Assembly (NCBI GenBank): GCA_963920705.1
Contig: OY987225.1
Span: forward strand, 7,565,013-7,629,012
Source: Odiellus spinosus
Taxonomy: Eukaryota; Arthropoda; Arachnida; Opiliones; Phalangiidae
Length of the DNA: 64,000 bases
Direction: 5' to 3'
In this document: piece after piece, positions 1 through 64,000 of the stretch
Position numbering within the stretch: position 1 is the first letter of the stretch
How the letters are laid out: every line of letters begins with the position of its first letter
Position numbers and translations under genes: made by a program
Notes under the pieces: generated by a model
Databases searched by the model: none
The model's input: only the letters and a program-made list of their open reading frames with translations
What the model was told of the DNA's origin: nothing

Positions 1-59
1 CACCTAACAAAATAAAGCGTCAAACGGCAAAATATTGTCTAAGTTCATTTGATAAGTTT

Positions 60-540
60 AAAATCGAAACTGCTTTTTCAAAATTTAAAATGTAAATATT
101 TCAAGTTTGTGGGGTCTGATAAAAATTAAAATATCTTATGGAACTAAAAATACTACTTTGAGATTTCATCATTTTCGACTAACTCACGTACAGGGAATTC
201 GAAAAAAAATGTTTTGGGTCGAAAAAAAGTGTGCCCTCATTCAAAGGTCAAAGGTCATATATTTTAACCCTAATTTTGAACATCTATTTTAGGGGCTGGA
301 AATCATATTTTAGTGTCAGGTTATTGTTCAGTTCAAACGCTTCAAACCCATCTTTGAAACTAGTAAATCGGCCGTAAACTTATCAAGATATGGCCAGTTG
401 AAAAATGGGTCCAACGGCCAGGTCCCCAAAAACCGACCCACTGTATCTCGAAAACTACTTGACCAATTAAAAAATAAATAGATATTCGGTTTTAGAATCG
501 TACATTAACCCTAGAAACGAAATTTGGTTCAATTCTGGGA
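60..540. repeat. Possible dispersed AT-rich repeat, copy 1
   Basis: No gene is recognisable here. The layout resembles 23460-23900: a run of AAAGGTCA motifs (near 240-258), then a phrase of the type CTGTATCTC..AA..CTTGACC, then CCCTAGAAAC and a G-rich stretch. The two stretches are diverged but keep the same order of short blocks, which suggests two old copies of one interspersed element. I could not define ends. Confidence 0.3.
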
Positions 541-2672
541 GGGGAGGGTTAACAAGCTGTGCCTATTTGTCATGGAATGACCCCTATTTTAGATTACTAC
601 TCAGGTATTATACCAATATTGGCAAATTTTTCAAATGATATCATTATGGTTGGGGATTTTAATTTACCAGGTATTGACTGTGATAATTTTAACAGTAATT
701 CTTGTAATTCAGGGGCTAAACCTAGGGCGGAGTCTTACTCGAGCTGACTGTCATCTTGAACTTAGCGCAACTAAGTACTTTGGGAAATAGCTGCAATAAT
801 ATTCTTGATTTGGTCTTAACGAATAGTCTTTGTGTCTCGGTCAAATTGGACACAATTGAACTCTCAAAAATTGATGTTTTTCACCCACTAATAATAACAA
901 AGTTACTAAACGAAATGACAGGAATGTTGAAACCTACTTAGATTATAAAAAAGGAGATTACTTTAAACTTTATTATGAATGAAAAGAGGATTGGTCTCCT
1001 CTCGTAGAAATAATTGATGTAGACCATGCGGTAACATTTGTTGAAACGAAAGTCAATTCGTCAATTCGGCAATAAAAAAATTTATTCCTAGACGACCACA
1101 ATCCTTTAATAAAACGTGGTTTTCAATAAACTTAAACAAGCGCTCACTAGAAAGCTGAATTACCACAAGATATACCGTCGTAAAAATGTTGAAGCACATT
1201 TGCATTCTTTCAAAACTTATCGTAAGGAAAGCCAAAAATTACTAATTCGCGATAAAGCCATTTACGAAACCTCAATTGTTGAAGACATACAGTCGAAGCC
1301 AAATAAACTCTGGTCGTACGTAAATGAAAGGATTTAATGTAGGGATAAAGACTTAACTCTACAAGAAAATGATAATATTATCACAGAACCTAGTGATATC
1401 GCAAAAAAAATTTAAAAATTATTTCTCTAAGCTAGGGGGGGGTGGAGATAAATCAACCGTATTTAATAACTTCCACTAAATAAAAACTGACCCCTTCTGT
1501 AACTTAGTCATTAAGGAGTCGGACGTTCGAGCCGCTATTTCGAGACTAAAAACTAAAAGAAGCCACTGGTATTGATGAAATCCCAGCCGTTCTAATTAAG
1601 GGATGTTCTGACATATTTTCCCCAATATTATGTCAGGTATATAACCTTTCTTTAAAATGTGGAAAGTTTCCGGATCATTGGAAAAAATCCTTAATTGTTC
1701 CCGTTTTTAAAAAGGGCTTTAAAGGCTCGGTAGAAAATTACAGGCCCATTTCGCTGTTGAGTGTTTTCTCCAAAATTTTCGAAACCATTTGTTATACTTC
1801 TCTAATTGGTTCAAACAATTTATGTCAGAGCATCAGTATCGTTTTTGTAATGGCAGGTCAACGGCAACAAATTTAATACCTTTAATGAAAGAAACAGTTC
1901 CATGTGTGGAAAATAAGGGTCAAATTGACGCTGTTTTTCTGGACTTTAGTAAGGCCTTCGATTGTATGTCCCATAGAATTTTACTATCAAAATTAGGTTG
2001 GTGGCAACGTTTTAAACTGGGTTCAAAGCTACTTAACCGATCGGATAAATATTATAAAGGTTAATAACAAAATATCTAAGGTGAGCTATGTTTCAAATCT
2101 TGACGTGACTCAAGGTTCATGCCTTGGACCACTTTTATTTATAATTTTCACAAACGACATATTCTGGCAGATTTTGTAATAAAAGCGTACGCTGACGATA
2201 ACAAAACCTTAAACAATATTATGACAGTAAATGAGTGTAAATTGTTAAATTCTAATATAGATAAGGTTTACACATGGGGCTTAAATAATCAAATGCCTTT
2301 AAATAGCTCAAAAACAATAGTGGTTACATTTACAAAAAAGACTCAACCAATTATATATCCATATATGATAAATAATGAGTTACTTAAAAGAGAGAGTAAT
2401 GTGAGAGACTTGGGAGTAATATAGGATTCTAAACTCCTTTTTCTCAACATATAACAAATCTAAAAAAAGAGTGTTTCAGAAAACTATTTGCAATTTTAAG
2501 ATTGACTAAAGCTTCATTTTCATGCTCGCTAGTAGCGGACAATTTTAGCGAGCGTTTTCAAGTTCCGCGGGTCCTCCTAGCGGAAGCGGGAAATATCTAT
2601 TTCAAACAGATCGGCGCGGAAAGTGAAAATCCGCTGAAATTTGTACTTTTCCGCGATTTATTTCGGCTTTAA

Positions 2673-3167
2673 AGGCTGGTTTACATGTGCGCGAGAAATC
2701 GAAGAAGTAGCGGGGAGTAGAAGCTGAAAGTCGAACCGTTTTGTCGCGCCAAAAAATCGGAGTGCAAAAAGCTTCTCTTCCCTCTCCGCGGCCCGCTGTT
2801 TCGTTTAAAAACGAGCTGGTTGGTGGCGCTTGTGAAAGGAGTCGTCGCGAGCGGTCAGTCGCACGTAAACAACAACAATGTCGTCGTCAATCAGTTTAGT
2901 TTTTCAGTCCTCTGCTACTATTGGCTAGAAAACGCACGTGACGCTTTGCGAGAAGCGGACGCTGAGTGCGACGAGCGGGAAGAATCTACCACGGCAGATC
3001 GGAGCTTATTCGGAAAACCCGCTTCATCTATGAGCAATAAGCGCGACCTCGAAAGTTCTCGCTTGCTTGTAAACGGTCGGCGTAGAAAGCAAAAACCAAA
3101 ATACGCCTCATCTCTACGCTTTAGGCTTCGACTTTTCGCATTTCTCGCGCACATGTAAACCAGCCTT
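2673..3167. mobile_element. MITE with 28-bp inverted repeats (Harbinger-like candidate)
   Basis: Near-perfect inverted repeats start AGGCTGGTTTACATGTGCGC (from 2673) and are mirrored ending at 3166-3167. The flanks allow a TAA target duplication (2670-2672 and 3167-3169). A three-base TWA duplication is typical of PIF/Harbinger elements, but TTAA cannot be excluded because of an extra A at the left end. The interior is GC-rich with overlapping open frames on both strands, which look like composition artefacts rather than genes. Confidence 0.5.
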
Positions 3168-3236
3168 AACAAGCATGAAAACAAAACACGCTTGTAGCGG
3201 AGGCGGATTTTCCGGTTTTTTACCCGCTACTAGCGA

Positions 3237-3425
3237 CCCTTACCAAAAAAAATTAGTCTTAAGAGGTCTTGGGGAAGTCTTTCGGAGGTCTTATGTAGTC
3301 TTAAGAGGTCTTGGGGAAGTCTTCATTGTGCCAAGAAGTCTTGGAGAAGTCCTAAAGACTCCCCCAAGACTTTTGTAGTGTTCTTGAGGACCTCTTCAAA
3401 TCAGACTAACTTTTTTCGGTAAGGG
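3237..3425. mobile_element. AGTCTT-family MITE, full copy
   Basis: A 189-bp element with ends CCCTTACCAAAAAAA and TTTTTTCGGTAAGGG. The interior is built from repeated AAGAGGTCTTGGGGAAGTCTT-like units and their complements, so it can fold on itself. Related copies are at 16462-16651 (full), 11527-11572, 58365-58467 and 62297-62424 (fragments). There is no ORF. Confidence 0.75.
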
Positions 3426-4547
3426 GAGCATGAAAATGGAGCTTTAAACTCTCCGTTCCCCAAAAGTGTTTCAACTGCTTTATGTCTCACCAAGAATAGA
3501 TTCAACACAAGAATATGGAAGAGCTATCCCTTTGTTCGCGCGCTAGTCTCAAGAGGATGGAGCCTACGGGGGTCTTACGCCGCGCCTCATGTCAAGTGCA
3601 CAGGAAGCGGTTGGCTGTTTTCTACGGTAAGTGCGGGGGTGGGAGGATATCAGGCTGCGGGGATAGACGCTGCCGGCAGAGCTAGCTCTATGTCGCGGAC
3701 CTCGAAAGCTCGTGATAAGGTGAAAATCATAACGAGTATAACGTCAAATCTAGTAAGCTCCACCCGCTCGATACTAGCGTTATACCAGAGGTAAAGAGTA
3801 CGGTTCGATATTCTTGTAAGGTCAAAGATAGAGTATTGCTGCTTTGTATATAATGGTTTTAGTGAATACTGGAAAAATACGGTGGAAGGCGTTCAAAGTA
3901 AGTTTGCTCAGGTCTACTCGTATAACTACTATCCAGTGACTAATTATAGGTATAAAAAAGTATAAGAAATTTGTAATTTAGGCTCAATTAAAAATAGGTT
4001 AATCTACCACGAAATTATGTTTACATATAAACTTTTAAATTCAAAAATTGATTCGAGATAGCTGTTAAATCAGATTAATATTAGAACTCCAAATTTCTAT
4101 ACTAGAAGTATATCACTTTTTTATATATCCGATAAATCCACTTTAAACCCAATAATGATAACGCAAAAAATCTGTAATAACTTCTGCGAACATTTAGATT
4201 TCTTCGAAATTCATCAGAATAAATTAAGAATCAAATGATTAAAAGCTCTCTCGCTTACTTAAATTACTTGAATTAATTAAATTAATTTGATCTGTATAAT
4301 TTTTTATTCTATTTGTTATTGTAACTCTTTAAAGTTTTAACTCTTTAAAGTTATAGTGTGTAACCTTTTTAATTTTAATTTGTACTTACACGATGGTAAT
4401 CTAGAGTAATTATTTAATTATTTATTTATTTATTTATTAATTCATTTCCTTTCTTTTATGTTTTTCTTTTGCTTTAAAACGACGTTACAAATTATGTGTT
4501 AAAATTAGATCGAATAATAATATAACAGTATAGTGTTTTCAACAGTA

Positions 4548-4827
<280 letters not shown>

Positions 4828-4849
4828 CTACATTTCATTTATCTATTAA

Positions 4850-6270
4850 TCAATTTTTTTTTTTTCTAAATATTTCCTGGCCCAAGATCGCCTCTCGCAC
4901 CTGCATTATAATAAAGAGAACCCTTTCTCAAACAATTACCCAGAAATCAAACAAACCTATCTCTAGGGGATTACAAAGGCTGTACATTGGCTACTACGAG
5001 GGAGACTATGGGTAACAATATCAAGAATCTTGAACAGTTGGAACCAGCAAAAAGAGCCGTTAAAATGCACCCGTTTATATCGAAGATATTACCTTTTTTC
5101 AAGGTTGGGTTTAATCAAGTTTAACATAGTGCACATAACTTTCCGTGTAACGTTCGAAACGGACAGACAGATAGACTTATCTAGAGAATTATGTATTTTG
5201 ATATTTTTCTTAAAGTGTATCTTTCTATACTGTGATTTTTTACCGAAGTTTTGAATAACCTCAGTGGTCCGAGTACGTCCAATGAAGCCCTATTGAATTT
5301 CGGGGCAAAATGTGACTCTTATGATAATTTTAAGTTTAATAATTTGCGAATTTTTCGCCCCCCTTTGAATGGCGCCCAGGGCACGCGCCCTAGTTGGCCC
5401 ACTAAATCTTTTGTTCTTTCATGGTTGAGGGTTCCTATAGTCGAGTAATAAAATAGATTAACGCCCCCATCGCCGCGAGGACCGAAATTCTACAGACTGG
5501 CAATGATATAAAGCAAGGAACGAGGGGTCCGACATTTTTGAATCTGCTGTAGCCTGTACATCTGAGTTCTGCTTTGAGAATGCATTGAGTTGGAACTCCG
5601 AGTTCAGCTTTGATAGTGCAAAGAGTTCAAACATTTTGTACACCTGAGTTCGCGAATGTCTGCCCCCTCGGGAAGGAAACAACGTCGCTTATTATATAGA
5701 TATCGTACCTGATCGGACATACGTTAAAATTTAATAAAAAAATGTTGGTAATCTTTTTACTTTATTTTGTTTTCGATTTATATTAGTTTGGTTAGAACAC
5801 GTGGGAAGATCTATGGGTTATATTTTGATTTTCGCATCTTGTCAAACTCCTTATAAAAAACGGCTTCAAAGTGCTTATATAATGCAGATTTAGGCCTGGG
5901 GCAAAGATAATTATAATAGGAGGACCTGCCAGGAGAGAGTGTTCTCGAAAAGCGTTTTCTCTCTCCTAAAGTTCTTAGTGAGGTTTCGTGTTTAACACGG
6001 GGAGGGAGTTAAGATCGCGATTGCGAACCCTCCTTCCTTTTTCACGGGTAGAAATGAAGAGAACGAAATCTGGTTTTTATTTTCAATAGGCACGTGATAA
6101 CGAAGATTGAAAACTGTCTCCGATTATTCCAAACATGTGATTCAGCCGAAAATTCCGCGTTCATAATCATTTAGAATATGAAGAGTAGTACCAACAGATA
6201 ATATTAGACTGACGTTTTAGTTTATTTAATAAATAGTTAAAGAGTTTCGACACGAAGGAATACTCTCGTT
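4850..6270. other. Intergenic DNA, nothing recognised
   Basis: I see no convincing coding region. The only structured piece is a short imperfect hairpin (AGGAGAGAG .. CTCTCTCCT) near 5931-5967. Confidence 0.4.
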
Positions 6271-6278
6271 CCGTTAGG

Positions 6279-6443
6279 ATGTCGGTTTTGTTATTATGTA
6301 GGGTGTTATGGTGGTCCTTGATGTCCAGCGCTTTTCTAGGAAGCGACGACGCGATCGAGTCTTTCCAAGCTTTTATCAGGGCGCACAATAAGAGATACCA
6401 TCCTGCCACCGCCGAATACGTAAAGAGGAGGTATATATTTATG
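6279..6443 (+). CDS. Possible first exon: signal peptide plus I29 propeptide-like segment
   Basis: The 55-codon open segment starts with a hydrophobic leader (MSVLLLCRVLWWSLMSSAFL), then SFQAFIRAHNKRYHP and EYVKRRYIF. Its spacing fits the first half of the ERFNIN pattern of cathepsin propeptides (E-x3-R-x3-F) preceded by the usual F..F...HNK.Y block. A GTAATT splice donor follows directly at 6444 in phase 0. This would make it the first exon of a papain-like cysteine protease or a free-standing I29 inhibitor. I could not find the rest of the gene. The next exon-like piece (6687-6746, acceptor TTCAG, donor GTGACC) does not continue the motif. Confidence 0.35.
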
Positions 6444-6749
6444 GTAATTACCGAAATTCATTTAATATTTTTTTATTATCGCTGATTTTCGGTATATTGC
6501 ACCCGTACCGTTACCGTTAACCAATCAGAATACTATAAGCATTAAGAACTTTATACGGTTTTGGAAAGGGCAATTTCTAAAAATTTGGAGACAAATGTAT
6601 AATTGTCAAGAAATACAATTATTTTCTTAAATGGTCGATTTGAACATTCAAATTGTTTCAAACGCGACTTGATTTTTAAAATTCAGTTCTTTTTGTTGGC
6701 TTCCCTCGTACCCGCGTTCAGTTACGAGGCCAGAGTTAAAGGCAAGGTG

Positions 6750-7140
6750 ACCACTTTTCCTATATTTTCACCTCCTTTCTATTTTCTCCTATAATTTAAT
6801 AGCAATTCCAATAATCTCCTATATTTCTACTCAAAATTTCTAGTTAAGGGTAAAGTTATAAATCATACTGTCAGCTGTGGCTGTATAAGATTATTTTAGC
6901 TTAACTGTACATTTTCCAGTTAAAATTCCATACTATTTAAGCAATTGGATCTTATTAATACCATTTTTAAACCGGTGGCGAGAGTTGTGACGCAATAATA
7001 TACATGGTTCCTACTTTTCATTAATTATTTTCCTATTTTATCATATATTTTCCACTTATTTCTTCCTATTTTATCCTATATTTTACATAAAATTCTTCCT
7101 ATATTTTTCTATATTTCGCAAAGAAATTTCCTATATAGGA
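6750..7140. repeat. Low-complexity TTCCTATATTTT region
   Basis: Pyrimidine- and AT-rich sequence in which TCCTATATTTT-like words recur many times (for example 6755-6790, 7028-7140). It looks like a degenerate simple repeat. There is no gene. Confidence 0.5.
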
Positions 7141-7149
7141 TTTTCAAAT

Positions 7150-8180
7150 TTTCAGTAAAGGGCTAGTACCGCTACAACAGGGAAATTTTTATTACGCTGG
7201 GGACACTAATTCCTACAAAACATTCGGTTCTTTCTCTTGAAATCAACCGCAAAGATCTCGAGGAATTTGCAAATCTGCTATGTCCGTAATAAAGACGTTG
7301 TCAGTGATATTGAACTTAAATTTGTTGCTATCAAATTTCGCGCCGTATTTGAGCTTTTTAGGCATCAGGTTTATAGGCTTAGTAAAAATAATATCATAAC
7401 AGCTCTTAATCCTTATTTTTATCAAGAATGACAAACGTGGGAAGTTAGGTGGTACTATCTCATTAATAAAGAACTTCAATTATAACAGCTACCCCTGACA
7501 ACGAACTGATGATACTACAGTTTCGACTCCTACACCTCATTTAACAGACGAAATTCATAAAGTTTATATTGTACATTAGTTTTAATAGAATTTGGGCTAT
7601 TGTTGAGACCACAGTTGATTCTCGTGCATTTTGGTAAGTGAGATGGTAGCTTTCGCGCGGTTTCTTTCGTAGAAGTACTTAATCCAGAAAGTCATACCTT
7701 TCGTATGAATTTATTGCATAATTAAGTTCAAGAAATAAACTACCGTCATATATCGGGAAAAAATTTGTACTTATATATTTTTGAAATTTTATTTTGAAGT
7801 TTCTTTCGGACGCGTCAATCCAAAGGTATCAAATTTCGAATATGCCGTTTTATTAGTGTGATAATACCAAAAATATAATCCAGACATTGGAAAAAAAATG
7901 GTGACAACCTCACTTGAAAAAGTAAAATTAAAATATGTTCGTTTTTATCTGTAGGCGTCTAAGCGATGCTAAATTAATAACCGCTGTAGAACAGGTTATG
8001 GTTATACACTAATTTAAAAAGTCATGTTCATGGAAGCGAATAAATTGACGGTGAAAATGGCCAATTTGAGATATTTTCCTAATTTGCGCCGCTACTTTGT
8101 GATTTTAAATGTAAACAAAAATGACTTTAGGTTTTAAAACTCAATTTAATTTGTGGTACTATACTTCTATACTTAACCAT
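7150..8180. other. Intergenic DNA, nothing recognised
   Basis: AT-rich sequence with only short overlapping ORFs on both strands and no motif I recognise. Confidence 0.4.
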
Positions 8181-8184
8181 AGAC

Positions 8185-8315
8185 CTTGCGCTAGAAAAGG
8201 GGATAGGCAAACCGCTGAATCAGACGTGCAAAGGGGGATGAAACGTCGTAGTCTCTGCGCATGAGCTCACTTATCATCCCCCTTTGCAGGTCTGATTCAG
8301 TTCTTCTAGCGTAAG
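8185..8315. mobile_element. Short foldback element
   Basis: A 131-bp segment whose ends (CTTGCGCTAGAA .. TTCTAGCGTAAG) and inner arms (CTGAATCAGACGTGCAAAGG and its complement) pair across a small loop. The left arm has a 16-18 base insertion relative to the right. This is a typical small foldback MITE. No target duplication is evident. Confidence 0.55.
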
Positions 8316-8319
8316 ATAT

Positions 8320-9165
8320 GTATTTTATCGCTTTATATGGTTTCTGGTTAGACACAAACATTGGGAGCATAAATTAACAATACCAAAACCAAATAATTAT
8401 TATCGTTTATTCGTTTTCTTAACTCTGCCGAACTTGAAGGTCTTTGTCTAAAATGTCCTTTTAACCAGCTAGGGCCTTTTTAATTTGAAACTCCGCATAG
8501 TCTAACCTTTGAGTAAGTGATTCAAGGCTAATTTTCACCAAGCCGTGTTTGCAGCAAAAAGCGACGTGACGACTTGTTTTCGAGGCCCAAGTTAAGTTCT
8601 TAGTTAAAACCGAAGTTTTTTTTTGAAGATATTTAACTCAACCTCACAGCATATGATTATTTTACTATTTCTTATCGGTTAAAAGTAAAAAATTTTACAA
8701 ACAAATATTAAACTAGAACACGGCATATTATGATTGGTAATTTGGTATGCGGTTCTAAAAGCTTTGTCGTCAGGGCTTTCGCCCGGGGAGAAAGAAAAAA
8801 TTCAAAAACTATAGATGGTCGAGATACGGAATTTGAAATTACCCCCTCTAGCGGTTGAGATTGGAAGTATGTCGGCGGTGCTAATATTGCACTGAACTTT
8901 CTAGACGATTGTATCGACGGAAAACAACTCTCGCCTCTCTCTCGCAAAACAATGGAGCGTGTCTCGCCCGGCCGTCGCAATTTCAACTTTGATTTACTCT
9001 GGAAAGAATATACTGGACCTGGCCACCTTTCTATACAAATTTCGGAATACTTCGGGTAAAACCATGGACTGAGAAAATCGAACTCACTTCATCGTCACCC
9101 ACAGTATGTCGTCTTATAAACTTGAAGGATGATATACTTGTGATAAAACTTAACCGTAATATAAG
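8320..9165. other. Intergenic DNA, nothing recognised
   Basis: No coding sequence or repeat structure is convincing here. One 92-codon ORF on minus (8708-8986) has no recognisable domain. Confidence 0.4.
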
Positions 9166-9170
9166 CTTAG

Positions 9171-9479
9171 CTAGATCAAGAAGGATCAGATAAGGAGAGG
9201 AAAAGTGGGGACGGCGCGGTTCCTACTGCGTCGACCTAAACTCCCACTCTGGGAGAACGGGGGTAGAGACGTTTCGTGGTAAATTGTTGTCACGTGGGTA
9301 AAACGGATCCTTTATCAGCTTCATAGTAGTCGACGACGCTAGTGACCACCTGACAACAGTTTACCTCGAGAATTTCCTACCCCCCCCCCTCTTTCCAGCC
9401 GAGTGGGAGGTTGGCTCTTCTCTATCTAACTCAACGCAGCCCCACTTTTCCTCTCCTTGTCTGATCCTTCTTGGCTAGA
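9171..9479. mobile_element. MITE with 40-bp inverted repeats
   Basis: The left end CTAGATCAAGAAGGATCAGA continuing to AAAAGTGGGG (9171-9210) is matched by its complement at 9440-9479 with a few changes. Complementarity continues imperfectly inward through the CCCACTC blocks. The element is 309 bp, GC-rich and has no ORF. A shorter palindromic piece of the same AAGAAGGATC motif occurs at the extreme right end of the window (63965-63990). Confidence 0.7.
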
Positions 9480-9925
9480 TTCATGTAAATCCTGAATTTA
9501 TTCGCATTGATGAGTAAAGGCCGTCTTTAAAGCTAGATCTCTAGCTTTCGATTGGTCTCTGACCCTTATATGCGAAGAAATTTAGGATCTCTAAGAATCC
9601 CGCTAAGCCTATTTTCCGGGTAAATTTTTTATTTATTTCTAGTATAATATTTGTTTGTAAATTTTTTTCTGGTGTATTAGGCCTTTTTGAACAATAAGGA
9701 ATGGATAAAAATGTACTGTTGTTGGTTGCATTTTTCCTTTAAGTAGTTCTTGCGGCTACCATAGCATGAACTCTATAGCGACTCAAAACAGTTTTGCCTA
9801 ACTAACATCTTCAAAATTCCCGTAATCATATCTTTCAAAATAAATAAAAGCGATTAAAGCATTAGCAGAAATCTTTTTTTAAACCTCTCTACTGAGGTGA
9901 AATTCTTAAATGTATAGTTTAGTAA
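9480..9925. other. Intergenic DNA, nothing recognised
   Basis: AT-rich sequence without a recognisable gene or repeat. Confidence 0.4.
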
Positions 9926-10695
9926 TTGAAATTAAAAAATTCTAAACCGTGAAGGGTCAGAAATTAAAAAATTCAAAACCGTGAAGGGTCAGAAATTAAA
10001 AAATTCAAAACCGTGAAGGGTCAGAAATTAAAAATTAACGGTTAAAGAAATAAGTAAGCCGGTAAGCCACATTCTAAGAAATTAGGAAGTTAGATATTAA
10101 TATGAATAAAAATTATACAAAAAAAAAAAAAAGACGTATAAATTCGGCCTATGGAAAATTTTAATTATGTAGTCATTCTATAGGGAGACACCGAATAGCC
10201 AAGGGTCAAAAGAAAGCCTGACGTCATGGAACCCTCTTATTGGGGGAGCGTTTGTAATGGCTATTACTGAAACTCCATCACTAAGGGGGATGACACCAAG
10301 GTGAGAGATAGAAATCTCCGACATATCAATTCCCCCTTGCTGACTCACTATAGTAGAATCCAGCCTTGGGCCAGTTATTTTTTTACGCCACCCCTATATA
10401 TGTAAAAAGTTTCCTTCTTCAAGGGTAAAATTCTATTATAAAAACTTTGCATAGGATGGGTTTATACGTCTTTTTTTTTGTATCATTTTTATTCATTAAA
10501 AAGTACACATTAAAAGTATAACTTTCTAATTTCTTAGACTGTGGCTTTCTTATTTCTTTAACCGTTAATTTTTAATTTCTGACCGTTCACGGTTTTGAAT
10601 TTTTAATTTCTGTACCTTTACGGTTTTGAATTTTTAATTTCTGACCATTCACGGTTGTGAATTTTTAATTTCTGTACCTTTGCAGCTTTGGTCGA
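9926..10695. mobile_element. Foldback-like element with tandem-repeat arms
   Basis: The left arm begins with about four copies of a 31-32 bp unit (GAAATTAAAAAATTCAAAAC CGTGAAGGGTCA type, 9926-10030). It continues through AACGGTTAAAGAAATAAG, a TTTTTATT stretch and a poly-A/AGACGTATAAA block. The right arm (about 10460-10695) is the reverse complement in mirror order, ending in several copies of the same unit. The unique centre (10160-10440) has no ORF. Long arms made of tandem subrepeats are the hallmark of foldback-type elements. Its autonomous partner is unknown. Confidence 0.65.
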
Positions 10696-10871
10696 CCATC
10701 TTTGGGTAAAAATGCACTTTTTAAATTAAATCAGAATCACGGTGCATTAACTCGGGTTGGCACAGGAGGAGAATCTAGAAAAATCTTTAGTTCTTCAGCT
10801 TCAAAACAGTCAAATACCCGAGATTATTTACCCTTCATAAAAATTGTTCAAATATTCAACTAACACTTAAC

Positions 10872-11162
10872 TTATTTTCCGTCTTGTATTAAAACCATTC
10901 GTAGAAAGCTTAGCATTCGCTTATCTTTTTTAAACAATAGCATAGCACATGTGTATTTTCCTTGCTTTGAACAGACAAACCAATGTTCCTTTATAGCACT
11001 TGGTGGACACGTTTTTTCGTAAATTTGTAGCCATTTGTCACAATAGAATAGAAAATATTTCACACTTTCGTCGCTTTGTAGTGTATTGTTTCGGCACCCA
11101 GTATAAAAACAGTACTTTTTCCTTCCCATCCTCTCTAAAATACTCAACCGACAGGCAGGCAA
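10872..11162 (-). pseudogene. THAP-type zinc finger remnant
   Basis: A 96-codon ORF with GRKKYCFYTGCRNNTLQS followed by KWLQIYEK and CPPSAIKEHWFVC. This matches the THAP layout: C-x3-C after a short basic start, a KW block about 30 residues on, and a VC..H motif. The final pair reads CSKQ, so the zinc-ligand His is missing, and the middle looks shortened. THAP domains are DNA-binding modules of P-element-type transposases and of host proteins domesticated from them. No DDE transposase is seen nearby, so this is probably a relic. Confidence 0.5.
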
Positions 11163-11199
11163 AGGCTCATAAGCCTGGCCAGGAGCTTCTGAAATAAGG

Positions 11200-11526
11200 A
11201 TATTTATTTTTGGGATAAAAAAATATAATTATAGTTAATTTTATTAAAACTATTATGTTTATTACTTTAAAACTGTACATTATTAAAATATATTCACCAG
11301 AGAAACTAATTCTTGACGCTGTACTTCTTCGTTGGCATTAGAACTATTTTTCGGCCTCTTCACTCATATTTTAGTGCTACGGCACCAAAAGATCCTACGC
11401 CAATAAGGGGGGGCCGGGAAATATTCCGGCTTCAGGGGGAGATAAGTAGTTCTCCATATTTTAGGTTCTATGCTCAAAGTCGAGTAGCGCCCTTTTTACT
11501 TTCTATCCCCTTTTGATAACACACCC
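11200..11526. other. Intergenic DNA, nothing recognised
   Basis: No recognisable coding or repeat signal apart from a short G-rich run near 11407. Confidence 0.35.
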
Positions 11527-11572
11527 GCAAGACTTCCCCAAGACCTCTTAAGACTAACTTTTTTTGGTAAGG
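11527..11572. mobile_element. AGTCTT-family MITE fragment
   Basis: Only one end remains: AAGACTTCCCCAAGACCTCTT, then AAGACTAAC and TTTTTTTGGTAAGGG. It matches the right end of the element at 3237-3425. Confidence 0.7.
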
Positions 11573-11599
11573 GTGTCTAATTCAGCAGTTGCTCTTTTT

Positions 11600-11893
11600 T
11601 TTCTGATGGCACAGAGAAATAGAGATCGTAATCATGGATCTCGTATTGTGGATGTTTACTATTACACCCCAGGTTCCATAGTAGGGAAACTACTCTCATT
11701 TAGAGATATTGAAAAATGCCTGTCCCTACACCCTGTTCAAGCTAAATCACTGACGAGTAAAAACTTTTCTATAACCCTTAAACCAATTGCGTATCTTCCT
11801 CTGGAGATCTTCCATAAATTGTTGACTACTTATTTACTACCCTTGCATAATTGCTATTATGGTTTAATTTCCTTTAATTTCTCTTTTCTTTAA
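11600..11893 (+). pseudogene. Degenerate MBD-like domain ORF
   Basis: The open frame contains RDRNHGSRIVDVYYYTPG, then LLSFRDIEKCL, then KNFSI. This is the order seen in the retrotransposon MBD modules elsewhere in the window: an Arg ten residues before Asp, D-V-Y-Y-Y-x-P, a helix with [RL]S..[DE]I..[YC]L, then F-x-[FI]. The second DNA-contacting Arg is replaced by Leu, and the usual N-terminal GW is absent. The open frame begins within the MITE fragment at 11527-11572. It may be a fragment of an MBD-bearing retroelement or of a host MBD gene. I see no adjacent RT or integrase. Confidence 0.45.
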
Positions 11894-11899
11894 ATGCAA

Positions 11900-12470
11900 T
11901 GTGTTAGTTCCGATACAAAATACGGCACAGTAAAATTTCAATTACATGGGTAACTACGTCAGTTATGCCTCTGACGATTAGTCCTAAGTTACTTGAGGGC
12001 ATTAAACCATTACCTCCAAAAAACTTGAAAACTACTTTCAGAAAATAGGAGACCTCCAATCCCTTATTGTATTCTTGTATATTTGAATCAGTTGTTACTC
12101 CTTTCGGGGTCTGCCCGGATAATCTCTCTATATGGTGAAATGGACAGTATCTGTCTGATGGTTGGCATTCCAACGCAAGAGCGTTAGAGGCGCATCTCTT
12201 AGAGAACACACTTAATCAAGCTCTTGCTTATCGCAATGTTAGCAGGTTGGCCGGGGTTTTTGGGTTAGATTATATCAAGGTCATTGAATCTTGTCCTAAA
12301 GTTATACAGCATTCAGCATTTCACAAACAGATCATTTTGGTAATCCTCATTTTAACTTATAGGGGGGTCTCGTTTTAACTTATAGGGGAAGTTAATACTT
12401 GCCCAGGAATTGCTACCTAAATTTTGTATTTTCCCCTTACTCGCAGAATCAAACTCCCCAATACTCATTA
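11900..12470. other. Unassigned sequence with a coding-like stretch
   Basis: On +, about 12150-12320 reads with codon-like texture (SDGWHSNARALEAHLLENT, then LNQALAYRNVSRLAGVFGLD), with a stop upstream. I do not recognise the family. It could be an old transposon or host exon. Confidence 0.25.
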
Positions 12471-12474
12471 CACC

Positions 12475-12784
12475 CATGGATTAATCAACCTCACAGGGAT
12501 AATTCACTCTGGTACAATTTTCTATACTAGTAGTTGAAGATGTTTGTTTCAAACATGGCTGTAAGACATTTTCTCCGGCCTCTCAATTTTAAACCCTTAC
12601 CGATACAAATCCGGAAGTAATCCATGAGAGCATCATCTGCTTTAGAGTTTTTCCCCTTCAATATTTCACCGCGTGTATCGGTACCTAGAAACTTCCAGTG
12701 TAGAGACAGTTTTTGTCACCATGGTGCGATTCGAACAATCATTTTACTAAAGTGAATTATCCCTGTGAAGTTGATTAATCCATG
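12475..12784. mobile_element. CATGGATTAA-family MITE, copy A
   Basis: The 310-bp element starts CATGGATTAATCAACCTCAC (to about 12510) and ends with the complement, ATCCCTGTGAAGTTGATTAA then TCCATG. Flanking TTACAC(C) before and TTACAC(A) after suggest a six- to seven-base target duplication. There is no ORF. Confidence 0.7.
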
Positions 12785-12829
12785 TTACACATATATCTGG
12801 GGTACGATCTTACTCAAGATGCATCAACC

Positions 12830-13576
12830 CATGGATTAAATAAACTTACAGGGATAAATCACACTCGTAGACTTTACATTAGAAAGAGAGGGCTGCCGGA
12901 TTTGATGCCGATTTTTAATTTGGCGACTCAAATCCGGAAATAGATTTATAGAAATTTCGCCATCTCGCGGTGACTTCAGAAATTTTAATGTAAAAAATGA
13001 CGTCTAATACCATGGACGCGTTGAACGGTTGAAGATTTGTTAAATTTGTTAATGTTGATCAACACGATTAGAAAGTGTAAGTAACTTGCTTAAGTTGTTT
13101 TTAAGTAAGTTAATATGCAATTCAATAATTGATATTCGAATTTCTTCATCATCTTTAAAATTACACAACAAAAAGCATTATGAAATGAATATAAGCCTTG
13201 GGTTTAAAATTTAGAATTCTTTAAATACCTGTTAAAAAATCACTTTCCAAACTTTCCTTTTAGGGAAAGGGGCACGGTATACATAAAAGGTCGTAGGTGC
13301 GCGCCGAAAACATTTCATTTACTTTTAAATACCTTTCAAATCATTAAAACCTTTTAAACCATGTATAAATATTAATTAACCTCGCGAAGTTATGATAATG
13401 CAATATCCATGTGGCTAGTAAACTAGCAGACGACATAAAAAAATTTGACCCCGAGTCCCTGACGTGAATCGCTAAATTTTGGAGAGTTCCGGTTGTATAA
13501 ATTTCGGCCGCGAGGGTGCGGCTCAAACAAACAATTTACCCCTCTGATTTATCCCTGTAAGTTTATTTAATCCATG
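12830..13576. mobile_element. CATGGATTAA-family MITE, copy B
   Basis: A longer 747-bp relative of copy A with ends CATGGATTAAATAAACTTAC and the complement. ATCAACC flanks both sides (just before 12830 and from 13577), giving a clean seven-base target duplication. Both copies contain a CAAATCCGGAA word internally. A duplication of seven to eight bases points to a hAT-like mobiliser, which is an inference. Confidence 0.7.
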
Positions 13577-13598
13577 ATCAACCTCTATTATTTATTAG

Positions 13599-13676
13599 GT
13601 CTTGCGAAACTTGTCAAAGATTTATGGAATTCCCATGTCTGATATGGCCCAGACAATTCGAGCACAAATCTACGAA
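13599..13676 (+). other. Exon-like segment with C-x2-C motif
   Basis: After a TTTATTAG acceptor-like sequence, a short open stretch reads SCETCQRFMEFPC..WPRQFEHK before a stop. The C-x2-C-x2-F-x3-C spacing resembles the small zinc knuckle ahead of the SET domain in PRDM proteins. With no SET domain or zinc fingers nearby this is only a lead. Confidence 0.2.
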
Positions 13677-14010
13677 ATCCTAAGCAATAATTTTTTTTTT
13701 TATTTCAGTAAACCATTTCAGTATAATTCCCACATACATTGGGAACTAGGTAATACAAGGGAAGGGAAATGGAAAGGACAAACAATTCAGTTCTGATCTC
13801 CATTTCATTTTTGACATTGAAGTATGTAAAGGTAGCGGACAAGTGTTTTTGAAATATCAAAGACCTTCTTTGTGACTCCTGGTACACTCATTCTATTTCA
13901 GTTAAATGCAAAATAGACATATTGCACTTTGCAGAAATCACAAAAGTTGCAACCCTATTTTTGTTTTACTCACCGATTTTTTTTTCTCTGGCAGTGGTTA
14001 TAATACTTAA

Positions 14011-14490
14011 AGGGAGAATGAAAGGCCAAAACAATTAACCTATTTTTAATAGATTAAGAATGCTAAAATAATGAGAAAAACAAAAATATAACTCACCAAA
14101 AATATTTCCTTATTTTATAATCAATTTCCAAAGTTTCGAAACTTGCAGATGCTAGGCCTTGGCTGCCTAGCTCGGCGAACTAGGCGAGCACGAGCCATAT
14201 TTTTTTTTAATATTCCCGTCTGATCTAGTCGCCAATCACGAGCGAGTACGCCTTCTATTTAAAATATGCGCACTCGCTCGTGATTGGCGACAAGAACAGC
14301 CGCGAATATGAAAAATACAGGTCGTGCTAGCCTAGTTCACCGAGCTAGGCAGCCTAGGCTTAGCATCGGAACTTTGGAAATTGATTCTAAAATAACGAAA
14401 TATTTTTGGTGAGTTATATTAATGTTTTTCTCATTATTTTAGCATTCTTAATCGATTAAAAATAGGTTGTTTCAGCCTTTCATTCTCCCT
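14011..14490. mobile_element. piggyBac-type MITE, copy 1
   Basis: A 480-bp near-perfect hairpin: AGGGAGAATGAAAGGC at the left, GCCTTTCATTCTCCCT at the right. The arms are about 200 bp long (including the complementary GGCTGCCTAGCTCGGCGAAC region). A second hairpin sits at the centre (CGCCAATCACGAGCGAGTAC and complement). TTAA flanks both ends (14007-14010, 14491-14494), the target duplication used by piggyBac transposases. There is no ORF. A second copy lies at 24228-24704. Confidence 0.8.
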
Positions 14491-14634
14491 TTAAGCTTAA
14501 CACCATAATTATTTGTTGTTTTAAAACAGCGGTGACCATTTCAGCTTGTGTCGGAACAGCGGCTGTGTTTGCGTTAAAAAATATAGCCTGAACTAAATTT
14601 TATAGTTTACATTCATAAAGAAACGGAAAACGAG

Positions 14635-14781
14635 ATGAGCTTCTCCGAGTTTACTTGGATCATCAACAATAAATGTGGAGCAGTTAAAAAGGCCTATGAA
14701 GGACTAAACAGTCAGAGTAAAAGGCCTCGTGTTGAAGATGATGCTGCGGATGAACGCGGTGCAACTGAAGAGCGGGTGTAA
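14635..14781 (+). CDS. Small ORF, 48 aa, unrecognised
   Basis: It starts ATGAGCTTCTCCGAG and reads MSFSEFTWIINNKCGAVKKA, continuing to a basic SKRPRVEDD stretch like a nuclear-localisation signal, and an acidic end. It is too short for the usual ORF cutoffs. An acceptor-like CATTTCAG occurs upstream near 14545, and AATAAAA-type poly(A) signals follow the stop at about 14790-14806. It may be a last exon or a short transposon-encoded peptide. I do not know the family. Confidence 0.25.
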   Translation: MSFSEFTWIINNKCGAVKKAYEGLNSQSKRPRVEDDAADERGATEERV

Positions 14782-15089
14782 TACAAAAATAAAAATGGAT
14801 TTTAATAAAACTGTGTTCTTAATCAATAATTCCATAGCATCATGAACACTCAACAGTTTAATTAATGAGGCTGCATGTAGATGGGTTTAAGCCTAAAAGT
14901 TTTTGGGTATATTCTGTCAAATATTTGCTAATATCCTTTTAAATCCAGAGTTAAAAGAGTGAAAGGATATAGACAAAAAGTTGGATTATATCAGTTTCAT
15001 TAATTAAACTCTTTTTTATTATTATTATTCTATTTCACCATGGTTTAATATTATAAAATAGTAAAAAAGGTGAAAGAAGTACCTTAATT

Positions 15090-15495
15090 AATTAAGACTC
15101 TAATAATGAGTTAAATAAGCTTCAAACGAGACTCCAAAATTGAGCATTAAATAAGACACTGCAAAATACAGTCTTAAATAAGATTACAAATTAAAGTCTT
15201 AAATAAGACTCCTAAAATAAGATATAAATAAAACTTAAATAAGACTGATAATTAAAGCTTAAATTTAGACTTCCAGAAGTCTAAAGAATATAGTTTAAAA
15301 AGAGGCTTATAAAAGTCTTCAAATTGAATCTCAAAATAAGGCTTATAAAAGTCTTCAAAATATAAGTTACATTAAGACTTAATCTCTTATATATTAAGAC
15401 TGAAACAAGTATCTTTTTGAGACTCAGGCAGATTACTTTGAGCCATTTATGAGTCTTAAAAAAAAACTCAAAATGCAGTTTAAATTTTGGTAAGG
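15090..15495. repeat. Degenerate AAGACT/AGTCTT repeat region
   Basis: Words such as TCTTAAATAAGACT recur in both orientations, and the stretch ends with TTTTGGTAAGGGA. Composition and end sequence resemble the AGTCTT MITE family, so it may be a diverged, expanded relative. Boundaries are uncertain. Confidence 0.4.
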
Positions 15496-15499
15496 GATC

Positions 15500-15979
15500 G
15501 TGCTTAATATTTGCTTCAGGTCTCGATTTTACCTTGATTCCAACTGGATTATCAAATTATTTCAATAAATATTGTTTTTTTTTTTTGTTTTTTTTTGCTT
15601 TTGTCCAGGCTGTCAATGTTTTTCTCTCTCATTCCCTTTCTTTTTTGTAAAGTGGGGTACTGTAACAGGGACACTTTTACAAATACAGTGAAATATCCTA
15701 GGTACTCTTCTATCCAGATGCCATCATTTTCAGGAGCTAAACAGCATCCTTAAACTCCACCCAGGAAGAAACCTTGGGTAAGAGTGCGATGCAGGCTACA
15801 CATGAGGTCACATCATCAAATGTAAATCAAATACTAGTATATAAGTTCTATTATTTCTAGGTGGAATTGATAAAACAATAACTTACCCTCATTTCATTAT
15901 GTCTTAAATGATTTCTCTTTTAATTAAGTTTAAAGCGTTCACCTCATTTGTAAGCATAGTAGAAAAGTTAATTATTTAC
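15500..15979. other. Probable intronic or intergenic DNA
   Basis: Contains T-rich runs near 15570-15610. No gene is recognised, but it lies directly downstream of a plausible minus-strand exon. Confidence 0.35.
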
Positions 15980-16111
15980 CCTGAGATCCTTTATGAGGTT
16001 TTTAAGCTCATCGTTGGCCTTGGTAAGTTGTTCAATATTTTCTCTTTGTTTCGCTATCATTTTCAAGTTTTCGAGCTGTTGTTGTCTCGAATTTGCAACC
16101 AAAGCGTCATA
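15980..16111 (-). CDS. Possible host exon encoding a coiled coil
   Basis: On minus, an acceptor (TATTTTTAG) is followed by exactly 44 codons and a GTAAAT donor. Both boundaries are in phase 0. The peptide starts YDALVANSRQQQLENLKMIA and continues with KQRENIEQLTKANDELKNL. It has heptad-spaced Leu/Ile and Glu/Lys/Gln content typical of a coiled coil. I cannot name the protein. The other minus-strand exon-like pieces at 24745-24950 and 40409-40487 could belong to one long gene, but nothing proves the link. Confidence 0.4.
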
Positions 16112-16461
16112 CTAAAAATACTACCAAAAAAATTATCAACAAAAGCTACAGGAACATTGTAATTGTTATAGTTTTTAATTGATCTGGACTGTTATAATAT
16201 AAGTCATATAAAATTTCACCAAACGTTTTGAGGTAATTTTCAGTTAATTATTAAAGTTGCTGTAACGGTGACCACCCTTTTCGCCCTTCAATATAATGTA
16301 AGACCATCACTCACCACTAAGTAGCCATATTCAGTCCTGTACTTCAATTAAAACTTCTAGCTAATTTCAACGACTAAGGAAACCTCCCATAGAGGGCACC
16401 ACTGGTCACGTTATCTGGTTCTCTGACGTAAGTCCCAAATAGAGGATATATAAAACCAACA
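16112..16461. other. Probable intron/intergenic DNA
   Basis: No gene or repeat is recognised. Confidence 0.35.
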
Positions 16462-16651
16462 CTTACCAAAAAAAAATTTGTCTTAAGATATGTCTTGGGG
16501 AAGTGTTTCGGGCGTTTTATGTAGTTTTTAGAGGTTTTGGGAAGTCTTCCACTATGTCAAGAAGTCTTGGGGAAGTCTTTAAGACTTCCCCAAGACTTTT
16601 GTAGTGTTCTTGAAGACCTCTTCAGATCAGACTAACTTTTTTCCGTAAGGG
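16462..16651. mobile_element. AGTCTT-family MITE, full copy
   Basis: Ends CTTACCAAAAAAAA and TTTTTTCCGTAAGG. The interior has the same AGTCTTGGGGAAGTCTT / AAGACTTCCCCAAGACT palindrome as the copy at 3237-3425. About 190 bp with no ORF. Confidence 0.75.
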
Positions 16652-16901
16652 ACACAATCAATCGTCAGCAGATCACATCCAACCCATGATCACTTTATTT
16701 TTAAACTCTTTTTAAAGTATTGTACACACCTAACTGGTTTAAAGTCAATAAATATTAAATGAAATATGTTAACATACTATTTTAATTCTACTACCAAAAG
16801 CGGCGATTATATCGCGAACTCTACTCGCTAAGCCTAAATCCATAAAAAATAAATTTTAAACTGAAAATATTCTAGAAAAATTTCGTCGCTGATGCCAAAG
16901 A

Positions 16902-17211
16902 TGATGAGGTCTCGTGTGTGCTACCATTAAATCGATCAACGTTATAGTTAATTAAAGTCTTTAATTAAATTCGATAAAACATTATAACTTGTTAATATAA
17001 CAAAGGTAAACTCTTTAAAGTTATTATAAACTAGATCACATAACTGACTTAATAGATGACTTGTCTGTAAGGAGACTGAGGAGAGACTGACTGTAGAATA
17101 AATTTGAGTGGCCCTAAAAAGAAATCAACTTTCTCTGCCAGTAGGTGGCGCTAATATAAAATGACCTTTGAAACCAAACATGTAAAAGCAATAATAGGTC
17201 ATAAAATCACA
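16902..17211 (-). repeat. Copia-1 3' LTR
   Basis: It runs TG..CA in element orientation and is 310 bp. It is preceded (at 17212-17226 on +) by a purine-rich tract in element sense (AAAAGAGGGAGAA). It contains AGGTCA half-sites (TGACCTTTGAAACC and AGGTCATAAA) near the U3 start. Confidence 0.93.
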
Positions 17212-17270
17212 TTCTCCCTCTTTTACATAATTAGATTCCCAAACCATTTCACAATTCGTTTATATTTAAA

Positions 17271-18830
17271 TTATTCAATTTGTAACATTTTAACACAGTT
17301 TATAAAAATATTTTTGTTTAACAATTTGGTTAAAATATCCGCAACGTTTTTCTTAGATTCCACAAATTTTAAACAAAACATATTACTGGCTAAATGGTCT
17401 CTAACAAAATGATATCTTATATCGATATGCTTGGATCGTTGGTTCTCGACACAGTTCTTTGAGTAGAAAATTGCTGACTGATTATCACAATGAATTACTG
17501 GTTGTCTAAAGTTTAAATGAAATTGTTCTAATTCACGAAAAATTGGTATCAGCCACAGAAGTTCTTTGGTAGCTTCCGATACAGCTACGTATTCCGCCTC
17601 CATTGTTGAGAGTGAGATGGACTTTTGTTTAATTGATCGCCAGGCAATGGGAGAAGATCCGATTCTGACGATATAACCACTAGTTGATTTCCTGGTGTCA
17701 CGATCCGAACCCCAATCGCTATCGCTATAGATTGATAATTCTGGATTCTGTTGATGTTGATAAATGATGCCTTGATCTCCCGTAGTTAATACATATCGAG
17801 TTAGTTGGCAAAGATGACTCCAGTGCGAATATCCAGGGTTACTGCTATACTGTGAGAGGGCTATTACGGAAAATAAAATGTCTGGACGAGTTCTCTGCGC
17901 AACAAATAATAAACTTCCAATTAAGGATCTATAAGGGAATGTTTTCATTCTTTCCTGTTCCTCTTCTTCCGTCGGAGAGTCCTTTCGAGTTAATATAACG
18001 CTTGAAGCCATAGGTAGACTTACTGGTTCTTCTACTGTAATCTCGTAACGTTTTCCAATCTGATGAATATATGTAGATTGGTGAATCTTTAAAGATCCGT
18101 CTTCACGAAAGTTGAATTCGATCCCCAAGAGTTTACGTATCGGACCAAGATTCTTGATTGCAAAACGTCGTGATATGATCTTGAATACTTCTTTCTGTAT
18201 ATCTTCTGTTTTCGTGATTACTACGAGATCATCTACATAGACGAGAACTATAACCTTCTTTGGTAAATAATAAATACAGTTAGTCCCAATTAGTTTCGTG
18301 AATCCCAATTCGTGGAAGCTCTTATCGAGTTCGATAAACCATTGTCTTCCGCTCTGGGGTAGACCATACAACGCTTTTCTAAGTCGTAAGCAATATTTTG
18401 AAGTTTCGGCAACGTGGAATCCTGGAATTTGTTTCATGAAGACATCATGATCGATATTCCCATACAAATAGGCATTTTTGACGTCTAAATGACAATGCTT
18501 CCAACCAAGGCAGGTGACGAATAGTACGAGAAATAATCGAATTAAACTGAAGTTAATTCCCGGGGGAAATGTATCGTCGTAATCAATCCCTTCAGTTTGA
18601 TTGTATCCCTGAGCGACTAGTCAAGCTCGATAACGTGTTATTTTCCCTTCGGTATCTTTCTTCACTGTATAAACCCAGCGACATCCTACAATCTTCTTTC
18701 CCGCTGGTTTTTCCGCAACTTCCGTTACGTGTCGTTCTTGTAACGTGTCGACTTCACTTTGCATGGCTAGTTTCCACTGCTTAGCTTGATTAGACGCTAC
18801 AGCTTCATCATACGTTGTTGGTATGACTAT
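17271..18830 (-). pseudogene. Copia-1 reverse transcriptase and RNase H
   Basis: RT begins in a broken frame at about 18800 (IPTTYDEAVAS, then CRWVYTVKKD), with an in-frame stop in the ARLVAQGY block near 18619. From 18467 a 398-codon ORF runs to the end. It has YLYGNIDHDVFM overlapping its start, the catalytic VLVYVDDLVV, then RNase H blocks YSDSDWGSDRDTRKSTSGY and STMEAEYVA, and the terminal SKHIDIRYHFVRD block. This is the usual copia order, and the domains are full length. It encodes the enzymes that would copy RNA to DNA in virus-like particles. The upstream frame errors disable it. Confidence 0.9.
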
Positions 18831-18934
18831 ATTACTGCAATATGCAGCGAAAACTCAGGAACTTCTTCATTAATAGGTTGATTAATATTTTCAGGAATGT
18901 CTTCTGTTTCTTGTTTTAAGTATTTCTGCAATGA

Positions 18935-19120
18935 TTTCTTTACCGATTTTCTTGAAAATTTAAATATCGCTGGATCATGCGTGAAATCATCATCTTTCAA
19001 ATATTGCGTTATTTCTGGTTTCGAACGAAATTGCCTTTCTTCTGGATTATAATAATAAACATCCGCATCTCCTTTTGATGCTCCCTTCTGTCGTATTGAC
19101 ACACGTTTCATCCAACCTTC
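18935..19120 (-). other. MBD-like domain in Copia-1
   Basis: The sequence reads EGWMKRVSIRQKGASKGDAD then VYYYNPEERQFRSKPEITQYL and, further on, FKFSRKS. This is the MBD fold signature in full: GW, basic strand, R-x-x-G-x-S-x-G-x-x-D-V-Y, loop with P, R-S, helix ending YL, and F-x-F. The residues equivalent to MeCP2 R111, D121, Y123, R133 and S134 are present. It lies between the integrase C-terminus and RT. The N-terminal GW is reached through a frameshift near 19110 relative to the integrase frame. Confidence 0.85.
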
Positions 19121-20386
19121 CGACTGCTACTTCTTTAGAATCATCTCCCAATAGGGTATTGGGTAATTCGTCTGATATTGCATCTTCAAACTGTTCGTTT
19201 TCTTCTTCAGGATTTCCAATTGTAGTTTCATCAACGAAATCTTCAGTTAAAGATTCTTCAGTAGTCCATTGAAATTTAATATTATCTTCAATTAGAAGTT
19301 CTGGATTGATATTTCGAATACCCATATTATCTTCATCAAATCTTAGATGTTTAGTTTCCACGACAGTATTATCTTCTGGATACCAGATTCGGTGTCCTAC
19401 GGTATGTGAAGCGTATCCAATTACTATTCCCGGTTTAGCTCTACTTTGGAATTTGTTTTGTCTTCGTTCTTTCGGAATATGTACGTAAGCTAGACTTCCG
19501 ATTCGTCGTAAGTGCATGGCACTAGGTTTATATCCCATCCAGAGCTCCAACGGTACTGTATCTTCAAGTTTGGCATGTCTCGAGTGATTTTTAATATACG
19601 CCGCTGTCCTCACCAACTCGCCCCACAGCTTATTCGGCAATTTATACCTTCTTCAATAAACGCTCGTACCATATTTAATAACGTTCGATTAATTCGTTCT
19701 GCTACTCCGTTCATTTGTGGCGAATACGTATTAGTCTTTTCGTGTCGAATGCCTTCTTTAACGCAAAATTCTGTAAATTGATTAGAACAGAACTCCAACC
19801 CATTGTCAGTTCCAAGTGCCTTTATGTTCTTATTCTTCTGTTTTTCAACGTAGGTCTTATATTTCTGGAAACAGTCGAATGCTTCGCTTTTCTTCGCCAT
19901 CAAATAAATAGTCAGGTAACGCGTTTCATCGTCCAAGAACGTGATGAAATATTTCGCTCCACCACTTGATTTTATAGGGGCTGGTCCCCAGACATCACAA
20001 TGGATTAATTCGAGTACGTCGTTACTTCTGATATCGTCGATCCTTTTGTGAGATTGTTTCGTTGATTTAGCTAATTGGCACGTAGAACAGTCGTTCAATG
20101 ATCCTTTTAGCGTTTCCAATCCCCTCAGCATATTATTTGATGCCATAAACTTTAAGTCCTTTTCATTTAGATGTCCCAATCGTTGATGCCAGCATTCAAG
20201 TTCTCTAATTTCTCGATTTTCCGAAATATACGTTTTCGACATTTCTTCAGGTTCATCTTCTGGTGGCCCATTAATTGATACAGTAAGGTCGACTTTGTAA
20301 AAATTATCCGATGATAATGGTGCTTCAAATGAAACTTTTCCTTTTGGCGAGTAGACTAGTATATTTTTGATTCTCGCTGCGTCCAC
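19047..20386 (-). pseudogene. Copia-1 integrase
   Basis: Two overlapping frames. The first (19610-20386) has the zinc-binding CWHQRLGHL..C..C module (GAG-pre-integrase), DVWGPAP..GGAKYFITFLDD for the first catalytic Asp, TDNGLEFC for the second, and MNGVAERINR for the Glu. The second (19047-19640) carries the C-terminal part (PNKLWGELVRTAAY, RAKPGIVIGYA, GHRIWYPE) and an acidic linker leading to the MBD. One frameshift near 19630 separates them and another near 20385 separates integrase from protease. All three catalytic residues remain. Confidence 0.88.
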
Positions 20387-21506
20387 TATACCCAGCTTGA
20401 TCTATGATTCGTTCCGAGATCAAATTACGTCCCATTCCTGGAGTATATATAACATCTTCAAGTTTGATTATGTTTTTCAATTTATTGTTCATTTGAATCC
20501 AAATATCGCCTCGTCCTTCTACCCTTGATTGTCCTTCGCCAACCATGGCCTGTCCTTGATACGGTGTAAATGAGTAAAACCACTCCCGCTGATTGCAAAA
20601 ATGCTTGGTCGCACCAGAATCTACGATCCATTCCTTCATTATAGCCGTCGTGCATAATGCCGTTGCAAAGAAAACTTTTTCTGATTTCTTATCATCTCTT
20701 GATTTCCTTTTATCTGGCAGTCGACAATCGTTCGCTCGATGACCCACTTTGTTACAGTTGAAACATGTTCCATTGAATCGACTTGACTTATTACTCTCTT
20801 TGTTGTTGTATCGTTTGTACGTAGTATTTTCTTTATCTTTTGATTTTCTCTCTCTCCTGTCAGAGTGTTGAGCCGCAAAAACATTGGTCATGGATTGATT
20901 CGCAGAATCTCGTTGAACTTGTCTTCCATGTTCATTAAGAAGAATCTTCTTTATCGGTTCGGGTTTAAAGTTATCATCGTCAAATTGATAAATCTGCCCA
21001 GTCAGCGAATCGTAAGATATTGGCAATGTTCCAATCATCTTATAAGCAATGTCTTTATCTTCTAACTCATTACCCGCTTCTTTTAATTCTTCAGATATAC
21101 GAAATATACGATTGAGAAACTCTGGTATTTCTTCTCTTTCTTGATACGTTATAGCGTGAAATTGTGTCAACAAATTTCCTATGCGTGCTCGAGACGTTGG
21201 CTCGAATGTCTGTTTAAGATTTTCCCAAAGTTCGTGGGCTTTCCTAGTATTCATAAACGTATTTCGTATATCTGAACTAATCCCCAAAGCAATTGTAGAA
21301 AACGCATCAGATTCTCTTAATTTTAACTTTAGTTGTTCTTCAGCCTTTGCTTCTGATGCTGGCGCCTTTTCTAAATCGCAGACTATTTCCCATAATCCTT
21401 TCTGCCTTAGCAATAATTCCATTTTCAATTTCCATGCTCGATAATTATTTGATTTCAATTGAATAACTTGACTCACTAGATATTTTCCATTATTATACAT
21501 CGCCAT
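20325..21506 (-). pseudogene. Copia-1 Gag and protease
   Basis: 393 codons from an ATG in good context (CAAGATGGCGATG). The N-terminal copia-type Gag begins MAMYNNGKYLVSQVIQLKSN and has the LLLRQKGLWEIV and FHAITYQ..IPEFL blocks. It is followed by a CCHC knuckle CFNCNKVGHRANDC and the protease active site WIVDSGATKHFC. The frame is lost shortly after LISERIIDQAG, where the integrase frame should continue. Gag would form the particle; the protease would cut the polyprotein. Confidence 0.9.
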
Positions 21507-21639
21507 CTTGTCTGGGCCTATTCAGTCAGGTTATATCCAGTCTCGATCCTTTAGTTAAATCCAGTCTCGATCCTTTAATTTTATATATAGGGAAAATTGA
21601 CGTCTAAATTTTCCTAAGCCTTAGCTTATCTCCAACGCT

Positions 21640-21659
21640 GAAACCACGCTCTGCTACCA
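21640..21659 (-). promoter_or_regulatory. Copia-1 primer-binding site (tRNA-iMet)
   Basis: In element sense TGGTAGCAGAGCGTGGTTTC directly follows the 5' LTR. It is complementary to the 3' end of an initiator-methionine tRNA. Confidence 0.85.
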
Positions 21660-21969
21660 TGATGAGGTCTCGTGTGTGCTACCATTAAATCGATCAACGT
21701 TGTAGTTAATTAAAGTCTTTAATTAAATTCGATAAAACATTATAACTTGTTAATATAACAAAGGTAAACTCTTTAATGTTATTATAAACTAGATCACATA
21801 ACTGACTTAATAGATGACTAGTCTGTAAGGAGACTGAGGAGAGACTGACTGTAGAATAAATTTGAGTGGCCCTAAAAAGAAATCAACTTTCTCTGTCAGT
21901 AGGTGGCGCTAATATAAAATGACCTTTGAAACCAAACATGTAAAAGCAATAATAGGTCATAAAATCACA
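21660..21969 (-). repeat. Copia-1 5' LTR
   Basis: A 310-bp partner of 16902-17211 with about four substitutions. It starts TGTGATTTTATGACC and ends CCTCATCA in element sense. It should carry the element promoter. Confidence 0.93.
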
Positions 21970-21974
21970 AAAGA

Positions 21975-22915
21975 AATATCGCATAAAAATGGGGCGTGCA
22001 CTTTTTCTAAGAAACATATCTTTGATTCACACAATGCCATTTCAAAGACTAGCTCTAGGATTGGCTAATCAGCAATTGAGTCTTTTAGAAAAAATTTCGA
22101 GCCTAATTATCTAACCAAAAATTATATCAAAATCAGCTTCGAGTTTGGATCAAATGATTTTTTGGCATATTGGAATTATTAATTAAAAATAACTTGTTCC
22201 ACTTAAAAATAACTTGTTACACTTTAAAGGTATTCTTGAATTACTTAAAAAACTTTAGACATCAGATTTTATAATTTTCTCAGGCTTATTTTTTATGCCT
22301 AAAATAAATATGCAACAATTAAAATATTACAATCTATCAAATATGGTAAACTTTGGCTACAATGAAGAATAGTCCAGCCTATGGATTATATTTTTAGTTT
22401 TATCATACTATGTATTATGACAAGCCATATTCAAAATTCTATACCTCTGGGCATGGAGGAAAGGGGGTGAAGTCGAAATGAACGGTGTTCTTCACTCCCT
22501 ACCTGTAATACTTTACTCTCACAAGCGGTGGGAAAATCCTGTCAGGCTAGTTAAAAATATTATCATGTGGCTCATGCCATAGTTATTCGTTGCTCTCTCT
22601 ATTCATAGTTATATTTTAAAATTAGTTTTGGTAATTTTTCAAATATCATTCCAACAAACTGTGTGCACAATATTTTTCCATTTTTAAACTAATTTTAAAT
22701 TATTAACTTTAAGATTCTACCCCTTTCATCATTCACTATATTTTTTACATCTCTAAGCCTAATTCCACTATAATACGTCAAATTTCACAAGTATTGCATC
22801 ATCTCTCGCGAAAGATTCGCCCAAAATTTGGGCATAAATAGTCGATGACAATAGAAACGGCCTATTTTTATAGTTTATTTGAAATATAGATGCTCAGATG
22901 AAACATTAAACATCG
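21975..22915. other. Intergenic DNA, nothing recognised
   Basis: AT-rich. I see no ORF, inverted repeat or similarity to other parts of the window. Confidence 0.4.
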
Positions 22916-22918
22916 AAA

Positions 22919-23080
22919 ATACAGGGTGTTTCGAAAATGGTGGTAGGACCGCGCTCCAGTGGGTTCTATGGGTCATTTTAAGACGAAAATGTTCTATGAC
23001 GTTTTGTCTAACGGGGCACCATTTAAGAGTAACGAAATGATTCATCTACGGATGACCGCCCTTAACATAAATTAATAAAT
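22919..23080. mobile_element. Possible MITE end (ACAGGGTGTTTCG)
   Basis: The ACAGGGTGTTTCGAAAATGG start resembles common arthropod MITE termini, but I found no matching right end. Weak call. Confidence 0.2.
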
Positions 23081-23086
23081 GTATAA

Positions 23087-23132
23087 TCAATGATAAAATA
23101 AGCTTAAATAATTAAGCTTATTTTATCATTGA
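23087..23132. repeat. Perfect 21-bp palindrome
   Basis: TCAATGATAAAATAAGCTTAA, a four-base loop ATAA, then the exact complement. The arms are perfect, so the hairpin is recent or maintained. It could be a tiny foldback insertion. Confidence 0.85.
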
Positions 23133-23139
23133 GTATAGC

Positions 23140-24223
23140 TGGTTTTTTAAAGCGCACTTTATAAAAGGTTTCCTTTCAGTCAAAATCAATTCTCGCGCTT
23201 TGAAGAGGTCACCTGCACCGAGTCAATGAAAAGGGAGCCAAGTGGAAAAATTACCAAAATGAGCCAAACAAGAAAATTACTTCTAAATCGAAAAAAAATT
23301 AAATTAAACCAAGTTGGACCAAGTGAGAAAATTCCTAAATTCTATTAAAATCGATAAAATTCATTTAAATACCATTAAATGGACTAAATGAAAAATTTTA
23401 GTCAACTCGAAAATCTAATAAATTCGAGAAAAATGGAGCAAATTACTAATAAATTCTACATTGTGTTTATTTATCTCGGAAACAAAAATACTGCATTGGG
23501 ATTTTAAGTGATTCATATGCATTAGAGGGCGAGGATTTCGAAGATAACCAAATTTTTGAACTTTAATTTTAGTGAAAGGTCAAAATCAAAGGTCAAAGAT
23601 TTTGAAAAATGATAATGTTTTAAATATTATCCAGATGAACAATTAGATGTAATATTATTTTTTGGCTCTAAAAAGTCTTTAAAATAAGCTCTTACACGAT
23701 AGTTTACGACAAATAGCAGCTGAGATAAAATTAAAAGTGTTTTAGAGGTGGTGGTCATTTTCTTTAAAATGACCAATGCTGTATCTCATAAATGGCTTGA
23801 CCGATCGCTATAAAACTTTCGGAATCGTCTTCTGTGGCCCAAAAAACCCTAGAAACAACATATGATGGGACAGGGGTGGGGTTCAAAGCGCTGGTTGAAC
23901 TGTCCAAGAAAGACCCAATGAGCTAGTTCAAACGGGGCAGTCCTGGTATTAAACGGTTAGCAAGCTGCTCCTAAGTTTTATTAAGTGTATATTTATGTAA
24001 ATAATTGTAATTTCAGCGCTGATATTTTCTGTTAATTTTAATTTTCTCATATGTTTGTTCAAACCAGAAAAGAAAACATAGCTAGGGGTAAATTGTGGCG
24101 ACACACGTTTTTAGAGAAATTCGATCAAAAACTTCCAAATATCAAAAAAAAAAAAAAAAAAACTGCCTTTGGCGGTATTTTAACTGTATTAATAACGTAC
24201 ACCACGTTACGTTAAACACCCCT
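23140..24223. repeat. Intergenic DNA including possible dispersed repeat copy 2
   Basis: 23460-23900 shares block order with 60-540 (AAAGGTCA words, CTGTATCTC..CTTGACC, CCCTAGAAAC). The rest is unassigned, with an A-run at 24150-24168. Confidence 0.3.
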
Positions 24224-24227
24224 CTAA

Positions 24228-24704
24228 AGGGAGAATGAAAGGCCAAAACAACCTATTTTTAATTGATTAAGAATACTAAAATAATGAGAAAAAACAATAA
24301 TATAACTCACCAAAAATATTTCATTATTTTACAATCAATTTCCAAAGTTTCGAAACTTGCAGATGCTAAACCTTGGCTGCCTAGCTTGGCGAACTAGGCG
24401 AGCACGAGCCGTTTTTTTTTAAATATTCCCGTCTGATCTAGTCGCCAATCACGAGCGAGTACGCGTATTTTTAAAATACGAGTACTCGCTCGTGATTGGC
24501 GACAAGAACAGCCGCGAATATTAAAAAAATACAGGTCGTGCTAGCCTAGTTCACCGAGCTAGGCAGCCTAGGCTTAGCATGGGAACTTTGGAAATTGATT
24601 ATAAAATAACGAAATATTTTTGGTGAGTTATATTATTGTTTTTTTCATTATTTTAGCATTCTTAATCAATTAAAAATAGGTTGTTTTGGCCTTTCATTCT
24701 CCCT
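24228..24704. mobile_element. piggyBac-type MITE, copy 2
   Basis: About 477 bp, highly similar to 14011-14490 throughout, with the same termini AGGGAGAATGAAAGGC and GCCTTTCATTCTCCCT. The right flank is TTAA; the left is CTAA, a probable mutated TTAA. Confidence 0.8.
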
Positions 24705-24744
24705 TTAACCATGACTGTATCATTGGCCAAATGGACGCTATTTG

Positions 24745-24950
24745 TGCTTAACCTTTGATCTTTCTTTATCCAACTGATGTTGCAAAGCTTTAATTTGAGT
24801 GTCTTTTCTTATGAATCTCCTCCTTCAAATCCTCCACAATAACTATTTCCTTTATATAAAGTTAAAATTTAATTTCAAGCTCTAAAACTTTAGGACCTGT
24901 TTTCACTGGCGCAATCGATTCATTTTGCAGCTCACGTTGGATACGACATC
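24745..24950 (-). pseudogene. Coiled-coil coding remnant
   Basis: On minus, RIQRELQNESIAPVKTGPKV and VLELEIKF are followed by a stop. In the same frame comes IVEDLKEEIHKK, then a one-base shift to DTQIKALQHQLDKERSKVKHK. The leucine/isoleucine heptads resemble the N-terminal zipper of cGMP-dependent protein kinases, but many coiled coils look alike. The stop and frameshift suggest a decayed exon or retrocopy. Confidence 0.35.
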
Positions 24951-25152
24951 CATTTTACTTTTAAATTGAATATGCTCCCTTGTAAAATCTAAAGAAAAGG
25001 CACACCCAATGAAGAAAAAAACGCTTAATTTAGTCAAAAATGATCTAAATTTGTTAACTAACAACAGAATACACTTGAAAAACAAATAAACAAGATGGGC
25101 GGCCGCGTGTTCAAGGAAGGGATAAACCAGGAGGTCACGTGATTAGCAGAAC

Positions 25153-25431
25153 TGTTATAAAAAAAAAACCATGGGATTGTACTTTGATATATTACGTCAT
25201 AGGTCGAAGGTCCCCCCCCTTCCCCCCCTTTAATTTTGTAGTTCGTCTGTCTGAACAAGGCAGTCCAGTTAATACTCTCATCGTGAGTAGTCATGAGTAG
25301 TAGACTAATATTTTATATCTAGTTGAACTTAAATAATATGTTAATAAATTAATACTTTATATACAATTAAATAATATGAGTTTATTTTATTCCGCCATCG
25401 TCAATTAACAAAATATCGCGTTTGATCAACA
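25153..25431 (+). repeat. Copia-4 5' LTR
   Basis: Starts TGTTATAAAA and ends TTTGATCAACA. Contains a C-run (about 25209-25228) that differs in length from the 3' LTR. Confidence 0.95.
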
Positions 25432-25433
25432 AA

Positions 25434-25458
25434 TGGTAGCACGTAGCGTGGTTCGCGA
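25434..25458 (+). promoter_or_regulatory. Copia-4 primer-binding site
   Basis: TGGTAGCACGTAGCGTGGTTC resembles the tRNA-iMet 3'-end complement used by Copia-1, with a small insertion after TGGTAGCA. Confidence 0.6.
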
Positions 25459-25479
25459 TTTGACAAAGGCTTAAGGACT

Positions 25480-28206
25480 ATGGCAGAAGGATTACAACGA
25501 GCAGATTTTTCATCTACTTCGGATCATTTTCTATCATTCAAGAAGCTTAATGATGAAAACTATGATCAATGGCAGTTTGATATTAAGATGGTACTATTGG
25601 ACTGTGGCTTGTGGGGTATTATTGCTGGCACAGATACTCAACCTGCTTCTACAGCGAAACCAGAAGAATTAGAAAGGTATGAACTTCGAAAACAAAGGGC
25701 TTTATCCCGTATAGCATTATCCGTAGATGATTCTCATAAGAAGATTATAGCACGGTTTAATACAGCAGTAGAAGCGTGGAAAGGATTAGCAGATATATAT
25801 CAACCGAAATCGAGAACCAGAATAGCCACGTTAAGAGCAGAGTTCGTTAACCTTAAATATACTCCTCCAGAATCAATGTCATCATTTATAGCGAGAGTTC
25901 TGAGCGTAGCGGATCAACTTGAGTTAGCTGGAAAGAAGATTAGCGATGATGAGGTTGCGTATCAAATGATTCAATTTTTACCCACTCAATACGATAATAC
26001 CGTTGGACGACTTTATGCTCTTAGTGATGCTGAATTTATACCAAGTAACGTCAAGCCCCTCTTAATATCAGAATATGAAAGATTAAAACGAGTAGCGGGT
26101 GGAGATATTGACAATGGTACGTTAAATCAAACAGGGTTTGCATCATCTATGAAAGTACCGAAGAAGATTAATAAAAATGAGAAGAGTCGTCGATGGGATA
26201 ATAATACGTGTTACAATTGCAAAAAGCATGGGCATATGGCAAAGGATTGTAGAGCAGAACAGACCTGTTATAAATGTAATAAGCCAGGTCATGTATTATA
26301 TGATTGTCCCGATAATAAACAATCAGAAAAATTTGTCCAAAGAGATAAGAAGCGAAATTACAAACAACAAAAATATCATAAACGTATGGAACAATCATTT
26401 TTTTCTTCAGCATTAGTAGCAGTTACCTGTGATAAGGATTCATGGATATACGATAGCGCAGCAACGCATCATTTTTGTAACAGACGAGAATGGTTCCATA
26501 ATTACGTAGAAACGGATTCACCAATTGAAATAGCGCAAGTGACGGCGAAAGCGATAGGTAAAGGAGATATTGCTTTGATGATACGAAGAGATAAAGGCGA
26601 AGACGTAATATATCTGAGAGACGTTATTTATGTTCCCAATTATTCAAGAAATTTACTATCGGCAAGAAAAATAGATGAGAGTGGCTTCAAAGCAATTATC
26701 AAGAAGGGTATAATAAAGGTTTATGATCAAAATAACAAGTTCTTCATGATCTCGTATTTACGGGACAACTTATATATACTTGATGCGTATGTCAGGACTG
26801 ATTTAAATAGTATTCCTGTAGATTCCAGAAATAACAATAATGGAAAGATGAACAGTCATATGAATAAAGCCGTAGAAGTAGAACTTTGGCACAAGCGTCT
26901 CGGACATCCTAGTCAGAAAAGATTGAAAGAATTATACCAAAAAAACATGGTTCGAGGACTTCCTGAAATTAAAGGGGACATGGATGTTTGCGTACCATGT
27001 AGGATTTCAAAAGCAGCTAAAACTCCATCATATGGAAGGGAAATAAATACAAAAAAAGTATTTCAACTAGTATACACGGATGTATGGGGGCCAGCCCCGA
27101 TTCCATCGCAAGGAGGAGCGAGATATTTCATCAGTTTTATTGATGATTATTCAAGAAAGGCTAAGATATATACGATGGGATTAGAACGCCTAACTAGTTG
27201 TAATTGCGTCTATCGTTTCAGAAATGATGCCATAATCATTATATATGTAGATGACATTATCCTACTGGCAAGAAACGATTTCACAATGAAGAATATATAT
27301 GACCGATTGGCAAAAGAATTTGAAGTAACTGATTTAGGACAACTTAATCATTTTTTAGGAGTAGATTTCGATTTTTCAAACAACGGACAATTGAGGATAA
27401 ATCAAACCACATATATTACGAAAATAGCGAAAGACATGAATATATGTCTAGAAGAAAAACTATTTGTCCCATTGTCAACAGGAGTATCATTGACAAAACA
27501 AGATTCTGAGAAAAATGAATCAACTTTAGAACCAATGTATCGAAAAATAATTGGCATTCTTTTGTATATATCACAACGAACTCGTCCTGATATAACCTTC
27601 ATTGTGTCCGCTTTGTCACGTTTTACTTCTAATCCGGGGAAGAAACATTATGAATATCTACAACGCGTGTTACGCTATGTTTGTTCGACTAGCGAATATG
27701 GTATTCATTATGACGCTACAACTAACATTCAATTAGAAACATTTACAGACGCATCATGGGCATCGGATCAAGATGATCGGAAATCAATTAGTGCGTACGT
27801 CGTCCGTATGGGAAATAATCCAGTTTGCTGGCGCTCTACTAAACAAATTAGTGTAGCCTTATCCACAATGGAATCCGAGTATATGGCGTTGGCCGAGGCT
27901 GCGAAAGAAGTTATTTGGATGAACCGAATACTGGAAGAAATCCTTCCTATGACTGAGCCATTACGATACGAGCATCCCTTGATTCTATGTGATAATCAAT
28001 CAACGATCCTATTTGCAGAAAATAACATCGAAAATAGCCGCTCAAAACACATAGATCTCCGGTATCATTTTTTGAGAGATTGTATAAATAAGAATATTTT
28101 TGAAATTAATTTTGTAAACACTAACAAAAATTTAGCAGATTTATTTACAAAATTACTGCCAAAGCAGAAGTTTGTCGAATTCTTAATGATGTTAAAACTA
28201 ATCTAA
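25480..28206 (+). CDS. Copia-4 Gag-protease-(truncated integrase/RT)-RNase H polyprotein
   Basis: 908 aa from ATG GCA GAA GGA. Copia Gag (residues 1-230) is followed by two CCHC knuckles, CYNCKKHGHMAKDC (about 244) and CYKCNKPGHVLYDC (about 263). The protease site is WIYDSAATHHFC (about 323), with DSA instead of DSG. The integrase zinc module LWHKRLGH..C..C is near 470 and FISFIDDYSRKAKIYTMG ends near 567. Then the frame jumps straight to GLERLTSCNCVYRF and the RT core IIIIYVDDIILL (about 590), continuing through RNase H (TDASWASDQDDRKS, STMESEYMA) and the SKHIDLRYHFLRD end. Two integrase catalytic residues, any MBD and the RT front half are gone. It may still make Gag, so it could compete with or parasitise full elements. 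Confidence 0.93.
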   Translation: MAEGLQRADFSSTSDHFLSFKKLNDENYDQWQFDIKMVLLDCGLWGIIAGTDTQPASTAKPEELERYELRKQRALSRIALSVDDSHKKIIARFNTAVEAWKGLADIYQPKSRTRIATLRAEFVNLKYTPPESMSSFIARVLSVADQLELAGKKISDDEVAYQMIQFLPTQYDNTVGRLYALSDAEFIPSNVKPLLISEYERLKRVAGGDIDNGTLNQTGFASSMKVPKKINKNEKSRRWDNNTCYNCKKHGHMAKDCRAEQTCYKCNKPGHVLYDCPDNKQSEKFVQRDKKRNYKQQKYHKRMEQSFFSSALVAVTCDKDSWIYDSAATHHFCNRREWFHNYVETDSPIEIAQVTAKAIGKGDIALMIRRDKGEDVIYLRDVIYVPNYSRNLLSARKIDESGFKAIIKKGIIKVYDQNNKFFMISYLRDNLYILDAYVRTDLNSIPVDSRNNNNGKMNSHMNKAVEVELWHKRLGHPSQKRLKELYQKNMVRGLPEIKGDMDVCVPCRISKAAKTPSYGREINTKKVFQLVYTDVWGPAPIPSQGGARYFISFIDDYSRKAKIYTMGLERLTSCNCVYRFRNDAIIIIYVDDIILLARNDFTMKNIYDRLAKEFEVTDLGQLNHFLGVDFDFSNNGQLRINQTTYITKIAKDMNICLEEKLFVPLSTGVSLTKQDSEKNESTLEPMYRKIIGILLYISQRTRPDITFIVSALSRFTSNPGKKHYEYLQRVLRYVCSTSEYGIHYDATTNIQLETFTDASWASDQDDRKSISAYVVRMGNNPVCWRSTKQISVALSTMESEYMALAEAAKEVIWMNRILEEILPMTEPLRYEHPLILCDNQSTILFAENNIENSRSKHIDLRYHFLRDCINKNIFEINFVNTNKNLADLFTKLLPKQKFVEFLMMLKLI

Positions 28207-28280
28207 TAATACAAAAAAAAAACAAGGGAAAACAAATTATAATAATAATAATTTATAATAATAATATGTATAAAATATAT

Positions 28281-28294
28281 CTAAGTAGGGAGAG
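28281..28294 (+). promoter_or_regulatory. Copia-4 polypurine tract
   Basis: The purine run AAGTAGGGAGAG immediately precedes the 3' LTR TGTTAT, the usual plus-strand priming site. Confidence 0.75.
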
Positions 28295-28577
28295 TGTTAT
28301 AAAAAAAAAAAACCATGGGATTGTACTTTGATATATTACGTCATAGGTCGAAGGTCCCCCCCCCCTTCCCCCCCTTTAATTTTGTAGTTCGTCTGTCTGA
28401 ACAAGGCAGTCCAGTTAATACTCTCATCGTGAGTAGTCATGAGTAGTAGACTAATATTTTATATCTAGTTGAACTTAAATAATATGTTAATAAATTAATA
28501 CTTTATATACAATTAAATAATATGAGTTTATTTTATTCCGCCATCGTCAATTAACAAAATATCGTGTTTGATCAACA
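28295..28577 (+). repeat. Copia-4 3' LTR
   Basis: 283 bp, matching 25153-25431 except homopolymer lengths and one C/T change near the end. Confidence 0.95.
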
Positions 28578-28582
28578 AGAAC

Positions 28583-28879
28583 AAACCGCAGTGCTATCTA
28601 GAGAAGGGTTAAGGAGTATGAGATAGTTCGATTATTTTATTGGCTAGATTATATAGTCTGCTAATTTTTCTAAAACTACGTGAACTAGGCCTAGACAATA
28701 TCTATGACGCTAAAATATTAAATAAATAATAAGATTGGATTAAGGTTTCTTTTATCAACTGAAGATGAAAGTTAAATCAGGTTCTGTTTGTTGTGTTAAT
28801 AAATGCAAAAGTTTTACGCGAATAAATCAGGATTTGATAAAATCAGTCTTTGCGCAAGACAAAAATCAGCCAATCAAGC
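28583..28879. other. Spacer between Copia-4 and the gypsy element
   Basis: About 300 bp of AT-rich DNA without a recognisable feature. The gypsy target duplication AAGC is at its right edge. Confidence 0.5.
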
Positions 28880-29466
28880 TGTAACCGGCCTTTTTTGATT
28901 TAAATGCAACAGGTACCTTGCAAAGTTAGGCCGAGTTTCATTAAGAGGGTTCCTATTCATAGATTGTTGAACGCCCCTCCCGAATCGGGTTTAGGCTAAG
29001 TGAATAATGAAAGTATGAAATCTCTTACCGAATCGGTTGATTCCGTTGAGGATGAGTCATCTGAACTACTTGACCAGTAGATTCTGGGCATATTGAGAGT
29101 AAAGGACGATACCGTCGTTTATGTAGAACACAGTTTTATTTTCGGAGAATATAACAATAAGTCCGATGCTATACAATTGAATTACTTAGCGACGTTCTTA
29201 ATAAATGATTATCACAGAAAAATTTCGCGACCTGACCTTAGTACACGGTTGAAAAACTAAAAACAATCTTCGCGCTGAGCTGCCTAGCTTCTAACCATCT
29301 TGTTCTCTGCTCTTTCCTCTCTCTCCTTCGTTCCCTCATCTCCTCAAAAGGGGAGGGGCTTTTTTTCTGCAACCGGCGACCTCGAAAAAAGGACATAAAC
29401 CCTGGTAGTTTGTCAGGGTCCCTTTTCTTGGGTAGTTAGGGTACCATTTCGGGGTCGTCGGTTGCA
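28880..29466 (-). repeat. Gypsy-1 3' LTR
   Basis: 587 bp, TGCAACCGACG start and GGCCGGTTACA end in element sense, preceded by a purine tract. Confidence 0.96.
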
Positions 29467-29488
29467 TTCTCCCACCCCAAAAAAAGAA
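29467..29488 (-). promoter_or_regulatory. Gypsy-1 polypurine tract
   Basis: In element sense TTTTTTTGGGGTGGGAGAA abuts the 3' LTR start TGCAACC. This is the expected plus-strand primer. Confidence 0.8.
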
Positions 29489-29765
29489 ATCGCGACATAA
29501 CAAAAACTCTAGAGAGAGGAAAATTGAAACAATTTGTTTTTTGACGAAAAAGTTTTTTTTTTTTTGCAACACAAAATTTTTCTCCTTCAAAAGGATTGAA
29601 ATAAATGAAAATCTTTAGAATATTATCTAGTTGGGGAAACGCGAGATCAAAAAATTTCTTTTAAGAAACATAATTTGGGTTTACCGTTGAAAATACAAGT
29701 TCAAAAGTTTTGAAACTGGGATAGGAATTAACCTTTTGAGGATTTGAGATTTCTCTTTAAATCTG

Positions 29766-29767
<2 letters not shown>

Positions 29768-29803
<36 letters not shown>
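29768..29803. repeat. Poly-T tract (36 bases)
   Basis: An uninterrupted T run inside the gypsy 3' region. The Lys-rich minus-strand ORF here is an artefact. Its length is likely uncertain in the assembly. Confidence 0.95.
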
Positions 29804-29804
<1 letters not shown>

Positions 29805-29903
29805 AACTAACATAATTTTTCAAAGAAAAGTTCTTAACCCTAGTAAGAAATTTTTCGTAACACAAAAAGTTTTTGACAAGTGGCCGCAGTTTGGTTTCAC
29901 CAG

Positions 29904-31450
29904 TTAATTTTTTGACGACATGGCGCCTCCCTGAGGTGGATCTCTTGGGTCCCTTGGGGTTTCGCGGCGAGCGAGGGTGTTGTCGACAATATTTCGCTGT
30001 TGATTTCGGCGCTGGAGCTCTTTCTCCCTGGTCTTTTGTAGAAATCGAGCAGGGCACCAGGTTACTGAATGTAACCCAATTTTTCCGCAGCCCAGACATA
30101 ACCCGTCCTTCGCAGGAGGACGTACTACCGGCCATCCGTTGTTATCAACCGGGTACCACCTTGTCTCGTCTCTACGGCTCATACCCGGAAATGCTAGCGG
30201 GATGTGGTATCTATCCAAAGGAGCAGTGTCTCGCAAGTTTGGTGGGTTTCGTCTTTCTTCCACGGTCAGTTCTTTTCGTCGGAAAACTGGTACCGGGAGT
30301 AATCCGTATGCTCCGAATGGGAGGTTTTTCGAAGATCTTCATATTTGGAGAGGATCGTGAATCGTATCGAGACCTTGGAGCTTGACGGGGAAGTATTGGG
30401 CTTGGGTTGGGTAATTCGTTTGACAACGTGGATGGACGTTCCGAATGTTGAGTCGGAGCGTGACATTGATAAAGGTCGCTTGAAGAAGAGATGGTTTGCC
30501 TCGGTCTTTGCTGTGAGCGAGGTCTAATTTTTCCCTGAGGTTCTTCTCGGTTTCGCGATTCTGGTCGGGGGGTTCAAAGGGTCCCATGATTACTCTCCTA
30601 GTTTGGACTTTACTTCCAGATGGCTCATCGAGGTTTGGCGTGCATATTGAGTACTGGACCTCCATGCTTCGAGTTAGGAGACGAAAATCGCCAAATTTGA
30701 GATCTGGGGGGGTTTCTTCCTGAAGAGCCCTTCTCGAACGTAAATCTTCCTTTTGACGAACCGACTGTACGAGGGCTGCGTGAGAGTTTCCAGGTTCCGG
30801 TCCTTCTACCCCTTCAAGTGGTTCTCTCAATAAATCCTGGGTGGGTTTGCTCTCTTCCCTGGTTGTTGACGAAGGACGAATGTTAATTTTTGGCGGTTAG
30901 TCAAGGCTTCTCGCTTGGTTTTGAGAGATATCCGAAGGGGGGAGTGATCTGGCTCCAGGTTGATTTTTTTCAAATTGGGTTTTTAAGGCTTCCCTTTCGT
31001 CCTTCGTGATCGTGCTTGGTTTCGATGATTCCTCTTGACGACTGTCTGCCGAGTGTCCTTGTGATGGTTTCGGTTTTCCTGACTGTATTTCGGAAAGGGT
31101 TTGTCCGTCTTCGGCTGACTCCACATTTTTTTCGGAATATTCTGGTAGTTTTCGTTCCAGCTGTTCTCTCGGCTTTATCGATCTCGGTGTTCCAGAGACT
31201 GGTGGATCTTCTAACCCGCCTACCGCGGCATCGTATTTGAAGGCTTCCGGGTCCGGACTTGACGGCGGAAACTCTGATGTGGTTGAATCGTGCCTCTGTA
31301 TATTAGATTCGTTATAGTTTCGATATAACAGCGTTCCATCACGTCGTACGTAATATTGAACATCTCCGTGTTGATTGGATGGTTTATCGGCCAAAACTGG
31401 TCTACCTCGTCCGATTCCGCCATACGTTATAATGGAGGGATCCACCTCGA
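29904..31450 (-). pseudogene. Gypsy-1 distal 3' ORF, second MBD-like segment and CCHC-like motif
   Basis: One frame is open over about 510 codons except for stops at 30897 and 30339. Near its start it reads GRPVLADKPSNQHGDVQYYV followed by RRDGTLLYRN and FKYDAA, which may be a very diverged MBD (D-V-x-Y-Y, then [LR]N, then F-x-[FY]). Pro/Ser/Glu-rich linker follows. Near the end lies NGWPVVRPPAKDGLCLGCGK then IGLHSVTWC, a C-x2-C-x5-H-x4-C knuckle one residue longer than canonical. It occupies the env position of gypsy-like elements but has no signal peptide or membrane segment, so it is not an envelope gene. Function unknown. Confidence 0.5.
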
Positions 31451-31572
31451 ATTTTTTTGTTTTATCCTGAAAAAGTTTTTATAATATATGAATGAAATTT
31501 ATTCCCCTATTTTTTCTATAAACACGCAATCGTGTAGCTCAGTCTTTTTTGGCAGCTATGGTTTCTGAGTAA

Positions 31573-32480
31573 TTACGCTACAGTCGTCCTTGAGCCTGGT
31601 TTCGCTATTCGAACTTTTTCCCAAGGGGGTAAAGCTAAGGGGTGACGTTGAAAATCGAAGTTTCTCTCTTCTAGATCAGTTATTTTGTTCTTAACTAAGT
31701 ATTTTGTTACCTCCGTCGGGGATCTTAATCTAGGGGGTTTCGGTCCCGGAGGATAGTAATAGATATCGAATGTTGGACCTCCTGGTTGTACCGTATATCG
31801 GTAACATAACTCTCTAACCCAGCCTTTTTTGAAGGGTTTTTTCAGATGATTCGGAACCTTCTGTCTTGCTTCCGGTTCTTCAGCTCCAGATGATATATCC
31901 TCATCAGATTTTTCTTCGACCAAGCTTTCGAATGTAATGTTTTCCGTGTTTTTCTTCGGAGAGGAAATGTTTTTCTTCTTTTTTTTCAACAATCTTTTCC
32001 CTCTTTGTATCGCCGCTTCCAATTCTGAGGGTGAGGATGACGGTTCTCGAGCCCGTTTTTTTTGTGTCCCTCAGGATTTCTTTCGTCAATAACGTACTTG
32101 TGTCCAATTTACGATCGATTTCGTTTCCTTCGGGTTCCGAAGTTGATACACTTGGACTGAGAGCATGAGTGACTCGAGGAACTTCTTGGGGCTCAATTTT
32201 CTGCTTCAATTTCTCCTTTTCTGGGCTTGATTCAGGGAGTGGAACGTTTTTCGCTAACTCGATGACTCGTTCGGGAGAGCTTGTCTCTTTCAACGAATCG
32301 ATACCGTGACTGGATACCCAATCAAGGAGCTCTTGTTGTCGAGCTTTTATCTATTCCGGACTCATCGGAGTATATCGATTTGGGGTGGTGTCTCGCTCGG
32401 GATCTTTGGATGGAGAGGATACAGGGGTTTGTGTGAGCCTTTTTGGTTCGGTCTCATTTAGATCCCTCGAATGAAATTCT
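31573..32480 (-). pseudogene. Gypsy-1 proximal 3' ORF with MBD-like domain
   Basis: Two overlapping frames (31904-32293 and 31573-32022) appear to be one former ORF with a frameshift near 31960. The first part is charged and rich in Glu, Lys, Ser and Pro. Then a Lys-rich stretch (KRLLKKKKK) and an acidic spacer lead to the MBD module at 31635-31838, and the ORF ends soon after. The ORF follows directly after pol in the same direction. It might be expressed by readthrough, reinitiation or splicing; no splice signal was decisive. Confidence 0.6.
31635..31838 (-). other. MBD-like domain in Gypsy-1
   Basis: It reads FKKGWVRELCYRYTVQPGGP, then TFDIYYYPPG, then PRLRSPTEVTKYL and NFDFQRHP. The pattern matches MBD: GW, first Arg, D-[VI]-Y, second Arg with Ser, helix with E..KYL, F-x-F. 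The loop before RS is three or four residues longer than in the Copia copies. All residues equivalent to MeCP2 R111, D121, Y123, R133 and S134 are kept. Divergence from the Copia versions suggests independent capture or old exchange. Confidence 0.82.
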
Positions 32481-32526
32481 TCCAAGTCGCTTTGTTCGGA
32501 TCCTATTCTCGTTTTCTTTCTCTCCC

Positions 32527-35390
32527 TTAGATCTCCCGAACACGGTTTACTAGATTCGGCGGGTCTCGTTTTTCTTTTGTCTCGTGGTTCAGATCGATCG
32601 TGTTCTTTCGGTTCTGGGTCGGGCGTTTGTCTACGATCCGATTCCGGTGATTTTTTCCCATTTGTCGTTCTGGTTCAGGATCTTCTCGCTGGTCAACTGG
32701 CTGTTCGGAGGGAGGTTCTTCTCCTTGTTCAACTTCCACTTCTAGAGGATGAGGTTCAATGTTGAACGGAGTGTCTGGGGTTTGATACAGTTTTAACTGT
32801 GCGATATTGATCGATCCGATGTTTTTCCTGGATATGGCGTCTGTTAAGACATAAACCAAAGGGCTTAATTTTTTCTCAATTCGGAAAGGTCCTGACCACT
32901 TTGGACAAAGTTTGGCCATTCTTCCGATATCTGCTCTAGATAAAGGGTGAGTGAGCTTCCAAACGAGGGTCCCAGGTTCGAATTCTAGATCTTCATGTCG
33001 TTTGTCGTAATATTTTTTCTGCTTTTCTTGTGCCAATTTTGAGAATTCTTTGGCTAGTTTCCATTGCTCATGGAGAATCGCTATAGTGGAGGTTCGATCG
33101 TCGAATTCTTCGATAGGCATCCCGATATCGAGATCCCAAGGAAGTCTTGGCTCTCGTCCCATGTTGAGATAAAATGGTGAACGTCGAGTTGTATCGTGGG
33201 GAGCCGAATTTATAGCGAAAGCTAACGAATCTAAGGTTTCGTCCCATTTTCGATGGTTATTTCCGACGTAGATTGAGGTTGTCTCTCCTAAGACACGATT
33301 CACTCTTTCGGTGAGATCCGACTGGGGATGATACGGAGTCGTATGGATCGGCATGATTTTGAATAGATCACATGTTTCTTTCCACAAGGTGGATACGAAT
33401 TGTTTTCCTCTATCGCTTAGGATTTGTTTCGGTGCTCCCCATCGACATACGAGACTTTTCAAGGCTATAGCGCAATCTGTAGTTGTAATAGCGGGCACGG
33501 GTACCAATTCGACATATTTTGTCATGTAGTCCGTGAAGACTATGAGGAATCGACTTCCACTCCGACTGATTGGGAAAGGGCCCATGATGTCCACACCTAT
33601 CTTATCCCATGGTGCTGTCGGTTGAGTTGACTGCATTAGGCCAGGAGTTCGTCGATTTCTTATTTTGAACTGTTGGCAGAGGATACATTGTCTAATGTAC
33701 GTCCTGACATCTTCTCTTAAGTGTGGCCACCAGTAGCGGGCTTCGACCTTCGCGATGGTTTTGTCTCGGCCTCTATGCCCGGACAAGGGATGTTCATGTA
33801 ACAGTCGCAGAGTTTCTCTTCTCAATTGAGTTGGTAAATATATCTTCTCCGGTTTGTGTCTGAACTCTCTTCGGTAGACGAGGTCATTGTGTATTACAAA
33901 ACGTGGATGAGGAGAAGCATTTTCTTTGGTTAATCGTTTTATTAAAACTGTCATCGTAGGGTCTTCTCTTTGGGCTGTGATGATATCCTTTCGATCGTAA
34001 ATGTGAAAATTTGCGTGTGGATATGGCGGAAGAATGGTTTCTCTGGGATCTTTCTCTTCGGTTTCCGAACTTGACAACGGGTCAATTCCAGGAGTGGTTG
34101 ATCCAGTTAGGGACATCGCTAAAAGTCCCAAAGGGGCACGTGACAATGCGTCCGCGACGACATTTTCTACGCCTTTTTTATGAGTGATCTTGAAATCGAA
34201 TGTTTGGAGATACATCGCCCATTTGACTAATCTTGAGTGGGGTTCCTTTAAGCTGAACAGCCACTGGAGGCTCTTGTGATCGGTTACAACCGTAAACGGT
34301 AGCGTTTCTAGATATGGACGGAAGTGTCCTACTGACCAGTATATCGCCAGACACTCCCGTTCGGTATTGGTGTAGTTTTGTTCTGCCTTCAATAAGCTTC
34401 GGCTAGCATAGGCTATAGGAACCTCGACGTTATCTTGTATCTGTGACAGCATAGCTCCTAATCCGATACCGGAAGCGTCGGTAGTCAAGATACAAGGTAG
34501 ATCGGAGTTGTATGGTGCGATCGCGGATGCTGTTGCAATGGCTTCCTTTATTTTTTGGAAGGCTTCTTCTTGGGCCTGTCCCCATTTGAAAGGAACATCT
34601 TTTTTCTTCAGTTGGTTTAAAGGTGCTACGATGTCTGAAAATCTTGGTACGAAACGATGATGCCAGCCGGCCATTCCCAAAAATCTTTGGACTTGTTTTA
34701 AAGTTTTCGGACGAGGAAATTCCTTGATCGCCTTGATCTTAGATGGATCAATAAATATTCCTTTCTCGTTTAGGATATGTCCTAGGACAATGGCTTCCGG
34801 TTGGGCGAATCGACATTTTTTTAATTGAAGAGTCAAGCCTGCGTTCTTCAGTTTCTGCATTACGTATTCGAGAGCGTTCTGATGTTCTCTCCAAGTTTCT
34901 GATGCGATGAGAATATCGTCCAGATATACCACGATGGAAAATGGTCCAGAATCTCTGAATATTTCGTCCATTGCTCTTTGAAACATTGAGGGTGCGTTAC
35001 ATAAGCCCATGGCAAGGACGTTGAACTCGTATTTACCCGCATGGGTAATGAAGGCCGTCTTCGGTTTGGCATCTGGGGCCAATTCGACTTGCCAATACCC
35101 ACTTTTTAGATCAAGGGCGGTAACGTATTTCGGCTTTCCCATCTTGTTGAAAGTTTCTTCTATACGAGGTAGAGGATAGCTGTCCTTAACGGTTACAGCG
35201 TTAACTTCCTGTAGGTCCACGCAAAACCGGGTTTTCGTTTGTCCCGTTCCTGAACCATCGTCTTGTTCGATGATCACTACGGGTGATGCCCAAGGGGATG
35301 TTGATGGACGAATGATTCCATCCTTTAGCATCTCGTAGATATGTTCTTCAATTATTCGTTTCTTTTCGTCGCTAACTCGGTAAGGACGTT
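32527..35390 (-). CDS. Gypsy-1 reverse transcriptase, RNase H and integrase
   Basis: 934 codons downstream of a frame change near 35395; RT really begins before the first Met (NKRPYRVSDEKKRIIEEHIY). RT motifs: DGIIRPSTSPWASPVV, FCVDLQEVNAV, YPLPRIEE, TALDLKSGYWQ, FNVLAMGLCNAP and catalytic VVYLDDILIAS. RNase H follows with TTDASGIGLGAMLSQ and VVTDHKSLQWL. The integrase zinc module is HEHPLSGHRGRDKT..C..C. The DDE residues are in GVDIMGPFP, ILSDRGKQF and PQSDLTERVNRV. The C-terminal GPF-type module (KWSGPFRIEKKL) is followed by a Pro/Glu-rich tail without a chromodomain. Length and order fit a full Ty3/gypsy pol. Confidence 0.94.
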
Positions 35391-36185
35391 TGTTGACTGG
35401 TTTGGCGTTTCGGTATGAATCTCGTTAACGACTAAATTTGTCCTTCCCACTTTATCGCTGAATAGTTCTGGGAATCGAAGTAGTAATTCTTTCAATTCCT
35501 TCTTCTGAGTTGGAGATAATGAAGTCGCATTTACCGCTTCGTATATATTATTTATCATTAATGGAGACGGTGGGCCTTTGTCCTTTGATATGTCTGTAAA
35601 ACGTAATATCTCGCCGTTTATGTTACAAGTCAAATTTTTGAAATCTATGACTACGCCCCAATTTTCTAGAAAATCTTGGCCTAGGATGGCGTCACAGAGT
35701 AAAGAGGGTACAATGTGAAATTCCTGCGAGAAACGTCTTCGGTTGTTGTTTTCAAAAGTAACTTCAAAGTCAAGTGTTACGGATCCTATCGTAAAGGTGT
35801 ATCTTCCGTCACCCATAACGATGCATTCGGAAATTTTTTCATGAGGGATGTAGTCTTCTCCTCTATGCTTTCTCAGATTTCTCCATTGTTCTGCGCTTAT
35901 CATCGAAACTTCGGCTCCATTGTCGATTCTCGTTATTAGAGGTCCATGTTCGAATTCGACGTTAATTTGATGTAAAGGTCTTTTGTTCAAGCTTCTTTTT
36001 CGTTGAATCGCTGCCAATGAATATGGGGGCTCTTGAGCGATACAACTTGTTTTTTCTTGGGCTATTGGGTTGTAGCGGGGGGTCGCTGGCCCACGTTTTG
36101 GCCTCCCGCTGGGGCGTTTCCCGGTTGGGATCTTCGTGATGAACAATTTCTTGAAAAGTGACCGGTTCCATTGCAATTGAAGCAA
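35352..36185 (-). pseudogene. Gypsy-1 protease region
   Basis: The frame carries the retropepsin motif TRIDNGAEVSMIS (about 35890-35930) and the flap/C-terminal block DAILGQDFLENWGVVID, then the linker to RT (TQKKELKELLLRFPELFS). The catalytic triplet reads D-N-G instead of the usual D-T/S-G, an odd substitution that may reduce activity. The frame shifts relative to the upstream zinc-knuckle frame (overlap at 36062-36185) and again before RT at about 35395. One of these may be a programmed Gag-Pol shift; the other is probably damage. Confidence 0.8.
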
Positions 36186-36625
36186 ATAATGTCTTGATTT
36201 TGAATGATGGGACGTGTTGGTTTTCGTTGTGCATTTTCCAAAATTCCTCGTGAAGGTTTGTTTCGCGAGTTGGGAGGAGCTGTTGTCGTGTTTAGTCTAT
36301 TTCCCGCTCCTTGGTTCTGATTTCTCCTGTTCGCTCCTTGATTCCCAGGCTGACGTTGGTTTTGGGCATAACCGGAAGGTGGGTACTGGTTGGCAGGCAC
36401 GTTCCAGGATGGACGCATTTGAACTTGATACGACGGTTGATAACCAAGATACGGCGCTTGCGTTGATGGAGCAATTGGAGGAGTTGCTGGCTGAAATGGC
36501 GGCCAGGCGAAAAATTGCTGCGGTAGTTGTGGTACGCCTGAAGGCGCGAATGAAAACGATGGCAGCCCTGGATATTGTAGTAACATCGGGCTTTGGGCTA
36601 TATTAGGTGTTGTTGTAGACATCGT
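36062..36625 (-). CDS. Gypsy-1 nucleocapsid segment
   Basis: A Pro/Gln/Asn-rich frame with one CCHC knuckle, IICFNCNGTGHFSRNC (about 36150-36195), followed by basic sequence. It continues the Gag ORF after a frame change near 36790. It would bind element RNA in the particle. Confidence 0.8.
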   Translation of the reverse strand, partial: TMSTTTPNIAQSPMLLQYPGLPSFSFAPSGVPQLPQQFFAWPPFQPATPPIAPSTQAPYLGYQPSYQVQMRPSWNVPANQYPPSGYAQNQRQPGNQGANRRNQNQGAGNRLNTTTAPPNSRNKPSRGILENAQRKPTRPIIQNQDIICFNCNGTGHFSRNCSSRRSQPGNAPAGGQNVGQRPPATTQ

Positions 36626-36768
36626 AATGATCGTTGATGGTTGAATAACCTGAGTGACTGGTTGATTCTTAATTGAGCTTGATGTCGAAGGAGTTCGAAG
36701 TGGAATTACCGATTTGGGGATAGCCGTTGATGGAGTTGGCGTTGTTTCTTCCGTAATTAAATTTCTTT

Positions 36769-38226
36769 TTAAACCCAGATTCTCTTCTTTAGGCAGTGCT
36801 CGTGGAGATCTGCTACGTTGTTTGTCGTTACGAAGGTTAAAAGTCCTCGAAATTCTGGTCGGATATTTCGTCTTAACATCTCGATCAAATCGTCTTCCGG
36901 TATTGGGGGAATTAACCCTTGGTTTATCCTTGAATAGAAGGTGAAGAATTCTTCTACCGTTTCCGTGGGACCTTGTAATCGGTTATAGAGATCTGCCTTG
37001 GCTCTGGCCTGCTCGTGATCAGCTCGATAATGTCTTTTAAATCTTCCTTTAAATTCATTCCATTCCATGGGTTGAGGTAATCCTCTATACCAAAATCGGG
37101 CATTTCCATGTAGGATCATTGGAAGTAAATCCATTTTCTGAGTTTCAGATAGACCATTAAATCGGGCGTATTCGTCATAGTCTCGTAAGAATTCGGAAAC
37201 CTTCTCTCCTTGGTTGCCGTGGAACGCTATATGGGTTGGGGGTTCCTTTAATCTTATTCCTCCTTTAACTTGAGCTAAAAGCTTGATCATCGAAGTTGAC
37301 CTTGGATATAATGGAGGTGAGTTTGGCTGAGACTGGTGCGGAACTGGTACATTCGTTGCTCTTGGAATGGGAGAAAGTTCTGGTATCGAGTGTGATTGTT
37401 GAGGCATTCCTGGTATATTAGTATAAATCCCTGGAGGTTGTTGTCCTTGAGGTGGAATCCAACCTTGATGTTGTTGAAAGGGAGTAGCAGTTGGTCCGCC
37501 TCCCTGATGTATCGTACTTGAAGCTTGTGGTAGGAATCCTTGATATAAAGATCCTGGTGGTACGAATCCTGGTTGTACCGAACCTTGAGGTACAAATCCT
37601 TGGGGCGGGCCTTGAGGGAAGACTTGTTGGGGGGTTTGGGTAGGTGTTGATTGTAGAATTCCAAATCCTCTTGCTCCGGAGGTATGACTTCCTGACGATG
37701 CTCTAGCTCTGGTCCCTGGGACTTGAGCTCGACCACGACCAATACCCAAAGGAGTAATACCAGGTAAGCTGGCTACCGACGGCGGTACTTGCGAGACAGT
37801 AGGTAGTCCCACCCCAACGTTTGAGGTTATGGGACGACCCATTTGAGTCACCGTAGTGGTAGCGGTAGTTAGTCTTACCTGTGTATTTACCCTCGTAACA
37901 GTGTTGGGGGTTTTATAAGAGGGAGCAGTCACTCTAACATAAGAAGGATTTGGGGCTAGCCATGCTATGGTAGGAATCATGCAAGTAGGCATTATCGAGA
38001 AGGATGTCGTAGGAGTGGTACCAGTAAGTGGTACTGACGAGAGAGTTTGAGTAGTCGTAGGACCTGAAGGTCCCACTGTTCCCGTTGTTCCCTGACTACT
38101 TGTATTCGTGATATTTGATATAGAATGTACTCCCCTTAATGTGGTAGTATTGGTAGTAATAGTAGTAGGAAATAAGTTATTAAATATGTTCATATTGGAT
38201 TGAGTAGTGGTCGGTGATAACGACAT
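36769..38226 (-). CDS. Gypsy-1 Gag
   Basis: The N-terminal half is extremely rich in Thr, Pro, Gly and Gln (PQQVFPQGPPQGFVPQG-type repeats). The C-terminal 150 residues form a retrotransposon Gag domain with FHGNQGEKVSEFLRDYDEYA, ARFWYRGLPQPMEWNEFK and FFTFYSRINQGLIPPIPEDD. The first ATG in frame is at about 38226, but the same frame stays open and coding-like up to about 38465 without an ATG. Translation may therefore start elsewhere or after splicing. Confidence 0.85.
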   Translation of the reverse strand: MSLSPTTTQSNMNIFNNLFPTTITTNTTTLRGVHSISNITNTSSQGTTGTVGPSGPTTTQTLSSVPLTGTTPTTSFSIMPTCMIPTIAWLAPNPSYVRVTAPSYKTPNTVTRVNTQVRLTTATTTVTQMGRPITSNVGVGLPTVSQVPPSVASLPGITPLGIGRGRAQVPGTRARASSGSHTSGARGFGILQSTPTQTPQQVFPQGPPQGFVPQGSVQPGFVPPGSLYQGFLPQASSTIHQGGGPTATPFQQHQGWIPPQGQQPPGIYTNIPGMPQQSHSIPELSPIPRATNVPVPHQSQPNSPPLYPRSTSMIKLLAQVKGGIRLKEPPTHIAFHGNQGEKVSEFLRDYDEYARFNGLSETQKMDLLPMILHGNARFWYRGLPQPMEWNEFKGRFKRHYRADHEQARAKADLYNRLQGPTETVEEFFTFYSRINQGLIPPIPEDDLIEMLRRNIRPEFRGLLTFVTTNNVADLHEHCLKKRIWV

Positions 38227-38918
38227 GTCTGACAAATTTAATTCAATACTCTCTAATTGATGTAATAATAAACGTGGTGGTCGTAATAACTTTCTAATAT
38301 TGAAGCCAGGTTGTTTATTCAGATCCCTCTCATCTAAACTATCATTTGGTTGTAAGGTATCCCAAGGAATACTCGCATTAGACGAGGGCGTGGAGGGGGA
38401 TTTTTCCGTTCGTGGAGTTTTAAAATTATCGTTTTTATTTGGGGAATTCAGTTTAATTTTTTGAAATATTCATTTATATAACCCTTATAAGTTTATCTAA
38501 TCTTTTTCCCAATAATTTTTTTTTTTTTTTTTTATTAGCGTTAAATTCCTTTCGTTTTTTCCCGTGAAAATAGGCCAAAACTTGTTTTAGCTAGGTTTTA
38601 GTTGTTACTATGGGAATATTTTCCAAAAAAAGGGCAAAAATGTTATTTCTTTATCTTTGATGACGTCAGCTAGACCCCTTTTCTCCCAGCGGCCGAGGGA
38701 AAAAGAAAAACTCTCGGGCCAGAACGGGCGAAAAATTTTCGCCTATCCCCCCCCGTCTAAGAAAGAGGAGGGTAAAGGTAAAACGGGGTGGACGCGAAAA
38801 TAAAGTAAACTACACGTATGAACAGGCAAACAATGTAAAAGATAATCAAGAAGATATCAACCCACAGATTTGGTATATTATCTGGGTGTAAATAATTGTC
38901 CATTAAAGAAAAAAGTGT

Positions 38919-38948
38919 CCCAGGTTCGAAGGACTGGTCACGGCACCA
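38919..38948 (-). promoter_or_regulatory. Gypsy-1 primer-binding site (tRNA-His)
   Basis: In element sense TGGTGCCGTGACCAG, then TTCGAACCTGGG a few bases on, matching the complement of the 3' end and T-arm of tRNA-His(GTG). It lies five bases after the 5' LTR. Confidence 0.75.
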
Positions 38949-38953
38949 TTTAA

Positions 38954-39540
38954 TGTAACCGGCCTTTTTTGATTTAAATGCAACAGGTACCTTGCAAAGT
39001 TAGGCCGAGTTTCATTAAGAGGGTTCCTATTCATAGATTGTTGAACGCCCCTCCCGAATCGGGTTTAGGCTAAGTGAATAATTAAAGTATGAAATCTCTT
39101 ACCGAATCGGTTGATTCCGTTGAGGATGAGTCATCTGAACTACTTGACCAGTAGATTCTGGGCATATTGAGAGTAAAGGACGATACCGTCGTTTATGTAG
39201 AACACAGTTTTATTTTCGGAGAATATAACAATAAGTCCGATGCTATACAATTGAATTACTTAGCGACGTTCTTAATAAATGATTATCACAGAAAAATTCC
39301 GCGACCTGACCTTAGTACACGGTTGAAAAACTAAAAACAATCTTCGCGCTGAGCTGCCTAGCTTCTAACCGTCTTGTTCTCTGCTCTTTCCTCTCTCTCC
39401 TTCGTTCCCTCATCTCCTCAAAAGGGGAGGGGCTTTTTTTCTGCAACCGGCGACCTCGAAAAAAGGACATAAACCCTGGTAGTTTGTCAGGGTCCCTTTT
39501 CTTGGGTAGTTAGGGTACCATTTCGGGGTCGTCGGTTGCA
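38954..39540 (-). repeat. Gypsy-1 5' LTR
   Basis: 587 bp with about three substitutions from 28880-29466. It would hold the promoter. Confidence 0.96.
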
Positions 39541-39544
39541 AAGC

Positions 39545-40408
39545 GTTTCCTTCCTCATATATATTTCCCGGCAAACTAGACTGAGACTGTTAGAATATTT
39601 CAAAGGATTTGTTTTTCAGGTGTATGCCACTAAATACACCAACTGAAATCTTAATTTAACCTGAAAGAGACCAAAATGTAGAAAAACATTGGTACAGTTT
39701 CATTAAATTGAGGTTACTTCAATTGATTAAGCCAGCGAAATTCTGATGGAATTTTCCAATTTGGACCAATTTGACCAAATAAGTTGAATTTTCCTGATTT
39801 GTAAAGCCGATTTCTTTGGTTATTTTAAAGAAGCATATATTCAAATGAAAAGTAAAACTGACATCACACCTACATAATAGCTGCGGGAATGTTTTCAATT
39901 TCTTGTGATTAAATTAGCGAGCTTACTGCGACATCCAATTGACAAGGCCCCAATTGAGCCAGGTTTGCTTATCTACTTTAAAAAGTGACAAACCTCACAC
40001 TACGATCTTTATACCTTCGTGTTACTCACATAATATGATTTTGTAATAAACTTCTATTCTCAAATTTATCATTACATTAATATATTTCTACATTGAAAAA
40101 CCACGAGTGTTCAAATAAATCTAAATTTTTAAAAAGAGTCTACAATCATTTTGAAAATTAAATTAAGTCCTGTTAAGCCTAATCGTTGATGTTTGAAATT
40201 AAGTGCATGACTTGGATTCTCGCAATACACTGAACAGTATTTTAAATCACATGAAAAATAGAAACAGATCGAATTAAAGGTTCCTTCAACGATTTACTGC
40301 TTCCAGTTTGCAAAAACGTTTCGCAAAAACATGCTTATGTTGGCTATCTGTGCCAGTGAAAAACGGGCCTTACTCTTTATGACATTTAACAAAATTCTCA
40401 ATACTCAC
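39545..40408. other. Probable intron/intergenic DNA
   Basis: No repeat or gene recognised. A TGCCAGTGAAAAACGGGCC stretch at about 40350 loosely resembles minus-strand sequence near 24900. Confidence 0.35.
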
Positions 40409-40487
40409 ATTTTTAATGAACTTTCTGTTCAAGCCTATTATCCCATTTTGGTCACTTGATGGCGCTTCATACTGCTTAACTTCATTC
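40409..40487 (-). CDS. Possible internal host exon
   Basis: On minus, a good acceptor (TTTTCTACAG) is followed by 79 bases open in one frame (NEVKQYEAPSSDQNGIIGLN then RKFIKN), and then a consensus donor GTGAGTATT. I do not recognise the peptide. It is on the same strand as the coiled-coil exon at 15980-16111. Confidence 0.45.
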
Positions 40488-41235
40488 CTGTAGAAAATTT
40501 GATTGTAACACAATGATCTTAAAATAGGAATAAGATAGGAAATAAATAGTGTGTACAAGATAATGTTCAATATGTTATAGAATAGCCACTTTTTTACCAA
40601 GTTTAAATCCACAGAAATTCCTCGGAGTAAGATTACGATCGTGGATGGTACATAAAGTAGATATGAAAACCGACTCCATTCGCACCTTGTCGAATTGATC
40701 TTGCGCCAAGCAAGATAATTTAATCACCAGAAATGAAAAACATTCCCAAGGCTGTTTTTACATTTGAGTGATGGCGCTTTTACTTCTCATTTCAATAAGT
40801 AAATAGGAAACCAGGGTTTGACGTTACCTCTGGCAGAGGGCGCTGGAGTCTGCGACCAGGAAAGGAAGCAGGTAAAAGTAGAAGAGATTGTTCAGGAATC
40901 GAGGCAGTCGATGTTGTAAGCTGAGATCGTCTATGGTTAGTTAGGGTAAGTTTGGACACATCTAAGTTCGGACACTTTTACTATTTTAATTATCACTGCC
41001 GTCTGGTAGTGAATTTTTCCGGCAACCCGGTATTACGGTTTAGCCCTAAACATAAGCTTTCCAAAAAAAATACAACAAATTCGTAGGAAGAAGCGTTTCG
41101 AAAATGGAGGACGAAGATGGAGGTTCGGTAACTTTTCATAATTAACTTGTTTAAATTTGAGGAATGTTCATCTCATACTCGTTTTGAATAAGGTCTCTTT
41201 TCTTTTCTATCGATTGGATTTGTTAGCGGCTTGGA
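40488..41235. other. Unassigned DNA with possible pogo-type end
   Basis: GGGTAAGTTTGGACACATCT (from 40947) with a second GGACACTTTTAC copy resembles pogo/Tigger termini. It could be the outer left end of the element whose transposase lies at 55597-57067. Confidence 0.3.
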
Positions 41236-41238
41236 ATT

Positions 41239-41241
<3 letters not shown>

Positions 41242-41275
<34 letters not shown>
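41242..41275. repeat. AAT microsatellite, LINE 3' tail
   Basis: About ten AAT units immediately beyond the 3' end of the minus-strand LINE, as expected for a CR1/L2-type simple-repeat tail. Confidence 0.8.
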
Positions 41276-41277
<2 letters not shown>

Positions 41278-41383
41278 GGCTTTATTTAGGATTACCCTTT
41301 CAGACAAAGCTGATTTACAAAGAGGTCCTGTTAAGTTAAAAAACTAAAAGTTTGTCAGTTTAGATTAAATTATAGTAATAAAG

Positions 41384-43533
41384 TCAAAGATTCTTCACAA
41401 CTTTTAGGATTTCTTTTTTAAACATTGCTCCATTGTCAAGTGATTTTAAGGAGTTCTTTAGCTCGTTCCACGCTTTAATGCCGCGATGTTTGGTACTTTT
41501 CTTCCGGAGTGTCGTTCCCAAGTGCTCCACAAAGAAATTGACGTCGCCCCCACGGGTTGAAAAACTATGAAGTGTTCCGGATTTTTTAAAGAACTCGTTC
41601 AGATAGTCTGGACATTTGTTACATGATATATTATACATAAGCACCAGCAAATTATAATGGTAGAGTTGGTTTAGCGTGAGCCATTCCAGCTCATTCCTCG
41701 TGGTTGTTGCTGAGGCGCGTCTGTTCCTCTTTGTGCAAAACCTGGCACCATTGTTATGTGACACCTGGATTTTGTTGAGATAGGACATATTGGCTGAATT
41801 ATAGAAAATGTCCCCGTATGTAAATATTGGCTGGATTAAGGCTTTATAGAGGTAACTCAATACTGGAGTGGAGAGTGAGGAGTGAAGTGGTCGGAGAATA
41901 CCCACTCTACCATTCGTTTTCTTTATGACATAGTCAATGTGCTCCTTCCATGATAGCGTATCGTCTATCAGGACTCCAAGATATCTATAGTGGGAGACCC
42001 TTTTAATGGAGGTTTGCTCTATTTTGTTAAAATCTTCAGTTGGAAGCTGCTTGCCATTAGGGCAGAACACCATAAATTGAGTTTTACTTTCGTTTAACAG
42101 CAGATTTCTGGAGTTAAGTGCGCTTTTTAGCAGTGTAACTTCAGATTGCATTATTTTAGCCAGCTCATCAATACTACGAGCTGGGTTAATAAGAGCCGTA
42201 TCATCAGCGTATTCATTTGAGACGCTGGATTTTAGAGTTTTGTTAACATTACTGGTATAAGTATTAAAAAGCATTGGTCCGAGTATGCTACCCTGTGGGA
42301 CTCCTTTAGAGATTTGTGCGGGTGGAGATGTTGCGCTATTAATAATCACCGATTGTTTTCTGTTAGATAGATAGGATGTGAACCAGTTTAGCGCCATGGT
42401 TGATAAGTTTTTTGTTTGGAGAGTTGCTAATAGAATTTCATGATCGACGGTATCAAACGCTTTACTGAGATCAGCGAACAATACTCCCACAAATTGTCCT
42501 TGACTTAAGTAATTTATGATTGTTTCCAATAGATAAAGGATACTGGAAATAGTCGAGTACCCTGGGCGAAATCCTGATTGTAGTCGATGTAGATGGTTGT
42601 TTGTTGTAAGGAACTCGTATAGCTGACCCAATGCAAAGTGCTCAATTGGTTTTGAGAGGCATGGTAGGATTGAAATCTGCCTATAGTTTTCCATACTAGT
42701 ACGAGAGCCCTTCTTATGTATTGGTACCACTTTGGCGTTTTTCCACTCGTTCGGGAACTTCGATGATTGGAATGACAAGTTGATTACTTTGGTTAAATAA
42801 GGTGTTATTATACCTGCAAGTGGTTGGATCAGCTTAGCTGGAATGTTATCAAGTCCAGTAGATTTATTAGTTTTTAGCTTCCTCAGGTAATCAAAAACAG
42901 ATTTTTCAGTTATATCCCGAAAGTTGAAGTTTACACATGTATCGGGCTCATCTCTTGGTTGCATATTATTATCTTGCATATTATTATCTTGATCGTGGTT
43001 GGTTGGTGTAAAGAAGGTACTGAATTCAGTAGCAATATCCTGCGGCGTTGTAATGGTTCTTCCATGGACTTCGATCATATTAATAGTAGGTGTTTTTGCC
43101 TTCAGAAAGGGCTTCAATGTTCTCCACGCATTGCTAGCATCTTTTTGGCCCAACCTAATGTTATTGTAAAAGTAGTTCTCTTTATCCAATCGTATTTTCT
43201 CATTTATTTGGTTGCGGTATATTTTATATTTATTTGGTTGCGGTATATTTTATATTGGGTTTCATAATGTCTTTGGCCTGATATACGGCTTTTCCTAAGG
43301 CATACATCTCTAAGGTGCATTAGATGTTTTACTTCGAGGCTTAACCATGGTGGGTCGTGAAGATTAACTTTCCTTGTTATCAAGGGGGCGTGCTCATTTA
43401 ATGTATTAATAATTGTAGAGTTTAATTTGACAACTGCCATATCGACATCCGTGATATTGTCTATTTCTAGTTTTAGCCTATTTTGGATAGTATTTACGAA
43501 TGAATCGGCAGTAGTATTACGATAGTTCCTTAC
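41384..43533 (-). pseudogene. LINE ORF2, reverse transcriptase half
   Basis: 601 codons from 43189, with the upstream frame present to 43533. RT motifs: NKSTGLDNIPAKLIQ, FPNEWKNAKVVPIHKKGS, NYRQISILPCLSK, LQSGFRPGYST, FADLSKAFDTVDH, SKGVPQGSILGPMLF and catalytic NEYADDTALI, then LNESKTQFMVF and a YLYKALIQPIFTYGD-type C-terminal domain. A 26-bp tandem duplication at 43203-43254 (two copies of TTTGGTTGCGGTATATTTTA-type sequence) shifts the frame between linker and RT. The front of the gene is 9.6 kb away at 53100-53801 because Copia-3 inserted here. Confidence 0.9.
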
Positions 43534-43770
43534 TGTAAATTGTTGAGCGTGTGACGAAATTAGACGACTAGTTTGCAGTTCTTTAATTAGTTTATTATTA
43601 ATTTAAGTTTAAGTTATATATACAATCGAATCTAAAGTATAATGAATCATCTTTTCTAAGAGGCTGAGCCTAACACACTAACTGACTGCCGTTTTTTTTC
43701 AGCAGACTCTAACAGCTGATCCATCACTGAACAACGCCCCCTATAGTTGACTTATCTCCCCCAAGGGTAC
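43534..43770 (-). repeat. Copia-3 3' LTR, part 1
   Basis: Matches 52813-53049. Interrupted at GGTAC by Copia-2; resumes at 48404. Confidence 0.93.
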
Positions 43771-44026
43771 TATTAAACTAATTATTTTTGTGGATTAAAT
43801 AACTCACTTATTTAAAACAACAATAGTTTATTAAACTTAAACTTAAACATTAAACTAAACATTAAATTCGTAGATCGAAATTAAAACACGACTAGGCTAC
43901 ATGGTTATCACCTCATAACTAAACATAAAACATCGACATGTCTTGATTCACAAAAACATCGTCTGCTATACAAAAAAACTTTGAACTTTTATAAGTACTG
44001 AACATAAGTAATCTATTTTTTCAACA
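43771..44026 (-). repeat. Copia-2 3' LTR
   Basis: 256 bp; TGTTGAAAAAATAG start and GTTTAATA end in element sense. The purine-rich AACCGGGTG lies just upstream. Confidence 0.96.
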
Positions 44027-44057
44027 CACCCGGTTACTTTAACAGTTCAAATTAAAT

Positions 44058-47000
44058 TTACATTAGATTTTCTAGCATACAAAAATATACCAATTTTCTT
44101 TTAGGCATAATTTTAGTTAACATATCTGCTAAATTCTCATTAGTATTCACAAATTTTAAACTGAAAACTTTTCGTTCAACACAATCTCTTACATAATGAT
44201 AACGCAGTTCTATATGTTTTGATCTATTATTTTCGATCCTATTATTTGAAAAATTTATAGCCGCTAAACTGTCTGTATAAATAACGGGTAATTCTATAAA
44301 GTCCATATTTCCATTAAACGCGATTTGATATAGTTCTTTCATAATTGGATTCAGCCACGAAATTTCTTTAGCTACTTCCGCCAACGCAATGTATTCGGAT
44401 TCCATACTCGAAAGTGCAACACTTGACTGTTTTACTGATCTCCAATTAACTGGATTATTTCCGATATTAATTATAAGTCCAGTCGTAGACTTCCTGTCAT
44501 CTATGTCTGATGACCATGACGCATCTGAATAAGCTTTTAATTCAACATTTTCAGTTCGATGATAATGTAAACACAGATCCTCTGTATCACAAACATAATG
44601 TAAGATTCTTTGTAAGTATTCGCAATGTTTAACGCCAGGGCTACTCGAGTATCTTGCTAAACTTGAAACTGCAAATGCAATGTCCGGTCTAGTTCTCTGT
44701 GCGATATATGATAATTCTCCGATCAAATTTCGATATGGAAAATCAATTGGTGAATTCGATCTGGAGTTATCCCCCATTGTCAATACTATTCCTTCCAATA
44801 ATGGTGTACTTGTCTGACGTTTTGATACAATCTTATATTTATTACGCAATTCTTGAATATAGCTCTTCTGATGAATATTGACTTTACCATCAGTAGGAAA
44901 TTCAAATTGAATTCCAAGGAAATAGCTCAATGGTCCCAAATCTTTAATGTCAAAATTATCGCTTATTTCGACGAGAAACTTTTCTATTAATCCATTATTA
45001 GGTGCAAATAATATAAGATCATCCACGTATACGATTAACAGACCATGGAATCCTCTTCGGTAAATACAATTCGTTCCAATAACTCTTTCATATCCAAGAT
45101 CTAACAGTGTTTTATCCAATTCAGAGAACCACTGTTTCCCACTTTGTTTTAGGCCATACAATGCTTTGCGCAATTTCCAAACATAAACTTCTTTCCCAGG
45201 TATCAAATATCCAGGAGGTTGTTTAACATACACCTCCTCTTCCAAATTGCCATATAAATAAGCACATTTAATATCAATGTGACGATGCATCCAGCCCAAA
45301 CATACCACAAATAATACGACACAAACCCGTATTAGAGTAAAATTTATGACTGGAGCGTACGTTTGATGATATCCTAAACCCTGATAATACTGTCCCATCT
45401 TCTTCGCTGAATTAATTCTCTTGTCATTATTGTTTACATCTTTATAATAGACGTCAACGCGACCAGCCATTACTCCCCGTTCTCTTATTATCTCCTCTCT
45501 TTTCCATTTTGGTACGTATATATTCTTGGTTGTTTTGACCTCTACAGTATCTTCAGCTGGAAAAAATTCATCTAATTCAATATCTTCATCATTAGATTTT
45601 TCTTTGATTACTTCCAGTTCCGTTATTTGAATAGGTCTTGGTTCCTTAGTTCGTATATCGTTTTCTTTATTATTTTCGGTGTCTTTTGATTTCACAGCTA
45701 TTTCATCCATGTTTGGCTTATTCCATTCCATCCACAAATTATTATGGACTATGAAATATTCACTAGTTGTAATATCATCCAAAACTTCTGTTCCTAGCCT
45801 CGTTTCGTCAAATGTGACGTGTTTGCTTTCAATGACAGTCTTTTCTTTAGGGTACCAAATTCTGTAGCCTCTTGTATAGACTGCATATCCAATCATGACA
45901 CCCTGTTTTGCTCTTCTTTCCAGTTTATTTCGATATCTCGGTGAGATATGCGTAAATGCGAGACATCCAAAACCCTTTAAATGTCTTACAGAAGGTTTCT
46001 TTCCAAACCATCTTTCATCAGGAACTACATTTGGTAACTTGGAATGTGGTAATCTGTTTGACAGATAAACGAAAGTATTTAGAGCTTCGCCCCAAAGATA
46101 TTGCGGTAACTTTCCATCTTCTAATAATGTTCGGACGCCATCCAATGCTGTTCGATTGAACCTTTCCGCGATTCCATTCATCTCTGGACTATATGTATTT
46201 GTCCTTTCTGTTTGAACGCCATCCTTAATACATTCCTCAATGAAATATTTAGCACAATATTCAAGGCCGTTATCAGTTCTCAATCGTCGTAACTTCATTC
46301 CCGTCTGTCGCTCAGCCCAAGATTTATATTTTAAATATTTCTGGAATGCTTCATCCTTGGTCGCCATGACATAAATAGTGACTTTGCGAGAGAAATCATC
46401 AATGAAACTGATGAAATACTTAGCTCCAGCTAATGACGCTACAGGAGCAGGACCCCAAACATCGCTATAAACCAATTCTAGTGGTTGAGTTGAAGAAATT
46501 CCAGTTATTGCTTTTGACGGACTCTTCGTAGATTTACCCAATCTACATGAAACACATACTTCCATTTCTTTAGGTAAATCTGGTATACCTTGAACCATTT
46601 TGAACTCTTGAAGTTGTTTCATACGCTGAAATGACGGGTGCCCCAATCTCTTATGCCATAATTTTGTTTCGCTCAAACTACTTATGTTACTGCCAGTTCC
46701 ATCATTGGGCTCCACAACTGTACCTTGTACAATATAAAGATTACTTTCCTTTAAATGTGCTTCCATGAAGAATCTACCGGCGGAATTATATACCTTTTTT
46801 CTTCCTCCAAAAGTAATAATTTTACAGCCGTTAATGTCCAATTTGCGCTCAGAAAACAAGTTTCGTTGATAATGCGGGACATAATATACGTCTCGTAAGT
46901 AAATAATTTCTTCAGAATACTCAGTTGAAACTTTAAGTGAAATATCACCTGTACCAATGGCCTTCGCTTCTCCTTGGGCCATATCAATCGGAGTATCAAC

Positions 47001-48041
47001 ATCTTTGTAATTAATCATCCAATCTTTACGATAACTGAAGTGATGAGTCGCACCACTATCGTAAACCCACATGTCGCTATCAGTAGAAGTGATTAATGCT
47101 GCCGAGTAAAATGATTGGCCTTTATTTCCCCGTCCGCGAGTACTTTGTTTTGACTGGTTCAGTTTATGCGTTTGGAGATGTAGTTTGTCTACGTCCGTTC
47201 TACAATACTTCGCTATGTGTCCATTTCTGTGGCAGCGATAGCATTCCAGTTTAGTTCTATCAGTAGTAGATCCCTGACTACTCTGTGGACCGCCATAACT
47301 TTGATCCTTTTCTGTAATTTGATTCTGAGAATAATTGTTTTTATGTCTATCGTGATAACGGTTTGGATATTTCTGTTTATTAACCACCGATGAAAAACCA
47401 CCCTGTTGACTCGTTACTAATGCATCATCTTCTTTCTTTAATTGTCGTTGTCGCTCATATTCGGCATTCAAAATAGGTTTTACATTAAATGTGGTAAACT
47501 TTTCTTTTCCCAAAGCATAAGCCATCTGTACCGCAAGTTCATACTGTGGCGGCAAACGATAAATCATTTGATAAGCTATATCATCATCGCCTAATTCTTT
47601 CCCGGCCATTTTTAAATGTTCTGCAGCTTCCAAAATTCTAGCGTGATAAGCTGCCATTGACTCTTCGGGCTTATATCGCATTTGATGAAATTCTCCTCTT
47701 AACGAAGCTATTCGGGCTATCGATTTAGGTTCGTGTATTTCCGCTAACCCAAGCCATGCCTCTTCAGCAGTATTAAACCGTGCCACGATATCCTTATGAT
47801 TATCATCCACCGCTAAAGCTATTCTCGATAGAGCCTGTTGTCGGCGATGTCTATACCTTTCATGAGCCTCCTCGGATGCCTTTTCACCAGGTGCTGATTC
47901 ACTTCCATCAGTAATATTCCATAAGCCACCATCCAATAAGAACATCTTCATATTAAACTTCCATCTTGCATAATTACTATCATCCAAAGGAGGAAAACCA
48001 AATCTGGGAGTCGTGTTGTTGTGTTGATAACCATGCGCCAT
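44058..48041 (-). CDS. Copia-2 polyprotein with MBD fused to a shortened RT
   Basis: 1327 aa. Copia Gag (1-235), knuckle CYRCHRNGHIAKYC (about 267), protease WVYDSGATHHFS (about 327), integrase zinc module LWHKRLGH..C..C (about 460), catalytic D in FIDDFSRK (about 545), D in RTDNGLEYC (about 589), E in MNGIAERFNR (about 625), integrase C-terminus (GYRIWYPKEKTV) and acidic linker. Residues about 842-885 are the MBD-like module. The chain then runs directly into QGLGYHQTYAPVINFTLIR, so the RT N-terminal fingers (the usual CRW..ARLVAQGY region) are deleted in frame. RT YVDD (about 1003) and RNase H (SDASWSSD, SMESEYIA) follow. Frame intact, RT probably inactive. Confidence 0.95.
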   Translation of the reverse strand: MAHGYQHNNTTPRFGFPPLDDSNYARWKFNMKMFLLDGGLWNITDGSESAPGEKASEEAHERYRHRRQQALSRIALAVDDNHKDIVARFNTAEEAWLGLAEIHEPKSIARIASLRGEFHQMRYKPEESMAAYHARILEAAEHLKMAGKELGDDDIAYQMIYRLPPQYELAVQMAYALGKEKFTTFNVKPILNAEYERQRQLKKEDDALVTSQQGGFSSVVNKQKYPNRYHDRHKNNYSQNQITEKDQSYGGPQSSQGSTTDRTKLECYRCHRNGHIAKYCRTDVDKLHLQTHKLNQSKQSTRGRGNKGQSFYSAALITSTDSDMWVYDSGATHHFSYRKDWMINYKDVDTPIDMAQGEAKAIGTGDISLKVSTEYSEEIIYLRDVYYVPHYQRNLFSERKLDINGCKIITFGGRKKVYNSAGRFFMEAHLKESNLYIVQGTVVEPNDGTGSNISSLSETKLWHKRLGHPSFQRMKQLQEFKMVQGIPDLPKEMEVCVSCRLGKSTKSPSKAITGISSTQPLELVYSDVWGPAPVASLAGAKYFISFIDDFSRKVTIYVMATKDEAFQKYLKYKSWAERQTGMKLRRLRTDNGLEYCAKYFIEECIKDGVQTERTNTYSPEMNGIAERFNRTALDGVRTLLEDGKLPQYLWGEALNTFVYLSNRLPHSKLPNVVPDERWFGKKPSVRHLKGFGCLAFTHISPRYRNKLERRAKQGVMIGYAVYTRGYRIWYPKEKTVIESKHVTFDETRLGTEVLDDITTSEYFIVHNNLWMEWNKPNMDEIAVKSKDTENNKENDIRTKEPRPIQITELEVIKEKSNDEDIELDEFFPAEDTVEVKTTKNIYVPKWKREEIIRERGVMAGRVDVYYKDVNNNDKRINSAKKMGQYYQGLGYHQTYAPVINFTLIRVCVVLFVVCLGWMHRHIDIKCAYLYGNLEEEVYVKQPPGYLIPGKEVYVWKLRKALYGLKQSGKQWFSELDKTLLDLGYERVIGTNCIYRRGFHGLLIVYVDDLILFAPNNGLIEKFLVEISDNFDIKDLGPLSYFLGIQFEFPTDGKVNIHQKSYIQELRNKYKIVSKRQTSTPLLEGIVLTMGDNSRSNSPIDFPYRNLIGELSYIAQRTRPDIAFAVSSLARYSSSPGVKHCEYLQRILHYVCDTEDLCLHYHRTENVELKAYSDASWSSDIDDRKSTTGLIINIGNNPVNWRSVKQSSVALSSMESEYIALAEVAKEISWLNPIMKELYQIAFNGNMDFIELPVIYTDSLAAINFSNNRIENNRSKHIELRYHYVRDCVERKVFSLKFVNTNENLADMLTKIMPKRKLVYFCMLENLM
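45385..45515 (-). other. Truncated MBD-like domain in Copia-2
   Basis: It reads VPKWKREEIIRERGVMAGRV then DVYYKDVNNNDKRINSAKK and MGQYY. First Arg, D-V-Y and the helix are recognisable, but the RS pair is replaced by R-I-N-S and the domain breaks off into RT before F-x-F. Probably no longer a working methyl-CpG reader. Confidence 0.65.
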
Positions 48042-48127
48042 ATTTATAATTTATTCCCTAAAAGTTAAGCCTTGGATCATCTAATCCCTAAAACGTTACT
48101 CCACAATTAAATCTCACTAAAGTTTTT

Positions 48128-48142
48128 AAAGCTCTGCTACCA
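48128..48142 (-). promoter_or_regulatory. Copia-2 primer-binding site
   Basis: TGGTAGCAGAGCTTT adjoins the 5' LTR, complementary to the 3' end of tRNA-iMet. Confidence 0.8.
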
Positions 48143-48398
48143 TATTAAACTAATTATTTTTGTGGATTAAATAACTCACTTATTTAAAACAACAATAGTT
48201 TATTAAACTTAAACTTAAACATTAAACTAAACATTAAATTCGTAGATCGAAATTAAAACACGACTAGGCTACATGGTTATCACCTCATAACTAAACATAA
48301 AACATCGACATGTCTTGATTCACAAAAACATCGTCTGCTATACAAAAAAACTTTGAACTTTTATAAGTACTGAACATAAGTAATCTATTTTTTCAACA
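48143..48398 (-). repeat. Copia-2 5' LTR
   Basis: 256 bp, no difference seen from 43771-44026. Confidence 0.96.
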
Positions 48399-48403
48399 GG
48401 TAC

Positions 48404-48441
48404 AAAGGTCACTATGTTAAAGGTCAAAGGTCACCATAACA
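48404..48441 (-). repeat. Copia-3 3' LTR, part 2
   Basis: Continues the LTR after Copia-2. It has one AAAGGTC unit fewer than the 5' LTR. The tract AAAGTGGGGGAG (element sense, 48443-48456) is the polypurine tract. Confidence 0.9.
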
Positions 48442-48518
48442 TACTCCCCCACTTTAACATACTAGGAATTATATAAAATTAGTATTATTAAAAATTATCG
48501 CTATATTAAGACGCAAAT

Positions 48519-51191
48519 TTAAGTTAACTTTAACATATTACAACAATTTTGAAAATTAAGTTTTGCCAATGTCTTTGTAAATATATCCGATACATTTTGT
48601 TTTGTACACACATATTTAAGATTAAACAGTTCTTGCGATAGTTTCTCTCGAATAAAATGATACCGAATGTCTATGTGTTTGGAACGGTTATTCTCGGTAG
48701 GATTTTTCGCGTAGAATATAGCGGATTGGTTGTCGCAAAACACATTTGGAGTAGGAAAATTGATGTTAAAGTTCTGCGATAATTCCTCTGTCATGGTTTG
48801 CAACCACATGAGTTCCTTCACGGCTTCTGTAAGTGCGACGTATTCAGCTTCCATGGTGGAGAGCGATACCGACTTTTGGCAAAATGATCGCCACGAAACA
48901 GGAGAGCTCCCATAAAAGCAAACAAAACCGCACGTTGACCTGCGGGTATCGCGGTCGCTGGCCCAATCGCTATCTGAATAGATGGTTATTTTAGATTCCG
49001 CCTCCTTTTTATACATCAGGCCATATTCTGCTGTATTGTTAACATATCTGGTAAGCTGGCATAATTGTTTCCAATGAAGAAGTCCGGGATTGGAGCTGAA
49101 CTTCGACAAGGCTACAACAGCAAAGAGGATATCAGGCCTTGTTTTTTGTGCCACATATAAGAGTGATCCAATCAGGGCTTGATAAGGGTACTTCTTCATT
49201 TGTTCTTTATCGTCTTCATCACTCGGACTATCATTCTTCGTTAGAATAGCGCCAGGGCTCAATGGTAAGCTTACCGGTATGTCGCAACTGATATTAAATT
49301 TTTCTGAAAGTGTCTTGATATAGCTTGACTGGTGCAATTTCATTCCTCCCTCTGGTGTATAATTGAATTCCACTCCTAAGAAATTACGAAGTGGACCAAG
49401 ACTTTTTAAGTCGTAGACGCCGGATAAGGTATTGTAGACTCCTTTCAGCGCTTCATCATTTCGTGCTATGACGGCCAAGTCGTCCACATATACAAGAACG
49501 ATAACTTTCAACGGGATAAAATATATACAGTTTGTACCAGCGAGCTTTGTATATCCGAATTTCCTAAACGTTTTGTCTAATTCGAGATGCCATTGTCTTC
49601 CGCTTTGAGGGAGGCCGTATAAAGACTTGAATAACTTTAAACAATACGCAGCCGGGTTCACCATTTCAAAACCAGGAATTGGTTTCATATAGACTTCTTC
49701 CGTTAAGTCCCCATATAGGTACGCATTTTTCACGTCGAGGTGGCAATGCACCCATCCCAATGTTACGACAAATACGGCGAGGAAAAAACGAATCAAAGCG
49801 AAGTTAACGACTGGCGAAAAAGTCTCATCGTAATCTATACCGGGTACTTGATTATATCCCTGTGCGATCAAACGTGCCTTATATCGAATTACGTTCCCGT
49901 CACCATCTCGTTTGATATTATAAATCCATCGGCAACCAGTTATTTTTGCTTTTTGGGGCCTTTTTACGGTCTTCATGACCTTACGTTCAGTCAGTGTCTG
50001 TACCTCTTCTTGCATAGCGTTTTGCCACAACTTCTTTTGAGGTGACTGCATAGCTTCCTCGTACGTGCTTGGGATAATTACCTCGGCACAATGGGCTTCG
50101 TATACTTCATCTTTACCCGGAGCTTCATCTGGATTCGGTTCAACTCGGACCTTTGACAGTGATTCGACGAAGTCTTGTTTACGAAAACTGAATAGCTTTA
50201 CGTCGTACGGTAGTGCCTTTTCGTCTAAGTATTGTTTCACCTTGAGACTTGATCGTAGTCTTTTACCCTCTGGGTTTCTATAATACACGTCAAAATCTCC
50301 TGCGGATGCTCCTGTTTGACGTACTATGAGCTCCCTTCGCCATCCCTTAGGTAGTTCACCTCTGTCGGAGTTATCAATCGGAGGAGCTTCGTTCTGTGAC
50401 TCTTTCGGTATTTCGACCACTGGCTCTTCTAGGACTTGGTTTTGTGGCTTTATCGTTATTTGTTCTTCCTCGTCTTCTGGCATATTAAACAACACCCTGT
50501 CCCTCTTAATTTCTTCTTTCTGCCCAGGAATTTTACCAATCTGACGTTCATCAAACGAAACATGTTTAGATTCCTTGACTGTATTTTCTTCAGGATACCA
50601 TATACGGTATCCTCTGGTGTATTGCGCATACCCGACAAGTATTCCTGGCTTGGCCCTTCGTTGCAATTTATTTCTTCTCTGTTGCTTATGTATATGCGAA
50701 AACGCTAAGCATCCAATCTGTTTCAAATGTCTGCAACTAGGTGTTTTACCAGTCCAACACTTTAGTGGGACTTTTTCGCCGAGTTTACTGTGTCGAATAC
50801 GGTTTTTCAAGTAAGCTGCGGTACGAACAAGCTCTGCCCACAAAGTTAAAGGTAACTTCGCTTCTTCCATCATAGTACGGGCCATATCTACAAGGGTCCG
50901 ATTAACCCTTTCCGCAACTCCATTCATTTGCGGCGAGTAGACGTTGGTTTTTTCATGTCGTATTCCCGCGTGATTACAGAATTCTTCGAATCGACGAGAG
51001 CAAAACTCCATTCCATTATCTGTGCGGATCTTCTTAATACTTTTTCCAGTTTCATTTTCTACGCGTGCCTTGTACATCTCGAAACATCGCAATACTTCAT
51101 CCTTTTTCTGGATTGTATATATCGTGATATGACGACTATAGTCGTCTATGAAACTGACGTAATAATAGGCTCCCCCTATTGACGGTGTTGG
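48519..51191 (-). pseudogene. Copia-3 integrase core, MBD, reverse transcriptase and RNase H
   Basis: This continues the upstream frame after the TGA at 51192. It contains PTPSIGGAYYYVSFIDDYSR (first catalytic D), IRTDNGMEFC (second D), MNGVAERVNR (E), the integrase C-terminus (RAKPGILVGYA, GYRIWYPEE), an acidic linker and the MBD (50170-50352). RT is complete, including CRWIYNIKRDG, ARLIAQGYNQVPG, VKNAYLYGDL and catalytic LVYVDDLAV. RNase H has YSDSDWASDRDTRRSTCGF and STMEAEYVA, with the SKHIDIRYHFIREKL terminus. Only the stop, which looks like loss of three bases in DVWGP, prevents full translation. Confidence 0.93.
50170..50352 (-). other. MBD-like domain in Copia-3 (best preserved)
   Basis: It reads LPKGWRRELIVRQTGASAGD, then FDVYYRNPEGKRLRSSLKVK, then QYLDEKALPYD and LFSFRKQDF. 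This matches the MBD consensus from W to F-x-F with no gap, including G-x-S-A-G before D-V-Y-Y. Equivalents of MeCP2 R111, D121, Y123, R133 and S134 are all present. It lies directly after the integrase C-terminus and before the RT domain, so after processing it would be part of integrase or RT. Confidence 0.9.
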
Positions 51192-52724
51192 TCAGACATC
51201 AGAGTGCACTAGCTGTAGAACTTCTTGACTTGGAATTGTTTTTAGGCCTTGCGAGGGTTTCGCAGTACTTTTGCTAACTTTACACGATAGGCAGGTATCC
51301 AACTTCCCTTGAAGAGACTGTAACCCTTGAAGCATTTCATGTTTTGCCATGAATTTTAAGTCTATTTCGTTAACATGGCCGAGCCTGCGGTGCCATAGTT
51401 CGATATCCCTATTTCCGGAACTGGTTGTTTGGTTAGCTTCTACGATTTCGCGTTGTGAAGTTGGATTAATCTGACTCGACGTTACTTTAGCTTCGAAAGT
51501 GTATAAATTACGATTTAATTTTGCCTCAAAAGCGATGGTACCGTGGGGGAAATAGACGATGCATTTCCGATGAGCGATAACTATTTTGAATCCAGCTTCA
51601 TCAATCAAACGTCCCGAGATGAGGTTCTTACCCATGAAGGGTGTATGTAAAACATTCTTCATTACAAATATATTATTCTTCTCTTGATTTATAACTTCGA
51701 ATCTTATATCGCCAATACCTTCAGCCTTTGATTTTCCTTCTCCGAGTGTTATATCCTTTTGCAGTGGAGTATAGGTGTGAAACCACTCTTTCTGGTTGCA
51801 TAAATGATGAGTGGATGCTGAGTCAAAAATCCATTCATTAGTAGAAGTTGATAAATAAGAGGCGGATGCAAAGAACGCTCCCTCTTCTCTTTCATTTCGT
51901 TTCGGACGTTGCGTGTTACCTCTCCTAGCGGAGCGGCAATCAGAGCTTCTGTGTCCCTTGCGACCACAATTGAAACAACTCCCTCGAAATGCATTAGGTG
52001 CCGAACGTCCTCGACCCTCGTATGTCGTTTTTCCATCTTGATTGTTAGAAGCGCTTCTGCTGTCGGTTCTTCTTGGTGCCTTTGTATATTGTGCGGCAAA
52101 AGCGTCGGTGGAGTCATACTGATTTTCCTTTATGGCTTGTCGTCCATATTCTGCGAGTAATCGCGCCTTTATATTTTCGGATGTAAACTCTCCATCGTCC
52201 AATTGATATAAATGCTGTACAAGTGACTCATAAGTATCTGGTAAAGTGCGAAGTAACTGGTAAGATATATCCTTATCTTGGACTGGTTCTCCTACTTCTA
52301 TGAGTTGCTGACGAGCTTGTAATAAACGTCCGATAAATGCGGACATAGTTTCTCCCGGCCGATATTTCAAGGTAAAAAACTGTTCTCGTAACACTGCAAT
52401 TCGGGCCCTTGACTGGGGTTCGAAAGTACCTTTGAGTTTGTCCCAAACTGCAGCAGCATCAACAATGCCCACAATCAAACTCCTATTGTCTTCATTTAAA
52501 GTCATAGCAAGTATGGAATACGCCTTGGAAGCCCTTGCCTTATATTTTAGTTGCTCTTCAGCTGTTGCACTGTCTTCAGGGGGGGCAACCTCCACTCTCG
52601 TCACTATATCCCACAAATTTCGTTCTCGGAGAAGCATTTCCACTTCAAACCTCCACTTAGTGTAATTCGTTGAGGAAAGTAATATAATATTTCCGATTGA
52701 TAATATATTACCACCTTCCGCCAT
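51192..52724 (-). pseudogene. Copia-3 Gag, protease and integrase N-terminus
   Basis: The likely start is the ATG of MAEGGNILSIG at 52724, though the frame is open to 52796 across the leader. Copia Gag (LLRERNLWDIVTRV, FFTLKYRPGETMSAFIGRL) is followed by knuckle CFNCGRKGHRSSDC, protease WIFDSASTHHLC (DSA instead of DSG), and the integrase zinc module LWHRRLGHVNEID..C..C. It ends LVHSDV then TGA, where DVWGP is expected. Confidence 0.92.
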
Positions 52725-52788
52725 CTTGCTTAGGCTTGCATACGTTTCGATACGTTTCCTGTACTGTTGAAAACACGGGCCTTGGCCT

Positions 52789-52809
52789 CGAACCACGTTG
52801 GTGCTACCA
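52789..52809 (-). promoter_or_regulatory. Copia-3 primer-binding site
   Basis: TGGTAGCACCAACGTGGTTC, three bases from the 5' LTR, is similar to the tRNA-iMet complement of the sister elements with mid-site differences. Confidence 0.65.
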
Positions 52810-52812
52810 CAT

Positions 52813-53094
52813 TGTAAATTGTTGAGCGTGTGACGAAATTAGACGACTAGTTTGCAGTTCTTTAATTAGTTTATTATTAATTTAAGTTTAAGTTATATAT
52901 ACAATCGAATCTAAAGTATAATGAATCATCTTTTCTAAGAGGCTGAGCCTAACACACTAACTGACTGCCGTTTTTTTTCAGCAGACTCTAACAGCTGATC
53001 CATCACTGAACAACGCCCCCTATAGTTGACTTATCTCCCCCAAGGGTACAAAGGTCACTATGTTAAAGGTCAAAGGTCAAAGGTCACCATAACA
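52813..53094 (-). repeat. Copia-3 5' LTR with AGGTCA direct repeats
   Basis: 282 bp, starting TGTTATGGTGACC and ending CAATTTACA in element sense. U3 holds three AGGTCA half-sites spaced by one base (53066-53086 on +) plus a fourth at 53051-53057. Confidence 0.94.
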
Positions 53095-53099
53095 CTTAC

Positions 53100-53801
53100 C
53101 ATGGTTACTATTTTACTAATCTTCGGGCATTTCCTTTTACGGACACATAATATCAGGTCATGGTCAGAAATGCCATGGGCAATATTCGTTGCCGTTGTTA
53201 TTCGGGATGGCATATTTGTATATATATGATCTATGAGGGTCTTAGTTGTAAGGGTAATTCTTGTAGCACGAGTAATTAATTGCTTAAATCCAAATGTTGC
53301 CGATTTTAGATTACGGCTATTAGTATTAGGTGGTACTAAGAGATCTGTATTAAAGTCTCCCAGAATTATTATTTCATTATTGCGACAGTCATTTGAAAGA
53401 TGATGGATTTGGGCTTTTAGATCCAAGTAACAGTTTGTATAATTACCATTCGGTGGGAGATAGCACACCCCAATAACTAGTCGTTTACAGTTTTTCTCAT
53501 GGAGACAACACCAAAGTGTCTCAAGGGTTGAGTCTGGCATGTCCTCAGGATTGAATATAGGTGTAAGCGCCGTAACTATAAGATTGTTTTTAAAATAGAT
53601 TCCAAGTCCTCCCTTTGAGTTTCTAGTTCTGTCTTTCCTTAGGAATGTATAATTAGTTATGTCAGTAGCTGCGGCTGAGGAGGATTCTCCTAGCCATGTT
53701 TCTGATAGACAGAGTATGTCTAGCGAGTACTTGGATATTATATAGTTAATATCTACAGCATGGCAAATTAAGCTCCTAGTGTTTAGGTGAGCTATTTTCA
53801 A
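53100..53801 (-). pseudogene. LINE ORF2, endonuclease half
   Basis: The APE-type endonuclease domain opens MKIAHLNTRSL, then LDILCLSETWL, GGLGIYFKN, IGVCYLPPNGNYT, ILGDFNTDLLV, TLIDHIYTN and ISDHDLILC. All usual catalytic blocks (N, E, D-x-N, D-H) are present. It nicks target DNA for LINE insertion. It is cut off from its RT half (41384-43533) by Copia-3 at the CTTAC site. Confidence 0.92.
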
Positions 53802-53843
53802 TCCCTTGTAGTCGATAAAATCCTGTGGTGTGTCAGTGCTTAG

Positions 53844-55217
53844 TCAGTTGGATTGACTAGTAGTGTGGTTGCCTCCACCGTATTTAAGTCTTCCTCCCTC
53901 ATGTTGTTCTTTTTGATTTATTCTGGATTTGAAACGTGAGATTCCAATGGGGCGGGGCCAGTTCAATAGGTCCACAACAATTTGATCAGATTTTCTGTTA
54001 CATTCAAAATAAAAAGTTTTATATCTTGATTGGGTAATTTCATTTAATACCCTTATATTACAACTGTCAACACCAAGGTCAATGAGGTGGCTTCTCACAT
54101 CTTCTTCAGTTTGTGTTTTGTGGCATCTTGATATTACAAATTTTGAGTTTGGTGAGTAGGCTAGTTCTAATGCAATTGGGCAGTCATTTAATCCCCAAAT
54201 TTTTTCCTTCTGATTGGCACTACCTAGTTTAGCGCATGTCACTCCAGCTGGCCATAGCATTGTTTCACATATTTCAGGGGTGTCTTTAGTATATCCAATA
54301 ATAAAAGACTTTTTACTTGGGTCATAGCTGCGAGCTTGCCTAATTGTTTGTGGTAGTTTAAGTTGCTCTTCCAAGTAGTTCTTAATCTTATCTTCGGTGG
54401 CGCTTGATGAGAGATTAGTAACAAAGTACTCATCAAGTTCATCCGCCGGTTTGAGTTTACATTCTTTGGTCATTTCTGTCGGCATCTGTCCTGTGCTAGC
54501 TTGTTTTCTTTTGTTCTTTATAATATATTTATTTTTTATGGTGTTATTTAGTTTCTTTTTCGAGTTGGAGTTTCTTAAGACGTCAGTAAATAGTCTTTGT
54601 GAATTTTTGGTTGTTCCATGATTATAATGGTTGTTCGATTGAGTGTGATCCTCACTTTCAATTAGCTGCTCCTTGTTCGATCCCTCAGATGTATCTATTA
54701 AATCTGTAGTGTTTTCGATAGTGTTTAGTCTTTCCGATATATTTTTCAGTTCCTGCGAAGTTGTTTCTTTTAGATGAACTTTCTCATTTAAAATGACAAT
54801 ATTAGTATTGATTGAATCAATCTCATCCACCATTTCATTGATTGCTTGTTTCCCATTATTGCTTTGCTCGGTAAGGGCCTCGAGTTCTGCTACTATTATT
54901 TGAAGTTGGGCCTTTGTATCACAGGAACATTTAGTGTTACCAAGGCTTATAATGTCTGCCTTCAGTTTCGTAATTTGTGAATTGAGAGTCCTTACTAGAT
55001 CTTTAGTTGCATTAAATTCTTTTACCATTTTGAATGAATCTTTCATGCTGATTCTACAGATAGGGCAGCAATAGAAGCGTTTGGCCTCTGACACTTTTAT
55101 TCCAACGCAGGTAATATGGTAACTGTTGAGACACATGTCACATACAGCCATTGTTCCAGCACTTTCATCTTTTACACCAAACTTACAGTTAGATAGACAA
55201 TAATCGTCTTTAGTCAT
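53844..55217 (-). CDS. LINE ORF1 with PHD-like zinc finger and coiled coil
   Basis: 457 aa. The N-terminal PHD-type finger has YCLSNCKFG, AVCDMCLNSYHITC and FYCCPICRISM (C4HC3 spacing). It is followed by a coiled coil (about residues 65-170), a basic stretch (KNKYIIKNKRKQ), and two RRM-like units beginning DEYFVTNLSSSATEDKIKNY and SKFVISRCHKTQTEEDV. ORF1 proteins of this layout occur in CR1-group LINEs and bind element RNA. The frame is intact and ends 42 bases before ORF2. Confidence 0.85.
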   Translation of the reverse strand: MTKDDYCLSNCKFGVKDESAGTMAVCDMCLNSYHITCVGIKVSEAKRFYCCPICRISMKDSFKMVKEFNATKDLVRTLNSQITKLKADIISLGNTKCSCDTKAQLQIIVAELEALTEQSNNGKQAINEMVDEIDSINTNIVILNEKVHLKETTSQELKNISERLNTIENTTDLIDTSEGSNKEQLIESEDHTQSNNHYNHGTTKNSQRLFTDVLRNSNSKKKLNNTIKNKYIIKNKRKQASTGQMPTEMTKECKLKPADELDEYFVTNLSSSATEDKIKNYLEEQLKLPQTIRQARSYDPSKKSFIIGYTKDTPEICETMLWPAGVTCAKLGSANQKEKIWGLNDCPIALELAYSPNSKFVISRCHKTQTEEDVRSHLIDLGVDSCNIRVLNEITQSRYKTFYFECNRKSDQIVVDLLNWPRPIGISRFKSRINQKEQHEGGRLKYGGGNHTTSQSN

Positions 55218-55250
55218 GTTTAGTATTCAATAGAATACTTAGTCTTAGTT

Positions 55251-55331
55251 TAATCAACGCTATAGCTAACCCTAGGTTAATTAACACTATAACTAACCCT
55301 AGGTTAATCAACACTATAGCTCACCCTAGGT
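55251..55331. repeat. Three 27-bp tandem repeats upstream of LINE ORF1
   Basis: TAATCAACACTATAGCTAAC-type units at 55251-55277, 55278-55304 and 55305-55331, each ending CCTAGGT. They lie in the expected LINE 5' UTR and might act as promoter subunits. Confidence 0.85.
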
Positions 55332-55596
55332 TAGACAGGAGCTAAAATTCATGCGACTGAGCTGTTCAACTGAATGTAGCGTGTAGATTTAATCATTATA
55401 TTTCGATTCATAACCCTAACCCTTGGCTTTTAAATAAATAATTTGTAAGACACACTTTTTCCAACAGGCTTATGGGGTGGCTAAGTTTGGCCAGTAAGGA
55501 AACTCTTAATATTATGTTAGATTTTCACTTTGAATTTTCGATTACTTTCTTCCGAGTTATATTTTATGTCAAATAAAGTTTATTAAACTATTTTAG

Positions 55597-57067
55597 GAGA
55601 TGATGAAATAAAGTCGAAGCGTAATTACAATAACTGGAAACTAGAAGATGTAGAAAGAGCTATGGAGGATGTCTCAGAAAGGAGACGTTCTCTCCGAGAC
55701 GCTAAGAAACATTATGGGATACCAAGACAAACACTCCACAATAAATTATCTGGAAAAGCTAACTTAAAACCAGTAATTGGTAAGCCCCGAGTTTTATCTG
55801 ATGATGAAGAAATGGAACTAGCCCAGTAGGCAGTGCAAATGTCTCAGATAGGATACGGTCAAACTAAGAGACAGATTCTTGATAAAGTGCAACAGTTTGT
55901 GACAAAAGAGAAGAGACCCTCACCATTCAAGCATAGTCCTAGACCGCCATCCGAATGTAAAATTAAGAAACCCTGAACCTCTTCAACTTGCACGCGCTCA
56001 GGCCTGTACCCCCTCAAAAATAAGCGAATGGTTTAATGGCTTCTTCAACTTTATGTCAAAGCTAGGAATGTTATCCGATTCTGGTAACCGATTGTGGAAC
56101 TGTGACGAGGCAGGATTTTCTCTTTGTCCCAAAACTGGCATTGAAAAATCAAAGAAATGTTTTGCAAATCACTGCAAACACAAGAAACCAGATAACGGTT
56201 TTGGCAGCTGTTTCAGCTGCTGGTAATTATATACCACCTTATCAGCTGTATAGTGGCAGCCGTTTAAACTTTAATTCTTTGGAAAACGGGGTGGAAGGTG
56301 CGAGATATGCTCTGACAAAATCAGGATGGATGAATACAGAAACCTTTTATGGTTGGATTGCTAACCACTTTCTTAAGAGCATTCCACCAATACGTCCTGT
56401 CATTCTATTACTGGATGGGCACAAAAGTCATATTGATTTAGAAGTTAGTAAGCTGTGTGCCAAAAATGAAGTGGAACTTTATTGTTTACCACCACATTCT
56501 TCACATATCATGCAGCCGTTGGATGTATTGGTTTTTAAATCCGTCAAAAGTAATTGGAAGGTAGCAGTTCAGTCGTACTTAACTCGAAACCCTGGTGCTA
56601 GCGTTAACAAGAAATCATTTGCTGAGGTTTTTAAACACTGTTTGGAACTATCTATGTCAACAGCAACAATTGTAAATGGGTTTAGAGCTAGTGGTATATA
56701 TCCGGTTAACCGTAACGCGATTGACAATTCAAAGCTACAACCTTCAATAATCTTTTACGAAGAACCCACTGAAATTATCAATGAACCTGATGGCCAAAAC
56801 CTACCAAATTCAAATTCACTGGAAAAGGCAAAAATTGAATTTGCTATTTCGAAATTAGAGGAAGGATTGGGTGAATTCAAAATTATGGAGTTCAATTTAA
56901 TGAAAGAGGAGCTGTATGATTTGCCAGAACCCTTATTCAAGTGTTGGAAAACTCTTTTGGAGCTTCGGCTTGGCTTTGAGTCGGTTCCATCTAGCGTAGA
57001 GGAAGAAATTTCCCCTAAAAGATTGGATATCTTTAGGAGAATGTCCCAAGAGAATGAACACCACTGA
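55597..57067 (+). pseudogene. pogo/Tigger-type transposase, decayed
   Basis: A pipsqueak/CENP-B-like DNA-binding start (NNWKLEDVERAMEDVSERRR, AKKHYGIPRQTLHNKLSGK) follows an acceptor-like TATTTTAG at 55590-55596. An in-frame TAG (about 55827) breaks the second half (MSQIGYGQTKRQI). The first catalytic Asp is in WNCDEAGFSLCPKTG (about 56095-56140). The frame then shifts to the 321-codon ORF at 56102-57067, which has QRNVLQITANTRNQITVLAA, ILLLDGHKSHI (second Asp) and SSHIMQPLDVLVF (third Asp). The three Asp residues are conserved, but the stop and shifts make it inactive. Acidic C-terminal sequence continues to about 57540. Confidence 0.9.
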
Positions 57068-57079
57068 TCGTACAACCCC

Positions 57080-58360
57080 AAAGCAAACTGAAAATTACTG
57101 GCGAAAACTAAGATTCATCGTGCTTAAAAAGAAGTAAACTTCAGAAATATTGGAAACTTTACCCTAAACACTGGAAACCACGTCAAAAATATTTAAAAAC
57201 AAACCCAAAAGAATATTCCAAAAACAAAGTAGAAGACAACGAAGAGATACATCACCAAAAACAACTGAAAACCGAAAGGAGGCTCAGTTAGAAACCTCTA
57301 CAAGAAAAGATGCTGAAGAAGACGACGATGAAAGAGGAATGTCAGAAGTAGATGCACTCTTTGATGGTTTTCAATTTCATAATAGTTCACCAGTTGAAAC
57401 AAGATACGATGGGCCTTCTACATCTAAACGGTCGAAAATTACGCTAATCGAAAGACATGCGAAACCACAGACTAAACCAAGACAGTTAATTGCGTACGAA
57501 TGTACCTGCATTTATACGTATCCAGTTTCGTCATTAAATAAATGAGAATAAGTGTCCACTTTAGTTGAGTTTTTGGCTCATTTCCTGGCCTGGCAGCTTA
57601 GTTTTTAATAATATATAGAGGGATTGTTTAGGTAGTTTTGTGACCTTATGAGGCGTTAGAGGAGGTAAGGTTATTTCCGGTGCCCAGGTCTAGAGTTAGT
57701 TAAAATCGGTTGTTTTTGAGTTTTGAACCTGTTAAGACAGGTTGACAATGTAAGAGTCCCGCCTTTTTCTTTCACTGTTAATTTTTCCTTCGGACGTTTA
57801 ACCATCAATATGCTCCATCAGTCTCTGGCGGTGCTCGTTTTTTTCGTTGGCTTATAAACTAAAAATTCGGCGAGGGAATGCGAGGGGGCGCCACCAGTTC
57901 CAACGGGGCTGGAAATATTCTAAAAAAAGTTTTTTTTTTTTTTCTTTCTGGCGGTTTTTTTCAAAATGGAACTGGTGGGATCCCGTTGCACTATTTACCG
58001 GTTTTGCGAGATTTTACGATACCTATAACGAATTTTATAAAATAAAGGGAACAATTTTCGAACGTTTGCGCAGGCGCATAGTGGTCTCTACCACTAATAT
58101 AAAATAAAGAAAAAATTGGGAGTGTGTCACTTTAACTCATCTTTAGATATCTTCGCTCAAAGTCGCCACAATTTTGGAGTTAAAACTAGTCGACTCTCTA
58201 CAAGGTTTTTTCAAAAAATTGGATCTTTGAAAATACTAAATTTTTTGAGCTAAAAACTTGGCTTTCCCAATCAAAAGGTCTATAATTCAAGTGGTTAAAG
58301 TTTAAACAAAATCTAAATCGGTGCCGTGGGAGCCACTGGGCGATTTGGGAAAGATTTACC
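57080..58360. other. pogo tail and unassigned DNA
   Basis: 57080-57545 may be the degraded C-terminal or 3' part of the pogo element. GTGTCCACTTTAGTTGAG at about 57550 could be its right terminus. 57840-58110 has a GC-rich patch and an ORF I do not recognise. Confidence 0.3.
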
Positions 58361-58364
58361 CAAT

Positions 58365-58467
58365 TGACATAATGGAAGACTTCCCCAAGACCTCTTAAGA
58401 CTACATAAGACACCCGAAAGACATCCCCAACACCTTTTAAGACTTAACTTTTTTTGGTAAGGGGGGA
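58365..58467. mobile_element. AGTCTT-family MITE fragment
   Basis: GGAAGACTTCCCCAAGACCT then CTTAAGACTACATAAGAC, ending TTTTTTTGGTAAGGG. One half of the element. Confidence 0.7.
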
Positions 58468-58716
58468 ACTTAAATTTATAGTCCGTAAATCACAACTGAA
58501 ATTTTTAATTATTTCACATTTAATCACAATTTTTTAAAACTTCAATATTTTAAGGAAATCAGGGCTGAAGCTTCTTATCATCTGCACCAATTCAAACTTT
58601 ATTTTAACGACCTATCAAGTGCATTAATTTTATAACCTAGTTTCTCGATTAATGTTATGAATTTTATCTATTTTCTTTTTTTATTACAGCCTCCCTTTTT
58701 TCATTCGTCTTATCTT

Positions 58717-58838
58717 CTAACACTCTTCAAAGATTTCAAACAGCTCCGTATATCTTTCATTTCTGTTTAAATGCTTCAAGTAAAAGTTGTCCAGCCAATG
58801 TGATTCAGAGAAATTACCTAAGCCTTTCCACAGGTTTT
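58717..58838 (-). CDS. Possible terminal exon, unrecognised
   Basis: On minus, an AATAATCAG acceptor precedes an open stretch KNLWKGLGNFSESHWLDNFY then LKHLNRNERYTELFEIFEEC and a stop. Composition is protein-like. The upstream 58857-59000 is part of an inverted repeat, so this may instead be element-derived. Confidence 0.25.
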
Positions 58839-59084
58839 TCCTGATTATTATTATTATTACCAACAGTAAATAGAAGAGCCTGTTTTTTCCCTGGAATTTA
58901 AGCGTTGCTAATGCATCGCGCCTTGTTTGATGCTTCCCCCCCCTTAAAATGGAGTAACCAATCATAGCTGAAAGAAATGAGATATCTTTTCTTGAGATTG
59001 TACGTTTCGTACTTCCGCTGCAAAGGATCATGGGTAGAGACTAGAGAGCGAGAGAGAAAAAAAATCCTCCGCTGACGGCTTGCT

Positions 59085-59094
59085 TATATAAAAG
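59085..59094 (+). promoter_or_regulatory. TATA box
   Basis: TATATAAAAG, about 30 bases upstream of a plausible start site (near 59115-59125) and 65-75 bases before an ATG in good context. Confidence 0.5.
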
Positions 59095-59158
59095 CGACGG
59101 CAATATCGGGAGTCGGAAACTTCGTACCGACAAAAACCAACTATCGTGCTAAATAATT

Positions 59159-59221
59159 ATGGCTGAAAAACGCTGCATGATGCTTGATTCTAAACTTAAG
59201 TGGACAAATCAGGGCACCCAA
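59159..59221 (+). CDS. Possible first coding exon
   Basis: ATG in context AATTATGGCTG encodes MAEKRCMMLDSKLKWTNQGT Q, then a GTAAAT donor at 59222. With the TATA box upstream this has the layout of a host first exon. I do not recognise the peptide and did not find the next exon. Confidence 0.35.
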
Positions 59222-59589
59222 GTAAATTTTTATATTAAATATTTAACTTTAAACCTGTACAAACTGATGATATCATAGGCGTATCAACTCTAAGCCTTGG
59301 TCAGTTAACACGCTCTGGAAGCTAAATTGAGATATTTGTCAGTAATCCCTGAGGAATCCCCGTCAATATTAGCACGTTGCGTCCCCTCCATAATAAAACG
59401 AGAAATAAGCAGACGACGCCGGGATAGATAAAAACTCATTCGAACTACATTTCGTTCCGAAAAGTGGTGATTCGGTTCTTCTAGGAGGGGGGCTTGAAGC
59501 AAGTCTAGCGCTTTTCCATATCCCCTCTAACAAGGCATCTCGGCATTTTAGGGAAGAAACAGACTCTTCTATTTACTGTTGCTATTACC

Positions 59590-60390
59590 ATAAGAAAAAT
59601 AATTACCATAAGTTAGACTCGCCCATAGATACAATGCTAAGGGCAATTACCATCCACTCAAAATGATAAATTTGTATATACCGTCCTCTATCGCGTAAAT
59701 TATGGCTATAAACCAAAACATTATTTATTTTACAAAAGTACGATTGAATAGTTTTATTAAAATTGTTATCTCCGAGTAATTAACATGATATTTAAAAGTA
59801 ATTTTAATATGTATCAAATAATGCGATAGTATAGATGTCACTACCGTATAAAAGGTTCATTTACAGTCTTATGGTGGCGGTTGATTCTTATAATTTTATT
59901 ATATATTTCAGAACACTGTTTATGTCCTTCTCACTCAAACACTCTTCTTTAACACGTTCTTTTTTCAGATATTCCGCAAACTGACCATAACTCTTGACTA
60001 TACTAATTAAGTTAAATTAACACGTGCTTTAAATCATTCTAAAGTCATTTATCTCCCCAACTATCGACTGCTAGGTCTAGCGTAGACTCTAACGCCGCAG
60101 ATTACGCGACGGTAGTCACGGCACGCCGAAACTCAAAAAACAAAATCATACTGCTGCCAGGTTTTTTTTTCGCGGCATCGTTGTCTAGTCTATAGTCTAT
60201 TTACTTCATTGCCCTCTGCCGCCGCATCGGGGCGCTCGAGTTCCTCAGCCCCATTAGAGCAGTTTTTCTCCCTTTTCCGGTGGTACCTAAATTTCTCACA
60301 CTGGGAGGGGCATATGCGTAGGCGCGCCAAGTTTAGATGGTAAATGCTGTTATGGGCGAGTCTAACTTATAGTAATTATTTTTCTTATGT
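59590..60390. mobile_element. Inverted-repeat element, candidate
   Basis: TAAGAAAAATAATTACCATA and AGTTAGACTCGCCCATA (59590-59627) are mirrored at 60353-60390. About 800 bp between; no ORF recognised. The GC-rich centre (60050-60330) is unassigned. Confidence 0.5.
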
Positions 60391-60394
60391 TATT

Positions 60395-61030
60395 ACTTAA
60401 ATCTAATAGGCTGATTTTAAATATAGCCTACCGAACTTTTTTCCCTATACAATGGTCAAGAGAACGATATTTGATATTTTAACGCACTTCTTTCAATTAA
60501 CTTTTCAATCAATTTGTAACAGGGATGGTAAAGGGATCCCTAGGCAGGGGGATAAAGGCTTATTTCCAGCATTGGTTCCTGCGTCTTTCCCAGTAGATTT
60601 ACCCCAAAGGCCTCCATCTACCCTGGGTGCTCGACCCTGTGAGACCACGTGACAGCCTAGGATAAAAGGAAGGCTTCACCCCAGCCCTGGGGAGATTCCC
60701 TGGTCGACGCCCAGGATACCAGTTCCACACTAATGCTTAGTTCTGTACCCAAAGTTCCTGATTACAATTTAACTTAACTTTTTAAACTAGTTAACTGAAT
60801 AGTTAAGCGTACAGTTACAAATTTAATGAAGAACTTTTGACTCTCAACATAACTCAATTTCGAGCCATCTCACTTGACAAAACCTTAAATGAAATTCAGA
60901 AACATAAGTGGCAGTTTTAAAATCAATCCTATCTTTGAATAGATAAATTCCTCTAAGAAAACCACTAATTTTTCATTTCACCTCCAAGTGGCCTGCCTGA
61001 ACACATCTCTATTGGTTATGTCCATTTATC
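60395..61030. other. Unassigned DNA with GC-rich patch
   Basis: 60520-60715 is rich in CCCTGGG/CCCAGG-type words that pair imperfectly, possibly a SINE or MITE. No gene recognised. Confidence 0.3.
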
Positions 61031-61044
61031 AGAATTCTGTTGCA

Positions 61045-61230
61045 TCATTTTTTAAATGACCATCGAATTAAAATGGTTACGATGCCCATCCATAGAAATC
61101 CAATTACAATCATGCGTTCAAAACCGAAAATGCTATCTGATGCGTTACTAATTTTTCCTGGTTGATGGCCATTTTTTGGATCAGTTTGTAACGGTTTTAG
61201 GCATACCCAGAAACGCGGCATCTGTTCCAA
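61045..61230 (-). CDS. Small ORF with predicted membrane segment, unrecognised
   Basis: 61 codons ending GFERMIVIGFLWMGIVTILI then RWSFKK. One hydrophobic helix followed by basic residues resembles a tail-anchored or exon-encoded membrane segment. No family recognised; could be chance. Confidence 0.2.
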   Translation of the reverse strand: MEQMPRFWVCLKPLQTDPKNGHQPGKISNASDSIFGFERMIVIGFLWMGIVTILIRWSFKK

Positions 61231-61349
61231 GTGCCGACATTCCTGGAATGTATTACTATAACGCGTCGTCTGCTCGATCTATTTTCCACCAAAATCCTAG
61301 AATCACGTGATAACATGACTCTAGACTTTTTTAAGCCCCTTAAAAGAAC

Positions 61350-61700
61350 AGTTGGATATTCGATGAATAAATAATGAATCAAATTAAATTATTTTAATTT
61401 TGTACCTTGCACTATATCCCACATGTCTCGATCGCGAAGAACAAATTCCATCTCATACTTCCAACTTCTATAATTCTCTGAATTCAATTTTCTAATATAA
61501 GATTTACGATTGACAATGAACTTCCGCCTTCCGCCATTTTTATTTACGTTATGTGAGTTCGTTTTCGATGAAGTTTGTTAATTAAGCCTTATCTTCATAG
61601 TTGATAAACTTCCACAAATAAACCACGCTCTGCTACCATTTGTTGGATATTCGTTGAATAAATAATGAAGGCGAATATTGTGAATCAAATTAAATTATTT
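61350..61700 (-). mobile_element. Copia-5 remnant
   Basis: On minus: LTR end (right part begins at 61641, CGAATATCCAACA in element sense), primer site TGGTAGCAGAGCGTGGTTT (61620-61638), ATG with the copia Gag start MAEGGSSLSIVNLILEN (about 61490-61543), then after a frameshift NYRSWKYEMEFVLRDRDMWD. The sequence jumps directly to a second LTR end fragment (61350-61403). Nearly all of the interior is deleted. The right boundary of its 5' LTR is not determined. Confidence 0.75.
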
Positions 61701-62296
61701 TAATTACTGCATAAACATAAACTGGGTTAGTTTATGTTTAACAAAGAAGGAACGAAAAGCTATAGACGAATTCGGAATTGAAGAGGAACTTGCAGGGGCA
61801 GCCTCCATCGGAGTACACTCTTTACGCTCCGATCTCTTAAGAGATGTCAGTATTGTAGTTCCCATTCTGATCCTATTCTGATTGGCTACGCTATGACGAG
61901 AGAGACAAACTAGGCAATCGATAATTCCTCCCCTCTACACGTTTCCCATAGCAGCGGGTGTAATGCGTGGTTAGGTACGAGAGCGAGAGATAGAGTGAGG
62001 GGCAGGCGCGCCATCTATTGCGATAATTCATCATTATATTTGTACCTAGCCCCTAGAAGTTGGTTTATGAGTATGGACAGTCCGAATTCGTCAATTAACT
62101 GTCAGCTCTGAAGAAAGGTGAGTGGATTTACCCCAATTGTTACTAGCAAACTGTCTCGCCAAATCGTCATAAATAATCACGAATTATGCATTATTAAAGA
62201 AACCAATTATAAGTGACGAAATAAAATTATTATTGTTCCTTTTAATTACGATGTCAGTTTCATTTATTTGATAATTCTCCTTATCAAGAAAATATA
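61701..62296. other. Possibly rest of Copia-5 5' LTR, then unassigned DNA
   Basis: No second LTR copy is available to set the end. No gene recognised. Confidence 0.3.
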
Positions 62297-62424
62297 GTCT
62301 GATCTAAAGAGGTCCTCAAGAACACTACAAAAGACTTCTTGACACAATGAAAGACTTCCCCAAGACCTCTTAAGACTACATAAGCCACTCAAAAGGCTTC
62401 CCCAAGACCTCTTAAGACTAACTT
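62297..62424. mobile_element. AGTCTT-family MITE fragment
   Basis: TAGTCTGATCTAAAGAGGTC through CTTAAGACTAACTTT; the outer GGTAAGGG termini are missing on both sides. Confidence 0.7.
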
Positions 62425-62429
62425 TAGGT

Positions 62430-63090
62430 GGGTCCTTGGTTGATTCTTAAATCTTAATCAATCGGGTATTGATTGATAACTTTTTACTTTGTGTTTGGTT
62501 GCCAAATTGAATTACTTCGATTTGGGGTCACCCCTTTCAAAAATTCTAAAGAAACCGTTACAATTTGAACGCACCCTTTATTTATTAATAATTCTGCCTC
62601 AAAAATTAAACTGTTGAAACAAACAGCTTGAGCCATGGAATAAGCGAACCGCTTCAAGAAATGTATGTAATTGACGTAGCATTGACATCGTTTTCTCTCT
62701 CTCTCTCTCTCTGTCGAACCAAAGGTGTTTAACGTGCATTTTGGTGCATAGTCACGTGGCGCCTCGACATCCCACATACGCTAAATTCTAGCCACCTTAG
62801 GTGCAGCTCTATAATATCGGATTTTCTTGGACAAGAGAGACGAAGAGAGAGGAAACTTGAATTCGCCAAAAAAGATTCGCAATTAGTGTATGGCCAAATG
62901 GGGGAAAATAAAAACGAGGAATTGGAGCAGAAAGCACAGTTTTAAATGCTATGAACGACACGAATTATAACGTGTGGTCACTCTTCCATCTCTGGTTCTT
63001 TCATGCTTGAGCCCAGTCAATTTCTGTCATTTAAGGCTTGAAGCCAAAAATTGCAAAACTTTACACTTAATTGATATTTTTATTAAAAAA
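62430..63090. other. Intergenic DNA with CT microsatellite
   Basis: A (CT)n run lies at about 62694-62712. No convincing gene otherwise. Confidence 0.45.
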
Positions 63091-63093
63091 AAA

Positions 63094-63723
63094 CGGTAGT
63101 TGGTACAATTATAGTATATGGTAATAAGGTCCAAAATCATTTTAGAGCAAAACTAAGTACACCAATCGATAGAGCGTTAAATTTAGGTTCGAAAAAACCC
63201 CCGGTTTTTAAATTTAAATCGTTTTCTTACCTTAAAATATTTGAAGAAAATGTATTTGACGAGTGTTAGCCATCGAGATTTTTTCGCGCCATTTCCAAGC
63301 GTGCGCGCGCTTTGCGTTTCTTTAACCCGGGCATAGACCCGGGAGATGTACTACAGTAACTTGTTAAAGCGTGTTCGGCGCCTTCTTGCGGTAGTAAACA
63401 TTTTGTTTTTGTTTAGGTTAGGTTAGGTTAGGTTAGGTTAGGTTAGGTTAGGTTAAATTGTTGAGGTCTAATATACACTATTAAAATAGTTTCCATTTGA
63501 TACGAGGAGAATTACGCCACTTAAATTGACCCGAAAAAACTTGGGAAAATGCGTCTTGTAAGACTCTATTTTTGGAATTTTTCAAGGTAAAAAAAAAAAA
63601 GAAAAATAAAAAAGCGGGGGTTTTTTTGGTTCTAAATTTAACGCTCTATCGATTGGTGTACTCGGTTTTGCTCTAAAATGAATTTTGACCTTATTACCAC
63701 ATACTATAATCCTACCCGGTAGT
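63094..63723. mobile_element. MITE with about 110-bp arms and a TTAGG array inside
   Basis: The left arm (63094-63208: GTACAATTATAGTATATGGT, ..CACCAATCGATAGAGCG.., CCCCCGG) is mirrored at 63614-63723. The interior carries a GC-rich patch, CCCGGGCATAGACCCGGG, and the TTAGG array. No ORF seen. Confidence 0.75.
63413..63455. repeat. Interstitial TTAGG array
   Basis: About eight and a half perfect TTAGG units (63413-63455), the canonical arthropod telomere repeat, within the inverted-repeat element at 63094-63723. Confidence 0.95.
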
Positions 63724-64000
63724 TCCCTAAACTTAACCATGGTCTATAAATATCGCGTAAAGGCTTACATTTCAGTGCGCTTCTTCCTAGGTGATAATAT
63801 TTCTTCGACATCAGAAGAAACCTTTCTACCTCTTCTAACAACACTCATTATTTTGATAATTTGGATTTAACGTTCTCAATTCCTTTGTTTACAAAACTAA
63901 AAACATGAACGACAATACTTCAATTCTTTGGTACTACATGACAAAAACCATTTGTATGTTAAGACAAGAAGGATCAGATCCTTCTTGGTTAAGAGCAGAC

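Follow-up and report, generated by a model that had tools for sequence, protein, structure and literature searches.

Copia-B, a Ty1/copia element on the minus strand of the 64,000-nt stretch of Odiellus spinosus DNA analyzed here (the window), encodes a true methyl-CpG-binding domain (MBD), with profile matches far beyond chance. Our main reading, to which we assign a probability of about 0.6, is that this domain is attached to the mature integrase and, by binding methylated CpG (mCpG), tethers the copia integration complex to methylated chromatin. With the copia case, a kind of retrotransposon already known from the literature to carry a reader of the host epigenome gains further members. The new part is a neighbouring Ty3/gypsy element that also bears an MBD, which was unexpected and lies outside the segment singled out in the initial annotation of the window.

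Structure of Copia-B

Copia-B occupies positions 43534-53094 (minus strand), the nested element Copia-A included, between copies of a 5-bp target-site duplication, CTTAC (43529-43533 and 53095-53099); the LTR ends and the duplication were placed by eye. In minus-strand sense, the 5' LTR lies at 52813-53094. The larger part of the 3' LTR is at 43534-43770, and it resumes past the nested insertion at 48404-48441 (end by eye). The first 237 nt of the 5' LTR are exactly those of the 3' LTR, which is one 7-bp repeat unit short near its end. The coding region (52838 to 48522) is a single frame, interrupted once, by a stop in the integrase core at 51192-51194. The piece that ends at this in-frame stop (51195-52838, minus strand) encodes Gag (UBN2), a zinc knuckle, Pol_BBD and a GAG-pre-integrase domain. 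The other piece is an 890-aa ORF, P0001 (48522-51191, minus strand), with the remaining integrase core, an SH3-like domain, the MBD, reverse transcriptase (RT) and an RNase H region. The MBD of Copia-B is therefore downstream of a translation block.

The Pfam domain order in P0001 is rve (residues 6-87), SH3 (147-217), MBD (273-339) and RVT_2 (404-644), in agreement with the earlier placement of the MBD between the integrase C-terminus and RT. The SH3-like C-terminal domain of the integrase (PF25597) is at 50541-50753 on the minus strand. Copia-B is a Ty1/copia element by its UBN2 Gag, Pol_BBD, pre-integrase, rve, SH3 and RVT_2 domains, its LTRs and the CTTAC duplication. No Pfam match naming a protease or RNase H was obtained in Copia-B, and alignment to relatives points to the RNase H region.

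Identity of the Copia-B MBD

The initial annotation had reported an MBD at 50170-50352, with its DNA-contact residues intact, and both observations were borne out. The domain (PF01429) lies on the minus strand at 50169-50351, in frame with the 890-aa ORF, with its GW start at 50345. All five mCpG-contact positions are kept (R, D, Y, R and S), which we take to be the equivalents of MeCP2 R111, D121, Y123, R133 and S134. A search of the 61-residue segment against PF01429, proposed at the time, was significant: hmmscan against Pfam-A (curated cut-off for this profile, 21 bits) gave E = 8.9e-16 for the 61 aa, E = 1.8e-17 (63.1 bits) for 120 aa around the segment and E = 3.1e-16 inside the whole of P0001, with scores of 57.7-63.1 bits over the three queries.

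A PDB sequence search gave MBD2 as the best solved relative (E = 3.2e-11; 46.3 bits vs 31.5 bits for MBD4), and chains of MBD3, MeCP2, MBD1, plant MBD5/6, MBD4 and BAZ2 matched likewise. The MBD had been described as free of gaps. This holds for approximately the first 48 residues: query 5-52 aligns without a gap to residues 21-68 of the MeCP2 chain 3c2i. Towards the C-terminus, a gap of 2-3 residues is needed to align the domain with Pfam or MBD2. Structure prediction had been suggested as a further check, and an AlphaFold2 model of the segment from SH3 to MBD (7-row alignment) recovered the fold, with block means of pLDDT of 83-91 over the MBD (residues 141-200) and low confidence in the preceding linker. 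The 44 top PDB matches of the model were all of MBD/TAM type (best E = 1.7e-5, TM by target up to 0.84). The Copia-B MBD thus resembles those of host MBD2/MBD1/MeCP2 and MBD4 in fold and contact residues, and differs from these host proteins in being embedded in a retroelement polyprotein.

Other copia elements in the window

Beyond Copia-B, MBD sequence was found in two copia elements of the window, in one of them as a remnant only, and in one gypsy element. Copia-1 (16901-21967, minus strand; ends by eye) has LTRs at about 16901-17209 and 21659-21967, a CAAAG duplication and an ORF broken by frame changes. Its MBD (18830-19126, minus strand) matches Pfam with E = 3.5e-11, and its five contact residues are intact by eye; MBD2 is again first in the PDB sequence scores (40.9 bits vs 25.2 bits for MBD4). 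Copia-2 (25212-28578, plus strand), whose frame is still open, has an internal deletion reaching from the integrase core into RT, which removes the position of the MBD.

Copia-A (43771-48398, minus strand) is nested in the Copia-B LTR, with identical LTRs at 43771-44026 and 48143-48398, a GGTAC duplication (43766-43770 and 48399-48403) and a single open frame of 1330 codons. At 45336-45548 (minus strand) about 24 profile positions of an MBD are recognisable (Pfam E = 0.0019, 18.2 bits). This score is below the cut-off of 21, and we call the segment a remnant because of its position and sequence. It passes straight into RT, whose match to RVT_2 begins at profile position 47; the second half of the MBD and the N-terminal stretch of RT have been lost together.

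One instance of nesting does not count as evidence for targeting. The insertion of Copia-A into an LTR of Copia-B, a member of the same RT clade, does fit an attraction to the family's own methylated copies, as a single case. The MBD might accordingly act after integration or on the cDNA, where it would bind the element's own methylated copies and alter their silencing, by shielding them from host repressors or recruiting these, with no part in the choice of insertion site. MBDs act in host repression complexes, which also counts for such a role. The domain is, however, encoded beside the integrase, neither as a separate protein nor with Gag, which speaks for a function within the integration complex; we regard an action on the element's own copies as unlikely. 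The LTR elements had CpG observed/expected ratios of 1.04-1.19; the ratio was 0.65 for the Copia-B LTR, and a LINE of the window, at 0.54, was much lower than the LTR elements. These ratios are uninformative for targeting.

Distribution and conservation of the MBD among copia relatives

The search with P0001 gave 4858 matches, of which 120 are listed. Among the matches listed, the closest named relatives are from spiders and the pseudoscorpion Cordylochernes, and four of the 120 carry a precomputed PF01429: P0003, P0004 (Trichonephila clavipes), P0006 (Araneus ventricosus) and P0014. With an MBD HMM of our own, built from nine sequences (P0003, P0006 and P0014 among them), 11 of the 120 gave clear matches, P0004 and P0005 only in part (over the second part of the HMM), and P0020 and P0026 matched weakly. 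Matches in P0007, P0022, P0046 and P0088 (E = 0.24-0.76) were at other protein positions and were rejected as noise. When nine relative segments were scanned with Pfam, the MBD scored above the cut-off in P0015, P0016, P0017 and P0018 and just below it in P0010 and P0012, and was absent from P0019, P0020 and P0026. The relatives with an MBD have it in the same place as P0001, and their aligned parts share 37-51% identity with P0001. A protein search with residues 255-400 of P0001 alone returned no match; since the whole-protein search did find MBD-bearing relatives, this null is treated as a limit of sensitivity and not as absence. In viral contigs searched with P0001, nine stretches matched a pattern and none was a relative.

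A midpoint-rooted tree of copia RTs was obtained with 121 tips from 124 inputs; P0004, P0043 and P0087 overlapped too little to be kept. Its 13 tips with an MBD, namely Copia-B, Copia-1, Copia-A and ten relatives, all fall in one 19-tip clade with a local support of 1.0, which includes the spider elements P0005 of Trichonephila clavipes and P0006 of Araneus ventricosus. The other six tips of the clade (P0008, P0112, P0019, P0020, P0026 and Copia-2) are without a clear MBD. One old capture of the MBD, with later decay in places, is the simplest reading of this distribution.

Mean pairwise identity was compared over 10 rows of the clade (45 pairs; 24 for the second linker), leaving out P0019, P0020 and P0026. 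The MBD (0.35) is conserved above the linkers that flank it (0.16 and 0.24) and below the enzymatic domains (RVT_2, 0.46; integrase core, 0.49). That the MBD is a functionless relic of a chance capture would agree with the in-frame stop in Copia-B and the broken frames in Copia-1; its presence in relatives as distant as those above, where it is kept better than the linkers, argues against this. A spurious profile match is ruled out by the E-values (1.8e-17) together with the structural match, and we consider an explanation of either kind highly improbable.

The five contacts are all kept in eight of 13 rows. The losses in the other five comprise a conservative R to K change in P0010, two contacts in P0018, and three or four in each of P0019, P0020 and P0026, so that mCpG reading appears dispensable for some members of the clade. 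In the subclade of P0019, P0020 and P0026, an MBD-like scaffold is found in the same position with most mCpG contacts gone (in P0019 a degenerate segment, by eye), and its function may have changed.

The same three sequences bear on another explanation, that the scaffold is a general DNA-binding or structural module, a DNA clamp or a spacer for the integrase or RT, with a methyl specificity that is incidental or lost. Their scaffold aligns with the MBD though the contacts are gone, and none of them matches the Pfam MBD, only P0020 and P0026 having even a weak HMM match. Retention of the five contacts in eight of 13 rows, in Copia-1 (by eye) and in both gypsy MBDs described below speaks against such a module as the general role, which we judge quite unlikely. 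With scaffold kept and contacts lost, P0019, P0020 and P0026 are a ready negative control.

A Ty3/gypsy element with an MBD

The gypsy element spans 28880-39540 (minus strand; LTRs and a 4-bp AAGC duplication by eye). Its 587-nt LTRs (28880-29466 and 38954-39540) differ by 3 mismatches in 587. The Pol ORF (32530-35424, minus strand) encodes RT, RNase H, the zinc-binding and core domains of integrase and a weak SH3, and a further ORF downstream of it (31576-32070, minus strand) bears an MBD (Pfam E = 1.2e-7). The two ORFs share phase and are separated by 10 stops, the terminal stop of Pol counted; either this copy is broken between them or another arrangement is in use. The approximately 2 kb between the MBD ORF and the LTR (29467-31575) hold several short open frames, one of which may, as judged by eye, contain a zinc-knuckle-like motif; the sole frame scanned there, 30900-31478, gave no significant Pfam match.

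Of 7586 matches to the gypsy Pol, 120 are listed, and the closest named relative among these is from Cordylochernes, followed by fish. The best match among those listed is P0123 (44% identity over 94%). It alone of the 120 carries PF01429, and our own HMM agrees. P0123 is an uninterrupted Pol of 1228 aa with its MBD at 1148-1216, after the core and SH3 domains (27.1 bits, E = 3.1e-6). In the RT-integrase tree (119 tips from 121 inputs; P0134 and P0145 dropped), P0123 and the window gypsy Pol were exclusive sisters with a support of 1.0. The two MBDs show 35% identity over their overlap in 100 aligned columns, have common residues on either side of the domain and keep all five contacts. The fold model of the window gypsy MBD was poor (mean pLDDT 48.9; top 16 PDB matches of MBD/TAM type, best E only 6.3e-3), and the call of this MBD rests on its sequence.

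In the PDB sequence scores, the P0123 MBD has MBD4 first (29.5 bits vs 17.0 bits for MBD2), and the window gypsy MBD has BAZ2B (24.4 bits), then MBD4 (22.0 bits), with MBD2 at 13.8 bits. Set against the copia MBDs, this ranking hints at a different donor. The MBD-only tree gives an independent gypsy capture no support and weakly suggests the opposite: the window gypsy MBD is placed with those of copia P0006, P0014 and P0016 (0.69) and away from P0123, in a tree whose supports near the base are 0-0.69 and in which the copia MBDs are not grouped together.

An LTR-bounded element with an MBD ORF, and an exclusive sister with the domain in an uninterrupted Pol, lead us to lean towards the view that a Ty3/gypsy lineage also gained an MBD at the C-terminal end of integrase, the place of the chromodomain in chromoviruses. 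Two LTR-retrotransposon superfamilies would then have convergently added a reader of DNA methylation to their integrases, and one host would now house both kinds next to each other. Should the gypsy capture prove independent, these two unrelated superfamilies in a single host would allow targeting by DNA methylation to be compared, in a natural setting, with targeting by histone marks, from insertion sites and methylomes alone. In the literature searched (open-licence papers), no report of an MBD in gypsy elements was found.

Relation to known elements

Copia elements with a host-derived MBD are reportedly present in Strigamia and in the spider Stegodyphus. The captured domain is said to bind methylated CpG-dense DNA, with biased insertion, and steering of integration to methylated DNA is reportedly a hypothesis for this MBD-copia family. 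By its reported definition, the family comprises copia elements with an in-frame MBD in Pol, which is the arrangement in Copia-B; placed by this description, Copia-B joins a kind already published and is ordinary for it. The initial annotation had implied that an MBD-bearing copia lineage was new, and a novel, unnamed lineage is ruled out by the earlier publication of a retrotransposon family of arthropods that had captured a functional MBD (de Mendoza, Pflueger and Lister 2019, Genome Res 29:1277-1286, PMC6673714). Later papers cite that work among cases of TEs co-opting host chromatin regulators (PMC11244446) and, jointly with a second paper, where they note that copia builds up in CpG-dense regions in other arthropods (PMC11721087). 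In the open-licence literature searched, no further description of an MBD-bearing copia or gypsy element was recognised besides the 2019 paper. The published family and Copia-B share the same domain, and two named clade relatives of Copia-B are spider elements; the window gypsy falls outside any copia family.

The gypsy arrangement resembles that of chromoviruses (Ty3/gypsy), in which a chromatin-reading module that ends the integrase probably steers insertion. In four of the five listed gypsy relatives with a chromodomain (PF00385), namely P0187, P0234, P0238 and P0166, this domain follows the core and SH3, and P0123 has the same order of rve, SH3 and reader. The reader of chromoviruses is a chromodomain, for histone marks, whereas in P0123 and the window gypsy it is an MBD, for DNA methylation; no chromodomain was found in the window gypsy over the Pol ORF, the MBD ORF and 30900-31478. 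The window gypsy may work like a chromovirus, and we do not class it as one. The gene order of copia accounts for the position of its reader between integrase and RT. Host DNA-methylation machinery has been taken up by other retroelements too: dinoflagellates and charophytes have retrotransposons with a DNMT (PMC5890265), and DNMT3 is mentioned for Copia and DIRS elements (PMC12344493). These carry a methyltransferase, a writer, where Copia-B carries a reader.

Proposed function of the copia MBD

Under the tethering reading, an MBD would have been captured in the ancestry of a Ty1/copia lineage of arthropods, and many descendants would have kept it between integrase and RT. Proteolysis would most likely leave the domain at the C-terminus of the mature integrase. 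There it would bind symmetrically methylated CpG in host DNA and so tether the integration complex to methylated chromatin, in much the way that C-terminal chromodomains hold gypsy integrases on histone marks. We infer mCpG binding, attachment to integrase and an effect on targeting from what is observed of the domain: its identity by Pfam and PDB matches and a confident MBD model, its position, its occurrence across one RT clade, better conservation than the linkers, and contact residues intact in most rows. Against tethering stand the stop in the Copia-B integrase, the contact losses in five rows, the MBD deletions in Copia-A and Copia-2, a conservation below that of the enzymatic domains, and the six clade tips without a clear MBD. 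Steering of integration to methylated DNA by the Copia-B MBD is plausible.

Two further features were observed beside Copia-B. A non-LTR element (LINE) at 53073-55226 (minus strand) has an endonuclease domain, and a neighbouring ORF has a PHD finger (E = 3e-5). An ORF at 56066-57064 (plus strand) encodes a DDE_1 transposase domain (E = 5e-21).
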